Shown: piece after piece, positions 1 through 64,000 of the stretch
Numbering within the stretch: the stretch's first letter is position 1
How the letters are laid out: each line of letters starts with the position of its first letter
Source: Mastigias papua
Taxonomy: Eukaryota; Cnidaria; Scyphozoa; Rhizostomeae; Mastigiidae
NCBI GenBank assembly: GCA_964019165.1
Contig: OZ025273.1
Span: 16,722,714-16,786,713, forward strand
Length of the DNA stretch: 64,000 nucleotides
Direction of reading: 5' to 3'
Notes under the pieces: model-generated
What the model saw: only the letters and a program-made list of their open reading frames with translations
What the model was told of the DNA's origin: nothing
The model's database searches: none
Program-made: the position numbers and the translations under genes

Positions 1-18
1 GAAAGGTTTTCAGGAAAA

Positions 19-1713
19 GTGTATGAATTTCAAGCATTCTGGGATAGCTTTTCAAGTGCCATTCATTTTAACGAAAATCTTGCCGATGTTGACAAGCTAC
101 AATACCTGAAGGCGTTTCTCGATGAAAATACTAAACAAATATTGCGGGGCTTACCAACTACAGACGCAAACTATCAAATTGCAGTTGATTTGTTAAAACA
201 GAGATTTGCAAGGCCAGCAGTAATTCAGCATGCTCACATAAACCATTTGATTGGTCTATTGCCAGTCTATAATGAGGATACTTTCTCATGTCTGTGCAAT
301 TTTCGTGACCAAGTGGAGGCACATTTCAGAGGGCTCGAAGGCATGTCTGTTGACAAGGTTACCTATTCGGCCATAGTTGTTCCCCTTTTAATGGAAAAGC
401 TTCCAAAACAGATTCAGCTGACAATGGTAAGAGGGGCAGAGAAAACCATGTTAGAATGGACACTTGAGGAGTTCATCAATGTGCTAGACTCTGAGTTGGA
501 TGTACGGGAGTGTCATGCTTCTGTACTGAAATTAGGGATGCCCAGTACCAACCTACTGCAGAGGTGGCCTAGACAAGATATGTCAGCTTCAGGACCCAGT
601 ACAGCAAGTGCCTTGATGACCACTGGAAACCAACGGAAGTGTATTGTCTGCGGAAAAGAACATGCTCCAGAGGACTGTTCAGAAAGAGATCCGGAAGAGA
701 GGAAGAACATTCTGAAGAGGCAATTCCGTTGCTTTATATGTCTAAAAGGAAATCACAGGTCATTTGAGTTTAAGTCAAAGGTTAGGTGTAAGGGTTGTAA
801 GGGGAGGCATAATGTAGCCATTTGTACCAATAGATCCACCTCTGTAGTAACCCCTAACCCTAGTGCAGTTCCTGCTAGTGAGGACTTTAGGCAAGCGAAT
901 GCAGCGCTCAAGCTTAATCCTAATGCAGCAGCATATGTAGGAAGCGCATGTTCTGGAGGGAAGGTGGCCTTACAAAGAGCAGTTGCAAATGTGAACGGAA
1001 TGAAGGATGGTACAGTTGGAAAGCTAGGGTTGAGGCCAGTGAGGAGAGAAAATCTGTTTATAAAAGCATTTGGGAGTAATGAAGCAGAAAACAGGATGAG
1101 AGAAGTTGTAGAGTTTTATTTGGTTCCTGTAGTGGGAGGAAAGGGAGTGACAATCTCTTGTTTTGTAGTTGAAAGTATTGGTAGTATTTCAAATGTTCAT
1201 TTAGAAGAAGTAAAGCAAATCTACCCTCATTTAAATCTAGTCTGGTTTTCAGATGTTTGCAGAGATAAGGACGTACTTGATATACAGGTATTGATTGGAT
1301 CAGACTATCAATGGGAATTTTTAGAGGGAGAACAGATACAAGGGGGGCACCATGAGCCTGTAGCAATCAAGACGTCATTAGGATGGGTACTATCAGGACA
1401 ATTAAAAGGTGAGTCTTTTTCCTATCAAGATTCAGTAGTACCTTTTGTACAAGCTGATGATAGATCAGATAGCACCATTCTCCAACAGGTCAACAAACTG
1501 TGGGATCTGGATTCATTAGGAATTAGGCCAGAGAATGATGCATCTAACGAATCTTTTGTTGGTAAAATTCAATTCACAGGTAGTAGGTATTCTGTGAAGT
1601 TACCATGGAAGGCTGGTCATGGGCCCATACCCCAGAACTATTCAACATGTGTTTCCAGACTAAAGACTCAGCTTAGAAGACTCGAGGATGACCCAGATGT
1701 TCTGAAAGAGTAT
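19..1713 (+). pseudogene. BEL/Pao gag and protease region
   Basis: The reading frame is open to the MITE insertion. Residues about 1-170 match the gag-like domain of Pao elements (DUF1759 type). Residues about 205-270 carry Cys/His clusters of the nucleocapsid (CIVCGKEH, CFICLKGNH, CKGCKGRH). From about residue 310 comes the DUF1758-type aspartic protease. The element passes from VALQRAVANVNGMKDG straight to TVGKLGLRP, with no D(S/T)G triad. Family members have the catalytic Asp there, so I infer a small in-frame deletion that kills the protease. The conserved LIGSDYQWEF and SLGWVLSG blocks follow. The N-terminus is cut by the window edge. Confidence 0.85.
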
Positions 1714-2361
1714 AGCCTGGTATCCATATAGTCGTTGAGGGTCGTTGACGGTCTTTCCTAAAGCTTAAAGACTGTCAGCGACCCACAACGACTATATGGA
1801 AACAACCCAGTAGTCATTTTAATCACATTAACGACTGAGTCGTTGAGGGTCGCTGAGATAGAACTAACTTCTATCTCAGCGACCCGCAACGACTGACAAA
1901 ACCTGTCATCGACCCAAAAAAAGCTCAATATCACCCGTGATGGCGGACAAGCAACATCATACCAAGTTAGGGAACTTAAACATGTGTGATTTTATGCCCG
2001 AGATTCACGTATTATTACCTATATAGTGAATTAAGCAAACATTTTTTTCAATCCTGCAGACGTAGCAAAGAATTTTTCAGTCGTTGTGTTCTTATCTTTC
2101 TTGTCTGAATGAATTTAATGTCACAAATGAATAGACCAGCAACAAAAAGTCCTTGCCTGTTTCTGTCATGCTTGACAATTTTCTTTGTGGTGCCAGTTGC
2201 TTGAAAGGCCTAGAGCGCACTGCAACTCTGACATACTTTGAACGACCCACAACGACCCTCGACGACCCTCAAAGACTATATGGAAATGCACCTATGTCAG
2301 CGACCCACAATGACTGAAAAAGACTGTCAACGACCCTCAACGACTATATGGATACCAGGCT
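1714..2361. mobile_element. MITE inserted in BEL/Pao pol, 3-bp TSD TAT
   Basis: The ends are inverted repeats of about 35 bp (AGCCTGGTATCCATATAGTC at left, its complement at right). They are flanked by TAT at 1711-1713 and 2362-2364. Removing the insert and one TAT restores an open pol frame reading LKEYHKIINEQ. Inside are several more inverted copies of the CGACCC-CAACGACT motif, including hairpins at about 1731-1797 and 1838-1894. There is no coding capacity. A 3-bp TSD with long TIRs suggests a PIF/Harbinger-type non-autonomous element. Confidence 0.85.
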
Positions 2362-4107
2362 TATCACAAGATAATCAATGAACAAATTCAAGAGGTCATT
2401 GTATCAAAAGTTACAGGAATGCAATATGCACAAAAGATCTCCTACTTACCTCATTCTGCAGTGATAAGACAAGAAGCAGAAACTACAAAGGTAAGGAGTG
2501 TATATGATGCATCTTGCAAGGATAAAGTAACTAAAACCTCTTTGAATGATTGTTTACATGTGGGGCCACCATTGACACCTACCATTGTTAATATCCTTTT
2601 GAGGATTTCGTATATGGAAGGTTGCTCTGGTGGGAGATATTGCTTAAGCCTTTTAATGATAGAAGTAGACCCTGTAGATCGAGATGTCCTTAGATTTTTG
2701 TGGGTCAAAGATGTTAATGCTGAGGCATCTGAAGTCATTGTTCTTCGGTTCAATAGAGTAGTGTTTGGGGTGAATAGCTCACCATATTTACTCAATATGG
2801 TTATTCGACACCACATTGATTCATTTCAGGAATTAGACCCTCAGTTTGTATCTAAGTTGAAACAGTCATTCTATGTAGATGACCTAGTGACTGGTGCAAA
2901 TACTGAAAGAGAAGCTTTAAGCCTATATGAAAAATCCAAAGAAAGAATGGAAATTGGAGGGTTTCTATTGAGAAAATGGAAAACAAACAGTGAGATCTTG
3001 GCAGGAAAGATTTGTCTTACTGAGGAAGAGCAAATAAGTGACAGAGGAAGTCCAGTTAGAGAGGAGCAAACATATGCAAAAGAGACATTAGGCTCACATA
3101 AGGATGCAGAAAAGAGTAGTAAAGTTTTAGGAATAGCATGGGATAATAAGAATGATACCCTCACTAAGATAGGGAAAGGTATACAGGTCAATAAGCCTAC
3201 TAAGAGAATAATCTTGAGGTCCCTTGCCACTTTATTTGACCCCTTAGGTCTAATATCACCCATTGGAGTCCAAGCTAGAGTGTTATTTCAGAATCATTGT
3301 GTAGGAAAAGTTGATTGGGATGACCCAATTCCTAGAGAAAAGGAGGAAGAATGGAATGAATGGATAAATGGTTTAGATCAAGTGAAATCAATTTCAATCC
3401 CAAGAAGTGTCTTCAGTGAATGTGAAGGAGAAGGTTCCCATTATGACTTATCCACCATTTTGACTGAAGTGGAAGGCACAATTAACTGGAGACCTCTTAC
3501 ATATCATGGCGAGGAATTAGAGGAACAGGTATTAACACCATCACATTTGATTACAGGCCAAAGAATTTCTCCGCTTTCTGAGAATGTTACTTTTCCTCTA
3601 AAGTCTGATGATATTGTGACTAATAGTGATGTGTCTACACGATTTGTTTATTTGATGATGAAATTGGATCATTTTTGGGCTAGATGGCATAAGGAATATC
3701 TTTTAGGCCTTAGAGAGACTCACAGGTTACAGAGGTTCTTACCCAGTCACATTACAGAAGGTGACACTGTATTGGTACAGGAAGAGAGAACCAAACGTAA
3801 CAGATGGAAATTGGGAAATGTAGAAGAACTAATCAGAGGAAAAGATCAGGTTATTCGAGGTGCAAAGGTAAGAAGGTTGGTTAAAGGTAAGCCAGAAATA
3901 TTATGTAGACCTCTGCAAAAACTTTTCCAAGTAGAGAGTTCCCAAAGAAAAGATAGTGTGGAAAGCATGATCAGAAAGGAAGGTAAGAATGCAAAGGAGG
4001 ATGTGAACAAAGAGAGGAATGAAGGACTGGGAATGAAGGACGAGAGACCGCGCAGAGCAGCCGCAGAAAACACGCGCGTTAAGTCCCGACTACTGCTTGA
4101 GGCTTGA
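2362..4107 (+). pseudogene. BEL/Pao pol remnant: RT, A17 region, integrase tail/DUF5641
   Basis: The frame continues from the split pol. The RT fingers (VYDASCKD, LNDCLHVGPPL) and palm motif C (FYVDDLVTGA) are present. The block that should read GDIxKAF with the first catalytic Asp appears only in another frame, followed by a stop (about 2635-2660). In frame it reads RYCLSLLMIEV, so motif A is lost by compensating frameshifts. The A17-type section (TLFDPLGLISPI) follows. The protein then jumps at about 3440 from SECEGEGSHYD to LSTILTEVEGTINWRPLTY, the very end of integrase, so RNase H and the integrase core are deleted in frame. DUF5641 closes the ORF. Confidence 0.85.
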
Positions 4108-4125
4108 CAGCTCAAGGAGGGGGGA

Positions 4126-4390
4126 TGTCAGGAACTTCGCAGGCGCACACTTATTTATTCACGCTTATCCATAATTATGCAACTATTTACTTTTTTGGAG
4201 TGACAATAGTGTAGTACACGCGAGGACAAAGTTCACTGATTTGAATAGTATGATTTAGTATTCCATGAGAGTAACTGAGTAAAGACACGAAATTTGAAGT
4301 TCTTTCTTTGTTGTGTATTCTGACCGATTCAAGCCTAAGAACTAGCGAAACTGATGTCACTGAGGTGATATTCCCGAAATACCCTCTACA
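4126..4390 (+). repeat. BEL/Pao 3' LTR
   Basis: It begins TGTCAGGAACTTCGC directly after the purine tract AAGGAGGGGGGA and ends CCTCTACA, giving TGT...ACA ends and about 265 bp. The right boundary is inferred from the terminal dinucleotide, since the partner LTR is outside the window. Confidence 0.65.
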
Positions 4391-4506
4391 CTAAATACAA
4401 AAGTACCTCTGAAGCTAGAATTTGCAAAAAACTGATTCTTCAATCTTGCAATGCTGTTTCCTTGAGGAGAGTGTCACTATTTCCAAGACTTCAACAATGC
4501 TGCTTA

Positions 4507-5242
4507 GGCTGTGTGCACACTGCGAGCGAAATGCGAGGCGAAGCAAAGTGAAGCAAATGAGCAGAAGCAAACTGAAGCGAACGGAACATCATTCAGAGAG
4601 CGAAAAAGCCGTGAATCATCTGACCTTGATGTAGTTTGAACTTTATCACAGCAAGTGTGTACTTAACATGAAAAAGAATGTTTTTATCCATAAAGAGAAT
4701 AGTTCTTAACTATTCTTTACTTTTGAAAATAAAACGATTTTGGGTTTCACAAACGTATTAAAAGACAGACCAGATTTTGGCAAATATAATCTGTTAATGT
4801 CACAGTTGTTGAATGAGTTGGTAAAAGTAAAGGACAATGTCTGTGGACCGAGTTCATCTTCTTCGGATTTACTATTGGGATACAGCAAACTTGATGTCAC
4901 TATGCGAACCAAGGTACTAAATCTCCAAACCTGGTACCAGCAGAAAAAGACTTATACTTGCATTCGAGTTAAACTTCCATATACTCCATTCCATAAGTAG
5001 ACGATTTCAATAAGCTATTGCTCATAATACACATGGTGTTTACTCATTTTATCAAATAAACCAGATCCAATGATGCTCTTCGCTTCATTTTGCAGCGACC
5101 ATATACATGCAAAGTAGTATTCTCGCTCTGTTTCACTTTCGCTCTGCCTCAGTGTGAACAGACGTATTGTTTTCAATACAAACTATCTGTATGCTAAGTC
5201 GCTCGTTCGCTTCACTTTGCTTTGCTCAGTGTACACGCAGCC
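4507..5242. mobile_element. Harbinger-type MITE, TSD TTA
   Basis: The termini GGCTGTGTGCACACTG and CAGTGTACACGCAGCC are imperfect inverted repeats, flanked by TTA at 4504-4506 and 5243-5245. Subterminal regions are rich in inverted copies of GCGAAGCAAAGTGAAGC-like motifs. Small ORFs inside (for example 4740-5000) match nothing I recognise. The 3-bp TTA TSD and the GGC-start terminus fit PIF/Harbinger. Confidence 0.8.
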
Positions 5243-5502
5243 TTAGAATCAGAGGATCCAGGAAACACTGACAGCCATGCTTCACAGATTGTTACAGAGG
5301 TTGCAAGGAGGTACTTGACAATGTGTTTTTCAGACATATGCCCATGTGTTCAACAGGGAAGTGTTCAACCATGGAAGAGCATCATTTAGACATAAAATCA
5401 CAACAACAGTTCTATTTAACAATCAGTAATCAACAATACTCTAATTGCTGCTTTTAAGGAACATCACTTTTAAGGAGCCTCATTCGCACTCTAGTGTTTT
5501 CA

Positions 5503-5730
5503 TTATCCTACCTCTATGGTAGCCATCAACTTCTTCTCTGCAGAGGAGAATGCCTTGGAGGAAAGCGATACAACTTTTTCATCTCCTTGTTCAGAGGACT
5601 GTGCTAAAACTGCACCTAAAACCAAATTACTTGCATCAGTATATGGAATATATTCACACTTGGAGTCAGGAAAAGCCAGAACTGGACTTGACATTAGCTG
5701 TTCTTTACAGGGGACGTTCGGGAACAAACT
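5503..5730 (-). pseudogene. Ty3/Gypsy RNase H fragment
   Basis: The minus strand encodes LMSSPVLAFPDSKCEYIPYT followed by DASNLVLGAVLAQ and SSKAFSSAEKKL. This is the RT/RNase H junction and start of RNase H (catalytic D in TDAS) of Gypsy elements. Only about 75 residues survive, and no LTRs or other domains are adjacent. It reads as an old truncated copy. Confidence 0.8.
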
Positions 5731-6600
5731 AAAATTTGATATGTTGTAGAGAATGTAGCAAAACCCCATGATCTGAGGTGCTTTTGCTCCTACTTGCATA
5801 CTTCCGCTGATATTCTCAGTAGTTTCTCGTCAAAAGTCACCTCGAACTAGGCTGCCATTCTCACCGTTTCGCAAGACAGAAGGTGGTGTTGCATTGACAT
5901 CATCACGTGCAGAAAGACACTCAATCACTATCTTTGACTACAGAAGTTGGGAATATTATACCCATTTCTGTGACCTAAAAGCGGGCCAGTGGTATTGCAA
6001 AGGCACAAATACATCAAAACAGAGCTGCAACTATATCTTTTATTATTCTGGACGTTGCCTATGCTTCTAGTAGTGACTTTCAGACAGTCAAGACATTCCA
6101 GCTGAGAACCTATGCAGCATCCACTTTTTAAAATAATTGACATGCTCATAGAGGTCGTTAATTTCTCTGACTAATTGTGTTTGCACATATTCCGACAACA
6201 TAAAAATTTGTCAGTCCAGTACTAAATCGCTCTGAAGACTTTCTTACCAAGAAGTTTCAACACATCCTTTCACAAGTTTCCACAGTTTATTCAGGGAGTG
6301 GATCAGGGGAGGGACCAGGGTGAGTTCCATAAGGTCTAGAACTCAGTCAGCGCGTAACATCCAAAAATACATTTCTTGACACTTCAAAGACCTCCAAGGT
6401 GGCTTGTATCTCCTAGCAAGCAACCTAAATAAATGAATACATCCTCACTCAAGGCTTTATATCAAGTTCCAGTAAGTGCTAATAGCCTCTAGAACTAATG
6501 AGTTCAAGGACCTTCTGTGGCCATTGATATTTCTCTTTATCAGTTCCAGGTGTGCTTTTTTGTGTCTGGAAGAGAGACGTATTTATAATAGTAGTGCTTA
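5731..6600. other. Unassigned AT-rich stretch
   Basis: Only short ORFs with no motif I recognise. It may contain further decayed Gypsy sequence, but I cannot support that. The 260 bp to the left (5243-5502) are likewise unassigned. Confidence 0.4.
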
Positions 6601-6772
6601 GAACTGGCACCTATAGGCCACAGAACTGACACCCATGGGCCACAGAACTGACACCTAGAGGCTGCTCAACTGACACCTATGGGCCACAGAATACTGGATT
6701 CTTTTGTTCTCAGTGTTTGGAACTGAGACCTATCAGATTAAGCCAATGTTATGAACTGGGACCTATGTACTT
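6601..6772. repeat. Degenerate 22-bp tandem repeat
   Basis: About four head-to-tail units of CAGAACTGACACCTATGGGC lie at 6601-6688. More diverged relatives (GGAACTGAGACCTATC, GAACTGGGACCTATG) continue to about 6772. No coding role is seen. Confidence 0.7.
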
Positions 6773-6829
6773 GTTTGAAAGAGAGGTAAACACGCCGGCT
6801 GCACTTTCACATGTTTTGTTACCGTCCAA

Positions 6830-7120
6830 ATGGACACCAAGGATGGGAACTTGAGTGATCTTGCTACATTTCAAGAAGCATCACGTAGATTTACTAGCAT
6901 GAAAGAGTCCATGAAAGTGAAATACTCAATGCTTTTTGAAAGACACATACCTTGTAACATGACTCTTTGTCTTGACAAAGTAGGCTCAGTGCTGCTACCA
7001 AGTGACCTTACAGATGAGGGTTTTAATGCCTACTGGTTAGTGTACATATTATTTACAAATCATTTTGAGATAATATCTATAGCTTTGTTCCACTGGATGT
7101 TTTCTCAAAGAAATCTGTAA
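6830..7120 (+). CDS. Hypothetical 96-residue ORF, possible exon
   Basis: It starts MDTKDGNLSDLATFQEASRR and is moderately charged before a hydrophobic tail. The sequence CTACTGGTTAGT at about 7030-7041 could be a splice donor, so the hydrophobic C-terminus may be intron read-through. No family recognised. It lies just outside Harbinger A, so it could be a host exon or an element remnant. Confidence 0.2.
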   Translation: MDTKDGNLSDLATFQEASRRFTSMKESMKVKYSMLFERHIPCNMTLCLDKVGSVLLPSDLTDEGFNAYWLVYILFTNHFEIISIALFHWMFSQRNL

Positions 7121-7568
7121 ATGGTATTCTAGTGACCTTGTGGTGCTGTTTTTGACAACTGGTATTTTGGATTTTCTATTTGTTAGAATGCACTACTGAT
7201 ATCCAAAGACCTTTGACTTCATCTATTGTTATGAAAAACTGAAATGAATACAATAGTTCCCAAGCTGCATCATGTTTCTGCGAGGCTTAACATATTACAT
7301 TTCCTTCTTCACATTAGAGCTCCTTATGATGAACTCTGAGATACTTTTCCTCCTCAGACATTCTTATACACCCTCCATCATTGAGCCAAATTAGCACCAT
7401 TTCGGATTGCTGGTCTACAAGAATATAGTGGTTCAACCCTTAAGCTGAAGTCACACTTGATGCGTCACGGTGCAGCACGTCGCGTCACTGTGCGTCAAAA
7501 ACTCATGAGGTGTGTTCACATATAGTGCGTTAGTGCGTCATCAAGCGTTTTATGAACACAAATGTAAG

Positions 7569-8882
7569 ATGCCGTCTAATCGAAATGACATACTTGTTGT
7601 GTTGGCTTTACAAAACCAGTTACTTGCTGTTGTTTTACTTAAGAAGAAACAAAGCAAACATTGTGTTTGGGTTCGACAATTGTGGGAGGCTCATGAGCGG
7701 CAGGGACATTACTCTAAGTTAATAACAGAGATGAGACTGCAGGACCACACCATGCATTTTACTTATTTTCAAATGCTACCTTCGGTATTTGACGACCTGC
7801 TCAACATGGTAGGACCATCGTTGACAAAACAGAGATCTCATTTTTGTGAGCCTTTGCCACCAGCTATGCGGCTTGCTGTCGATTTACGCTACCTTGCTAC
7901 TGGCGAATCACAAGCATCACTTTCCTTCAATGTCAGAATCAGAAGATCGGCTGTATGTCAGATACTCAACGAAGTACCAGAGAAAATTTGGGGTGCTGTT
8001 AGTCCAATTTCAGTTGCTTTTCCAGGCTCACCTGAGGAATGGAAAAGGATTTCAGAAGATTTCTGGAATCTCTGGGGCTTTCCATTATGCCTGGGGGCGA
8101 TTGATGGCAAACATTGTATAATAAATTGCCCTCCAAATTCAGGAAGCACCTTCTATAAGTACAAAGGTACTTTCAGCCTTGTTCTCATGGCTGTAGCTGA
8201 TGGAAGCTATATTTTCACATATGTAGATGTTGGAGACTATGGAAGGCAGAGTGACTTAAGCGTATTTAGTAACACAAAATTCGGTGAAATGTTAAGTAAG
8301 GGAAATCTAAACCTTCCTCACGACGAATGTTTGCCAAATATGCTAACTAAGGCTAGGCACTGTTTCATAGGTGACGAAGCTTTTCCTCTAAAGGATACTT
8401 TGCAAAGACCATACCCTGGAAAGAATCTCCCTGATAAGTTGCGCATTTACAACTACCGTTTGTCTAGAACAAGAAGGGTAGTGGAAAACGTCTTTGGCAT
8501 TTTATCAAGCAGATGGAGGTTTCTCAGGTCTCCAATACAAACACATCCAGAAAAAGCAGCAAAGAGTGTTCTTGCTGCAATACTGCTCCATAATTGGCTG
8601 AAAAAGCACAATGATTGCCAAAAATCGTATGGTCGCCTTTATTGCCCACCTGGATATGTAGATTATGAAGATTGTCATGGCATTGTGCACAAGGGCGTAT
8701 GGAGATCAGACCTATCTGAAACTGGACTATTAGTAGAACTCAATCAAGTTGGAACAAACAATTATACAAAGGTTGCAGATAAATTTCGAGCATTGATGGC
8801 AGATGTTTTTGTATCTCCAGAAGGTGAAATGCCTTGGCAATATGACTATGTAAGAAGAACTTCCTATGAGCCTGTTAAGTGA
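7569..8882 (+). CDS. PIF/Harbinger (HARBI1-like) transposase, DDE_Tnp_4
   Basis: This nuclease cuts and joins the element ends. I chose the ATG at 7569 (MPSNRND); the frame stays open upstream to 7512. A helical N-terminal part (about 1-150, RLAVDLRYLATGES block) precedes the catalytic core. Visible acidic residues are in GAIDGKH, YGRQSDLSVF, FIGDEAFPL and VVENVFGIL. The core ends with the family's LLHNWL block. Length of about 437 residues is normal and no stop or frameshift interrupts it. It converges on the MADF gene, with about 290 bp between them. Confidence 0.9.
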   Translation: MPSNRNDILVVLALQNQLLAVVLLKKKQSKHCVWVRQLWEAHERQGHYSKLITEMRLQDHTMHFTYFQMLPSVFDDLLNMVGPSLTKQRSHFCEPLPPAMRLAVDLRYLATGESQASLSFNVRIRRSAVCQILNEVPEKIWGAVSPISVAFPGSPEEWKRISEDFWNLWGFPLCLGAIDGKHCIINCPPNSGSTFYKYKGTFSLVLMAVADGSYIFTYVDVGDYGRQSDLSVFSNTKFGEMLSKGNLNLPHDECLPNMLTKARHCFIGDEAFPLKDTLQRPYPGKNLPDKLRIYNYRLSRTRRVVENVFGILSSRWRFLRSPIQTHPEKAAKSVLAAILLHNWLKKHNDCQKSYGRLYCPPGYVDYEDCHGIVHKGVWRSDLSETGLLVELNQVGTNNYTKVADKFRALMADVFVSPEGEMPWQYDYVRRTSYEPVK

Positions 8883-9172
8883 CCTTTAGAAAATAACCGT
8901 AAGCAAGACATTAAGATAAACATTATGGCTTCATGGATAGATGCATTTAGATCTATACTGATTGAACGTTCTACATCCTTTTATGAACTGTAGATTTCTA
9001 GGTTTTTGTAACTTTTCATGTCTTTTTAGCTATTAATTATTCAAATGATATCTCCTGCATTAAAACATTAAAATTGTATACCCCCTCCCAATATTTTAAT
9101 AGATAGGAATTTCCATCAAGAAGAAACTAAGAAAATGACATAATCTGCAAAAATTTGATATGGAATGCTTTA

Positions 9173-12041
9173 TTAATTCATTTGGCCTTGTTGCCAAGTT
9201 ACTTCGTGCAACACCTGCTGTATTTTAAGCTTTGCCAGGCTTTTTTGATAAGCATTTAAGTTTTTCAGTTGTTTACCAACACTCTGTCCAAATAGGTCAT
9301 CTTCATCCAGTTCATCATTCTGGCTTGCAGAAGATATAAATTCATTTGTGTTCTTCAACACCCTCATCAAAAATTCATTGCTGTCTGAATCAGTTTTGGG
9401 GCGTTTTGCTTTTCTTGGTCCAGACGAAGAAGGCGTCTTTTCAAAAGCTGAAAGTGCTTGTGCTCGTTCTGACATTGACGAGCTTGGGGAACTGACTGCA
9501 AAATCAAAGGAGCATTGCTTGCTTGTCTCAATTGACCCACTTAGATAAGAGGGCATGTCAGTTGGATCAACAGTGTCAAACCCAATTATTTGAAATGAAT
9601 CAACGGCTTCATTTTGGCTCTCATCAGCAACTGTATGGAAGTTTCCTTTTGTCTGCCTGTGTTTGACGAAAGGAGACAAGAACTGCAGCTGCTTGTAATA
9701 GGGCCAAGATGGCTCAATAGACACACCCCCTGCACGTCCAGACGGCTTGTACTCCTTTTTCATTTTCATGAAATGGTCTCTTAAACTCTTAAACCCTTTC
9801 TTCACTACATTGATATCTGCAAAAGACAACCAACTACAAATTATGAAATGCCTTCCCTAAGTGTGGAAAGAGATTAATTGACAAAGGAATCCTAAAAGAA
9901 GGTTTTAATGCTTAAGGACCTGAGTAATCAATTTCTAGATTTTTTTGCTGTTCATTGATGTTTTCATTGACGCTATGCTGATGACACAGTATTATTGGCT
10001 GAAAATGAGAAGGACTTACAGGAAATAGCTGAGAAGGTTACAGTTGAGAGCAAAATATTTGGTCTGCTAATTAATGTAAAAAAGACAAAGACAATGGTAT
10101 TCACAAAGAGCTTAGATATCCCTAAAATCTCAATTACCATCGATGGGAAAATAATCGAACAAGTGTCCTCCTTTACATACTTAGGTGCTCTAGTTACTGA
10201 AGACGATAGATGTGAGAGGGAACTAGTTAGAAGAATTGCTATTGCCAGAAGAAACTTTGCCAGCAAGTATAATATGCTCAAAGATCATGATCTTTCCCTA
10301 AAAATGAAGCTCCGACTTACCCAGTGTTATATCAGGTCGACCCTACTTTACGGGTGTGAGACCTGGTCTCTGACTCCTACTTTAGAGAGGAAACGTCGGT
10401 CGTTTGAAATGTGGACGTACAGAAGGCTAGGAAGAATATCGTGGAAAGAAAAGAAAACAAATAAGGCAGTTCTAAATATGTTTGGCCTGACATCGACTAG
10501 TCTGATGTCAACTGTTCGAAAAAGAATTACTAGATATTATGGACACATCAGACGTCATAGCAGCATACAAAAGTCATTAGTAGAGGGAATGGTTGAAGGG
10601 ACAAGAGGTCGCGGAAGGAAAAGAACCAACTGGGTAGATAATGTCTCTAGATATGCTGGGATGGGCATCAATGATTGTGCAAGGAAGGCGATGGACAGGA
10701 AGGGGTGGCGAATCGTAGTTTCCAACGTCGTGGCCGACACGGAACAGCGGTAAGGTAAGGATGTTTTCGAAACTACCCATATATATGTTTTTTTAAGGTA
10801 TCACTTCATAAGGAACCTATATGTAGAACGCCAAAATTTGATTACTGGAGGTCCAAAACTAAAGAACTTTGGAACTAGGCCTTGAGCTTGGTTCCTTACA
10901 AAAAAGCGTGTACATAAACTATTTATGTGTTTAAAATCTGTTAATAGGGTAAATGGAGACTCTATGTAGATCACCCATAGACAGTAATTCACATCAACAT
11001 TGGATAATATTTTGGGGGAAAACCCCTTCTGTGTGCAGTTTAGTGTTCGGTACTATTATTATGCCTATCATATTTTTCATGAAAAGCTTGTAATTCGCTA
11101 TTAGCATGATGGGAAAATTGGTCATGCAAAATCAGTAGTAAATATGTGCTAACTGTGATATACAGTTGGAATTCCATTAGTTCTCGGATGTAGAGTCATG
11201 AGTATAAAAGTGTGCATGACTTTTCTAATATTCAAGATTAATATCGGTTTCCTGTTCAAGGATTCAATAGAAAAAAGAGTAGCTGTTGCCTTTCGTTTAC
11301 GTATAATATGTGTCAGGTCCGTTGTGGTTTTACAAGCAGTTGAAGATACTATTTCTGAAACGGTTTTCCAGAATTTTCTTATGCTTCAACAAGCGTACAA
11401 GTAAATCTCAAGACCTATAAGAAATGCTGTTTTAGGACTATTGCTTGTACTTAGCTTTGAAGCTAGCCAGCCTGCTATTTATTATTAAAATATTTACAGT
11501 AAAGTGTTGATCTCATCTTCTGTACTGTTGTATAAGTATTGAAAAGGAAAAAATATGAACAGCTTCATAATTTCTCACCAAGTATAAGCGGCTAAACCTC
11601 ATACTGTACTTAGTAAGTTTCAGAAGAAAGTTTGAAGTCTGTGAATGCATCCACTTTGTGAATGAGATCTTTCAAAGGTAACTAATGATTTATTTCCTAC
11701 ATATATAAATGACAAGCATCTATAGCGGGTGCAGTTAAAGGTAATTCAATAGTAGCTTCAATTTCTTGCTATCTCAAGCTTTCAATTGATGTACCCCCAG
11801 AAGACCTTGGCATAATGTGGCAGTTTCCATATGAAACATATATAGTACCCTTACCATTTGCATGTAATTCATTGTCATCATACTCTTTTCCGTTTAATTT
11901 GATAGAGATCAACTTCCAAGCATTTTCCCATATGAGATCGTCCTTGTATTCCTTCATAGTAGTATCATACAGACAAGGAAACCTCATCACGGCTTCAATG
12001 TGGTTTTCTTTCGTGAAGTTCATTGCAGCCATTTTGTCCAT
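9173..12041 (-). CDS. MADF-domain DNA-binding protein of Harbinger A (two exons)
   Basis: Exon 1 is 12041-11855 and exon 2 is 9816-9173 on the minus strand. The donor reads AAATG|GTAAGG and the acceptor TTTTGCAG|ATATC, joined in phase 1, giving about 276 residues. The join completes a MADF domain: HIEAVMRFPCLYD and WENAWKLI from exon 1, then GFKSLRDHFMKMKKEYK and PYYKQLQFL from exon 2. The C-terminal half is Ser-rich and charged. In Harbinger elements such a protein helps the transposase bind the ends and enter the nucleus. The intron (9817-11854) holds a LINE scrap. Confidence 0.85.
9965..10753 (+). pseudogene. Non-LTR retrotransposon 3' fragment (RT palm to C-terminus)
   Basis: The copy begins abruptly at RT motif C (RYADDTVLLAENE) and stays open for about 255 residues: INVKKTKTM, TYLGALVTEDDRCE, RSTLLYGCETWSL and GHIRR. 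This is the tail typical of endonuclease/RT LINEs of RTE-like type; the clade is uncertain. The end carries GGTAAGGTAAGG, a short tandem tail. 5' truncation is the usual LINE insertion outcome. It sits in the MADF intron on the opposite strand. Confidence 0.8.
10754..11768. other. Rest of the MADF intron, no recognised feature
   Basis: AT-rich sequence with only short random ORFs; nothing supported. Confidence 0.5.
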
Positions 12042-12261
12042 CTATCATGACTCTTGCTATTGTTCTGGTGCGTCTCAATGCGTCAAAGTTGACTATTTCC
12101 ATCTTTGCCGCATAGTGACGCATGGCCTAAAAAACGCGATGCGCACGCAGTGTGTCAAAAAACGCGACCCTTATTTGGGCAGCGTCACAAAAAACGCATC
12201 AAGTGTGAATTAGGCTTTACTCTTTCTTTATCAGCTGGCACTTTGCCCATCCCTTAAAGGA

Positions 12262-12802
12262 AATGAGTCATTCGCCACATCATTGAGACTTCTCACTAGT
12301 ATAGAACTCTGTGAGAACACTGAATACTATGCAAAACATCCCAGGTTAGAAGATGAAAACCAATTTCTAAATCAGAATAATGCTTTCCATGCTTTGCAGA
12401 GGAAGGTTCCAAGCATTTTAAAGGTGACAGGAGGGAGTGCATTTTGATTGAACCTAATCTAAACTTGAGAAATAGAAATTGGTCTTCTTTGATATGTATG
12501 ATGGCATTGTCATCAGTAATTAAAAGAGATATAAAATCAATATACCCTGAATATGGTAATATGAAAGTAAAATCACTTTTAGACTGCATGGTAAAGCCAA
12601 GACTAGCAGTACAAGCTGATGATCCTGTAAGAATTTTGTAGTCTAGAGTTGGAAGCCTGGATGAAAGACCACATGTTAGATTTGTTCCAAAACATTATTC
12701 ACCAGTTTTAAAAACTGACCAGGCTTCAGCAAAAAATAAGCCAGCAGTGGAATAGAAAAATCAGAATCATGCAGTGAAAGTTGAACAAGAGCCAAACCAT
12801 GG
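12262..12802 (+). pseudogene. Decayed vertnin-like region upstream of hAT transposase
   Basis: Across shifting frames the plus strand encodes TSIELCENTEYYAKHPRLED, MALSSVIKRDIKSIYP, VKPRLAVQADDP and SLDERPHVRFVPKHYSPV. This is the vertnin/OTU-like N-terminal domain that I recall in some animal TTF-zinc-finger hAT proteins. Several stops and frameshifts break it. A candidate 53-bp intron (GTAAGC at 12803, TTTTCAG ending 12855) links it to the downstream TTF/hAT part, so both may be one gene. Confidence 0.55.
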
Positions 12803-12855
12803 GTAAGCCAAGCAAACAAAGCTCTCTTTTTTTAATCTTAAAAGATCTTTTCAGC

Positions 12856-15283
12856 AACAAAACCAGCCTATTCAAACAGATGAATCAAAATCAAGCAAAA
12901 CTGTATTAGGTGTATCTAAAGAGGAACCTTCCTGTGAATCTGGCTGGAAAGTAGAGGAAGGTTTTCAAGAGCTATCTATGAAGTACCAAAAGACAGACGT
13001 TGATGCTGTTTCTTGTAGCATGTATGCTAACAGATATGATATTGGAATCTATTATGAAGGCTCATACTGTTTTTCTGACATGGAGAAGCTTGAACTGTTG
13101 GAGAAGACCTGGAAACCTGACCACACCTTTTCTTTTCCTACAACCACAGAGTCTTGAAAAAAGAGAAAGTTCAGCATTGTTTGGTTCTCAAAGTATCCCT
13201 AGCTTGCCTATTCTAAGCATCTGAATGGAGTCTTTTGTAATGTATGTGTCCTTTTTGGCAGGCCAGTTGCCAACATGAACTCAGATAAATTGAATAAACA
13301 TATTAAATCACTATACACTTATTGGACTGGAGCTAGCCATAAATTCAAAATGCATGAAGAAAAGAGGAAGCTTCATCATGATGCTATTCTTTCATTTGCA
13401 TTGCTTAAGCAAAGTTTGAAGAATAGAAAGCTATGAATTGATGAATGCTTTGACAGTGCAATGCAAAGAAATGTTGAGGCAAATCGTAAAAAGCTCCTTG
13501 GCATTATTGAAACAGGGCTTCTATGTGGCCGCCAAAATATTCCATTATGGGGACATAGAGATGATGCAACAAACATGGATGATGGGAATCCTGGCAACTT
13601 TCAGGCACTTCTGGATTACAGGATTCAAGCAGGCAATACAGTTTTAAAAGATCATTTTGCAAATGCACCAAGAAGTGCAACGTATCACACAACCATACAA
13701 AATGAATTGATAGGCTGGTGTGGAGAAATATTAACTAAGAAAATAGTTGATGAAGTGAGACAAGCAAAGGTTTTTTCAATTGTAGCAGACGAAGCATCTG
13801 ATTGCAGCAATAAAGAGCAAATGGCAATTGTCATACGATATGTGGATGCTGAAAGCAACGTTAGGGAAGAGTTTATTGGTTTTTTCCAGTGTAAAGAGGG
13901 CACAAAGGGTGTTCAGATTGCAAATCTGCTAATGGAAACTGCTTCAAAGCTAGGGTTAGAAATGGACAATTGTCAAGGACAAGGATACGATGGAGCTGGA
14001 AATATGTCAGGTAAATATATTGGAGCTGCAACTCTAATAAGCAGGGATTATCTGGCTGCCCTTAACAGTCATTGTGCATCACATCACCTACATTTGTGCA
14101 TTATCCGGCTGCCCTTTACATTCATTGTGCATCACATCACCTAAATCTGTGCGCAGCAGAAGCATGTAAAAGTCAAGCAATAAGGAATATGATGGCTACC
14201 ATTCGCAAAGCTTCCTATTTCTTTTTATGGATCTCCTAAACGGCAGCAAGTTCTCAAAACCAAAACATTAAGGAATACTGTCCAACTTCCAGCCACCGAA
14301 CCCTTGTAGATATCTGCAGAATGATATGGGTGGAAAGAATAGATGGCATGTCAAGATTTGAAGAAATGTCGCGTGCAGTCATCCAAACCTGGAAAGAAAT
14401 GGAATTGAATGAGACCAACTACAATTCGAATACCAGCAGTAATGCAGAATCTCTTCACTCATGTTGCATGAAGTTTTCATTTGTTTTAGCACTCGTAGTA
14501 GCAAGAGAATGCTTCTACAGAATGAGAGGTGCAACATTTAAGTTGCAATCAAGAAGTCACAATGACATTATAAAAGGACATTCAATAATCAAAGATGTAG
14601 TAGCAACACTAAAGGAAGTGAGGAGTAACATAGAAGAGTACCACCATCTGTGGTTTGCAAGAGCAAATGCACTATCTATGGAAGTGAATGGAAAATTTGA
14701 TGATCCTAGACTCTGTGCAAGTGAAACACTAAGAAATAATCAGCCACTGAATTCGTAAGGAGATTATTATGGCGTACGCTTGACAATACCATTCATTGAT
14801 CACTTAATATGTCAGATGCAAATGCAATTCTCAAGTCAACATCTTGTTCACGCGAAAGGCTTTGCACTCCTGCCACAAGTAGTGAAGGAGCAAACTGATG
14901 TTAGGATATGGAAAAATGATGCTAAGTTGTTTTTAGAATCAAATAAATCAGATGTGCCCCACCCTTTTGGAATTGATGCAGAGCTGGATTTATGGCAAAT
15001 TTACTGGAGTAGGAAGGAAGAAGTAGAACTCCCTGACAAAATCTACAAAGTTCTGATGGTAATAGAGAAGGAAATCTTTCCAAATATATTTATTGGACTG
15101 AAGCTTCTTGCCACTCTTCCAAGTACCACATGTGAAGTTAAAAGAAGCATCTCTGTTATTCGTCATCTAAAATCATATGTGAGAAATACCATGACACAGA
15201 CTAGGCTTAATGCTCTTGCTCTATTGAATGTTCACAGGGATATCAAAGTCACCCCATGTGAATATTGGATGCTTTTGCAAGTC
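12856..15283 (+). pseudogene. hAT-superfamily transposase pseudogene (TTF zinc finger, DUF4371, dimerisation domain)
   Basis: In order: a TTF-type zinc finger (KHLNGVFCNVCVLFG, about 13217-13260), DUF4371-like core (GLLCGRQNIPLWGHRDD, IVADEASDCSNKEQM, GQGYDGAGNMSG, 13461-14090), middle region (14321-14758) and the C-terminal dimerisation block (LLATLPSTTCEVKRSIS, LNALALLNVH, to 15283). In-frame stops near 13156, 13195 and 13435, a 53-bp tandem duplication at 14054 and later frameshifts inactivate it. No TIR or 8-bp TSD was found. It resembles ZNF862/THAP12-type hAT proteins. Confidence 0.8.
14054..14159 (+). repeat. 53-bp tandem duplication inside hAT pseudogene
   Basis: GGCTGCCCTTAACAGTCATT at 14054 recurs as GGCTGCCCTTTACATTCATT at 14107. 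The offset is 53 bp, not a multiple of three, so it breaks the transposase frame at its ASHHLHLC block. Confidence 0.85.
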
Positions 15284-15332
15284 AACACAAGAGAAAGGTG
15301 TGGTTATCTACTATTCTACTTATAATACTACA

Positions 15333-15606
15333 ATCTCTGCCAAACGTCCTTGGAACACCCTATGCTTAATGCATGGCAGTTAGTAATAATGCAATTCCGG
15401 TCTATAAGACAGGATTAAAATCCCCTACCCCCTTAAAACAATGTTGAAGTAAAGGAATACTTTTCATAGAGGTAGTTCTAAGCAACTTGACTTATATTGC
15501 GCTAGCTAATTCTGTACAAATCAACATTGTTTTGAAGGGGAGAAGGGAAGTCTATGAATTCAACCTAGAAAACAGTGTAAATGTTCCAAGACTTTTGGCA
15601 GAGATA
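15333..15606. mobile_element. Fold-back MITE, about 274 bp
   Basis: Outer arms ATCTCTGCCAAACGTCCTTG and CCAAGACTTTTGGCAGAGAT pair. Inner arms CCCCTTAAAACAATGTTG and CAACATTGTTTTGAAGGGG also pair. Most of the sequence is therefore one long hairpin. The target duplication is not clear and the superfamily is not assigned. Confidence 0.65.
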
Positions 15607-15894
15607 GTCTGAGGAAGAATTGTACAATAGGTAGGGATTCAGAATGGAAGTCTGGTGATTTGGGGTTTTCGATAGTGCTACTTTTATTGATCATATTGAA
15701 AATGAGGTTAATTCATGCCAAATGTGTCTATTAGGGGGGTATAATTCTGTTTAATGTCGCTGATTGCATGTCTTCTTATGTTGTTTGATTATAATAATTA
15801 TTGCATATTCTGAGATATTTTATGGTTTCATGATTTAGCTGGGTTGACTTCGAGCATATGTGCAAGACGAAAATAGATTAATGATTAGTAAACA

Positions 15895-16427
15895 GGGACA
15901 TTCTATGTCAAGTGTAACCAAAAAAAATCCAAATCTGAAATTCATGTCATGGATTTTGCTTGAAATCTGGCATTATGTTCAGAAAACTGATCTATTTTTG
16001 GATTTCAAATTTTTTTGGGATTGGTCAAACGGTTTTGGAGTTATGACCGGTCAAAGTTTTGAAATTTGATGCGACCGACCATTACTCGCGCCACACCTAA
16101 CATTCATATCTTCCTTCATATTCAACCTATAAAGATGGGATTGGTGTCAAATGAAAGCTCTTGCCAAGCTAAAACTGAATTTGCAGTTAAATCAATGCTT
16201 TCTTCTAAGGCCCAGTGGCTGAGATACAATGTTAGTTTTCAATAGCTGACCACGCCCAAATGGCAAGTCCAATTTTCATAAAAAATTTTTTTCTTGAAGT
16301 TGAAATCATATTAAAGCACCTCATAAAATATAAAGATGGGGTGGGCATGGGTTTAAGTACAATCAGTCACAGAATACTGATGAGTCTGTTATCTTGAAAG
16401 ATTTTAAGTTTGTATAGGTTTGAATAC
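15895..16427 (+). repeat. Left long TIR of the Sola-like element
   Basis: The outer 26 bp and the segment from about 16024 (GGTCAAACGGTTTTGGAG) to 16427 match the inverse of the right TIR. The segment in between (about 15925-16023) does not match, so the repeat is mosaic. Confidence 0.8.
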
Positions 16428-16887
16428 CAAATGAGCATGATGGCATTTTTGTATTTTGATAAAAATGTGTTATGTTCACAGAAGATCAATAGGGCAATCT
16501 GTTATAGAAGAGTATTACATATCAGCAATCACTACACTTTCCCATTGCCATAAGCATAATTGAATTGAGGCTTATCCCCTCAGGAAATCACAACTTTCCA
16601 TTCATTTCTGATTAAAGAAACAGTTAGTTAACACATCCCAAATTATTCAGTGTTATGATTGAAGAACTTCCATCTTTTTTAATCATTTCCTGAAAACGGT
16701 TATTCTAACCTGGTGATAGTCAAATCAGGAAACCGACCTCAATAGCACTTGTTTATTAAAAGGAAACAGTAGATCAAGAAAAACCAATAAAATCAGAAAT
16801 GAGGCTTAGAATTTTCAAACAAATTTCAAACTTCGAAAAAGCAGTCACTCTCAAGCAAGGCAATTTTTCTCAATTGCAAGATTTAAG

Positions 16888-19260
16888 ATGGCAGAACAAC
16901 TTTCAAAAGTCACAAGTATTCAAAACAAGAGAAAATATTGCTGTGACCCATTCAAAGTGCATAAAACTAGGAGAACAAAGGATCTGAGATTCGTAACTGC
17001 AGAGCAAGCCAAATGCAATCCATCTTTGGTTCAAGTTGGAATGAAAATATGCACAAACTGTAGAAAACAGCTACAAAAACCACAATGTATGGTTGAGGAA
17101 GAGTTGCCAATCGAGAATCTCCACTCAGAGGGGGAGGATGACTTTGTTCCACCTGAAATCGAGGTTGAAAACTTAAATGAAACTTTAGAGCTGATTGGAG
17201 AAAGCCCTTTGAGTCAACAAAAAGTTAAGTCAAGATCTCGCTACCTTCCTCAAAAAAAGAAGAAAGTGCAAGATGCCCTTGAAAGAAAGTTTGATGCTGC
17301 CTGTGGCTCCTCTCCATCATTGAGTATGGATGTTTCTTCAGATGAGGAAGATGGAATGCCAGGAGAAATTGTGCAAAAGCTAATTGCAAAGTTCCATAGC
17401 ACTGAGAGTAGAAGCGAAAAGATAACTGTTTTGACAATTTTTGCGCAAACATGGAGTCGAAGAAAAATGATGTCTAAATTTGGTTGTTCTCAAAGAATGG
17501 CTACACAAGCAAAGCACTTATCATTCGAAAAAGGCATCCTTGCTACCCCAAATCCGAAAACTGGCAAAAAGTTGCCTGAGAATGTTACAGCGGCCGTAGA
17601 AATGTTCTATCGGCAAGATGACATCAGCAGAGTCATGCCTGGAAAGAAAGATTGCCTAAGTATTCTTCGAGATGGCAACAAGACCCTATTTCAAAAACGA
17701 CTAGTTTTAGGAAATCTTAAGGAAATTTACCTAATGTTCAAGTCACAACATCCATCCATGAAGATAAGCTTCTCAAAGTTTGCAATGCTTAGACCAAAAG
17801 AATGTGTTTTGGCAGGAGCAAGTGGCACTCATTCTGTTTGCGTTTGCACTATCCATAATAACGTAAAACTGATGATGAACGGATCCATGATGGCATCTGT
17901 GACAGCAAACGAAGAAGTTCCAGTCAGTCATTATGGACATGCACTGGCCAAAATGATGTGTAATCCTTCATTACCAAAGTGTCATCTTGGTAAGTGCCCA
18001 TGCTGCCCTGGTAAACAGCCCCTAAGAGAGATGCTTTTAAAGTGCTATGAAGAAAGCGATGTTGATGAAGTAGAGTTTAAGCAATGGACATCCACTGATC
18101 GCTCAAAACTAGAAACTATGGTAGAGCCGCTGGAAGATTTTGTGGAGTCTTTCCTTGAGAAACTTGAAAACCTTAAACGGCACGATTTTATCGCAAAGCA
18201 GCAATCACAGTATCTCAATAAACGAAAAGAAGGTCTGGTTGAAGGAGAAGTTCTTGTAATAGGTGATTTTTCTGAAAATTGTTCGTTTGTTGTCCAAGAT
18301 GAGGCACAATCTTTCCACTGGAATAACAGTATGGCAACACTGCATCCATTTGTTTACTATTTCAAACAGGATGGAGAAGTTAACCACAATAACTTTGTAC
18401 TGATATCAGATTGCCATACTCATGACACCGTTGCAGTCCATCTTTTTCAGAGAGAACTGATGAGACACCTTTCAGAAAAATTTCAGGTTTTGAAAGCTGT
18501 AATCTATTTTTCTGATGGTTGTGCAGGCCAATATAAAAATCTAAAGAATTTTTGTAACCTGTGCTTGCATGAATATGATTTTGGAGTGCCAGCTGAATGG
18601 CACTTTTTTGCCACAAGTCATGGAAAGGGGCCATCTGATGGCATTGGAGGCACTATCAAGAGAGAAGCGACCAAGGCAAGTCTTCAACGACCTTACCACG
18701 ATCAAATTTTGTCACCTCTGAAGCTATTTCAGTTTGTTGATTCCCATTTAAAAGGGATCAATGCAAAATTTGTTACTACTGCCGATTGGTATTCAGAAGA
18801 AGAAATTCTTCGTGAGAGATTTCAGTCTGCTAAAACGATTGCAGGAACACAAAAATTACATTGCTTCAAGCCAATTTCCAAACATTCCCTTCGTGTGTCG
18901 GAATACAGTGACAGTGAAGAAACAAGGGAAGTTTCAATAGTCAAAGCAGGGTGTGGTCACATTGAGCTCAGTAAGATCACTGGTTATGTTGCTGTAGTTT
19001 ATGACAGCGAGTGGTGGGTGGCATATGTTTCTAGCATTCAGCCAGGAACTAATGAAGTTACAATAAGTTTCCTGCATCCTCATGGCCCAAACCCATCATT
19101 TGTGTCTCCTCCAGATCCTCCAGAAGAGCTGGTAGTTGATGTGTCAGACATACTTGTGCATCTTGATCCAGTCACTGTTACAGGTCGCACATATACATTA
19201 TCAAAAGAAGAATCACAAGCAGCAAGCACATCCTTAAGAAACAGATTACAGATGAAATAA
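16888..19260 (+). CDS. Sola-like DDD transposase, 790 residues
   Basis: An intact ORF fills the space between the long TIRs. The N-terminus has a Cys-rich motif (YCCDPFKVHK ... GMKICTNCRKQL). The middle carries a conserved block (FSKFAMLRPKECVLAG, THSVCVCTIH) and CHLGKCPCCPG. Putative catalytic Asp residues are about D460 (VIGDFSENC), D543 (FSDGCAGQYKN) and D584 (ATSHGKGPSDGIGG). The second copy at 58167 shares the N-terminal and middle blocks, which confirms a repeated family. With no stops it may be active. The DDD assignment is my inference from motif conservation. Confidence 0.75.
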   Translation: MAEQLSKVTSIQNKRKYCCDPFKVHKTRRTKDLRFVTAEQAKCNPSLVQVGMKICTNCRKQLQKPQCMVEEELPIENLHSEGEDDFVPPEIEVENLNETLELIGESPLSQQKVKSRSRYLPQKKKKVQDALERKFDAACGSSPSLSMDVSSDEEDGMPGEIVQKLIAKFHSTESRSEKITVLTIFAQTWSRRKMMSKFGCSQRMATQAKHLSFEKGILATPNPKTGKKLPENVTAAVEMFYRQDDISRVMPGKKDCLSILRDGNKTLFQKRLVLGNLKEIYLMFKSQHPSMKISFSKFAMLRPKECVLAGASGTHSVCVCTIHNNVKLMMNGSMMASVTANEEVPVSHYGHALAKMMCNPSLPKCHLGKCPCCPGKQPLREMLLKCYEESDVDEVEFKQWTSTDRSKLETMVEPLEDFVESFLEKLENLKRHDFIAKQQSQYLNKRKEGLVEGEVLVIGDFSENCSFVVQDEAQSFHWNNSMATLHPFVYYFKQDGEVNHNNFVLISDCHTHDTVAVHLFQRELMRHLSEKFQVLKAVIYFSDGCAGQYKNLKNFCNLCLHEYDFGVPAEWHFFATSHGKGPSDGIGGTIKREATKASLQRPYHDQILSPLKLFQFVDSHLKGINAKFVTTADWYSEEEILRERFQSAKTIAGTQKLHCFKPISKHSLRVSEYSDSEETREVSIVKAGCGHIELSKITGYVAVVYDSEWWVAYVSSIQPGTNEVTISFLHPHGPNPSFVSPPDPPEELVVDVSDILVHLDPVTVTGRTYTLSKEESQAASTSLRNRLQMK

Positions 19261-19349
19261 TCTTCTAAAATAGAAATCCTACTAACATGATACTTTTTAC
19301 CAAGGGTAAACTATCTTGCAGCAGCTTGTATACATACAGAGTACATGTA

Positions 19350-19877
19350 TTGTATGAAGACCTGTACAAACATGAAATCTTTCAAGATAACACAGACTCA
19401 TCAGTATTCTGAGACTCACTGTACTTAAACCCATGTCCACCCCATCTTTATATTTTATGAGGTGCTTTAATATGATTTCAACTTCAAGAAAAAAATTTTT
19501 TATGAAAATTAGACTTGCCATTTGGGCGTGGTCGGCTATTGAAAACTAACATTGTATCTCAGCCACTGGGCCTTAGAAGAAAGCATTGATTTAAATGCAA
19601 ATTCAGTTTTAGCTTGGCAAGAGCTTTCATTTGACACCAATCCCATCTTTATAGGTTGAATATGAAGGAAGATATGAATTTTAGGTGTGGCGCGAGTAAC
19701 GGCCGGTCGCATCAAATTTCAAAACTTTGACCGGTCATAACTCCAAAACCGTTTAAGGTAGGGGGCTGAAATTTTCACAACAGACGTATCTTTGCACCAG
19801 AAAATTTTGTACAAAATTTGAGGAAAATCGAAGGGGTTGAAAATTTTGAAGTGGTTACACTTGAAAAAGAATGTCCC
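19350..19877 (-). repeat. Right long TIR of the Sola-like element
   Basis: Inverse partner of 15895-16427. Landmarks shared with the left arm are GGTGTGGCGCGAGTAA, the complement of TGATGCGACCG and the final AGTGGTTACACTTG...AGAATGTCCC. Confidence 0.8.
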
Positions 19878-19881
19878 AACA

Positions 19882-20540
19882 GGTAGTCAATGCAGGAAAG
19901 TATTGAATAGACGGCACATTTGGTAACATGACACAAAGATCTTGGTCAATACAAGTAATTTCCTGGGTGTTCAACATGGTGCACTGAATGCAGTTTAACT
20001 TGATAAGGGGATTATAAGGAAAGGTTCTAGATGATTAAAGCCGATGTGTAACACTGATCTAAAGCTATATCGCAAATTAAGGCAATAAAGATGGTATTTC
20101 ATCGAAAAATTAGCACAAAAGTAAGAGCTTACATCGGTTACCTTCAGAGAGAATCATTCTTGTCTTATTGGGAAATTGCTCGGCATTATAATATTGTAAA
20201 ACCACTCCAGTTTTACTGGTAATAAAGATATATGAATAACAATTGATAAAATAAAGAGGTACAACAAAATGACAAAGTAAAGCAAGTACATATAGTTATT
20301 AATGTTCCAAGTTCAGCAAACTGTAATGTCTTCAATCGGTAACGACAATAGCAACAGCAACTTCAACTGAAACAACTTTAACTTGCGGCAACATACATGA
20401 CTGTACTCAAACTCACGATGACTTTAACGTACAGACACACAGCACATCCACATACTTATAGTGATTGTAGGCCTTGCATAGTATTGTCAGTTTTGTGACA
20501 TGTAAAGCACTTTAAAGCTGTATATAGTGTAAAAACAAAG
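19882..20540. other. Unassigned AT-rich stretch
   Basis: No ORF, repeat or motif that I can support. Confidence 0.5.
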
Positions 20541-20851
20541 ACTAAGGCTAATGTCAGTAGGAAACATTGGCTAAACTACTGGCATCGGTGTAACCATATA
20601 TGTAAAAGAGGTTTAACGCATGAGATTGATGCACTTCCACGTATTCCTATTTGGAGTGCTCTTATCTCTCAGATCATGAGAAACTGATTGTAATTTCCCA
20701 CTTCCAGACATTTCTGGATAGTGGGGTTCAGAGTTATCTTGCCCTACTGGCAGGGTGCGCTATTTTTAGATGGTTTATGAATCTTCCCCTTTCCCGATTT
20801 GATCTTCACTATAAGTATAAGGTCGATTTGATTTTGGTGAGGAAACACTGA
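20541..20851 (+). other. Possible 5' margin of the endogenous virus
   Basis: Short open stretches here (for example KRGLTHEIDALPRIP near 20607 and the ORF at 20651-20851) run in different frames up to the viral N-terminal ORF. They could be decayed leader or polyprotein sequence. I recognise no domain. Confidence 0.25.
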
Positions 20852-20929
20852 TTTGTATCATTCTGGCACTACCACCGATTGAGTGCTGGAGGCGGCCGTG
20901 TTACAGACGGACGTTATAGAGCCATTAGC

Positions 20930-21913
20930 ATGCCAGCTGATAACAACACTTGCTTTTGGCATGCACTCGCTCATGTTGCCAATAATCATGCTGGCTCCAA
21001 TAAGTATACGGTCTCTTCTTTGAAAGAGATGTACAAAGTCGCCGCACCATCTTATGAAAGCCACTTCGTCCCTATGCTTTATTCACCTACTGAATATGAA
21101 GAGCTATTGGATAAGAGGACAAGAGAACATCTCACCAATGAAGACAAGGGTGAGATTGATGTAGCCCACGTGATATCATCTGAGCTACACTTTGGTATGT
21201 TTATCATTGATGATACAACTGAGAACAATAGTGGTTATCACGTAGGTAGACAAGTCAGCTCAGGCAAGTGTATTATTATTGTTAGACATGGACACGCTTA
21301 TGTACGTCAGGTCCCTCTACCAGCCGTGGCACTTGAGGGCCTAGCATCTTATGTGTCAGTCCTTGCTGAGTTGTCAGGTAATGACTCACCAGCACCTAGT
21401 CATTGGTTCAGTGACCTTGACGCAGAATATCATATTGTGGACACTGATGTCAAAGAAGTTGAAGAGTCCGGTGCGGAGACCGAAGAGCTTCCTGATAGCG
21501 ATTATATTCAAGAGATGGAGGAGGAAGAACTCCCAATAGGAGTTAACAAACAAGCCCCAATCATTGTTGAAAATGAAGCCCATGACGACTTATCAACCAC
21601 AACCAGTTTTCTGGAAGCCATACAAACCACAGTCTCTGGCTTGTTTGCTGGGCATGATTACGCCCGCTATACAGCAGCAGCAGCCCCAATGGTCGCATTC
21701 ACCTGTTCATTATACACCCTGTTCAGAGGAATCGCTACAGGTGGATGTAAGTGGTATGACTACGTGATACACATCACAGGAATGGTCACCCAGATAATGA
21801 CCCTCATAGCGTCTTTTTGGGTGGTGACAAACCATGCTACCATAGCATCTGCACTGGTCAAGCTTTGTCTTTCCGCCCTGAAGAATATAATGTGCAGTAT
21901 GGGCATGATATAG
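20930..21913 (+). pseudogene. Viral N-terminal region: OTU-like cysteine protease plus membrane segments
   Basis: The frame is open from 20852, with the first ATG at 20930. Near the start the motif ADNNTCFWHAL resembles the D-x-x-C active-site block of OTU-fold cysteine proteases. About 120 residues later IIIVRHGHAYVRQVP could supply the catalytic His. An acidic linker (ETEELPDSDYIQEMEEEELP) follows. Two hydrophobic stretches near the C-terminus (AAAAPMVAFTCSLYTLF and VTQIMTLIASFWVV) look like membrane anchors. The OTU call rests on two short motifs only. Confidence 0.5.
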
Positions 21914-21916
21914 GGT

Positions 21917-22263
21917 TTGGCCATCAAGTTTGGAGCTGCACTTGCAGCAGGAGCACCCGTAGCCTCAGAGCATTTACGTTCCGTCACGAAGATAGGAAGT
22001 GTATTCTCAGCCATTAAGCATTTTGGGGATTTCCTTACTGACATTATCAACGCTGTCGCCGGTCTTATTGGACTTGACCTTACTGATCGCAGTGACTTGA
22101 ATAAGACCATACTCGCTCGTACCAAGAAGCTTCATGATTACCTTGCAATGCCAAGTAGTAGTTGGACTGGAGACAAATGTCAGGAGATTGAGGCATATTC
22201 CCAAGATTGCCAAGCTATGGTCCAGACCAATAAAGCCTGGTTCACACAGTGTCAATCTGCAGC
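21917..22263 (+). pseudogene. Viral segment between membrane region and helicase
   Basis: After a frameshift the polyprotein continues in another frame with FGAALAAGAPVASEHLRS and an amphipathic stretch (FGDFLTDIINAVAGLIGLDL). This position is occupied by 2B/2C N-terminal membrane-binding helices in picorna-like viruses. The MITE at 22266 cuts it; related sequence resumes at about 23004. Confidence 0.5.
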
Positions 22264-22265
22264 TA

Positions 22266-23001
22266 TCATGTCTATCTGCACCTAAACCTTTGATGTTAGA
22301 CACGATAGATACCATGTGAACATGCGGTGTTAATAACAACATGCCACTTTGGCACACTTTAATCCAGGTGTCTAAACGCGGCCAAATATGAAAAAGTTTT
22401 TATATTTAGACACGGGGGTGTTAAGTGGCACCTAACTGTCCTTTGTGTCTCTTTTGTTTTAAGGAATTTAAACTATTTTCACACTATGACACATACCAAT
22501 ATCACAACTTTAGTTGAAAGTGGAAGTGGATGAGGTGACTGCAACCCGCCCAAGATTCGGTGAAAATCTTTCTGAAGCTGTTCGCAAATATCCTGCACTT
22601 TATGATAAATTGGACCCTGGCTTTAACGATAGGCACAATAAAAGTAATGCCTGGGACAAGCACTGCAAGGGAACTGAACAGTGAAGGATATCCTCATATA
22701 AAGCAAATAACTGCATAAATCCCCACACTGGTTTCTCCTTGGACATGTCTATTTACCCCACTGCTGTGTGCACTTTCTCCCACTGGACCACTCTTCTTCT
22801 TTAGTATAAAAGTACCAGCAGAAGGGGTGCAGTGGCATACTTTCGATGAAGCTCTTCCATATTGAGCGCTGCAAAGGCGCAGATCGACACCATCCAACTG
22901 GACATGTTGTTTACTTCATGAGACATTTTGTTATTAACACCGCATGTTCACACGGTGTCTATCATGTCTAACATCAAAGTTTTAGGTGCAGATAGACACG
23001 A
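22266..23001. mobile_element. MITE inside the endogenous virus, carrying a MADF fragment
   Basis: Inverted repeats of about 78 bp share TGTCTATCTGCACCTAAA and GAACATGCGGTGTTAATAAC. The best-fitting flank is TA at 22264-22265 and 23002-23003, though the end is ambiguous because the flanks are palindromic. At about 22524-22683 the plus strand encodes a partial MADF domain (LSEAVRKYPALYDKLD, NKSNAWDKH), ending in a stop. It is probably an internally deleted Harbinger-like element that kept part of its MADF gene. Confidence 0.75.
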
Positions 23002-23003
23002 TA

Positions 23004-23546
23004 GCCACATATTGACACAGGCGTAAGGGGGTTGGTGACACAGTAACCCTTCAAGGTCTCATGAAGTTGGTGAATGATGTCGACGGCCAATTGAGATCAA
23101 TCCATGAAGAATGATTGAGCAGGACTAGAAGATCGGTTCCTGTTGGATTGTATATATGGTCCGAACATGGGGATTTAGGTAAGACAGACTTTGTAAGACG
23201 CATAGCCCAGGTGATGAAGTCTTGGGTAAAAGGATTTAATGACAGGGTTTACAGTATCCAGCCGGCCGCAGTGCATTTTGCTGGCTATTATGGTGAGCAC
23301 ACCATGTATTATGACGAAGTTGGGGCTATAAGGAACACTGATGAGAAGACATCTCCTTTCACTCAAATAAACAACATAATTTCTGGGAATACTGTTCCAA
23401 TGTTGAGTGCATCATTGGGAGGTAAAAATCAGATCCACAAGCCACACTTGGTGATCATGACATCGAATTGTGATATTCGCCACATAGACACCAAACTATC
23501 AGAGACCGACTGTAAGGCATTAATATCTCGTATGATGATCTACTAG
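23004..23546 (+). pseudogene. Viral SF3 (2C-like) RNA helicase, first copy
   Basis: An ATPase of superfamily 3, acting in viral RNA replication on membranes. Walker A reads SEHGDLGKTD, the Walker B-like block YYDEVGAIRN, and motif C is VIMTSNCD about 50 residues later. Nonsense codons at about 23113 and 23544 flank the domain. The same frame continues to 23780 before a frameshift. Confidence 0.8.
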
Positions 23547-23573
23547 TTTTGTGACGATAATTTTGACCCTACA

Positions 23574-24585
23574 GTGAAAGATGCAAGACAAAACCAGCCC
23601 CATAGTAAACCCAATTTCTCTCATATTAGATTCCGGAATGATGAGACAGAACTGACTATTGATGAACTCGTGGATGCTATATGCGGGAAATTGGGGTCAT
23701 CGCTAGATACTTATAGGGCTCTCTCAGATGAAATCATTATCCAGTCCTTATGTTTACAATGGCAAACCCTTATGTGTTGACAAGAATGTCTCTGCTGATG
23801 ATACGAAATTCTTACACTGGTTTGCTGGAAATCCAGGAACGGGACAGTCTAGAAGTGCCGTCCCCTTCGTTAGAGAGTTGACATCAATGATAAAAGTTGG
23901 ATATCATGCCCCTTCCAGCTTGTCTGAACTGCAATCCATTAAGCCTAGCATTGGTGACGTTTTTGTTGTTGATGACTTGTTCGATTTATCATCTGAGACG
24001 CATCAGATGTTGTTAATACAGTGGTACAATTCACAGCCAATGATGTGCAAAGTTATAGCATTGTCTAACTATGGCCCAGATAGCATAAATATCTTCTCAC
24101 CTGTTTACAAGCTCAAGAAGAATTGTAGACCTATTGATACATCTAAGCTTAAACCCGCAGTGCCATGGCATATAGGGTTTATGATTTCAGATGAGGCACG
24201 GTGTGTAGTGAAGACATATGGTGATTGGCGAGATCTTGAAGGCAAAGAATTCCATTTGGATTGCATACTGCGAGACTGGGTTTGCGCTGATTCTGGTGCA
24301 GCATATCCTACAGTGCTAGACAAACTGCCTGAAACATTGCCTGTCACAGCTAAGGAGGCAGATATATGGTATGAGACGAATGTTGAAGGGCCAGGACTCA
24401 AGAGTGTGCTCGCCAGAAGTATGAAAAGCTGCTCACTCCACACAATGAAAATGTTAGTAGGCTTTCATATTGAGGACTTTGATATTTCTAGCATGGGCAC
24501 TACTGTTTCACATTTTGCCTATCCTGCCGCTAAGACGCTCGACAAACCAAAGATCTATGTGAGAGTAGGTTCCCGGTGTTGGTAA
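23574..24585 (+). pseudogene. Viral second SF3-like helicase domain
   Basis: After a frameshift near 23740 a second P-loop domain appears: FAGNPGTGQSRS with Gln in place of the essential Lys, DVFVVDDLFDL as acidic Walker B, and VIALSNYGPD as the motif C position. It follows the first helicase directly. The Lys-to-Gln change could be post-integration decay or a naturally inactive duplicate. A nonsense codon at 24583 ends the ORF; the frame continues beyond it. Confidence 0.7.
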
Positions 24586-24600
24586 TACTTTGATGGTACC

Positions 24601-25154
24601 ATGTATAATGGGCGTGAAGATCATCCCCCACTCAGGGTGAAGACCTGGATGCCATTGACTATCACCCTGAAAGATGGTACTGTTTGCAAAGTTACAGACA
24701 GACAAATACAAGAAGTCCATGAAGGTGAGATTTCTTATGAGACAGATTCAATGATTTTTCTGGTTTTGTCACGTGAAAAGAAGAGAAGTACAAAGGCTTG
24801 GGAGAAAATATACGCATTATACCCTCCATCTACAGATATAGTTAATCGAGGGTTTACTGACAAGTTGCTGAGAGCTGCAAAGAGTATTAGGTGAGTAATG
24901 TGTGAATACTTAGGCCTTTCACACTCATTACTCTCTTGGTCATATGTCTGCCCATAGTGTACAAGCTGTGTGACTATGATATAGAGAAACCAAAAGTGCC
25001 AAAATCCGATTTTAAGTGCGGAAAACGTTGGCTGGAAGGAAGTGAAGTCACTTATTGTGATGATTGCCCTGGCAGTCCAGACTACAACTGTGCAAAGGTC
25101 CGGGGTAAGAAAGAAGTACAGCAACATTGTAAGTGTGAACTCAAAAACAGTTAA
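24601..25154 (+). pseudogene. Viral linker between helicase and protease (VPg position)
   Basis: Two overlapping frames continue the polyprotein: 24601-24894 (VKTWMPLTITLKDGT) and 24936-25154 with a Cys-rich, basic stretch (YCDDCPGSPDYNCAKVRGKK). This is where picorna-like viruses encode 3A/VPg. A Tyr in a basic context is present, but I cannot identify a VPg with confidence. Confidence 0.35.
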
Positions 25155-26568
25155 CGTTTCAGACCTGGAAGATTCGGCCATGGAAAGAACATTGCACGAG
25201 GCAAGGTGCATTCTGGGTGAGACAGGTTACACCCATGACAGTTGGTCGACGACCATGACTATAAAAGATGGTAAATATAACATTGGCCACAACTGGGTCG
25301 ACAATCAAGTAGACGTTTCAATCGACCTTCCTGATGTGAACTATTCTGCTTCATCATTTCATTCAAATATTTGTAAGCTGAGGAACCATACCACCGGTTC
25401 TAGACTACATGGCTTACTCTTACATGAGTCCTTAGTGAGATATCCTAATCACATTTACAATGATGATGATGATGATGTTAGGCTCACATATAAGGGGATT
25501 GAATACCGCTTGCACACATTAGCCAAAGTCACTTCCAACGATGCGAAAGATAACATGGTCATCAATACCACGGGGAGTGTGGATAGAGTCCCAGGAAGTA
25601 AGAGCCTGATAAGACACCTCCTCCCTGTTAGTGAACTCCCAGAAGTAAATTATGTTGGAGTTCATGATCCTGATGGCAATGTAACTGTGGAGATGCCTTA
25701 TAAGTACTACTTAAAACTCCCGCAGGCATACCATGATGGAGACACTTGCGTTGAAGGAATGGCTGGGTTATGCTCATATGGGGACGTAGCGGTTAGGTTT
25801 ATGCGACCAGGAGCTTGTGGTGCGATTATCACAGCAAAGATAGGTTCGGCAGAGAAGTTAATAGGCCAGTTTACTGGCGTTAAGCCAATGCAAAGAGCCT
25901 ATGTGTTTCCAGCGGTAACAATAGAAGAATGGAACCACGTTGTGGCTGTCACAGAAGAAACCATGTCAATAGAGATCAATGAAATGCGAGCCAATTACGT
26001 GGTTCCAAACACAGCACGTAAAGGCACTACTGTATACGTCCCATTGAAAGTCGTCGACAAAGGTATCCGTCCTAAGGAAGCAGAGCATCACCTTACCGGT
26101 GGTTTGACCACCATCACTAGTGTTCCTACTAACCATCTACTGATAGACCAGTGTTGTGCAAAGAAGCCAGCGTTAAATATCCATTTCTCTGACATGTATG
26201 GGGTGCTTAAGTACCCTGTCATGCACAATGAGGAGAAAGAAAAGAAGTGTATTGACAAAATCCCTCCTGATGACATGGGGCGCAAAGCTGCGGAGAATGT
26301 GAAGCCGCTTAAAGCTCATGACAACACCACTTTCTCTGAACATCCATGTAGTGAAGAGCAGACCAGGATAGTATTCATGCACAAGGCCGATGAATTAGGG
26401 GATTATTGGAAGACAAAAGTGTCCCCGAACTATCAACCGCTTTCGGTGGAAGACGCCATTTGGGGAAATAAATCCATCCCACCAGTGGACCTGGACACCT
26501 CTACAGGTACAGCTTTCCAGATGCTTTTTCCCGGTAAGACAAAGAAGAAGCAATCATTGGGGGAATGA
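25042..26568 (+). pseudogene. Viral 3C-like (chymotrypsin-fold) cysteine protease and RdRp N-terminus
   Basis: This long ORF holds the nucleophile motif PGACGAII (GxCG type) at about residue 256, with YVFPAV beyond it. A candidate catalytic His lies upstream in YPNHIYN. Family members process the polyprotein. After the protease the ORF continues into the polymerase fingers (NYQPLSVEDAIWGN, LDTSTGTAF). A TGA at 26566 interrupts the frame, which then resumes. Confidence 0.7.
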
Positions 26569-27535
26569 GCTGATTTCCTTGGTGATGCAGGAGCATGGCT
26601 CAAGTCAGCGATTGCCCAACAATGGGACCAATGGAAGAGGGGACAGCTTTGGATGTTACCAGGGAGTTACAGTTTGAAGGCTGAATGTCTTCCATTGGAA
26701 AAAGTACGGAAGAAAAGAATAGTCAATGTCTGCGACCCCGTTACCACGATAAATAGTCGCAGGCTCATGATGCCTATCCAAACAGTGTTCACTAGCCTGG
26801 GAGCTAAATCGCCATATCATCTCGTTCTCAACCCTTACAGTGACATGAATGGATTAGCAGAAATGTTACTGAAATTTGATTTACACTATGATGTTGATGT
26901 CTCCGGTTTCGACCTTACAGTTCCTAAGTCACTACTGGAATGCGCAGGGGTTTTCAACAAAAGATTCACCAGCACTGGTAATGTCCTCAGTAATATGATT
27001 GACATGTTCTTTTTGACTGTCTCGAGTTCACCAGTTGTAGCAGGTAAAACACTTTTAGTAGGCATGGAGGTGTCCCCTTGGGGATAACATGTACCAGCCT
27101 TATAGACAGTCAGTGTATGCAACTCATATTTTATTTGGCAGCTGCAAGAATGTATGGCTATCACCTCATGCCAACAGAGTATTATGAGAGTGCGTGGACG
27201 TATTCCACAGGTGATGACACAGTGCTCTCGAGTAGTGACTCTCATCACAGGTCAAGTTGTAGCGGATTTTGCGAAGAAAGTGTTACTGATGGAATTTACT
27301 GATGCTAGTAAAGCTACGTGAGTGATGGCAACACCATTGACTGAGATCTCATATGCCTCACGGAGGTTTATGCCTATTAAAGGGCATGGAAACCTCTTTA
27401 CTGGGGCTTTAAAGACCAAGTCCATATCATCTGCACTTTGTTGGAGTGAGACTACTGTAGTGACACGTAAACATTGTAGCATAGGCCATTCCATAGTCAA
27501 TGCCGATTTTCTTCTTTTCATTCATTCGCATTCTC
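26569..27535 (+). pseudogene. Viral RNA-dependent RNA polymerase
   Basis: Right-hand polymerase motifs appear in order. A motif F-like block lies at about 26700-26790 (ECLPLEKVRKKR). Motif A is DVDVSGFD at about 26893. A motif B-like region (GMEVSPWG) is followed by a frameshift at about 27085. Motif C is YSTGDDTVL at about 27206, and a motif E-like ISYASRRF follows another frameshift. The GDD triplet is intact but the gene is broken in at least two places. The viral sequence stops where the LTR-like repeat begins. Confidence 0.85.
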
Positions 27536-27536
27536 A

Positions 27537-27902
27537 AATCGCACACCTGGGACATCACCGTATGTCACTTCTGTCATAACACATCTGGTCATTCCTCTTC
27601 TGTTGTTCCACACGCAAACATCGCCACACGAATCTATTCAACAATATACTAACAACAAACTAACCCTTCCTTTACGTAAATCATGTTTATTTTGGGTTGT
27701 TCAATGGTAATGTATATATCCATGTAATTTATGTTGTATAGTCAGTCAGAGTAGAGTCAGAGTACCGTCAACATCAACGTCTCCTCTCTCTGCCTCCATG
27801 TTCTCTGCACGTTAAATAATGATACGCCATCAACGGATCAACGAAGGATGTCACTGAACGAACATTTGCAGCTTATAGGATCCACCATCTCACGTTCCTA
27901 TA
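27537..27902 (+). repeat. LTR-like direct repeat, left copy (366 bp)
   Basis: It matches 28364-28729 at a constant offset of 827 bp, with about seven differences in 366 bp (about 98% identity). Directly after it, ATGGTGACCGAGACGTGACC looks like a tRNA primer-binding site, so the pair may be LTRs. Clean TG...CA ends are not visible, so the true start may be truncated here. Confidence 0.65.
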
Positions 27903-28363
27903 ATGGTGACCGAGACGTGACCAGAGAATCCTTCGTTGATCCAGCTTCATCAAGCAAGCAAGACAACCAACAACTCAAAACAAACATCGCAGGTTTGGCA
28001 GCACTTCCTACAAAAGCTGGTGCACACGCACGCTAGGTCGGCAACATTCCGCGCCCAGAAAATGTTCGCAAGCAGCAACTCATCTTACGCACTCGACTCA
28101 CCATAGTGCTTCAACAAGTCAGCAACGCAGGTTCCTGGTCATCTTACTCATAAAACCTTGTACACTCGCACAATCATCGAACGCTGACAGTCTGGTTCCT
28201 GGTTGATCCAATACACAAAACCTCATAAACGTCACTAGAGTCGCCGTGACTCCTTTGAACTATAGTATGTTTGGACACTTATTTTATATTCTCCGTGTAT
28301 GTCATCTTAATATCGTGTATTTTCAAGTGTATTCTCACTTGCTGTATTCATGTTACTATAATC
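27903..28363 (+). mobile_element. Short internal region between LTR-like repeats (TRIM-like)
   Basis: 461 bp with a primer-binding-site-like start and only a short open stretch (QQLKTNIAGLAALPTKAG). The size and lack of pol suggest a terminal-repeat retrotransposon in miniature, or a deleted LTR element. A segmental duplication is the alternative. Confidence 0.45.
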
Positions 28364-28729
28364 AATCGCACACCTGGGACATCACCGTACGCCACTTCTG
28401 TCATTACACATCTGGTCATTCCTCTTCTGTTGTTCCACACGCAAACATCGCCACACGAATCTATTCAACAATATACTAACAACAACCTAACCCTTCCTTT
28501 ATGTAAATCATGTTTATTTTGGGTTGTTCAATGTTAATGTATATATCCATGTAATTTATGTTGTATAGTCAGTCAGAGTAGAGTCAGAGTACCGTCAACA
28601 TCAACGTCTCCTCTCTCTGCCTCCATGTTCTCTGCACGTTACATAATGATACGCCATCAACGGATCAACGAAGGATGTCACTGAACGAACATTTGCAGCT
28701 TATAGGATCCACCATCTCACGTTCCTATA
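28364..28729 (+). repeat. LTR-like direct repeat, right copy (366 bp)
   Basis: Partner of 27537-27902. Both copies include the same start MSLNEHLQLIGSTISRSY, which is therefore likely an accidental ORF of the repeat. Confidence 0.65.
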
Positions 28730-28732
28730 CTA

Positions 28733-29028
28733 CTGATAGTACCATCATTACAGAAGTTGTGAAGAATGCACTCAATGAAGCAGCACTATGCGGCCTTGTG
28801 CAGACAAGTGGCTTGCCCATAAACCCAGTATCACATAAACAATTCATGGTGGACCTTGCTGACCAGGTTCTGACCGCAGCCAGCGAGCATGATATTAAAC
28901 CAGCGAATACAGTATTTGTACTCGCTGATTTGGAGCTACCAAAAACTGTTGCAAGAGTAATTGATTTGAGAAGAATCAAGAAAGATCGTATCGATAGAGA
29001 GATGGAGTCTGTCGTTTCAGAAAGATAA
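28733..29028 (+). other. Open segment of unknown origin after the repeats
   Basis: It encodes STIITEVVKNALNEAALCGL and a basic C-terminus (VARVIDLRRIKKDR). The helical NALNEAALCG stretch resembles thumb-end sequences of picorna-like polymerases. It could therefore be the 3' continuation of the viral RdRp displaced by the LTR-like insert. This is inference only. Confidence 0.3.
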
Positions 29029-29048
29029 AGGTCCATAGATTCCAATGC

Positions 29049-29342
29049 ATGATCAAGAGTAAGGTGGACTTCAATACGCTCCTTAAGAGCAGAGACTTCT
29101 GCAGCATGTTGGACATCCTGAGTGGTGGGCAGCGTTATTGGGTTGAAGGAGCCCAAGTACCCGCACAGATTTATTCAACGATCATCTGGGTTGACATTGC
29201 CAAATATTTTTCCGGGGATGAAGTGACATGGATAGACAATAGAGTGTTTATGATTTGTGACGCGCTTAATGAAGACGCTGCGGAAGGTCATAAGCTGCTC
29301 CTGTACTCTAGATATTTCGATTATGATTTAGTGCATGCTTAA
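29049..29342 (+). CDS. Hypothetical 97-residue ORF
   Basis: It starts MIKSKVDFNTLLKSRDFCSM. No family recognised. It lies between the candidate viral tail and Harbinger B and might belong to either. Confidence 0.2.
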   Translation: MIKSKVDFNTLLKSRDFCSMLDILSGGQRYWVEGAQVPAQIYSTIIWVDIAKYFSGDEVTWIDNRVFMICDALNEDAAEGHKLLLYSRYFDYDLVHA

Positions 29343-29365
29343 GAAGACGCGTTGGTAGAAAAACA

Positions 29366-30453
29366 ATGGACGATCTACTGTTAGAAGTGCACCATTTGAG
29401 AGACATTGACGATGAGGAATTAATGATGTTATATGATCTAAATCATCGTCAAGTGGATCTCCATGGACATCTGCTGTATTGGCAATATGATAAATTTGAT
29501 TTGGAGCAAATGAGCGAAGGTGAATGTTTGGTAGAATTTAGATTTGCCAAAGAGGACATCAAGGGCCTAGTCAACACACTGAGAATCCCTCAAACGATAA
29601 GGTGCTATAATGGATGGAAAGTAGATGCAGTTGAAGCTCTTTGCTCGCTCTTTGCATATGCCTGAAACGACTGGCTTATCCTTACCGATATTGAGATTTA
29701 GTGCCACGATTTGGCAGGCCAGTCCCACAGCTGTTCACAATAGCCACCACAGTTATCGATACGATTTATGCCACGTTTGGTTATCTTTTGAGGGACATGA
29801 ACCAACCATACCTTTCCCCAGCAAATCTAGAAAGATATGCTGATGCTGTCCATACAAAAGGGGCGGCCCTGGACAACTGCTGGGGTTTTATTGACGGAAC
29901 AGTCAGGCCAATTTGTAGACCAACTAGAAATCAACGGATTGTTTATAATAGCCACAAGAGAGTCCATGCTATCAAATTCCAATCCGTTGTCACCCCGAAT
30001 GGCTTAATTGCACACCTCTTTGGGCCTGTTGAAGGACGTAGGCATGACAGCGGGTTGCTTGCAATGTCAGGGCTATTAGAGCAACTTCAAGAGCACTCTT
30101 TTTCCCAAGATAGACAACCCCTTTGTATCTATGGCGACCCTGCGTATCCACAGAGAGTTCATCTAAAATGTCCCATAGTAAGAAGGGAGGCTTTGACAGA
30201 TGAGGAGCTTGCCTTTAACTCTTCCATGAGCAAAGTCCGTGTTGCAGTGGAATGGGTCTTTGGGGATGTCATCAAGTATTTTAAGTTTGTTGATTTTAAG
30301 AAAAACCTTAAAATTGGGATGAGTGCCGTCGGCAAAATTTACATAGTCTGTGCCCTTTTGAGAAATGCCATGACTTGTTTGTATGGCTCATCAACAGCAA
30401 ATTACTTTGGTGTACAGCCACCAAATATTAATGAATACTTTGGGTATGGTTGA
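29366..30453 (+). pseudogene. PIF/Harbinger transposase B, nearly intact
   Basis: The N-terminal ORF starts MDDLLLEVHHLRDIDDEE. The frame shifts after VDAVEALC (about 29645) and resumes at KRLAYPYRY with one TGA stop (about 29691), where the family has Trp. From 29701 the catalytic part is open. Acidic residues are in GFIDGTVRPI, GRRHDSGLL, IYGDPAYP and VAVEWVFGD. The subfamily differs from elements A and C. One frameshift and one nonsense codon are the only lesions seen. TIRs were not located. Confidence 0.85.
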
Positions 30454-30963
30454 TTTTACTCAAGTTGACTGGCCACAGTTCTTTCTCATTCGCCTATGCT
30501 CTACTCCTAAAAATGCTTTATTAAAAGCCACTATTTGTGCCAAGGTTCATACACACATGATAAATTTAGACATTGCAGATTGATTTTTCACAACGCATTT
30601 AACCATAATCTGTCAACAAGCTAAAACTGCAGCATTTAAAGCTAAAAATGCAGTATTAAAGACTTTTATGAAATAATGAATTTACGAGTTTTCAAACTGA
30701 AAATTGGTATTTTGAGGCTTATCATATAATATATGAAGCAAAATATGATTGAAATGTAACGTTATCTTACGACAAGAAACAAAATTCATATAGGCACTCT
30801 GATACTCCAATAAAAAAGATTTTCTGTCCTTTGGTACAATGAATAGAGCGTAACATGAAACTACAATGGTATTTTTCATTCCTATTTCAAAACACATTCA
30901 ATTTTTTTGTGGAGGGGGCTTTTCAAATAATTTGTTGCTTTGAAGCACCTATTAATCCATGGC

Positions 30964-31788
30964 TTACGTACTTGAGTAGAACTTTTCAGTCAAATTTTTC
31001 AGTAAATCAAGCAACAACTGATTTTGCTGAGAAATTTGACTGAAGAGCACTTGCTGCTGCTGAATTAAGCTAATTAACCTATTTTCTCTTTCTTCAGTAG
31101 CAGCAGATTCTTTTTGTCTGCTTTTGATTTCTTGTTCCTTGATTGCCATTTCTTGCTTTTTCAGTGCAATTTCTTCATCCTGTGCTCTTTCTTGTAAGAT
31201 TATTTTCCTTTCCATCAATTTTAGTTCCAGCCTTTTTAATTCGACCTCTTCATTGTGCCTCCCTTTCAGATAGTCCATTGCTTCCCTAGTTCTTTCTGCT
31301 CTCTTTTTGATTGGTCCCCCTATGTCTTCTCTCTCCCTACTTTCTCCATAGCTCTCCATTGCTCTCTTCCTAACATTCTCAGATGCTACTTTCTCCCTTT
31401 CTACTTCCTTGCTTTTCCTCTCATCATTCCTTGCTATTTCTTCCTCAGCTCCTTCCATTCTGCCGATTATTGTTTCTAACGCCTCGTCCAGCTCTGACGT
31501 TTCCGGGCTTATGCCACTTGCCCTTTCCTCTGCAGCCATTTTTCTCTTATAGTCCCTAACCAATTTCAAAAAATGATCTCGGACAGCCCTCTTATCAACA
31601 ATAAAACGTGGCTGAGGGATGCTGTTTAAATTTGTTGCAATCTTCTCCCAACAATTGCCATGTTCGCGAGAGCCAATTTTATATTGGTAGGGTTCTACAA
31701 CTAGCATCTCCCTACACAACATGATGTTGTGGTCTTTGGTCCAATTCATTTTTGGCCTACGGAATAGTTTAATGTTCAGATTTAGCAA
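30964..31788 (-). CDS. Myb/SANT-like DNA-binding protein of Harbinger B
   Basis: The minus-strand ORF converges on the transposase. I prefer the internal start at MNWTKDHNIMLCREM. An N-terminal Myb/SANT-like trihelix (CREMLVVEPYQYKIG, CWEKIATNLN, VRDHFLKLVRDYKRKMA) precedes a long charged coiled coil (MEGAEEEIARNDERKSKEVE, LKRLELKLMERKI) and a Gln-rich end. The accessory gene of Harbinger elements has this structure. The ORF is unbroken. Confidence 0.8.
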   Translation of the reverse strand: MLNLNIKLFRRPKMNWTKDHNIMLCREMLVVEPYQYKIGSREHGNCWEKIATNLNSIPQPRFIVDKRAVRDHFLKLVRDYKRKMAAEERASGISPETSELDEALETIIGRMEGAEEEIARNDERKSKEVEREKVASENVRKRAMESYGESREREDIGGPIKKRAERTREAMDYLKGRHNEEVELKRLELKLMERKIILQERAQDEEIALKKQEMAIKEQEIKSRQKESAATEERENRLISLIQQQQVLFSQISQQNQLLLDLLKNLTEKFYSST

Positions 31789-33080
31789 AGAATAGACCTA
31801 CTTGACAGATAGCTATTTCCTATCCAAGTATAGAAAGCAAACTGGCAACATATGGCTACAGGCCTCAACTACCCCCATTCACAATTAGATGCTTATTAAA
31901 GCGCAAATTTCTAGGAGAGAAATTATAAAGGTTAAAGTATACTGAATATTACGGTGCTAACTGAGTAAATTGGAAAACAGTAGCAGATCGTTTGCAAACC
32001 ATTTTAATTCTCATTATCTCACGTGGCCTAACACGGAAGTTAAGGTCGTAAAGGGGGCTTACAACATGCTAAATCATCGCAATCTACACTTTGTAGTAAA
32101 GTACATTTCAAATAACAAAGTAATGTTCTCTAACAGTTATTGCTGCATACAAGTAGTGCATGCTAAAGTTACGAACGTCTGGCTTTTTTGCGGTGGCCTT
32201 TCAGCATTTTCTTGGCTTGCCATCACGAGAACTCTTCGCTGTAAAAGCAATCAGTTTATTGTATCACATAAGAAACAAGATACAATGCTATATTAGGTAC
32301 GAGTTGTTGAATCGAAAAGCAATGACAATACTTACTCAATGTTATCTTCGGGTAACGTAACGTCAGGCTGTCATTTTTACTGTTCTGAAAGTCATGAAGA
32401 CGCTCTTGTCACAAGGGGGATCACCCGGTTGCATTCGTGTCTAGACCTCTCAGCTGCGTCTTGTTAAAGCGCGTCACGAATCATAAACACTCTAATCTTG
32501 CAGCTAGGGACGTCACAGGTGGTGTTAGCAAGAAAATGCGCCATGCCGATAGATGGAATAGGGATGCCAAATGCATAGCAACCATGCAGAAATTTTCTGA
32601 TTTAAACGTTCGTACGTTTAAGCATTTGTTTCCCCCCGTTGGAGATCCGCCAGCTAGCTGCAGCTATGCAGGATATGCCACTCACCAACAAGATACTTCT
32701 CGATGTGCAAGCGGCACTGCAACAAGCCAATAGTTGGGATGAGTTCATAAATGACCTGGCTATTTCAATAATGAGTAGTCCAACCCTCCATGGAAAACAC
32801 ACAGCACACCCACATTTATATTCACAGACAAAGTGATGACAGCAAGCAATGAGACAGACAATACACCAAGAATAGACATAACGCAGTAGCTGCTCACATG
32901 GGATGGGACAATGGGACAATGAAGAGGCATAACGTAAACACTAAATGTGGACAAATTACAAAACGGAACCAATATGAACAGGTGAACCACACATTACGAA
33001 ATCAAAGTACAGTACAGAACTAGTACTCTAACAATATTTTGCCATCCAGTGCTGTGCGGATATGCCATGAAGGGTTCCGT
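31789..33080. other. Unassigned stretch right of Harbinger B
   Basis: Short ORFs (32437-32733, 32639-32836) have no motif I recognise. The right end of Harbinger B probably lies here, but I could not find matching TIRs. Confidence 0.4.
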
Positions 33081-33084
33081 AATT

Positions 33085-34329
33085 GAGAAAAAAGAAAAGA
33101 ATGGGTCACCCACCACTGATGAGCAGGAAAGATAAGGGATGGTTTATCAGAACTTTCAAGAAAATGAGAGATGAGAACCCAAATGTGAAACTCATTGGTG
33201 TTGCAAAAGAGTGGGAAATCACGAATGTTAGCTACATAACCCTTCTACTCTTTGGTGCCTAATAGACGAGAGGGTTGGAAACATCCCCAAAACCTAATTA
33301 GCAGGGGGTTTGGAATAAATGGGGGGGGGTTGGAAAATTGCCGTAAATTTAATAGACAGGGGGTATTGAAAAAGCTTCTAAGCAGTGCAACTTTTTCTCA
33401 AACCAATAATAGCAAATAAGGAAACACGAAGTAAAAGAAAAATGATTATTCACACCATTCATAAAAGTATTGTTATGAAAGTTTTCCCAAAATTTAATAG
33501 TCAGGGGGGTTGGAATAAGAATGTCTTGGCTGGAAACTTTTGAAAAAATTAAGTAGTGGGGTGGGATGTCTATTAGGCACTAAAGAGTACGTATGGTAAA
33601 TGATGCTGGGTATCGGTGGTTGAAGCCTAGAAGAAAAGGTCTGCTTCAGCTGCAGACAGAAAACAGAGGGTGCGATATGCAAGAGAAGTGCTGAGGAAAT
33701 ATGATGAAAACTTTTGGATAGACGATGTTCTTCTCTACCTCCATGGCGTTTCATTTAGGCATAACAATAGACCTTATAATGATGCTGTTTGTGCAGGGGG
33801 CAAAATGTGGAGGACAAGTAAGGAAGGTCTGAAGTATACAAGTAAAGGGTCAAAGACTTTGCCAGGTGGCCATACTTTGCATCTTTTGGTGGGAATTTCC
33901 CATTCATTAGGGGTAGTTTTAGCCGAGGACTATGAAAAACTGAATGGACATTGGTTCTCCCAATTTGCTCATAGAACTTTGCAGAAAGTACTAATGGATT
34001 GTGCAGTGGTAACAAATAAGGAGACACTGCTATTTGTTATGGATAACTATTCAAGTCAACGAAGTACACTGGCAAAAGATGCATTGGACGAGATAGGTGC
34101 CGATCTCGTAGAAATACCACCTAGGTCACAAGACTTGAATTCGATCGAAAAAGTGTTTCACAATATCAAGCGTAGTCTTAGAGAGGGGGCATTAAGACAA
34201 AGGATACATAGGGAGGATTTTCAGTCATTTAAAGAAAGGGTCTTGGGTACACTGCTCCAATACAATGCATCTATCATTGACCATACCATAGAGATGCTTA
34301 CAATGTATAGTCAAGAATGGTGGATATAG
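33085..34329 (+). pseudogene. Tc1-like transposase pseudogene (DD34E)
   Basis: The N-terminal DNA-binding part (MSRKDKGWFIRTFKKMRDEN, VAKEWEITNVSY) lies at about 33115-33235. After a MITE it resumes with LKPRRKGLL and, from 33670, an open catalytic core: FWIDDVLLYLHGVSF, LFVMDNYSSQ and PPRSQDLNSIEKVFHNIK. The last Asp-to-Glu spacing is 34 residues. Frameshifts near 33100 and 33640-33670 plus the MITE inactivate it. TIRs were not resolved; (AT)n follows immediately. Confidence 0.85.
33248..33587. mobile_element. 340-bp MITE in Tc1-like gene, TSD TA
   Basis: The ends CTCTTTGGTGCCTAATAGAC and GTCTATTAGGCACTAAAGAG are inverted repeats, flanked by TA at 33246-33247 and 33588-33589. The interior has repeated GGGGGTTGGAA motifs. 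It is Tc1/mariner-type by TSD. Confidence 0.8.
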
Positions 34330-34355
34330 AGCTAAGTACTGAATTTACTTCTTGC

Positions 34356-34599
<244 letters not shown>

Positions 34600-34622
34600 A
34601 AAAGTCTGTTGGTACTGTAAAT

Positions 34623-35325
34623 TTTAGGGCTGGATAACTAAGTTAGATTCTGAGCTGGACACAATAAAACAACTTTTAATTGACAATGGATATCCAGAAG
34701 ATGTCCTTGTTTCTTGAATTAAGGAAAAACTAGCCAACATTTCATCAGAAAAACGGTTTGGTCCTGAAAAGTGCCCGGTTTACCTGAAAGTGCCCTGGAT
34801 TGGAAATGTTTCATCAAAATTTGAAAACCAAATCAATAAAGCCATTACATCTTGTTTCTATGCTGTGAAGCCCCGTGCGGTTTATAATACGAGGGTCATG
34901 CTACCATCTGCTAAAAAAGATAGCGTTCCTACCACCCAAAAAAGTTGTGTAGTTTACGACTTTTCGTGCTGATGTGAAGCTCGGTACGTAGGGCACACTA
35001 CGCAGAGGTTAGCAGATAGAATAAAACAACATGTACCCACGAGCATCAGGACGAAAAACACTACAACAAGAGAACAGCCGCCTCATACGTGTAAAAACTC
35101 TAATTCTAAAATGAAAAGTGATTCGGCCATAGGACAACATCTTCTAACAAATCCAGAATGCGCCAAAACATATACAGACGATAATTTTCGGATCATCGGG
35201 CAAGCAAGATCGTCCTTTCATTTAGGTGTTTTGGAATCGGTTTACATCAAGACTCAAAACCCAGTCTTGTGTAAGCAAAACGAGTTCGTTTTTCACTTGG
35301 ACTCTTCAAGTAAACAATGGTGAAT
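34623..35325 (+). pseudogene. Penelope-like element fragment: RT tail and GIY-YIG endonuclease
   Basis: The frame reads VYLKVPWIGNVSSKFE and FYAVKPRAVYNTRV (the RT-to-endonuclease linker). After a TGA at about 34970 it reads CEARYVGHTTQRLADRIKQH, the GIY-YIG motif of Penelope-like endonucleases. It ends FHLGVLESVYIKTQNPVLCK. Stops at about 34717 and 34970 are the only breaks in this frame. The 5' part of the RT is missing. Confidence 0.8.
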
Positions 35326-35436
35326 AGGTGCTAATTGGCCAATCATAGGGCCAAATAGACGCATTATTCATCATATCACGTGCACCCGCATCTGGCTATA
35401 TATTTCGGTTCACCTTTCGGTCGTTATCCGACGTTT

Positions 35437-35477
35437 CATACTCTGACGAGTGTCGGACGAAAAAAGCTTTCAGTATG
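35437..35477 (+). ncRNA. Type I hammerhead ribozyme motif in the Penelope 3' region
   Basis: The core CTGACGA (35443-35449) and GAAA (35459-35462) are in order. Stem I is CATACT (35437-35442) with AGTATG (35472-35477). Stem II is a short GT/AC with a GTCGG loop. A minimal stem III (AAA/TTT) leads to the expected cleavage point after TTTC at 35471. Minimal type I hammerheads are known in Penelope-like elements. Confidence 0.7.
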
Positions 35478-35504
35478 CCAAAAGAATGTTTCCACTTTTT
35501 CGTG

Positions 35505-35569
<65 letters not shown>
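35505..35569. repeat. (AT)n microsatellite at the 3' end of the Penelope fragment
   Basis: A pure AT tract starts directly after TTTTTCGTGC of the element. The flank to its right repeats the segment at 34500-34551. Confidence 0.95.
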
Positions 35570-35572
<3 letters not shown>

Positions 35573-35769
35573 CAATGTTACAGCACACGTTATGGTGTTT
35601 CTAGAATACAATATGCTATAGTACATTTAGAAGTGTCTTTCTTCATAATTCTTCAAAATGGTACAGATTGAATATCAGCGCCTCGTATCTGATTAAAATC
35701 TAAAAAGTGGAATCCAGGATATACTATGAAATGTTTCGTCTTACTTGGCAACGTGACACATTTTGCTCG

Positions 35770-36331
35770 AAATTGAGGGGGATACACCCTTATTGTTATT
35801 TCTCCTACCTTCTTCCATAACTTTGTTGATACTTTGACTTCTGTTCATCAATATAATACAAGACAGGTTTGTAAGGGCGACATTTTTATGACACATAAAA
35901 ATACACTGCAATATGGCTTAAGGTCCATTAAATATGCTGGTGCAAAATCCTGGAATGAAATTCCTGCTATTATTAAACAATCCCGTTCAGTAGTGATTTT
36001 CTGTCATGAAATGAAACAGCATCTTTTTTCAACCAAATACCAATCTTGAATATCTCTATCAAATAACTGTCTTCCTTTTCTGATCAAGTCTAATTAAGTT
36101 AACATTTGATGAATAAGAAGGTCTTTGCTCAGGGGGTGCTCTCCCCTTGATTAGTCTATCTACTGAGAGATCTCCTCCTCAAATAAATTCCTCTCTCTAG
36201 AAATGTCCATTTCAGTAGTATGTATAATCTGTGTTCTATTTAGGTGCTATTGTATTTGTTGTTTTTAGTTGTATTGTTGTCAGACTTTTGTATGTAGTGG
36301 AATTTTAAATATGAAAACTTGAACTTGAACA
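35770..36331 (+). pseudogene. LINE 3' fragment (CR1/L2-like C-terminus and tail)
   Basis: The ORF at 35834-36049 reads HQYNTRQVCKGDIF and LRSIKYAGAKSWNEIP, the C-terminal tail after RT in CR1/L2-type LINEs. A 3' UTR follows, ending in the short tandem GAAAACTTGAACTTGAAC, typical of these tails. The rest is lost by 5' truncation. Confidence 0.7.
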
Positions 36332-37086
36332 AACAAAATCCCTATGAGGATGCATTGGCACCAGCCACCGGGGTGTTGAGAGCGCCTCCTCCATCAGCCA
36401 CCATTGTTCCTGGGGGGAGGGGGTTGCCTGTAAGATGTGAAATTAAGGAAGTTCAGATGAATATGGTTTGTTTCACTTTACCCGTAGGTGTCCCAAGGAC
36501 TTTTGGCGACTATTTTAGGTTACTGGTCGAAATTCTAAAATCATATCCTTTACAGATATCTCCCTCAAAGCATCAGTCCAATAAAAAGTCAACACACTGA
36601 TTTAAAATTTGAGATCTATTTCTAGATTTGATACTTGGTTGTCATGGTAACTAAAAAATAATGTGATTTGAGTAGCATCACTAAGTGAGCATTACTACTT
36701 GCAATAAGAGGTTCAAGCTGTGATAATAATATATCAACTAAATCCCAATGACCTGGAGAGTGATTTTATCTTGTTGGATTTCTAAAATGTGTTGTATATA
36801 TTCAAATATTTTAGGAAGTGTCAAAATTACCTTCCCAGAAGATATTTTTGAAGAAGAACCTACAAGGTAAATGCATAAAAGTACAAGTTATCACAAAGGG
36901 GTTAGGGTTAAGGTTAGGGTTAGTACTTGCACTACATGAAAAGACACATTTTAAGACAAATGAGTTTGAAGTTTAACACTGTGCTCAAAATTGATTGAAT
37001 TGTCAATAATGTTCAATATGCCATAAAACCATACCATAATCAACTCATATCAATGATTCTTTCAATTAAATGTTAACCTGATGTAC
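36332..37086. other. Unassigned, with a short telomere-like array
   Basis: An ORF at 36319-36600 (GVPRTFGDYFRLLVEI) has no recognised family. At 36898-36923 GGTTAGGGTTAAGGTTAGGG forms about four TTAGGG-type units. Confidence 0.5.
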
Positions 37087-38126
37087 TTACCTAGTATTAT
37101 CTGATACTTTAGTCAGTAGATGTGGTGAAGGAACCTGAAGCATAAGGTATGCCATCCAAAGATTGCTATTTTGTTCCTTTGTATTTGTTTTGTACTTCAA
37201 TACTCTTCTCCTTTTCTTTGTAGACTCTTTGGTAGCATTCTCTGCTTTCTCCAGCCGTTTTATATCCTTCTCTATGGATGAAAGTTTAAGGAATTTGCCT
37301 AGTTCCATTCTTAATATCTTACGTACAGTGTGACGAAAGGAAGCTCCCAATGTGAACTGGCAAACAGAAAAGGTCACTGCTGTTTCTACCGTCTGCCTGC
37401 CTGCAAATGTGGCGCTGGGGCACATTGTCCAAATCAAATGATGCAGTGACTCATGTGGATTTTGTGTCCTATTTCTGGTGCACCTTTTCAGGAGATCTGA
37501 GTCAAACAGGTGTTGAAAAAGTGGTACTAACTTTTTCGAATTTCTGCAGGTAGAGTTTCATTATCTTTATGTGTTCCTGGATCCTTGGATTGTGCCACTG
37601 CCCTTTGCCAAAAGCACCATGATTTGTCACCTGGTGGGCAGTGGATGTGCTTAGGATGGGAATCTCATGTTGAAATGTGGAAAAGTATAGCAAAACGTCT
37701 CTTCTTCTGTAGCTCAGTATCATTTGCATTGTCCTTGGTAGCCTGGCCATAATAAGTGTGTATTTTTGTTATCTTCTCCCGAGTGAGCTTTCCTTTTCCA
37801 GATATAGAACCTTTTTGTGCTTTTCATGCTGCAACTATATTCCTAACTGCTGTTCCCATCCACTTGGAGACATGATTGACACAGTCCTCGTTTTCTATCT
37901 GAATATCAGGACCATATGGCTCTGCAGCTACTACTGCATCAAATGCTTTACTGTCTCCATCACACAGCATTGCAGTATAACGAAGTTTGTGCCTTTCCCC
38001 TGATCGTTTTCACAATCGCAATGTACATTCAACTTCCCTTGCATTGGAGGAGCCATTGAAATTTTTGGGGCAGTTTGCTTCATGCTTTTGCCTCCACTCT
38101 GGATTATCTGGCTTGTCAGCTGGATG
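37087..38126 (-). pseudogene. Mutator-like transposase, C-terminal part
   Basis: Over several frames the minus strand reads KHEANCPKNFNGSSNARE, YTAMLCDGDSKAFDAVVA, EDCVNHVSKWMGTAVRN, GKGKLTREKI, SLHHLIWTMCPSATFAG and FTLGASFRHT. These blocks match animal Mutator-like transposase proteins (PF20700 type). Multiple frameshifts and stops break it. It joins exactly to the N-terminal part at 45274 when the Gypsy element is removed. The C-terminus (37087-37437) is basic and coiled-coil-like. Confidence 0.7.
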
Positions 38127-38130
38127 TTTA

Positions 38131-38385
38131 TATAACATCCCTGCACTTGCAACTCTTATACTTTAAGGAGCAGGTTCGACATTGACAAGATGAGATGCTT
38201 TTCGAACACAACACAACAATAATTTTATCTCATCAACACAACATTACATTTTCTCATTCGCTATATCTATATGTATGTTCCAAGCACAATCAGATACCTT
38301 TTTATCTTCGTATCCCGGGGTTATAACATTTACAACACGGGGGTTGCCTAATGGATTTTAAGTGATACATTGTCACAGCCTTACA
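38131..38385 (-). repeat. Gypsy 3' LTR
   Basis: 255 bp, same length as the other LTR, with four differences (about 98.4% identity). This implies a fairly recent insertion. Confidence 0.95.
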
Positions 38386-38772
38386 TTCTCCCCCTCTAAA
38401 GAAAAGTTGTCTCTAACTCTAAACGATAGATAAAATAAAATTTCAAACTTCTACATGAGTGTTCTCTAGTTCTTCAACAACAAGATGAGAAAGTATCTCT
38501 GAGTTACTGGCGCGATTCCTGAATTCTCCAATAAACAAAATAACAGCAACAAAGTTAGTGAATGATATCTCGAGCTATCACTGCACTATGCGTTATCGAT
38601 CGATCAGTACATTACCGGCGACAGTTGTTTCGAATGACGAGGCTACTTCGATCAGGTACATTAGTACCGCGATGTTCAAATAGTCGAATGGAATATAGTT
38701 CAATCTCTTTTGACTTAAACAAATTAAAACGTAAGGATAAGAAAGTATCACTATGTACAAAATTGATTTCCT

Positions 38773-40818
38773 TTATTGTCCCATGACGAAAATAGGTCTA
38801 TCAAACCTGAGTGATGGTGGATATATTACGGTCTGTGGTATCGGCCAGCAATACTGTGGTCCACAGACAGGTATTCCACACTGCATGTTCTCCGCTACAG
38901 TTTGCATCACACTGGGTTGTCCTGGAGCAAAGTAAGTCAATCTAGATGGTTGTTGACGAATACGTGTTGATCGTTTATCTGATCTACTTTGATTATTACT
39001 CTGTGAAGTAATACGACATGATTCTTCTTTGTCAAGACGCAAATCTGATTCTAGTGAATCATTTTGATTTTGATCTACAATTGTTTGTAGTGGTACAGAT
39101 GTTAGTTCATCATGTTCACTTTGCATTTCGTTTTGCTGGTTGTTGGAATCTGAGTGGTTTGCTTGATTATCCTGAGTTGTTTCTTGTGACTCTCTAGATG
39201 GATTCTCACTCTGCATTATCACTATTACTTCTTCATCCGAACTTGAACTCCTATCTTCTTCTACTATAGATCTTTCCGCTGGACTGGTGCGATTTTGCAA
39301 CCGAGGTGACACACGTGATCTACGATTTCCATGCTGACGAGCATTTTTGTGTGACTTTTGTGCAGGTGCAGGATCTTCTATCGGTAGATCATTGCATGGC
39401 AAAAGCAAATTTCTATGAAGTACTCGCGAAGGACCATTACCAGTTTCTTGTTTGACTTCATATACCGGCGATAAAGGATCTTTACGGTGAACAACTACAT
39501 ATACTTCCTTCTCCCAAAAAGCACGTAGTTTTCCAGGGCCTCCCCTCTCCGACAGATTTCTTACCAACACACGATCATGTGGTTGTAAGTCAACAAACCT
39601 GACTTTCTTGTCTTAATAGCACTTGTTCCGTACAGCTGATGCTGAAGATCGCTTCTGTGCAAGGGCATAGGCCTCCTCCATCGCAGCCTTCCATTTATTC
39701 GTATATTCTGTATGACCTTTACTATCAACCGATTGATCAAAATTGAAAATGAGATCAATAGGTAAACGTGGATGTCTACCATAAAGGAGAAAGAAAGGAG
39801 AATAACCAGTTGAGTCATTTCTCGTGCAATTATACGCATTACCTACTTTATTTAAGTGCTCATGCCAACAACTCTTATAAGATTCAGGTAATGTTCGGAG
39901 CATGGAAAGTAAAGTTCGATTGAAGCGCTCCACTTGTCCATTTCCTTGAGGGTGGTATGGCGTTGTACGAGAATGTCTAATACTACAAAGTTCTTGGATT
40001 CCATCGAAAAGTCGGTTTTCGAATTCTGCACCTTGATCATGATGTATCGCTTTTGGAAATCCAAAACGCAGGATGAAATCGTTATAAAGTTTCTCAGCTG
40101 CGGTTTTAGCGGACTTATTTTGTGTAGGGTAGGCTTGTGCAAACCTCGTAAAGTGGTCCATAACTACCAGAATATACTCATAACCGCCTTTGCTATGTTC
40201 AAGGTGTAGAAAATCTATCGAAACTAATTCAAATGGAGATGTTGTCATAATTGGTTGTAAAGGTGCTCTTATTGGAAGAACAGGGCGCTTTTGTTCTATG
40301 CAACTACAGACATTTGTAATAAAATGTTCTATATCCGTTTGCATACGAGGCCAAAAGAAACGTTGGCGAACGAGATCGAGGACCCTGTCAGTACCTACAT
40401 GACCCATCTCTTCGTGGAGTTCTTTCATATCAAATCTATGATATTTTGATCGTAAAACGATTTGTTTACGCGATCCATTGTTTCGAATACGAAGACCGTT
40501 ATTTGTTAGTTCCAACTTATTCCATTCATGTAGTAAACGCCTTACGTTCTGTGACTCACGTGATATTTCACGAGGAGGTTTAATTTTTCTACTTACAAAA
40601 GTCAATACGCGACTGATTGTTTGGTCTTGAGCTTGAGATTGACATAAATCGACAGCATTAATCTTTTCAAAAGTATTTTCCTTTCCTGAATCTCCAATCG
40701 CAAGTACGTTATAATCAGTAGTTAACGACGAAATCCATGTGGACTCTCCTTGTTCGCTTATTTTGGCTGCATATACTACAGCTTGTCTTGTATCGGTCGT
40801 TGTTTCCTCCGTACAAGT
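38773..40818 (-). pseudogene. Gypsy integrase and C-terminal tail
   Basis: It continues in frame from RT/RNase H across a TAA at about 40819. The zinc-binding HHCC region (LHEEMGHVGTDRVL, CSCIEQKRP) precedes the catalytic core with D in VSIDFLHLEH, D in HHDQGAEFENRL and E in GQVERFNRTLL. The NDSTGYSPFFLLYGRHPR block follows. After a second in-frame TAA (39613-39615) the [11 protein letters not shown] block and a long polar tail run to 38773. Two nonsense codons are the only lesions seen. Confidence 0.9.
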
Positions 40819-42170
40819 TTACATATACGATTCGAAATTCTGAGATAAACGAGATAAAGTGTCTGCATCATGATTAATTTTTCCCGGACGATATTTAATT
40901 TTGAAATTAAAGTTGGCTAATTCACTTATCCATCGAAGACCAGATGCGTTCAATTTTGCAGACGATAAAACGTAAGTCAGTGGATTATTATCGGTATAAA
41001 CCATAAACGAAGGAGCGTAATAAAGGTAATTGCGAAACTGTTCACACACAGACCATTTTAAAGCCAAAAATTCAAGCTTTCCCGAGAGAAGATGATAGTT
41101 CTTCTCAGCAGAGGACAAAGTGCGTGAGCCGTACGCTATAACTCTAAGTACTCCTTTCTGACGTTGATATAGAACAGCTCCAAGTCCAGTTTCAGATGCA
41201 TCGGTGTGCAAAATAAATGGATCTGTAAAATTCGGATAAGCCATGATCAGTGGGTTTATTAACTTTTCGATGAGTTTGTCTAGTACTTTCTGATGTTCTT
41301 CGGTCCATAAAATACAACAGCTTGATGGTACTTGATGAGTAGCTGACTTATTCTGACGACTTTTGATTGTTTTATCCTTTACTGTGTTATCAGGATCTGA
41401 GGTTAGGAGATCATACATTGGTTTAGCAATCCTGGAGAAATTTTTGATATATCTCCTATAATATCCTAGAAGTCCCACGAGTCTCCTTACATCACCAACT
41501 GTTTTCGGAGTCAAATGTTGTAGGTTCAAAATCGGCTTAATGGTTTCAGAATCAAGTTTGTATCCTTTCTCTGAAACGATTCTCCCTAAGAAATTGACTT
41601 CTTTATGGAAAAGCTTGCATTTTCTCGGTTTTAGTTTCACGCCATACTCTCGAAGACATCTTAGGACCTTGCGAAGATTAGTAAGATGTTCCTCAAAAGT
41701 ACTGCTGAAAACAATTACGTCGTCTAAGTATGGAATACATACATTATCGCGTAAATCACCAAGACAGTTTTCCATAAAACGCTGAAAGGCCCCTGGGGCA
41801 TTACGCAAACCAAATGGAATACGAACCCATTCGTAGAGACCCCAGGGGGTTATGAAAGCGGTCAGATGTTGATCTGTATCACTTATATACCCCTGATGGT
41901 ATGCCTTTCCTTGATCTAGGACAGAAAACCAAGCATTTCCTCCTACATTATCTAAGCTTTCCTGTATTCGCGGGAGTGGATGACGGTCAGGTACAGTTTT
42001 CTGGTTTAATGCTCGATAATCGACGCACAAACGTAAACTTTGGTCTTTCGTCCTAACACAAACCACTGGTGAACTATATGAACAATTGGATTTTCGTATA
42101 AAATTTCGGTTTAGTAAGTCCTCTATGTAAGCCTTCACTTCTGGGTAGAGAGGTCTAGGAACTGCAATAT
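40819..42170 (-). CDS. Gypsy reverse transcriptase and RNase H
   Basis: Open ORF (ATG-like start at 42138; the frame extends back to about 42170 as [15 protein letters not shown]). RT motifs are [31 protein letters not shown] (first Asp), [14 protein letters not shown] and YLDDVIVFS. RNase H begins at [16 protein letters not shown] and includes EFLALKWSV and [10 protein letters not shown]. All catalytic Asp residues are in place. The upstream frame differs by one base. Confidence 0.95.
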
Positions 42171-43100
42171 ACTTTTTTGCACTGGGGTTTTATCTGTTAA
42201 ATTTATTCCTAGTTTCAATTCTGGGATTGATCCAATATCATCATCATTTTTGGAAAGGGATTCACTTTCTTCACATAAAAGTCGAATCGCAGATTGTTTT
42301 TGTGAAGCTGAAAGGTTAGATAGATCAATCTTGCGTATGTGTTCTGGTATATTTCCGTCGAAAGAGCTGCTATTCGTGTTCTGGGCGGCGACATCGACGC
42401 TTTCCGTGTTTTCCTTCAAGCGCACATCACTTTCAGTTACTGACTGAACTAGTTCTACTCGTCCAAGTATAGAATGATGAGGTAACACAATTTCGTGTTT
42501 TGAGTTATTTACTACTTCTATTTTGACTCTGCTGGACTTTCCTGGCTTTAAAGTAAACAAGGTATCGTTCACAGATATTCCACTTGGCAAGTTTACTAGT
42601 TCGTCTGGTTCAAATAGGACTGGTGTAGCTATCTCTACCGGACCATGATTGAGACGACAAGAAACTTGAAATGACTGTCCTTTTTTAATTAATTGATCTT
42701 TTTTTCCAGTTTTCAAACAGCAAAATTCTGCTTCGTTGTTTCTCTTAACTAGGTCTGTTAGCACAGATATATTGTCAGAAGGAAAATGAGAAAATACTCT
42801 TTTCAAATCAGATTCAAACATATATGTCTTTATAAATTCTTCAATGACATTGAATCCTACAAGCGGCAAATCAATTATTTCTTTTGTAACAAGGAAAGGA
42901 ACAATTATTCACTTCTGATTGCTTGCTAACGTGAATTCAAGTTCGGTCCACCCTTTGTAAGGAATCGAGGTTCCATTTGCAGCAGTGACATTCAACTCAC
43001 AGTCGATCAATTCAGATATATTTCGCAAATTTGGTCCTGGAAATTTCTGCTTAAGAAAATGGTCTGACACAATTGAAACTTGGGCCCCTGTGTCCCACAA
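42135..43100 (-). pseudogene. Gypsy aspartic protease and linker
   Basis: The protease active site is LWDTGAQVSIVSDHFL. TGA at about 42909 breaks the frame, which continues through DLPLVGFNVIEEFI and a long linker to STQK at 42135. A run of six A residues near 42170-42180 is where the frame changes into RT. A single-base loss fits best. Confidence 0.85.
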
Positions 43101-43169
43101 AACTTCAGTTTGCTGCCTATTTAGATAGCAGTTAATAATGCAATGTTTCCCAACTAAGTTTGCGATTTT

Positions 43170-43628
43170 TTACGCTTGTTTTGGCGTCAAGTGGCTTACA
43201 AAACGATTTGATCGTGTATTTGGCGAATTCTTTGCGAGGGTACGAAGAGCATTACATAGCACTTTATGTTCCCCCCAATGTTTTCTCTGACAGACTTTGT
43301 CACAATAGTGAACCACATTGCATCCACCGCATTGCCAAAGATCTGAATGTGATTGTAAATGTTCTTTGCAACAAAAACTACAATGTTTGGGCCTAGCTGC
43401 TGACTCGGTTATTCCTCGCCCCCCTGGAATAACGGTTGGGAGTTTTCCTGCAGGGCATTGTGCATGAAAATGGGTTATGTCTCCACACGTAAAGCAATGT
43501 TGGCAGGTATTTCCCATTCCCGTGGATTGACATTGTCGGCAGCCTATTTGTCTACGGTTATAACGTTGACCATGATTTTGACCTCTCCCCTGCCCCCGGT
43601 GTTTGTAAAAACGAGGAGCTTGGTGCAC
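43170..43628 (-). CDS. Gypsy nucleocapsid-like region with MYND zinc finger
   Basis: A basic Arg/Gly/Gln-rich start (KHRGQGRGQNHGQRYNRR) is followed by two Cys clusters (CRQCQSTGMGNTC and CFTCGDITHFHAQC, a zinc-knuckle-like motif). A MYND-type finger comes next: CSFCCKEH, CGGCNVVHYCDKVCQRKHW and GEHKVLC. MYND fingers normally mediate protein contacts. The frame continues into protease across one TAA. The frame relative to gag is shifted by one base. Confidence 0.85.
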   Translation of the reverse strand: MHQAPRFYKHRGQGRGQNHGQRYNRRQIGCRQCQSTGMGNTCQHCFTCGDITHFHAQCPAGKLPTVIPGGRGITESAARPKHCSFCCKEHLQSHSDLWQCGGCNVVHYCDKVCQRKHWGEHKVLCNALRTLAKNSPNTRSNRFVSHLTPKQA

Positions 43629-43719
43629 ATGGGTTCCAACAAAAGTACGCTTTAAATCCGCTAAGTCTGATTTTAATTCTCTTACTTCTGCAGAAAGTGC
43701 TTTTGTATCAGTTTGGTTT

Positions 43720-44868
43720 TCACGGTACTTTAAAGTGCTTTTTCATAAGGGGTGTAACTGAGTCAGAATCGACGCATGCCGCTTTTGCCGCTACAGCTTG
43801 TGGACATGCTGTCGCAGAAAATGATGTAGCTTTCCTCTCCGCCTGAACGGTAGCGAGATCATTAAGATGTTTCATGAGATCCTCGTCAGTAATGCCGCCC
43901 TGACGCAGAAAAGGGCGAAGGTTTGTCACGAGTGATTCATCTCGTAACCCCGTCTCCACAGTTTTTAGAACAGTATTTTGGACCAACTGAGTAGGATATT
44001 CATTGTTAGACTTTTCCTCCTGGGTGGCAAAGGAAACCATGTTGCGGGCATCTAGAGCTCTAAGTAGCAACTGCTGCGTGGTCTCCTTTTGCGTTTGAGT
44101 GGTTGTCACTAAAGCTTGGTAAAAATCAGCGGCTGTCTTCTCTTGGAAGAAAACATGTAAAATAGAGCGCAGCTTCGTGAGAGAACGATCAGGGGACGTT
44201 AAGACATAGTTCCTGAGGCTACTATGAGGTGAAATAGAATTTATAACTGCATCAGCTATATCTTTCTCAGAATAACCTTTTGCCAATCCAGATTCAATCT
44301 GATGAATAAAGGACACATAAGTCAATTTATCATACTGCCCATGCTCCCCAATTTGGCCTGACATTTTGAAGTCATGCTGTAAAATTGAAGGGACAGTTAT
44401 CGTGGACAGTGGTGCTGCCGCAGGTGATTTGGGAACATCTCCACTAGGAGGGTTCGGACTATCACCCTTATCCAAAGATGTAGGTGGATTATCCCCATAG
44501 AGGCAATGTTTTTCGTCTTCTAAATCCTTCAAAACAGCGGCAAGCTCTTTCTGTTGTTCGAGTTTCAAGGCGAGAATTTTCATTTCGAGTTTAGTGAGGT
44601 TGGTCTCCTCTGTAGCTTTTTCAAGCGGAGGGGCACTGGACGTAAGGAAAGCAAGAGCATCCCTCAGGTAAATATCTAAATCGATGTTACCAGGATCTAC
44701 AACAACATCATCAATAGCAGTGCGAGTACGTTTAACAAGTTCAAGTCTGCTTTTTCCTTCAACACTAATGTTAAATTGCAAATGCGCTATTAAGTCGATA
44801 AGTTTGGAAACAGTTTGTTGGCAAATCAAAGAATCGAGTTCTAATTGGAGATTTTCTAATTCAGACAT
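43720..44868 (-). CDS. Gypsy gag
   Basis: 382 residues, starting MSELENLQLELDSLICQQ. A helical N-terminus with a charged coiled coil (LTKLEMKILALKLEQQKELA) leads to a Pro-rich linker. The capsid-like part holds LTYVSFIHQIESGLAKGYSE and LVTNLRPFLRQGGITDEDL. Domain order and position just inside the 5' LTR support gag. The stop at 43720 lies where the nucleocapsid frame takes over. Confidence 0.85.
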   Translation of the reverse strand: MSELENLQLELDSLICQQTVSKLIDLIAHLQFNISVEGKSRLELVKRTRTAIDDVVVDPGNIDLDIYLRDALAFLTSSAPPLEKATEETNLTKLEMKILALKLEQQKELAAVLKDLEDEKHCLYGDNPPTSLDKGDSPNPPSGDVPKSPAAAPLSTITVPSILQHDFKMSGQIGEHGQYDKLTYVSFIHQIESGLAKGYSEKDIADAVINSISPHSSLRNYVLTSPDRSLTKLRSILHVFFQEKTAADFYQALVTTTQTQKETTQQLLLRALDARNMVSFATQEEKSNNEYPTQLVQNTVLKTVETGLRDESLVTNLRPFLRQGGITDEDLMKHLNDLATVQAERKATSFSATACPQAVAAKAACVDSDSVTPLMKKHFKVP

Positions 44869-45014
44869 CTTCCCGAACAGATGAGACCTAAAAGAACACT
44901 AGCAAAAGGAACAACAAAATAAATACGTTCGACTTAGCTGCTACTGCCTCCGGGCAACGTGAAAAGCGTGGTAGGCACAACGGCACTCTTGTCGCGAAAC
45001 ACTGGCCACCATTT

Positions 45015-45269
45015 TATAACATCCCTGCACTTGCAACTCTTATACTTTAAGGAGCAGGTTTGACATTGACAAGATGAGATGCTTTTCGAACACAACACAA
45101 CAATAATTTTATCTCATCAACACAACATTACATTTTCTCATTCGCTATATCTATATGTATGTTCCAAGCACAATCAGATACCTTTTTATCTTCGTATCCC
45201 AGGGTTATACCATTTACAACACGGGGCTTGCCTAATGGATTTTAAGTGATACATTGTCACAGCCTTACA
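45015..45269 (-). repeat. Gypsy 5' LTR
   Basis: 255 bp. In element orientation it is followed by AAATGGTGGCCAGTGTTTCG, where the primer-binding site should lie. Confidence 0.95.
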
Positions 45270-45273
45270 TTTA

Positions 45274-46020
45274 CATTTCAAACAGAAGTTACCAAGTACT
45301 TCAAAGTCAGTGGGTATCCCAGTGAGCAAGTCACTTGTTGATGCCAGCCCATTAGCAGAGGAGTGTCCTCTCCTGTGCCATGCACCATCAAAAGAGACTG
45401 CAATATCTAAAATCCCATTCTTATCTGGAAGAATACCAATGTCTTTGTATGCATTTCTGATTGGCTTAGCAGAGTCTTTTTGAACACGTTTTGCCATTTC
45501 AAAACTTGCTTCATGACTTTTGTTATGATTTGAAGTATAAGCATTTGGCTTAATGAATAGGGCATGTTCATAACACCACACCACTCCTTGATAGCACAGA
45601 ATCCACATCCAAGTTCCCCTGAAAGCCATTGTTGCTCTGCTGTTACTTTCAAAAGGGGCCCTTGTTGACTTTGATCCTCTAACTCTTTGACATAAATAGT
45701 CCTCATCAATAATATCATTGCAAGTCATACAACATAATTGATCTTTCACTGAAACACCATTTGAACTGCCAGGTTGTAATTCGAATAGGACACTTTGAGA
45801 TTTGCAGAGAGGGCATAAGACTTTAGTGAAGAGACTGGTCAAAGAAGATAGCTGTGAGATGAAAAAACAATCCTCTATTCCATTGATAGTTTCTTTGTTC
45901 TTTTCTCTCTCACTCTGGATGTAGTCTAGTGTTATGCCAAAGATATCCATCTTTCTGGAGCTTGCAGAAGCTGACGTTCCCATGATTCAATCGTTTGGGG
46001 AGTTGGCATGATCTGTTGCT
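45274..46020 (-). pseudogene. Mutator-like transposase, N-terminal part
   Basis: The ORF from 45983 reads SASASSRKMDIFG, CPLCKSQSVLFEL, FRGTWMWILCYQGV, ISVSFDGAWHRRGHSS-like residues (DIAVSFDGAWHRRGHSS) and FEVLGNFCLKCK. These are hallmark blocks of animal Mutator-like proteins. MPTPQTIESWE lies just upstream in another frame. The coding sequence is cut exactly at FCLKCK by the Gypsy LTR. Its continuation begins at 38126. Confidence 0.8.
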
Positions 46021-46092
46021 TCTGCTTCATAAGTCGACAATGTTTTGTGCGCCCACAGAAGGGGTTCATAGATCTCTGCTTTGTCCATGCCA

Positions 46093-46632
46093 TTATGAAA
46101 CGATAGTAAACAACTGCGTGTAAGAAATTCCACAAATCTGAGTGTATGAAATTCGACTTTTCAATGGATTGAAAATGAACGTGGCCGTTCCACATTCTCT
46201 CGTACAGAAATGTGGTTGATGTGCTGGGCTCCAAGCGGATGATGTGACTGCGCTTGCTCCAGACTCCTCTAGCTCTTCGTGACCCAATACGTCATGTTTT
46301 GTAAACTCTCTACTGCTGATGATCATTTGCTTTATCAGTAGTCTGTCATGAATAGCAACATTTTCATGACACCAATCTGAATGATCTTTTGCTGTAAATT
46401 TCTGCTTGTTCTGCACAAATTAGTGAAAGATATCTGGACTCACAAGCTGTCCAATGTTCAGCAGCAAGTAAATTCCACAGTCATTGTTGTTATTTTGTTG
46501 GGGAGCTTTTAATGCACAATAAATTGAAACTTCCCAAACAAACCGGAATTTCCAAAACAAACCATTTGACATTTGCTTCATTGGCTCTTCTCTTCCTTTG
46601 AGAGGTTCCCTACAATGACTCAAGGAGTCCAT
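46093..46632 (-). pseudogene. Ulp1-like (C48) protease, C-terminal part
   Basis: The block FIMDSLSHCREP carries the catalytic Asp position. APQQNNNNDCGIYLLLNIG holds the oxyanion Gln and nucleophile Cys of Ulp1/SENP proteases. The tail (DHSDWCHENVAIHDR) runs in the next frame. The N-terminal part lies at 51440-51810, separated by the LINE. It belongs with the downstream Mutator-like gene on the same strand. Confidence 0.7.
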
Positions 46633-46775
46633 AATAAAAACACAGTCTGTTGTCTGTTGTCTGTTGAGAGTTTTGTCGCTTAAGTCCTGGACAATGGCGA
46701 CTTAAGCAGTGAACATGTTGCAGTGTTTCTGAACAAATTTGGTTATTTTCTTGCATTGGAAGTCAATCATATAGG

Positions 46776-47477
46776 ATGAGTCGAAGCTTGTACGACTTGC
46801 AGGATCTTCCTGAGAGTGAATTAACCAAACTGTCAGTGAAAGAACTTGTGAATGCCTTTAAAACAGCACCAAAACTACAAGACGTTATAACGGGCCTACA
46901 GAACGATCTTCGTGAATACCAAGATCAACAAAAAGCAATCAGTGGTGACCTTGTTAAGCTCACTGCTGATAATGCTAAGTTGAAAAATGAAGTCGAACGA
47001 TTAAGTGAAACAAACAGTTATCTGGAGAACGATCTTCACAATCTACAACAATACTCGAGACGGAACAACCTAGAAATATCTGGTTTGGCAGAGTGTAGGG
47101 ACAGCAACGAAGAGGAAACCAGACTACTGGAATTTGTTCAAGAGCTGGGAGTAAGCATCCACACCAAAGATATCGAGGCTTGCCACCGGGTACCGACCAA
47201 ACGAAAGGATAGGAAGAAACCCCTGATCGTAAGGTTTATTAATCGATGCAAGCGTGATGAAGTATATGCAGCTAGAAAGCAGATAAAGGGAAGAAACATC
47301 TTTGTGAATGGGCACCTTTCTCCGCACAATCGTTGGCTATACACCCTGGCCCTTGAAGTTAAGAGGAAGAGCGGCTTTAGATACTTATGGACATATAACG
47401 GAACACCTTGTCTACGAAAGAGTGACAATAGTCAAGTTATCAAAGTGTCTTGTCCTGCAGTCCTGGAGGGTTTGTAA
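46776..47477 (+). CDS. LINE ORF1: coiled-coil RNA-binding protein
   Basis: 233 residues. The N-terminal half forms a long coiled coil (LREYQDQQKAISGDLVKL, ERLSETNSYLENDLHNLQQ). The second half reads YSRRNNLEISGL, IEACHRVPTKRKDRKKPLIV and GRNIFVNGHLSP, an RRM-like LINE ORF1 region. ORF1 proteins coat the LINE RNA. The ORF is intact. Confidence 0.85.
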   Translation: MSRSLYDLQDLPESELTKLSVKELVNAFKTAPKLQDVITGLQNDLREYQDQQKAISGDLVKLTADNAKLKNEVERLSETNSYLENDLHNLQQYSRRNNLEISGLAECRDSNEEETRLLEFVQELGVSIHTKDIEACHRVPTKRKDRKKPLIVRFINRCKRDEVYAARKQIKGRNIFVNGHLSPHNRWLYTLALEVKRKSGFRYLWTYNGTPCLRKSDNSQVIKVSCPAVLEGL

Positions 47478-47779
47478 ATTCTTACACTCCTTAACGCCCA
47501 AAATTTCTAAAATGAAAGTTCAACCATTGTGTTTTAACGAATTTGAGGAATCATAGATATCCTTCTTATTAAAGAAAAATTTGTTAGATTTAATCATATA
47601 TGTAGTCAAATTGTCCCAACCTAAGTAACAGATCCTAATTCACAGTCCTATTCCAACATTTACCTTAGAAATAACACATAAACGCAAACTTCTGTTCATA
47701 GAGTGCTGCAACTTTTCAATTACTTCAAATAGTTAAATTTACAAATCATTCGCCTTTGGTGAAATAACTGACGTGTCAA

Positions 47780-50700
47780 ATGCCTAAGTATAACGACAAA
47801 AAACTAAATACTGCTGCCAAGGAAAGTTGCTGTTGTTGCGATAGACCTTTACATATTCGAAAAAGTGAATGTGGCCATTGTAAACGTCCTTCCCATATCA
47901 AATGCGCACAAATCTCAATAGAGGCCTATGCACGATTATGCTCGGAAAACAAAGAATGGATCTGCAGAAAGTGTACGTGTAAACAAATGCTGTTTTTTAG
48001 TGTTGTCGACAGAGACCTCGGCAATACCTTTGATCCCACATCCACAAAGCTTCGTGAAAGCCTCCAATCTAACCAATCTGTAACCATTGACTCCTTATTG
48101 GACAAAATCCCAGATCACAAAGTCTCAACAGATGATTTTACTGATGATATGATCACCTCGAAATACTACACTCCCCACGAACTTAAGCAGGCTCGACTAG
48201 ATAAGTGATTGTTATCAACGTTTCACATGAATATAGGCTCCCTTCAGCTGCACATTAATGAACTACGAACACTACTGAAGAAAGTAAACTTCCCGTTTGA
48301 TGTAATTGGTATTAGTGAAACTCGCCTACGTCACAGCGAACAACGACAAGTAGACATAGAAATACCGGGCTACGAAAAATTCAATCATACCACATCCCAA
48401 ACTAAATGTGGGGGTGTGGGCCTGTACATTAAACATGGGAAATGTAAAAAAATAAAACCAAGACCTGATATGTGTTTATCAATTCAAAATATAGCAGAAA
48501 CTCATTTTGTTGAAACAACTGACTTATGCAACAAAAAATTACTTTTTGGGATCATTTATAGACACCCAAATACGGATATCAACAACTTTTCCTAAGAAGT
48601 TCTTAATAAAATAATCTCAATAATAATAAAAGAAAAGCGAGAATGTATACTTATGGGAGACTTTAATGTGAACTTATTGAATTTCGAAACAGACGCTGCT
48701 ACTGCCGACTTTTTCAATAATCTGTCATCAGCACTTTTTCAGCCTCTCATACTTCAACCAACACGTGTCACTAGCCACTCATAAACACTAAGTGATAATA
48801 TTGTCATTAACAAATTAGAATATAAATGCACTTCTGGCAATATAACTACGTCCATTTCAGACCACTTTCCTCAAATCACACATATAGAAAGGCTCACAGA
48901 TTTTACCAAACTAAAGAAGAAAATATGGAAACGTGATTATAGAAATTTCAATAACCAAGAATTTCTGGAGGAAATAGGGAAAATAGACTGGGTCACAATC
49001 CTAACAGATACTAATACGGAAGAAGCCTTTAATATTTTCTACAGCACTGTAGATGATATCTTAAATGTAATGGCACCTGCGAAGTTACTAAATAGAACAG
49101 AAATTGGAGTTTTAACAAACCCATGGCTAACAAAAGGTATACTCAAATCTATGGATACAAGAGACAAATTGCACAAAGCTTTTACAACAGAACTTCGTCC
49201 TGATATTAAGGAATATCTTCATAAGCAATATAAATCTTATAGAAATTTACTACTCACATTACAAAGAGTAAGCAAGAAAAACTATTATATGGAATACTTC
49301 CGCGTTAATGCAGACAATGCTCGTAAAACCTGGTCAGGTATCAAACAAATTATAAATATCTCAAAAAAATCAACTCAAACTACTCCTGCCACTATAAACT
49401 ATAATGATACAATTCTTAGTAATGAGAAAGACATAGCAAATGCAATGAATGAATTTTTCGTAAATGTAGGGCCAAATCTAGATAAAGATATCAAGAATCC
49501 TACATGTTCCTATATTGATTTCCTTGGACCATCTACTCCTAACTCAATCTTCATAACAGATGTACCATCGTATGAAATTTATGTGCTCCTTAACAACATT
49601 CAGATAAACAAAGCTTGTGGACCATTTAGTTTCCCAAACAAAGTTTTAAAAAATAATGCTGGCCTACTTTCCGGTATCCTTCAAATTTTAATTTCTAAAT
49701 CGCTTCACGAAGGTCATTTCCCATCATTACTCACAGAAGCCAGAGTCTGCCCCATCCATACAAAGGGTGACCAAGAAAAATGTAGTAACTATCGACCAAT
49801 CTCACTACTGTCCAACATTAGTAAAATCTACGAAAGAATAATGTATAATAGAGTCTATGATTTCATACTAAAAGAAAATACTCTCTATGACCTCCAGTTT
49901 GGTTTTCAAAAAGAAGCCTCCACTGCTCATGCACTCGTAAACCTAGTTGAAAATATAAAGAAATCCTTGGATAATAAAGCAAATGTATGCAGGGTATTTA
50001 TTGATCTACAAAAAGCTTTCGATACTGTGAATCATAAAATCCTACTTGACAAACTATACCACTACAGAGTAAGAGGGCCAGCTCATCATTGGTTTGAATC
50101 TTACTCAACTGACAGGAAACAACAAGTACAAATAAACTCTATCAATTCAAGATTAACGACAATATCGTGTGGTGTGCCGCAAGGATCTATACTAGGACCA
50201 TTATTATTTCTAATTTATATAAATGATTTAAGACACGCTACTCCAAATTCACTTGTACATCATTTCGCAGATGACACAAATCTTATTATTGCCAATAGAA
50301 GCTTGAAAACTCTTAAAAAGTCAATGAATAAGGAGCTCAAATCTCTGTACGACTGGCTTTGCGCAAATCGACTTTCTCGTAATGTTGCGAAGATGGAATT
50401 TCTTCTCTTTAGGAACAATCTATGCGAAACCAGGAACTTCAACTTCACTCTCCATTTAAATAACAAAACTCTACATGAGTCCCATCATATAAAATACTTA
50501 GGCATTCTTATCGATAACAAATGGAACTGGAAATCACATATAAATGAACTTACGAAAACACTAGGTAAAGCTATCGGCTTGCTGAGTAAAATCAGACATT
50601 TTGTAACTAGTTCAACTCTAAAACATCTTTACCACAATCTTTTTAACTCACACCTATCTTATGGATGCATTTTATGGAGTAGTGCAACTGATGCCCAACT

Positions 50701-51084
50701 TGACAGGATTCTTAAACTCCAAAAACGGGCTATACAGACAATCACTTTTTCTGGATATAACGATCACATATCGCAGCATTTCAGAGACTTAAAGACGAGT
50801 CAGCCGATTATGCACATTTTCAACTCTCTGAAAAAGCCAGTTTAAGCCGGTTGGTAGTCGATTCATTTCAAAGTCATGCATAAAGAGTAATTTTTGAAGA
50901 CTGAGAATATCATAGAGGACTTCATTCACAAAACTTCAATACAACTACCTATGGGCTAAGCTCTCTGCGCTATACTGGCACTAAAGCACTTAATGCACTA
51001 AAAACTGATCCGCTCTTTAAAAATGTGACAAATAAAACACAATTTAAACGTATATTTTCCAATAAGACCTTTGATTCTTATTAA
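47780..51084 (+). pseudogene. LINE ORF2: PHD finger, APE endonuclease, reverse transcriptase
   Basis: A PHD-like finger (CCCCDRPLHIRKSECGHC ... WICRKCTC) opens the protein. The endonuclease follows (MNIGSLQLHINEL, VIGISETRL, GGVGLYIKHG, MGDFNVNLL, SISDHFP), then RT (FIDLQKAFDTVNH, GVPQGSILGPLLFLIYINDL, FADDTNLI). The frame is single from 47780 to 50845, with nonsense codons only at 48206, 48593 and about 48782. A frameshift at about 50845 leads to the C-terminal tail (TYGLSSLRYTGTKALN). Confidence 0.9.
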
Positions 51085-51439
51085 ACAATCCTGCCTCACC
51101 AAAATATCTTTCTGCAGTTTTGGCAGCAGCTTCTCTCCTACGCAGCAGTTCATAGTTCATTTTCATTTACATTCAAGGACTAGATACCTCAGTTGTTACT
51201 TCTGAATCAGCCGGGTCAGCCAGGTGGGGGTCTATGAATTAGCTCTGCTATAAGATCCCTTCCCAACCATTTGGTATAAAAATTTAATTTCATAGATTTA
51301 ATCACTTGGTTCCACATATTAAGGTAATTTAGTCTTGTTTAATTTCTATGTTGTTCTATGTTGTTCTTTATTTCATACATTAACTTGTACTCTTTTTGGT
51401 TGAAATGAAAACTCTTATGTCTTATGTCTTATGTCTTAG

Positions 51440-51810
51440 ATCACAACACTGTACCAACGGCAATGAATGCAAATTGGAAATATGACAGTATCTGTCATAC
51501 AGGAAATGCCATTGAAATGAGTGGATGCACACCAAAATTTCAGCTGCACTTCATTCCCTCCTTGTGTCAAGGAAAGATAAAAGATAGAGTCCATCAGAAC
51601 AATGCTAGTAGGGAAATTGTTTCTTGATTGAAGCATTCTCATATATACAGCAACAATGTTGTCAGTTACCCAACCTCCATCATTCAATGCAACCAGATCC
51701 TCATGAAAGAGTGGCACACCATGTGAAATGCAAATAGTCTGCATTGCTTTTTCACCAAAAGTGTCTTCTTGAACTTCTGTCCACATCAGTGTTGGAAGCA
51801 AACCTTGATG
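51440..51810 (-). pseudogene. Ulp1-like (C48) protease, N-terminal part
   Basis: The minus strand reads DLVALNDGGWVTDNIVAVYM, the W-x-x-D substrate-groove block that opens Ulp1/SENP catalytic domains. It then reads VIFPICIHCRWYSVVI, where the catalytic His-Trp pair is expected. The pair appears as Arg-Trp, which would inactivate the enzyme. The sequence breaks off at the LINE tail and resumes at 46632. Confidence 0.65.
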
Positions 51811-51814
51811 CCTT

Positions 51815-51894
51815 TGTAGGCTGAATTCCATCTTTCCCAACTATATGATCTAAGTATAGAACTTCGGTCCTACAGAAATGACATTTCCTGGCTT
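51815..51894 (-). pseudogene. Gypsy RT fragment, right of a Harbinger insertion
   Basis: It reads ARKCHFCRTEVLYLDHIVGK, the conserved block after RT motif C in Gypsy pol. It is continuous with 56033-56375 once Harbinger C and one TTA are removed. It ends near 51815, where Ulp1-like sequence begins. Confidence 0.85.
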
Positions 51895-52078
51895 TTAGGC
51901 TTCCCAGTTCATACGCCGTATTACTGCCGCAGCGAATTAAATACACTTAACTGCGGCAGTAGTACGGGTATAGTGCGTGTTCATTGACAAGTGGTTTCAG
52001 ACGTCGGATTTAATTTGCCGCATTAAATTCCAGCATGATCTCTGTTCACTGTTTTCGTACCCTCTTTATCTTTTCAAA

Positions 52079-53419
52079 ATGGCAGAACAAACTGGAAATA
52101 CAATGGTGCTAGCAAAAAGTTTGATTCTGGAAGCAAAAAAGAATCGTAAAGAGCGAGAAAAGCGACGAAAACTGAAGAATATACTTTTACTTGAATTATC
52201 ACGGAAAAGGAAGACGGTAGTATGTTCCTGGTTTCAAGCAATTCTGCTCCTAACCAACCTACAGACTGTAGCCGTTCAGACACCTCGTGCATGTAGAAGA
52301 TTCCCAAGAGTCCAGGGGTGGTGGGGGAATATATGGAACTGCTCAGATGATGTCAGATTCAGGATGAATTTTCGCATTACAAAGGGTACATTTCTATTCA
52401 TTCTTACTGAGATAAAAGAAGACCTGCAGCGTGAGACAACAGCGGAAGTACCACTTCCCCCTGAAATTAGACTGGCTGTGTGCCTCTATAGGCTTGCTAG
52501 AGGGGACTACCTGCACACTATTGGAGAACTGATTGGCTTAGGAACATCCACAGTTTGCGAGATTGTCAGAGAAGTGTCCAGCATCATTGTCAATCGTCTT
52601 TGGGAAAGATTTGTAACCAATAACTTTCCAACTAATTCAGAGAAGCTAGAAGAAGTAATGGCCTCATTTGAAGAGAAATGGCAATACCCATCTTGCTTTG
52701 GTGCTGTGGATGGCTGCCACCTGCCAATAAAATGCCCAAGAGGTGGCCAGGAGAGTGCAAAGGAGTACCACAATTTTAAAAACTTTTTTTCCATTGTTCT
52801 AATGGCATTGGTTGATTCTAGAAAGAGATTTATTTGGGCTGCAAGTGGCTTTCCTGGGAATAGCCATGATGCTATAATTTTACAATCAACTAGGCTATAT
52901 GCCAAGATGATGGAAGGAAACATCATTCCAACATTGGAAGACAGGGATGGAAGTGCTGTTAAACCAATGATTATTGGTGACTCAGCTTTCCCCTTCCACA
53001 CCTGGCTAATGAAGCCATATGCTAATACTGTTCCCACCCCACAACAACAGTACTTCACTTATCGGTTGAGTCGTGCTCGAATGGTGGTGGAAGGTGCTTT
53101 TGGCATGCTAAAAGGCAGATGGAGAGTGTTGATGAGAAAAAGTGAATGTGAAGAAGAGACACTAAAGTTAATGTCACTTGCTTGTGTTGTCCTGCACAAT
53201 ATCTGCATAGATATGGAAGACAAAGGTGTTAGGACTTGGGATGTTGGATACGATCAAAGAACAAACAGGAGAAGGCCAGTGACTGAAATAAGAGATCTTT
53301 TGCATATGACCAAGTGCAGAAAAACACCAGATGCATGCATCAATGCTGCAAGTATTAGAGACTTTTTGAAGAGTGAGTTCTGGCAAGAGAAACAAAAATG
53401 TGATGTGGAGCAATGTTGA
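52079..53419 (+). CDS. PIF/Harbinger transposase C, DDE_Tnp_4
   Basis: I chose the ATG at 52079 (MAEQTGNTMVL). The N-terminal half has a basic helix (KKNRKEREKRRKLKN) and a helix-turn-helix-like region (LAVCLYRLARGDYLHTIGEL). Acidic catalytic residues are in FGAVDGCHLPI, FPGNSHDAIIL, IIGDSAFPF and VVEGAFGML. LHNICIDMED closes the core. About 446 residues, with no stops or frameshifts. It is paired with the Myb-like gene at 55697. Confidence 0.95.
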   Translation: MAEQTGNTMVLAKSLILEAKKNRKEREKRRKLKNILLLELSRKRKTVVCSWFQAILLLTNLQTVAVQTPRACRRFPRVQGWWGNIWNCSDDVRFRMNFRITKGTFLFILTEIKEDLQRETTAEVPLPPEIRLAVCLYRLARGDYLHTIGELIGLGTSTVCEIVREVSSIIVNRLWERFVTNNFPTNSEKLEEVMASFEEKWQYPSCFGAVDGCHLPIKCPRGGQESAKEYHNFKNFFSIVLMALVDSRKRFIWAASGFPGNSHDAIILQSTRLYAKMMEGNIIPTLEDRDGSAVKPMIIGDSAFPFHTWLMKPYANTVPTPQQQYFTYRLSRARMVVEGAFGMLKGRWRVLMRKSECEEETLKLMSLACVVLHNICIDMEDKGVRTWDVGYDQRTNRRRPVTEIRDLLHMTKCRKTPDACINAASIRDFLKSEFWQEKQKCDVEQC

Positions 53420-54569
53420 ACATATAAACTACATGGCCAACAAAATTTTATGCACAAACTGTTCTTTTTTGCATTCTGATGATTGATTCTGATGTGACTG
53501 ATAAAGAAAAAACTTGACCTTATGGTGCCTTTTTTATAGATATACCTTTTTGTGCCATCAGATCAAGTTTTTCACTACTAGTCAATCAATTACTTTTGTT
53601 GTAATCATAGCTTGGTGCTACAAATTATATTTGCACCAAAAATTTCAAAACACCACTGTTCACTTTGGTCACGAGCTGCTTTCAGGAGCTACTGTTCACA
53701 TTCGCACAGGCCTACAGACACTGGGGTATTGCCCCCCAATAACTCACATAGGCTATATATAGAAGTACTCTACACAGATCTGAGGAATTTTTATATCAAG
53801 TGCAACTGGAAGGCATAAATAGGGAGATTTATTCTCAAACTAGGAGCACTCTTGTCATTGGGCAATTATTGAAGAAAATATTAGAATTCTATGTTGACTT
53901 ACAGGCCTTGTTGAGAAAAACCATTGCAAATTTGACTTTGCATTGGATCAATTTCACATAGAAAGTAGATCTTGGTAGTATTTTATGCATTTGAGCAACC
54001 AGGAATAAAGATGTGTACATGAATTAAAAACTTGAGAGTTGAGTTTCCAGTTTGCCAATTTTTTGAGCACTATTACTGCAAACTATACTATTAAAGTTGC
54101 ATTGCAGAAAAATGTGCTTCTTGTTTGTAATAAGAAAGAATTTTTATTTCATACATTTTGGTGACACAAAAATTGAGCTTGTCCATTTCCCACACCACCA
54201 AAATATACAAAAAATGCCTTCAGTTAGCCTCCAAAACATCAAATCTCTTTGCAAAGCTCTTTTCAAAGTTTCAAACAACATGATTGAACTCTGCTTGATA
54301 GAATAGCCAGTTCTGTAGGGAGCTTTGATTTTAATGGCTGATTTCATCAAAACTGAAAAAAATTATGTGAGCTACATAGAGATAAAACTTGGGCTGATTG
54401 TGCAAAGCAGTTAGGATTCTTCAAATCACAGGGCAAAAACCACATCAGAAACTCTCATCAGAAAGCAAAAACAATTTTGTTGACCTGTTTTATGCTTTGT
54501 TATTGGTAGCGTTACATTTGTAGCCTTCAAGATTCAATTACATTTATTAGAAATTGTCTCTTAATAATA

Positions 54570-55697
54570 TTAAAACTGTTCATTGTCATTTTCATCAATG
54601 TATGAAAACCAACTGGAGCTCTGACTTCCATTTTTATTCCCTCTAGAAGATGCAGTTGGCCTTTGCATGTTCTGCAGACTTGTAAATTGTGAAGGGTCAT
54701 CTACTATTTGATGAGTCGAGTTCATACTTGTAATTTGTGGTTGGAATACTGGGTTGTTGATTCTTTGCAGCTGTCCTGCAGTTAATTGCAACATGCTTTG
54801 CCACATTTGCATTTGCATATGGGCCAGCTCTTTCTCATGCTGCCTACTTCTTTCATTCTCTTCCCGGAAGTAGGCAAGAAGACTTTCTGTGGTGTCTTTT
54901 GCAGTGAAATTGTTGAATGCCACCACTGCATCTTTTAACAAGTTATTTGTCATTTCCTTCCTTGCTCTTTTCCTTGGCACTGGAACTTGCTGATATTTCA
55001 TTGCTTCTTTAGCTGCACTGCTGTCTGATGAGGACCCATTTGAAACACTTGGTGTTTCAGGATCACGAGTACTGTCATTTTCCCCAATGATCTTCTCAAA
55101 TGGTGGTTCAATACCCTTGTCTGGGTTGCAAGAATCTCTTGATTCGATGAAAGGGTATAATTTCTTGAACCAAGTACCATATCCTTTATTTGCAAGAAAA
55201 TTGTCGATGCCGGATGCAGTTCTCCTGGTCATGGCCGCCTTTTTACAGATAGAGACGCAAGCCTTACATTTGACTCTTATTTGAGCAACAGTGAAAGGAA
55301 AACTTTCTTCTCTTGCAGCAAGGCGATTCTTTACATCCTTCAAAACTTTAGAATAGATCTCAGAGTTTTTCACTGCTTTATTGTTAATAAATATGAGCCT
55401 CCTTCTATAATATTCATTATCGCAAATGACGCCTACCAATTCACTTACGCAAGCATCTGGCCAAACTGATTTGCGTCCTTGTTTCCTTTTCTGCTTTCGT
55501 AGTTGTGTAGACTCTGCAATGCTTTGGACATTTTCCTCTGCGGTATCTTCCTCTTCACTTTGCAGCACGAAACTTTCAAGGCTTTCATACTCAGGCTGGC
55601 CATTGTCATCACATATATCACTGCCTGTGACAGACCCTAAAGATTCTCTTCCCTCTGATTCGCAACACGATGGTATATATTCTCCAGAAGCTGCCAT
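54570..55697 (-). CDS. Myb/SANT-like DNA-binding protein of Harbinger C
   Basis: 375 residues, open. An acidic Ser-rich N-terminus leads to a trihelix/Myb-like domain (VWPDACVSELVGVICDNEYY, FTVAQIRVKCKACVSICKKA, YGTWFKKLYPFI). A linker with PRKRARKE (nuclear signal-like) and a Gln/Met-rich C-terminal helix (HEKELAHMQMQMWQSMLQL) follow. It is the usual accessory DNA-binding partner of the transposase, encoded convergently. Confidence 0.85.
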   Translation of the reverse strand: MAASGEYIPSCCESEGRESLGSVTGSDICDDNGQPEYESLESFVLQSEEEDTAEENVQSIAESTQLRKQKRKQGRKSVWPDACVSELVGVICDNEYYRRRLIFINNKAVKNSEIYSKVLKDVKNRLAAREESFPFTVAQIRVKCKACVSICKKAAMTRRTASGIDNFLANKGYGTWFKKLYPFIESRDSCNPDKGIEPPFEKIIGENDSTRDPETPSVSNGSSSDSSAAKEAMKYQQVPVPRKRARKEMTNNLLKDAVVAFNNFTAKDTTESLLAYFREENERSRQHEKELAHMQMQMWQSMLQLTAGQLQRINNPVFQPQITSMNSTHQIVDDPSQFTSLQNMQRPTASSRGNKNGSQSSSWFSYIDENDNEQF

Positions 55698-56032
55698 TTT
55701 GCTGAACTGAGGCTAGAAAAGTTTCGCGCACTTTTAGAAGCAACGCATGCGCAAATTGTCTGAATAGTTAGGAATCTGAAATAATCTGAGCACATCTTAG
55801 ATTTCATTTAATTCGCTGCGGTACTAACACGACGTTTGAAGCCAACCCGAATTTAGAACGAAGTTAAAGTTTAAATGCGGCAAGCTTGCCGAATTTGTGC
55901 CGAAGTTAAATATTGTTTTCCTGTTTGGTTTCAGACGCCGTATTTGTGCCGAATTTAATTCACACTTAGACTTTTTTGAGCTCCTGAATTTAATTCGCTG
56001 CGGCAGTAATTCGGCGTATGAACTAGGCCTTA

Positions 56033-57036
56033 CTTTTAAACCATCACCTGTCAATCAGTCGAATATCAAACGAAGATTCTCTAGATGCTTTTCAAACAAA
56101 TTAGAATAAACAATTATGTCATCCAAATAGATCATGCAAATTTGACATTGGAGGCCACAGAGGACATATTGCATCATTTTCTGGAATGTAAAACTAGCAT
56201 TAGCAAGTTCCATAGGCATGACGCAAAACTCAAAATTACCTTTTCGTGTACAGAAGGCTGTCTTTTCCGTGTCCTTAGGACCCATAGGAATTTGCCAATA
56301 TCCAGAGGCAAGATCTAATGTGGTAAAATAACATGCATCTCCCAACAAATCTAAAACTTTATCTACCCTTGGCATAGGAAAAATCTGTTGTTTAGTGGTG
56401 TTATTTAATTTCTGAAATCAACACAGAACCTAGGCGAACCATCTTTCTTAGTTACAATAACAAGAGGCTGAGACCAAGGACTAATAGATTCTTGAGTTAT
56501 GCCCTTATTTAACATTTCTTCAATGTTCTTGTCTACCCTATCTACTTGACTTTGAGGAATTCTGTACAGCCTTTGAAGAAGTCTGTATGGCCTTTGAAGA
56601 CTTCTGTATGGCCTTTGAAGAATTCTGTATGGCCTTTGAAGAAGTCTGTATGGCCTTTGAAGAATTCTGTATGCCTTTGACGAATTCTGTATGGCCTTTG
56701 AAGAATTCTGTATGGCCTTTGATGAAAAGGAACATTATCACCTGTCTCTATTTTGTGAGTGAAACGATGTGCTCTACCGAGATCTAAGCCAGAAGTAACA
56801 AAAACATCACGGTACTCGATTAATAAGGTAGCAAGACTACTTTTCTCACTTTCAGATAAGAAACTTGACGTTAAATCTATATCTTCCAGCCACGAAGCAG
56901 AATTAGAAGTCGATGCTACATCATGTGACTTACCTTTCTTTGTGACACATCTGCCATACCCACACACACTCCTGCAAAACTTTACCTGAGCAACTATTAG
57001 TGTTCACAATTTTTACCAGCACAATCCCATTGCTAA
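56033..57036 (-). pseudogene. Gypsy pol fragment: pre-RT region and RT
   Basis: In coding order: LLIEYRDVFVTSGLDLGRA and FHQRPYRI (about 56967-56735), a minisatellite, then YRIPQSQVDRV, GITQESISPWSQPLVIVTKK, a stop and frameshift at about 56405, and RT core VLDLLGDACYFTTLDLASGY with YLDDIIVYSN (56375-56055). After Harbinger C it continues at 51894. The element is truncated by the Sola-like copy at 57042. Confidence 0.9.
56555..56730. repeat. 21-bp minisatellite within Gypsy pol
   Basis: About eight copies of GGCCTTTGAAGAATTCTGTAT with point changes; one unit has lost a base. On the minus strand the unit derives from the codons of the RPYRIPQ motif, which appears at both edges of the array. 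Confidence 0.9.
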
Positions 57037-57041
57037 TAGTA

Positions 57042-59540
57042 GGGTCATTCCATTTCAAATCATCAAGGTCATGAAACCGTCCATCTCAAAATTGGCCAAT
57101 TTTTGTACTACAGATACTAGACCATATGAAGGGCTGAAATTGGAAATTTCAATTCAAAATTTATTATAGTTTAGAAGTTATGTGCATTTAAAGTTTAGCA
57201 GAATTGTCATTAAATTGTTAATGGCGGCCATTATGACTTCTGACAATTTACTGGGATGACTTAGGTTTATTGTTAACTACACACTATTTTGCCAATTACC
57301 CTCAAAATGTGCATGCTCCCTAATTCATATATGGAGAACTTGAATATGAATTCAGATTTTGCCTTCTTTCTGTCACTTCCATACAAATCTTCCTTTTCTC
57401 CCAAGTCCCATAATTTTGAATTTCTGGAAGGACTTTCACTGATTATTTTGACAATTGGAAAAGGCAGTGAGTGACAAGTTATATTTGGCTCAAATTTGAA
57501 CCATAGAGTAATAAGACATAGATCTAACCTTGGTTAAAATTTGATCAGGGTCTTTTTCCATATTTTGGAGATATTCACTTGCAAAATTTAGGAAAAAATA
57601 TGGCCAGAGCTTGACATCAAAGACTACCACTGTAGTAGCTTTCCATTTTGTATATATGAAGCATAACTACAGGTGTTGCTTTATGACCTAGGTGGCACTC
57701 GTTCATGCACTTTAGAATATATTCTAACATTAAATTCTCTTCAGGGCCTTAACCTTTTGAGTATGTTTCTAGATAATGTCCAAAAATAGCTGTGTATTTT
57801 GGTTTTTATGTACTGTCTATATCTTGTTAAAGAGGTTGTTGCTTCCTGAGATGTATGTCATATTTATATAACTTGATGAGGGTCTATGATTGTAGCTAAA
57901 TAGTTCAAAATCACAACTTATAAGATGTGATGTGATGACGGACCTTTGTTCTATTGGCTTTCTATCCAATCACATTCTACATAGGTGTATCAACCTCTTG
58001 TCAACTATGTCATTCTATAAAGTGGGACTTTCCAGTTTCCACTTTTCTGTCACTGTTCAAATATAAATAGTGACATGCATTAGTTATAAATTGACTGCAA
58101 TAGATGAGGGCTTCGTGGTACTTTCCAGCAGTTTTGTAACTGTATGCATGGAAAGTTGTTGTTAAAATGTGTTCTGTTGGTAAAGCATGTGGTGAAGCTT
58201 GTAGCAGTGTCTCCAATGGAAATGATAAAGATTTCCAATACATCCAGGACCTTGATACTGTTGTAAAAGAGGAGTTAGTTTTACGATTAGGTACTGAGCT
58301 GGAAGGTAACCCAACAATTTGTCACAGACACAAAGAGAAGTTCATTCTGAATTACTGTAGCAATAATAAGAAATGTTGTGATCCATACAAGAAGCACAAA
58401 AAGGCTGCAAGAACGTCACTAAAGGCAGTTACACTAGGACTTGCAAAGAGAACAAATGGCTTAAACATACATCTTATTCCTGGTCAAAAGATATGTCCAG
58501 GCCATCGCATTACTTTATTTAAAGGCTTGGAGATGATTGCTCATGAAACTAGTACCAGTGACCCATTTGATGACTTTCAGCAGGAGTATGATGAAAGTGA
58601 AAGCAAGATTGCATTGAATGATTCATTACTAGAAATGGAAATAAGTCCAGTCAAGGCTCATTCTCTAGCACCACATTCCAGAGTTAGCTATGTAAAGAGA
58701 AAAATGAAACAAATTGATGAGCACTTGGAGAAGAAAAGATCTACTATTAGGAGTGAAATAGCTACCACAATAAAAATAAGTAATGGCTCTTTTACAGAAA
58801 AGGATCCTGCTCTCTTACAGGCAAGTAAAGAATTAGAACAAAAAGGAAAGGACTTGGATTGTTTGGTAGAATTGATGAGGGAAAAACTGCCACATTTAAA
58901 TAATTCAAGGAAAATTCAAATTTTGACAATGGTTCCACCTTCTTGGTCTATCAAAAAGGCACAAGATGTATTTAGAGTTTCTGATTATATGCTTAGAGAA
59001 GCAAGAAAGTTAGTGCAAACAAGGGGAATAATGGAATTGCCTGACGAAAAGCATGGAAAAAATATTTCAAAGGAAACTGAAAAGGTAGTAAGAAATGTTT
59101 ATTGTGATGATGAATTTAATCGTCAGATGCCTGCAAACTTTTAAAGTGGTATCAGGAATCTGCATATGCAGAAAAGACTTTTATTGTGTGGATTAAAAGA
59201 GCTTTATTCTTCCTGTAAACAGAAGTGTCCTGATGTAAAGGTTGGATTTTCTAAGTTTTGCAGCCTAAGACCAAAGTGGTGTGTTCTTGTTGGATCATCT
59301 GGAACACACTCAGTTTGTGTATGTACCATGCACCAGACCTTGGTGCTTATGTTAAGTACAGTGAATCTAGACAAGTCATACCATGATCTGATTGTCAAAG
59401 TTGTTTGTAATAGAGAAAATAAGAATTGTATGCTTCATCGTTGTGATGCATGTCTAGGCATTAAGGCAGCAAAGCAATTTATCACAGAAATGGTCAAACT
59501 CCCACCGACACTTTTTCCACTGAATATTTTTCCACCGAAA
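57042..59540 (+). mobile_element. Second Sola-like element, 3'-truncated
   Basis: The left end GGGTCATTCCATTTCAAATC resembles the GGGACATTCT terminus of the first copy. It is followed by about 1.1 kb of AT-rich non-coding DNA, then the transposase N-terminal half. The catalytic half and right TIR are missing. Confidence 0.65.
58167..59500 (+). pseudogene. Sola-like transposase, N-terminal half
   Basis: The ORF at 58167-59144 has CCDPYKKHKKAARTS and PGQKICPGHRI, matching the Cys motif of the 16888 protein. It also shares the VSDYMLREARKLVQTRGI block. After a stop (TAA, about 59142) a second ORF (59166-59543) has FSKFCSLRPKWCVLVGSSGT and HSVCVCTMH. The DDD catalytic blocks are absent, so the copy is dead. 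Divergence from the first copy is large, implying separate lineages. Confidence 0.75.
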
Positions 59541-59782
59541 TAGATTGCACCAAACTTGTTTGCATTAAATGTATGTTATCCGGACTTGACAGGGTCTGCC
59601 TCACATACTTGAAGACCAGATGTGCAAAGTCTAAAATTAGCCAGAACTAGATGACTCTATGTCCATTTCTGCTACAAAAAGCATAGAAAATTGTAGATTT
59701 ATTATTGTGTTTTTGTCCAATGATAAAAAACCAAACTCTTCCATATTTTACAGCCTCAGGAATCTTTGGGTATTTTGAAAAT
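59541..59782. other. Unassigned
   Basis: No supported feature between the truncated Sola-like element and the pogo-type end. Confidence 0.5.
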
Positions 59783-59995
59783 ACAGTTGAACCTCGATAT
59801 CTTGAACACGTTTTATCTCGAACTCCTCGATATCTCGAACTGGTTTTCATTTCCCTTGGATTTGCTATAGTGTTAAGTACTAAGGCAACTCCGGTTAATT
59901 CAAACTCTGCTTAACTCAAAGTCCTCGTTATCTCAAACACTTTTTTGTGGCCAAACAGGTCATTTACTACTGCTTAACTCGAACTTTTAAAAATA
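59783..59995 (+). mobile_element. Pogo/Tigger-type transposon terminus
   Basis: CAGTTGAACCTCGATATCTT follows TA and repeats inside as CTCGATATCTCGAACTGG and related TTAACTCGAAC motifs. This is the typical end of pogo/Tigger elements. The other end and any transposase were not found. Confidence 0.55.
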
Positions 59996-61415
59996 ACAAT
60001 TGAAAAATACAGGAAATCAAGTCGGCACGCATTGCAAGTGTCTGAGGCACCAATTGGTATTCCTATTAAGTACCTGAGAAAGGAATGTAAATAAGTTTGT
60101 GAAGGTATGAAATCGATTCCTACTCTCATACATCTCAAAAAAATATTCAGCTTTTGCTTATCTGGCTTTTCAGAATGTCAATAAAGTCTTTCTTTCCACT
60201 GAATTCCAATATACAAGGGACTGACATGCCTTCCCTACCGCCTAAATTCACAGGTTTTCAACGTATCACCACAACGCACGAGCATTGATCATCTGCACGG
60301 AGAAAGTAGAAAGTAGAACATGGTTTTCGCCCCAGGGGGTCACTTGAACATTGTGTATACGGGGGGTCCATCCGATAAGTGTGGGTAATAAATTGCTTTG
60401 TTATCCGATACTTATGGGTAGCTGATTTAAAATTATGTCCTTTTGATACTTATGGGTAGCTGATATACAAAATATGGAATTTTAATACATTTGGGTTCAA
60501 CCAACACATACAGATCAGAGACAGTTAGGATTTCTTTCAACATCAGTAAAATTTATCAAGTAATCCAACAAAAAGCATTGGTTCAAAAGCACTCAACCGT
60601 TGCAACTAAATAAACCAAATAAATTAAACTTAAATCGTTTGGATAATGGTTTACCTGTGATACTAGTACATGCTATCAAGGCTGACAGATGGAGTCACAG
60701 CATGACACAGATAATGGCAGCCAGAGAATTGGCAGACAGATATGATCAGAGGAAGAACAAGCCTCTTTTGATAATTTTGTTTATTTTGACATAGGTAGTA
60801 ATAGACTGAAGGCTTTAAATCAAGTAGAGAATGTTATCTCTACATATATGAGATCATGAATGGCTTTTTTGGGGGTATTGGTCAATAACTGGACGACTAC
60901 TGGATGACTTTCTTGATTCTACTTTTGAGTAGGTACCACCCCAAATATGGGGACAGTTCTAGAACATTGGGTGCAGTTGTGGTGGATAAAGGGTAAGTAG
61001 CTGGGATGGGAGGGCTGATGAAGTACTGTCAATATGCTAAGAGAAACCATAGTGTTGTGTCAGAAATATACTACTTTTTGAGTTTGGCTCTTGTTATCAT
61101 TTAATTGAGTTAGTGTGGAAGTTGTCAACAAGAAGAGGGTGGTTTCAGGAAAGGAAATGTAAAATTGCACGACTTTTTGAGGAAACATATTCACTAAGAT
61201 GTGAGGAACATGGTACCATAATGCAATGTAATGTAATGTAATTTAATGTAATGTATTCATTGCACAGAATAGGATTTTCACTGGCAGTGAAATAAATGAA
61301 TTAATTGATAGAAGAACAACCTATAATTAAATATCACTACATGTAAGTATAATCCTTTGAGTATATTCAATAAAATAACGCTAGAAAATATGTACAAGTA
61401 CAGAGATAAAGGAAT

Positions 61416-61417
<2 letters not shown>
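59996..61417. other. Unassigned, with small tandem repeats
   Basis: GATACTTATGGGTAGCTGAT occurs twice near 60410-60470. (AATGT)n lies at about 61221-61257. No gene supported. Confidence 0.5.

Positions 61418-61504
<87 letters not shown>
61418..61504. repeat. (AT)n microsatellite at the Penelope element end
   Basis: Nearly pure AT directly abutting the left terminal repeat of the minus-strand Penelope-like element. Confidence 0.95.
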
Positions 61505-61764
61505 GTGACAACTTTGAATTTAATCTGTGCACAGTCAAGAGATAGGATAAACAAAGAAATGACTCTGAATCTTCAAGTGACAATTTTTCGCTACTAGTTT
61601 CACCCATTCATGCGGGCTCTTCAGGCTAAACTACAAGATTTACATTGGCAACCTACTTATATTAATCTTTCTGAGTCTTTGTCATATGGCGTAAAATTTA
61701 AAATCATTTACATGTTGAAATGGTGTAAAATTTCTAATTGCTGCATATTCATATGGCGTAAAAT
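61501..61764 (-). repeat. Penelope-like terminal direct repeat, left copy (264 bp)
   Basis: Matches 62977-63240 over the same length, with about nine differences (about 97% identity). Contains a minus-strand hammerhead motif. Confidence 0.85.
61586..61634 (-). ncRNA. Hammerhead ribozyme motif, left terminal repeat
   Basis: On the minus strand CTGAAGA (61624-61618) is followed by stem II GCCC...GGGT with loop GCATGAAT, then GAAAC. CTAGTAGC can form a minimal stem III and cleavage site. Stem I (GTTTAGC with GCGAAAA) has one mismatch. The layout fits the minimal type I hammerheads of Penelope-like elements. Confidence 0.65.
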
Positions 61765-62152
61765 CATTGATCGGTTATATGTTCATATAGCGTAAAATAT
61801 CTATGTGCTTAATCATTGTCATCTGACGCCATATTCAACTTCCTCTTCACTCTTGTTAATTTTCTAACATGAATAGGAATTTTGGTCCTAAGGCCAATCT
61901 TGTCCTCAAAATTTGTTACTTTTACAGTATCAGTTCTAATGCAATCATCGCTGCTATCCAGAGGAGCGTTTGGCTTTGTTCCATTCGCATAAGTATTTTG
62001 ATTGTTATGAGTTCCAAGCACTTTCTCAAGTTTATCTATGTTTCAACCAATCTTTTCAAGTACAGAGTGGTCGAAAAATTCACCATTGTCTTCTGCATGC
62101 ATCTTTCTTTCAAGTTCTTCCATGTATGCGCGTTCATGCTCTCTAAGTATGG

Positions 62153-62956
62153 CTAAAGTATTGTCAATAAGTACTTCCTGTTCTCCATCCTCATATTTTT
62201 CAGCGTTTTTTTTGTGACATGATGACCTTCTTCATTTGATTCTTGTTCCATTGAGTTAGGTATGATAACTCTATCGATATTGGATCTCATATTTGCTTCC
62301 TTGTCTTGCCAAATTTGGCTTGATTTCATTTCCTCCTTTTTACATTTTTCCTTCCATTGGTTTCTGAGATGTTCTTTCTTGATAGGGTGCTTTTCATACT
62401 TTACAATTATCATATTGTCAATTTCCTTGTCAATCATCTTGATCTTTTCCCCGTAAGTATCACTCTTTAATCGTAATATTTCAATTTCTTCCATTAATTT
62501 TTGCTGTGCTTGATTCACTCTTACTTCGTATTCTTCTTTCGTTTCTTCCCTTTGGTGCCTTGGAACTAGGTGGTTTGGTAATGACATTTCAGTCTTGTTG
62601 CAGAGATCTTCGTACATTTCGGCAATTTTCTCACTTTTTAGTTGGTAATAATGGAGCCGTTTTCTCTTCCTCTTTTTCTTCCTTATGATTCTTGAATAGT
62701 TTGATGGCGTCTGCTTTTTGTTGGTAGCTCTCGTTTCATCTTTCTGTACGTAGTATTCCAGGACTTCCGATAAGCTCACAATGTTTTCCACCAGTTTACA
62801 TTCTTTTGTAGGGTTGCCTTCTGATAGGAGGGTTGCTGCCTCTCTTATTTGTCGTATGACGAGGAGAATATAGGGTGCTTGACCTGGTTGAAAACTTGTT
62901 TCAGCTTCTTGGCCATCAAAACCTATCCGCTCTTGTCTTCTTGGATTCAATGTCAT
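62153..62956 (-). CDS. Penelope-like element N-terminal ORF
   Basis: 267 residues, Lys/Glu-rich. The block LKSDTYGEKIKMIDKEIDNM and the following HPIKKEHLRNQWKEKCKKEE, SSQIWQDKEANMRS resemble the region upstream of RT in Penelope proteins. RT and GIY-YIG are absent; the sequence passes into a further basic stretch and the left repeat, so the element is internally deleted. Assignment rests on this block plus flanking hammerhead repeats. Confidence 0.55.
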   Translation of the reverse strand: MTLNPRRQERIGFDGQEAETSFQPGQAPYILLVIRQIREAATLLSEGNPTKECKLVENIVSLSEVLEYYVQKDETRATNKKQTPSNYSRIIRKKKRKRKRLHYYQLKSEKIAEMYEDLCNKTEMSLPNHLVPRHQREETKEEYEVRVNQAQQKLMEEIEILRLKSDTYGEKIKMIDKEIDNMIIVKYEKHPIKKEHLRNQWKEKCKKEEMKSSQIWQDKEANMRSNIDRVIIPNSMEQESNEEGHHVTKKTLKNMRMENRKYLLTIL

Positions 62957-62976
62957 CTTAGTGCTCCAGAACAGTA

Positions 62977-63240
62977 ATATGTGAAACCTTTGAATTTAAT
63001 CTGTGCACAGTCAAGAGATAGGATAAACAAAGAAATGACTCTGAATCTTCAAGTGACAATTTTTCACTACTAGTTTCACCCATTCATGCGGGCTCTTCAG
63101 GCTAAACTAAAAGATTTACATTGGCAACCTACTTATATTAATCTTTCTGAGTCTTTGTCATATGGCGTAAAATTTAGAATCATTTACATGTTGATATGGC
63201 GTAAAATTTCTAATCGCTGCATATTCGTATGGCGTAAAAT
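62977..63240 (-). repeat. Penelope-like terminal direct repeat, right copy (264 bp)
   Basis: Partner of 61501-61764. For this minus-strand element it is the 5' repeat. Confidence 0.85.
63064..63110 (-). ncRNA. Hammerhead ribozyme motif, right terminal repeat
   Basis: Same core as in the left repeat (CTGAAGA at 63100-63094, GAAA at 63077-63074, stem II GCCC/GGGT). The stem I partner differs by one base (GTGAAAA). Confidence 0.65.
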
Positions 63241-63259
63241 GTATGTATGCATATATCAC

Positions 63260-64000
63260 TATATACTAAGATGCCTATATGATAATTTATGCCAAACCAA
63301 TCAGATTGCTCGAATTTGTACCACGTGACCCATTTTTTGCCTGATTTTAATGACACTTCTCCTCCTGGGCCTGTAGGGGGATCGCAACCAAATTCGGTTT
63401 AGGGGTTCTCCTTGGGGTCTATTTACTCACAAAGGAGGGATTGTTCCATATCTGTTCTTTTTGCTGAGATATTCCACTTTCAACTTATGGCCACTGCTTT
63501 CCTATACCCTCCGCCATGCTCACTTGACACCTCTGCGCAGGACTGTTGCTTTCACGTTTGCGAATGTTCATGGAGGACGATGTTGCTGTGTGTGATTGCG
63601 AGGAGATTTTTGTCACTGTCTTTCCAGGTAAACCGACTCTGTTTTCTGTAGATGGATTGATTTAAGATTCCATGTATATCCTTTGTCCATTTCATCTGTA
63701 TTCTACTGTTGCGAGCCATTTATTTCTATATTTTTCAACCAGATTCAACCACCTTCCCTCGAAGTTATTGCCGCCATGACAGTTCTTCTCCAAGTTGTTT
63801 GATTCTATGTGCTAAATCACCGTGCTTTTACTGCTACATTGTGAAAACATATTCAACATATGTTTGACTTTCTATTCTGTGCTAGACTATGGCAGTTTGT
63901 TTGCTCTTCATGCATATATTGATGACATGGAATGGAGTGCGTGCTGCTTTCATTTGGGAATGTTTTGATATGCACTACCGTAATATTGCCGTGTGACTTG
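63260..64000. other. Unassigned right end
   Basis: An ORF at 63412-63651 has no recognised family; nothing else supported. Confidence 0.5.

Follow-up and report, generated by a model that had tools for sequence, protein, structure and literature searches.

The viral element in the window

The window analysed here is a stretch of 64,000 nucleotides on contig C10 (C10:16722714-16786713), in an assembly of 172 contigs and 346.8 Mb. Ten stop-to-stop frames of 353, 123, 143, 77, 292, 102, 82, 527, 172 and 84 aa lie on its + strand between 20852 and 27302. The order along this strand is a leader with an OTU-like motif, a membrane region, a helicase, a second P-loop domain, a 3C-like motif and an RNA-dependent RNA polymerase (RdRp). 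The leader, helicase, protease, RdRp and post-RdRp parts are each broken by stops or shifts. The viral pieces and the inserts that interrupt them are:

20630..21910, + strand: leader and OTU-like region, two open pieces split by a stop (L047 and L035 by tblastn; conserved Cys and RHGHA boxes)
21914..22237, + strand: membrane-type region, putative function (L047 and L035 frames match to 22237; P0018 aligns across)
22249..23018: MITE-like insert, 770 nt, 95-nt inverted arms, 91% complementary (repeat analysis; ends read)
23025..23789, + strand: first helicase domain with Walker A, Walker B and motif C (PF00910, E 1.4e-13 on 23115-23543; alignment)
23746..24627, + strand: second P-loop domain, Walker A altered here (PF00910, E 0.0061, below cut-off)
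24652..25479, + strand: transmembrane and presumed VPg region, labelled from position (copy alignment)
25480..26565, + strand: 3C-like protease region, GxCG box included, then the beginning of the polymerase region (GxCG in 7/8 rows)
26569..27456, + strand: RdRp, motifs F, A, B, C and E, in three frames (PF00680, E 2.9e-14 and 0.022; alignment)
27458..28729: 1.27-kb insert, CTACTG on each side, two 366-nt direct repeats (7/366 mismatches between them)
28730..29240, + strand: C-terminal part of the polymerase and post-polymerase start (tblastn with L030, L032, L038, L043 and L045 frames)
29241..32493: Harbinger-type DNA transposon, AAT on each side, inverted ends (PF13359, DDE_Tnp_4, E 5.7e-26 on 29695-30450)
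32494..32803, + strand: last recognisable viral piece, post-polymerase, before the presumed capsid (tblastn with L030 and L039 frames)

The first-pass annotation had described motifs in this order on one strand, at 20852-27535, broken by frameshifts, stops and a MITE. The order is borne out by the PF00910 and PF00680 matches on the + strand, and the breaks by the broken frames and the 770-nt element with its inverted arms. The span is real but too narrow. Frames of L047 and L035 match the window from 20645, those of L030, L032, L038, L043 and L045 match it again at 28702-29234, with alignment ends running a few codons into the 1.27-kb insert, and those of L030, L036, L039 and others at 32491-32803 (tblastn). 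Viral coding begins no later than 20645, is taken up again at 28730 after the 1.27-kb insert and at 32494 after the Harbinger element, and is last seen at 32803. Six queries found no match in 32804-40000 at E up to 0.05, and the structural piece had no match anywhere on C10 in the genome search, so the presumed capsid part is missing from the window copy.

If the 366-nt repeats arrived identical, their divergence of 1.9% gives the window copy a minimum age of ~1-5 million years at assumed rates between 2e-9 and 1e-8 changes per site and year. The repeat pair at 27537 was considered as simple LTR ends and rejected, as the insert starts earlier, at 27458. CpG depletion was rejected as a clock, the element (0.48-0.57) being equal to the window (0.52).

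Domains and virus type

The PF00910 (RNA_helicase) match is carried by a 143-aa piece and the stronger PF00680 (RdRP_1) match by a 172-aa piece (26569-27084), whereas the match of the 84-aa piece with the GDD box (27048-27299) is below the cut-off. The E-values and the further genomic matches (28 for the protease piece and 18 for the RdRp piece) exclude a chance match. An RdRp profile built from 11 rows had 17 PDB matches with an E of 0.001 or less, led by 2ckw (9.7e-10), 2uuw and 1khv, followed by Norwalk virus and, more weakly, by entries named 'genome polyprotein'. We take the first three to be calicivirus enzymes and the weaker entries to be picornaviruses. Our analysis confirmed a decayed positive-strand RNA virus sequence on the + strand of the window. 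The proposal of a picorna-like RNA virus endogenised in an animal genome holds, and such a virus would be more exactly calici/picorna-like.

The other domains were assigned with less direct evidence. A Cys box and an RHGHA box are conserved between copies in the OTU-like region, yet Pfam gave no OTU family for the 5' piece at E <= 10 and the best PDB match had an E of 0.73, to an unrelated protein. The GxCG box of the 3C-like region is likewise conserved in the covering rows of the copy alignment, with no Pfam or PDB sequence match for the region. The protease-like and 3C-like blocks reported earlier thus stand as conserved motifs, not as sequence matches to known proteases. The OTU, protease and capsid folds, as well as the family placement, are inferred rather than demonstrated.

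The first helicase frame of L047 weakly matches a '2C' structure (E 0.071). For the second P-loop domain, weak PF00910 matches below the cut-off were also seen in L046 (0.015) and in a second stretch of L047, and none in L035 or P0010, which are probably one and the same copy. Its Walker A motif is intact in L046 and L047 and altered in L035 as well as in the window. An hhalign comparison with the first helicase domain found nothing. The second P-loop is likely, rather than proven, to be a distant second ATPase domain.

Downstream of the RdRp, other copies carry a long frame of up to 1070 aa (L039) that aligns across several of them. Pfam and PDB searches gave no capsid match for this frame. 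To our eye, its first half presumably resembles a jelly-roll capsid and its end a minor capsid protein; the frame probably encodes the capsid. In L036, three ~40-nt spaced repeats (2549-2647, minus strand) directly follow the last viral frame; seen in this one of 47 loci, they perhaps represent the viral 3' untranslated region.

Comparison with known viruses

Among known viruses, the layout is closest in order to that of Nylanderia fulva virus 1 (NfV-1) and the Solinviviridae. The 10.9-kb NfV-1 genome has an OTU-like domain upstream of the helicase, followed by a 3C-like protease, the RdRp and a capsid region (PMC4980443, PMC3970965). The same order is found here, with the OTU and protease by motif only. 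The helicase and RdRp order of the Solinviviridae is present, and the downstream frame is conserved without a capsid match. These are free viruses for which one helicase domain is described; the comparison is of descriptions, not of sequences. A literature search found no description of two helicase domains, which does not prove that none exists. Caliciviridae give the best PDB matches of the RdRp profile, but these are weak (9.7e-10 at best), and the OTU-like leader and the second P-loop domain set the element apart from them.

Scans of IMG/VR found no free relative of the virus, consistent with the earlier suggestion that the lineage may be undescribed. Protein database searches returned 18 proteins, all from contigs of 0.34-3.9 Mb; the queries were pieces, and length limits placed full-length polyproteins outside their scope. 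One of these database proteins, P0017, covers 93% of the OTU piece (window 20852-21910) at 98% identity and is listed on a contig of 367,771 bases. It perhaps represents the other haplotype, as the genome search showed no such second copy.

Copies elsewhere in the genome

In animals, long positive-strand RNA virus inserts are uncommon, and the first-pass annotation had described whole non-structural regions as rare among endogenous copies. The element is nevertheless not a single rare insert. Searching the genome gave 29 matches with the protease piece and 19 with the RdRp piece, each including its own, and these counts are lower bounds. Merged by hand, the matches form about 20 loci in the 347-Mb genome, most of them separate lineages. 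The count of 20 takes a trio on C21 and a pair on C19 as one each, and C13:3032092 and C13:3036435, which are 4.3 kb apart and may be one rearranged locus, as two. The structural and OTU pieces gave 12 and 21 matches, confined to C10, C13, C18, C19 and C21, a few of which are loci beyond the 20. Recent duplicates share their flanking frames (100% for the C19 pair, 97.8% for L040/L041).

Most near-complete copies of the protease region carry stops, and some copies have long open frames. In the alignment, the stops of independent copies fall in different columns. A functional recoded stop, considered for the frequent single TGA, was rejected on this ground. One stop column is common to L002 and L007, and the remaining rows vary there.

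A transposon or host gene family, which the first-pass annotation had proposed checking as a better match, was rejected: the pieces match RdRp and helicase profiles instead, and neither an integrase nor a reverse transcriptase was recognised in the viral pieces scanned. That result also bears on the idea of an inherited virus-derived element that still moves in the germ line like a transposon and is under selection between moves. Purifying selection between copies, the long open frames and the clustering of the loci would all agree with such an element, but the lack of a recognised integrase or reverse transcriptase in those pieces and the stops in most near-complete protease-region copies make it very unlikely. 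Copying by retroelement machinery, proposed earlier, is plausible, but a poly(A) tail with a target duplication was found at no viral end; among the 3' flanks of five copies, one had a run of eight A, and no duplication was identified.

Divergence between the copies

The protease region was compared over 19 rows, giving 171 pairs, of which four with fewer than 60 shared codons were dropped. In the three pairs of the C21 trio, pS is 0-0.003 and pN 0.002-0.011. The 164 pairs outside the trio have pS of at least 0.65 (median 0.83) and pN of 0.07-0.36 (median 0.23), with pN/pS below 0.5 in every one. Leaving aside the dropped pairs and counting the trio once, this set holds 17 lineages. For the RdRp, 17 loci were tried and one dropped (46 codons), and pS is at least 0.69 in 116 of the 120 pairs; in the C19 pair and the C21 trio, pS is about equal to pN. 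In the structural frame outside duplicates, pN reaches 0.52 with pS of 0.51-0.98, suggesting weaker restraint on protein change.

Saturated synonymous sites together with restrained protein change indicate that the lineages parted under selection on their proteins, that is, that they diverged as working viruses before becoming DNA. The copies would then record many separate endogenisations rather than one duplicated insert. If one ancient insert had been multiplied by duplication inside the host genome and its copies had diverged as host DNA, the clusters on C13, C18 and C21 would be expected, and the C21 trio and C19 pair are indeed true duplicates. However, neutral DNA would have similar pS and pN, in contrast to the 164 pairs. 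Contig labels are also mixed on the tree of 19 rows, requiring nine changes with 4 of 16 inner branches well supported, a descriptive count made with no shuffled control. A single integration was rejected in view of the many loci and of saturated pS with low pN/pS, and we consider this account very improbable indeed.

Genomic location and host

C13, C18 and C21, together 13.2% of the genome, hold 18 of the 20 loci, and the same number falls in three stretches summing to 7.66 Mb (2.2% of the genome). All but one of the 20 are no more than 4.2 Mb from a contig end, which may not be a chromosome end. When the loci were placed at random 200,000 times on 22 contigs assumed to be equal, the top three never held 18 loci; the loci are not wholly independent and the stretches were defined after the loci were seen. 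One OTU match, at C21:3.27 Mb, falls outside the stretch as drawn. Such strong clustering is unexpected for random insertion and speaks against our preferred explanation.

The 16,455-bp contig C172 has COX1 on one strand with COX2 diverging from it, TGA inside COX1, and a tRNA with anticodon TCA (SeC in the bacterial code of ARAGORN, Trp if TGA is Trp). AGR codons presumably stand where COX1 has Arg. A frame with DNA-polymerase-B-like motifs was recognised by eye and had no Pfam hit. This layout agrees with features given for medusozoan mitochondria in a published study, namely a cox1/cox2 polarity change, trnW and polB (PMC3519871), and the host is therefore most likely a medusozoan cnidarian.

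A second organism is present in the assembly. Five COX1 matches in a repeated arrangement (G000:C121:135416-214708), which we take to be alveolate-like, are cobiont or symbiont mitochondrial DNA. The viral copies could in principle come from such a symbiont or contaminant genome, and symbiotic dinoflagellates are known to carry multi-copy positive-strand RNA virus inserts (PMC10235124). Yet the contigs bearing the copies are 14.7-17.6 Mb long, the mitochondrial contig C172 is medusozoan in layout, and the copies sit among transposons, as on C10 (17.57 Mb), where the viral copy is both flanked and interrupted by them. We take these transposons to be of animal type. A foreign source is extremely improbable.

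Origin and meaning

The window element is a non-retroviral endogenous viral element: it has viral core genes, a host chromosomal location and decayed frames. With a probability of about 85%, we regard the window as holding one dead copy of a family of such elements, derived from repeated infections by an undescribed virus group. Undescribed positive-strand calici/picorna-like viruses would have repeatedly infected the germ line of this medusozoan's ancestors. At each infection a viral RNA of roughly 10 kb, whole or in part, would have been copied to DNA and inserted, with a resident retrotransposon most likely supplying the reverse transcriptase. The inserts then decayed neutrally as they gathered stops, frame shifts and transposons, and duplication of host DNA multiplied two sets of them. 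The copies persist almost only in the three stretches near contig ends, perhaps through retention in these special regions.

Some 20 inserts from one group of viruses, all in this genome, provide a fossil record of the group in an early-branching animal phylum. They also reveal a lineage of viruses whose layout is unusual and for which the collections searched yielded no relative. They make it testable whether cnidarians keep virus DNA at particular chromosomal places as antiviral memory. A bolder and rather doubtful proposal is that the three stretches are an archive of RNA virus infections (~17 of them), perhaps a piRNA-producing antiviral memory, and that the archived viruses constitute a new family whose members have two P-loop domains of helicase type.

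Two reports offer comparisons. The dinoRNAV elements of Symbiodiniaceae are also many positive-strand RNA virus inserts in one genome, of which 14 may be whole, but they differ in deriving from a ~5-kb virus and in having dinoflagellate hosts; none turned up when the authors examined 151,782 scaffolds of aposymbiotic cnidarians (PMC10235124). Horseshoe crabs are likewise marine invertebrates with RNA virus inserts; four species together carry 20 elements, of which 11 resemble chuviruses (PMC12282059). For cnidarians, our literature search does not prove that no such inserts have been described.

Three further observations concern neighbouring sequences. In L035 (C13:3032092-3038000), the 5' part of a viral element begins no more than ~0.1 kb beyond an RdRp fragment, an arrangement that points to tandem, rearranged or recombined copies. 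Upstream in the window, a 3.7-kb element at 16027-19754 has an intact 816-aa frame, matched by no Pfam family, between inverted ends of ~400 nt that are 95-97% alike; it appears to be a recent DNA transposon of unrecognised type. Near one viral copy, a 576-aa frame (L044:2737-4464) combines a SWIM zinc finger with a YqaJ recombinase domain (8.6e-13).
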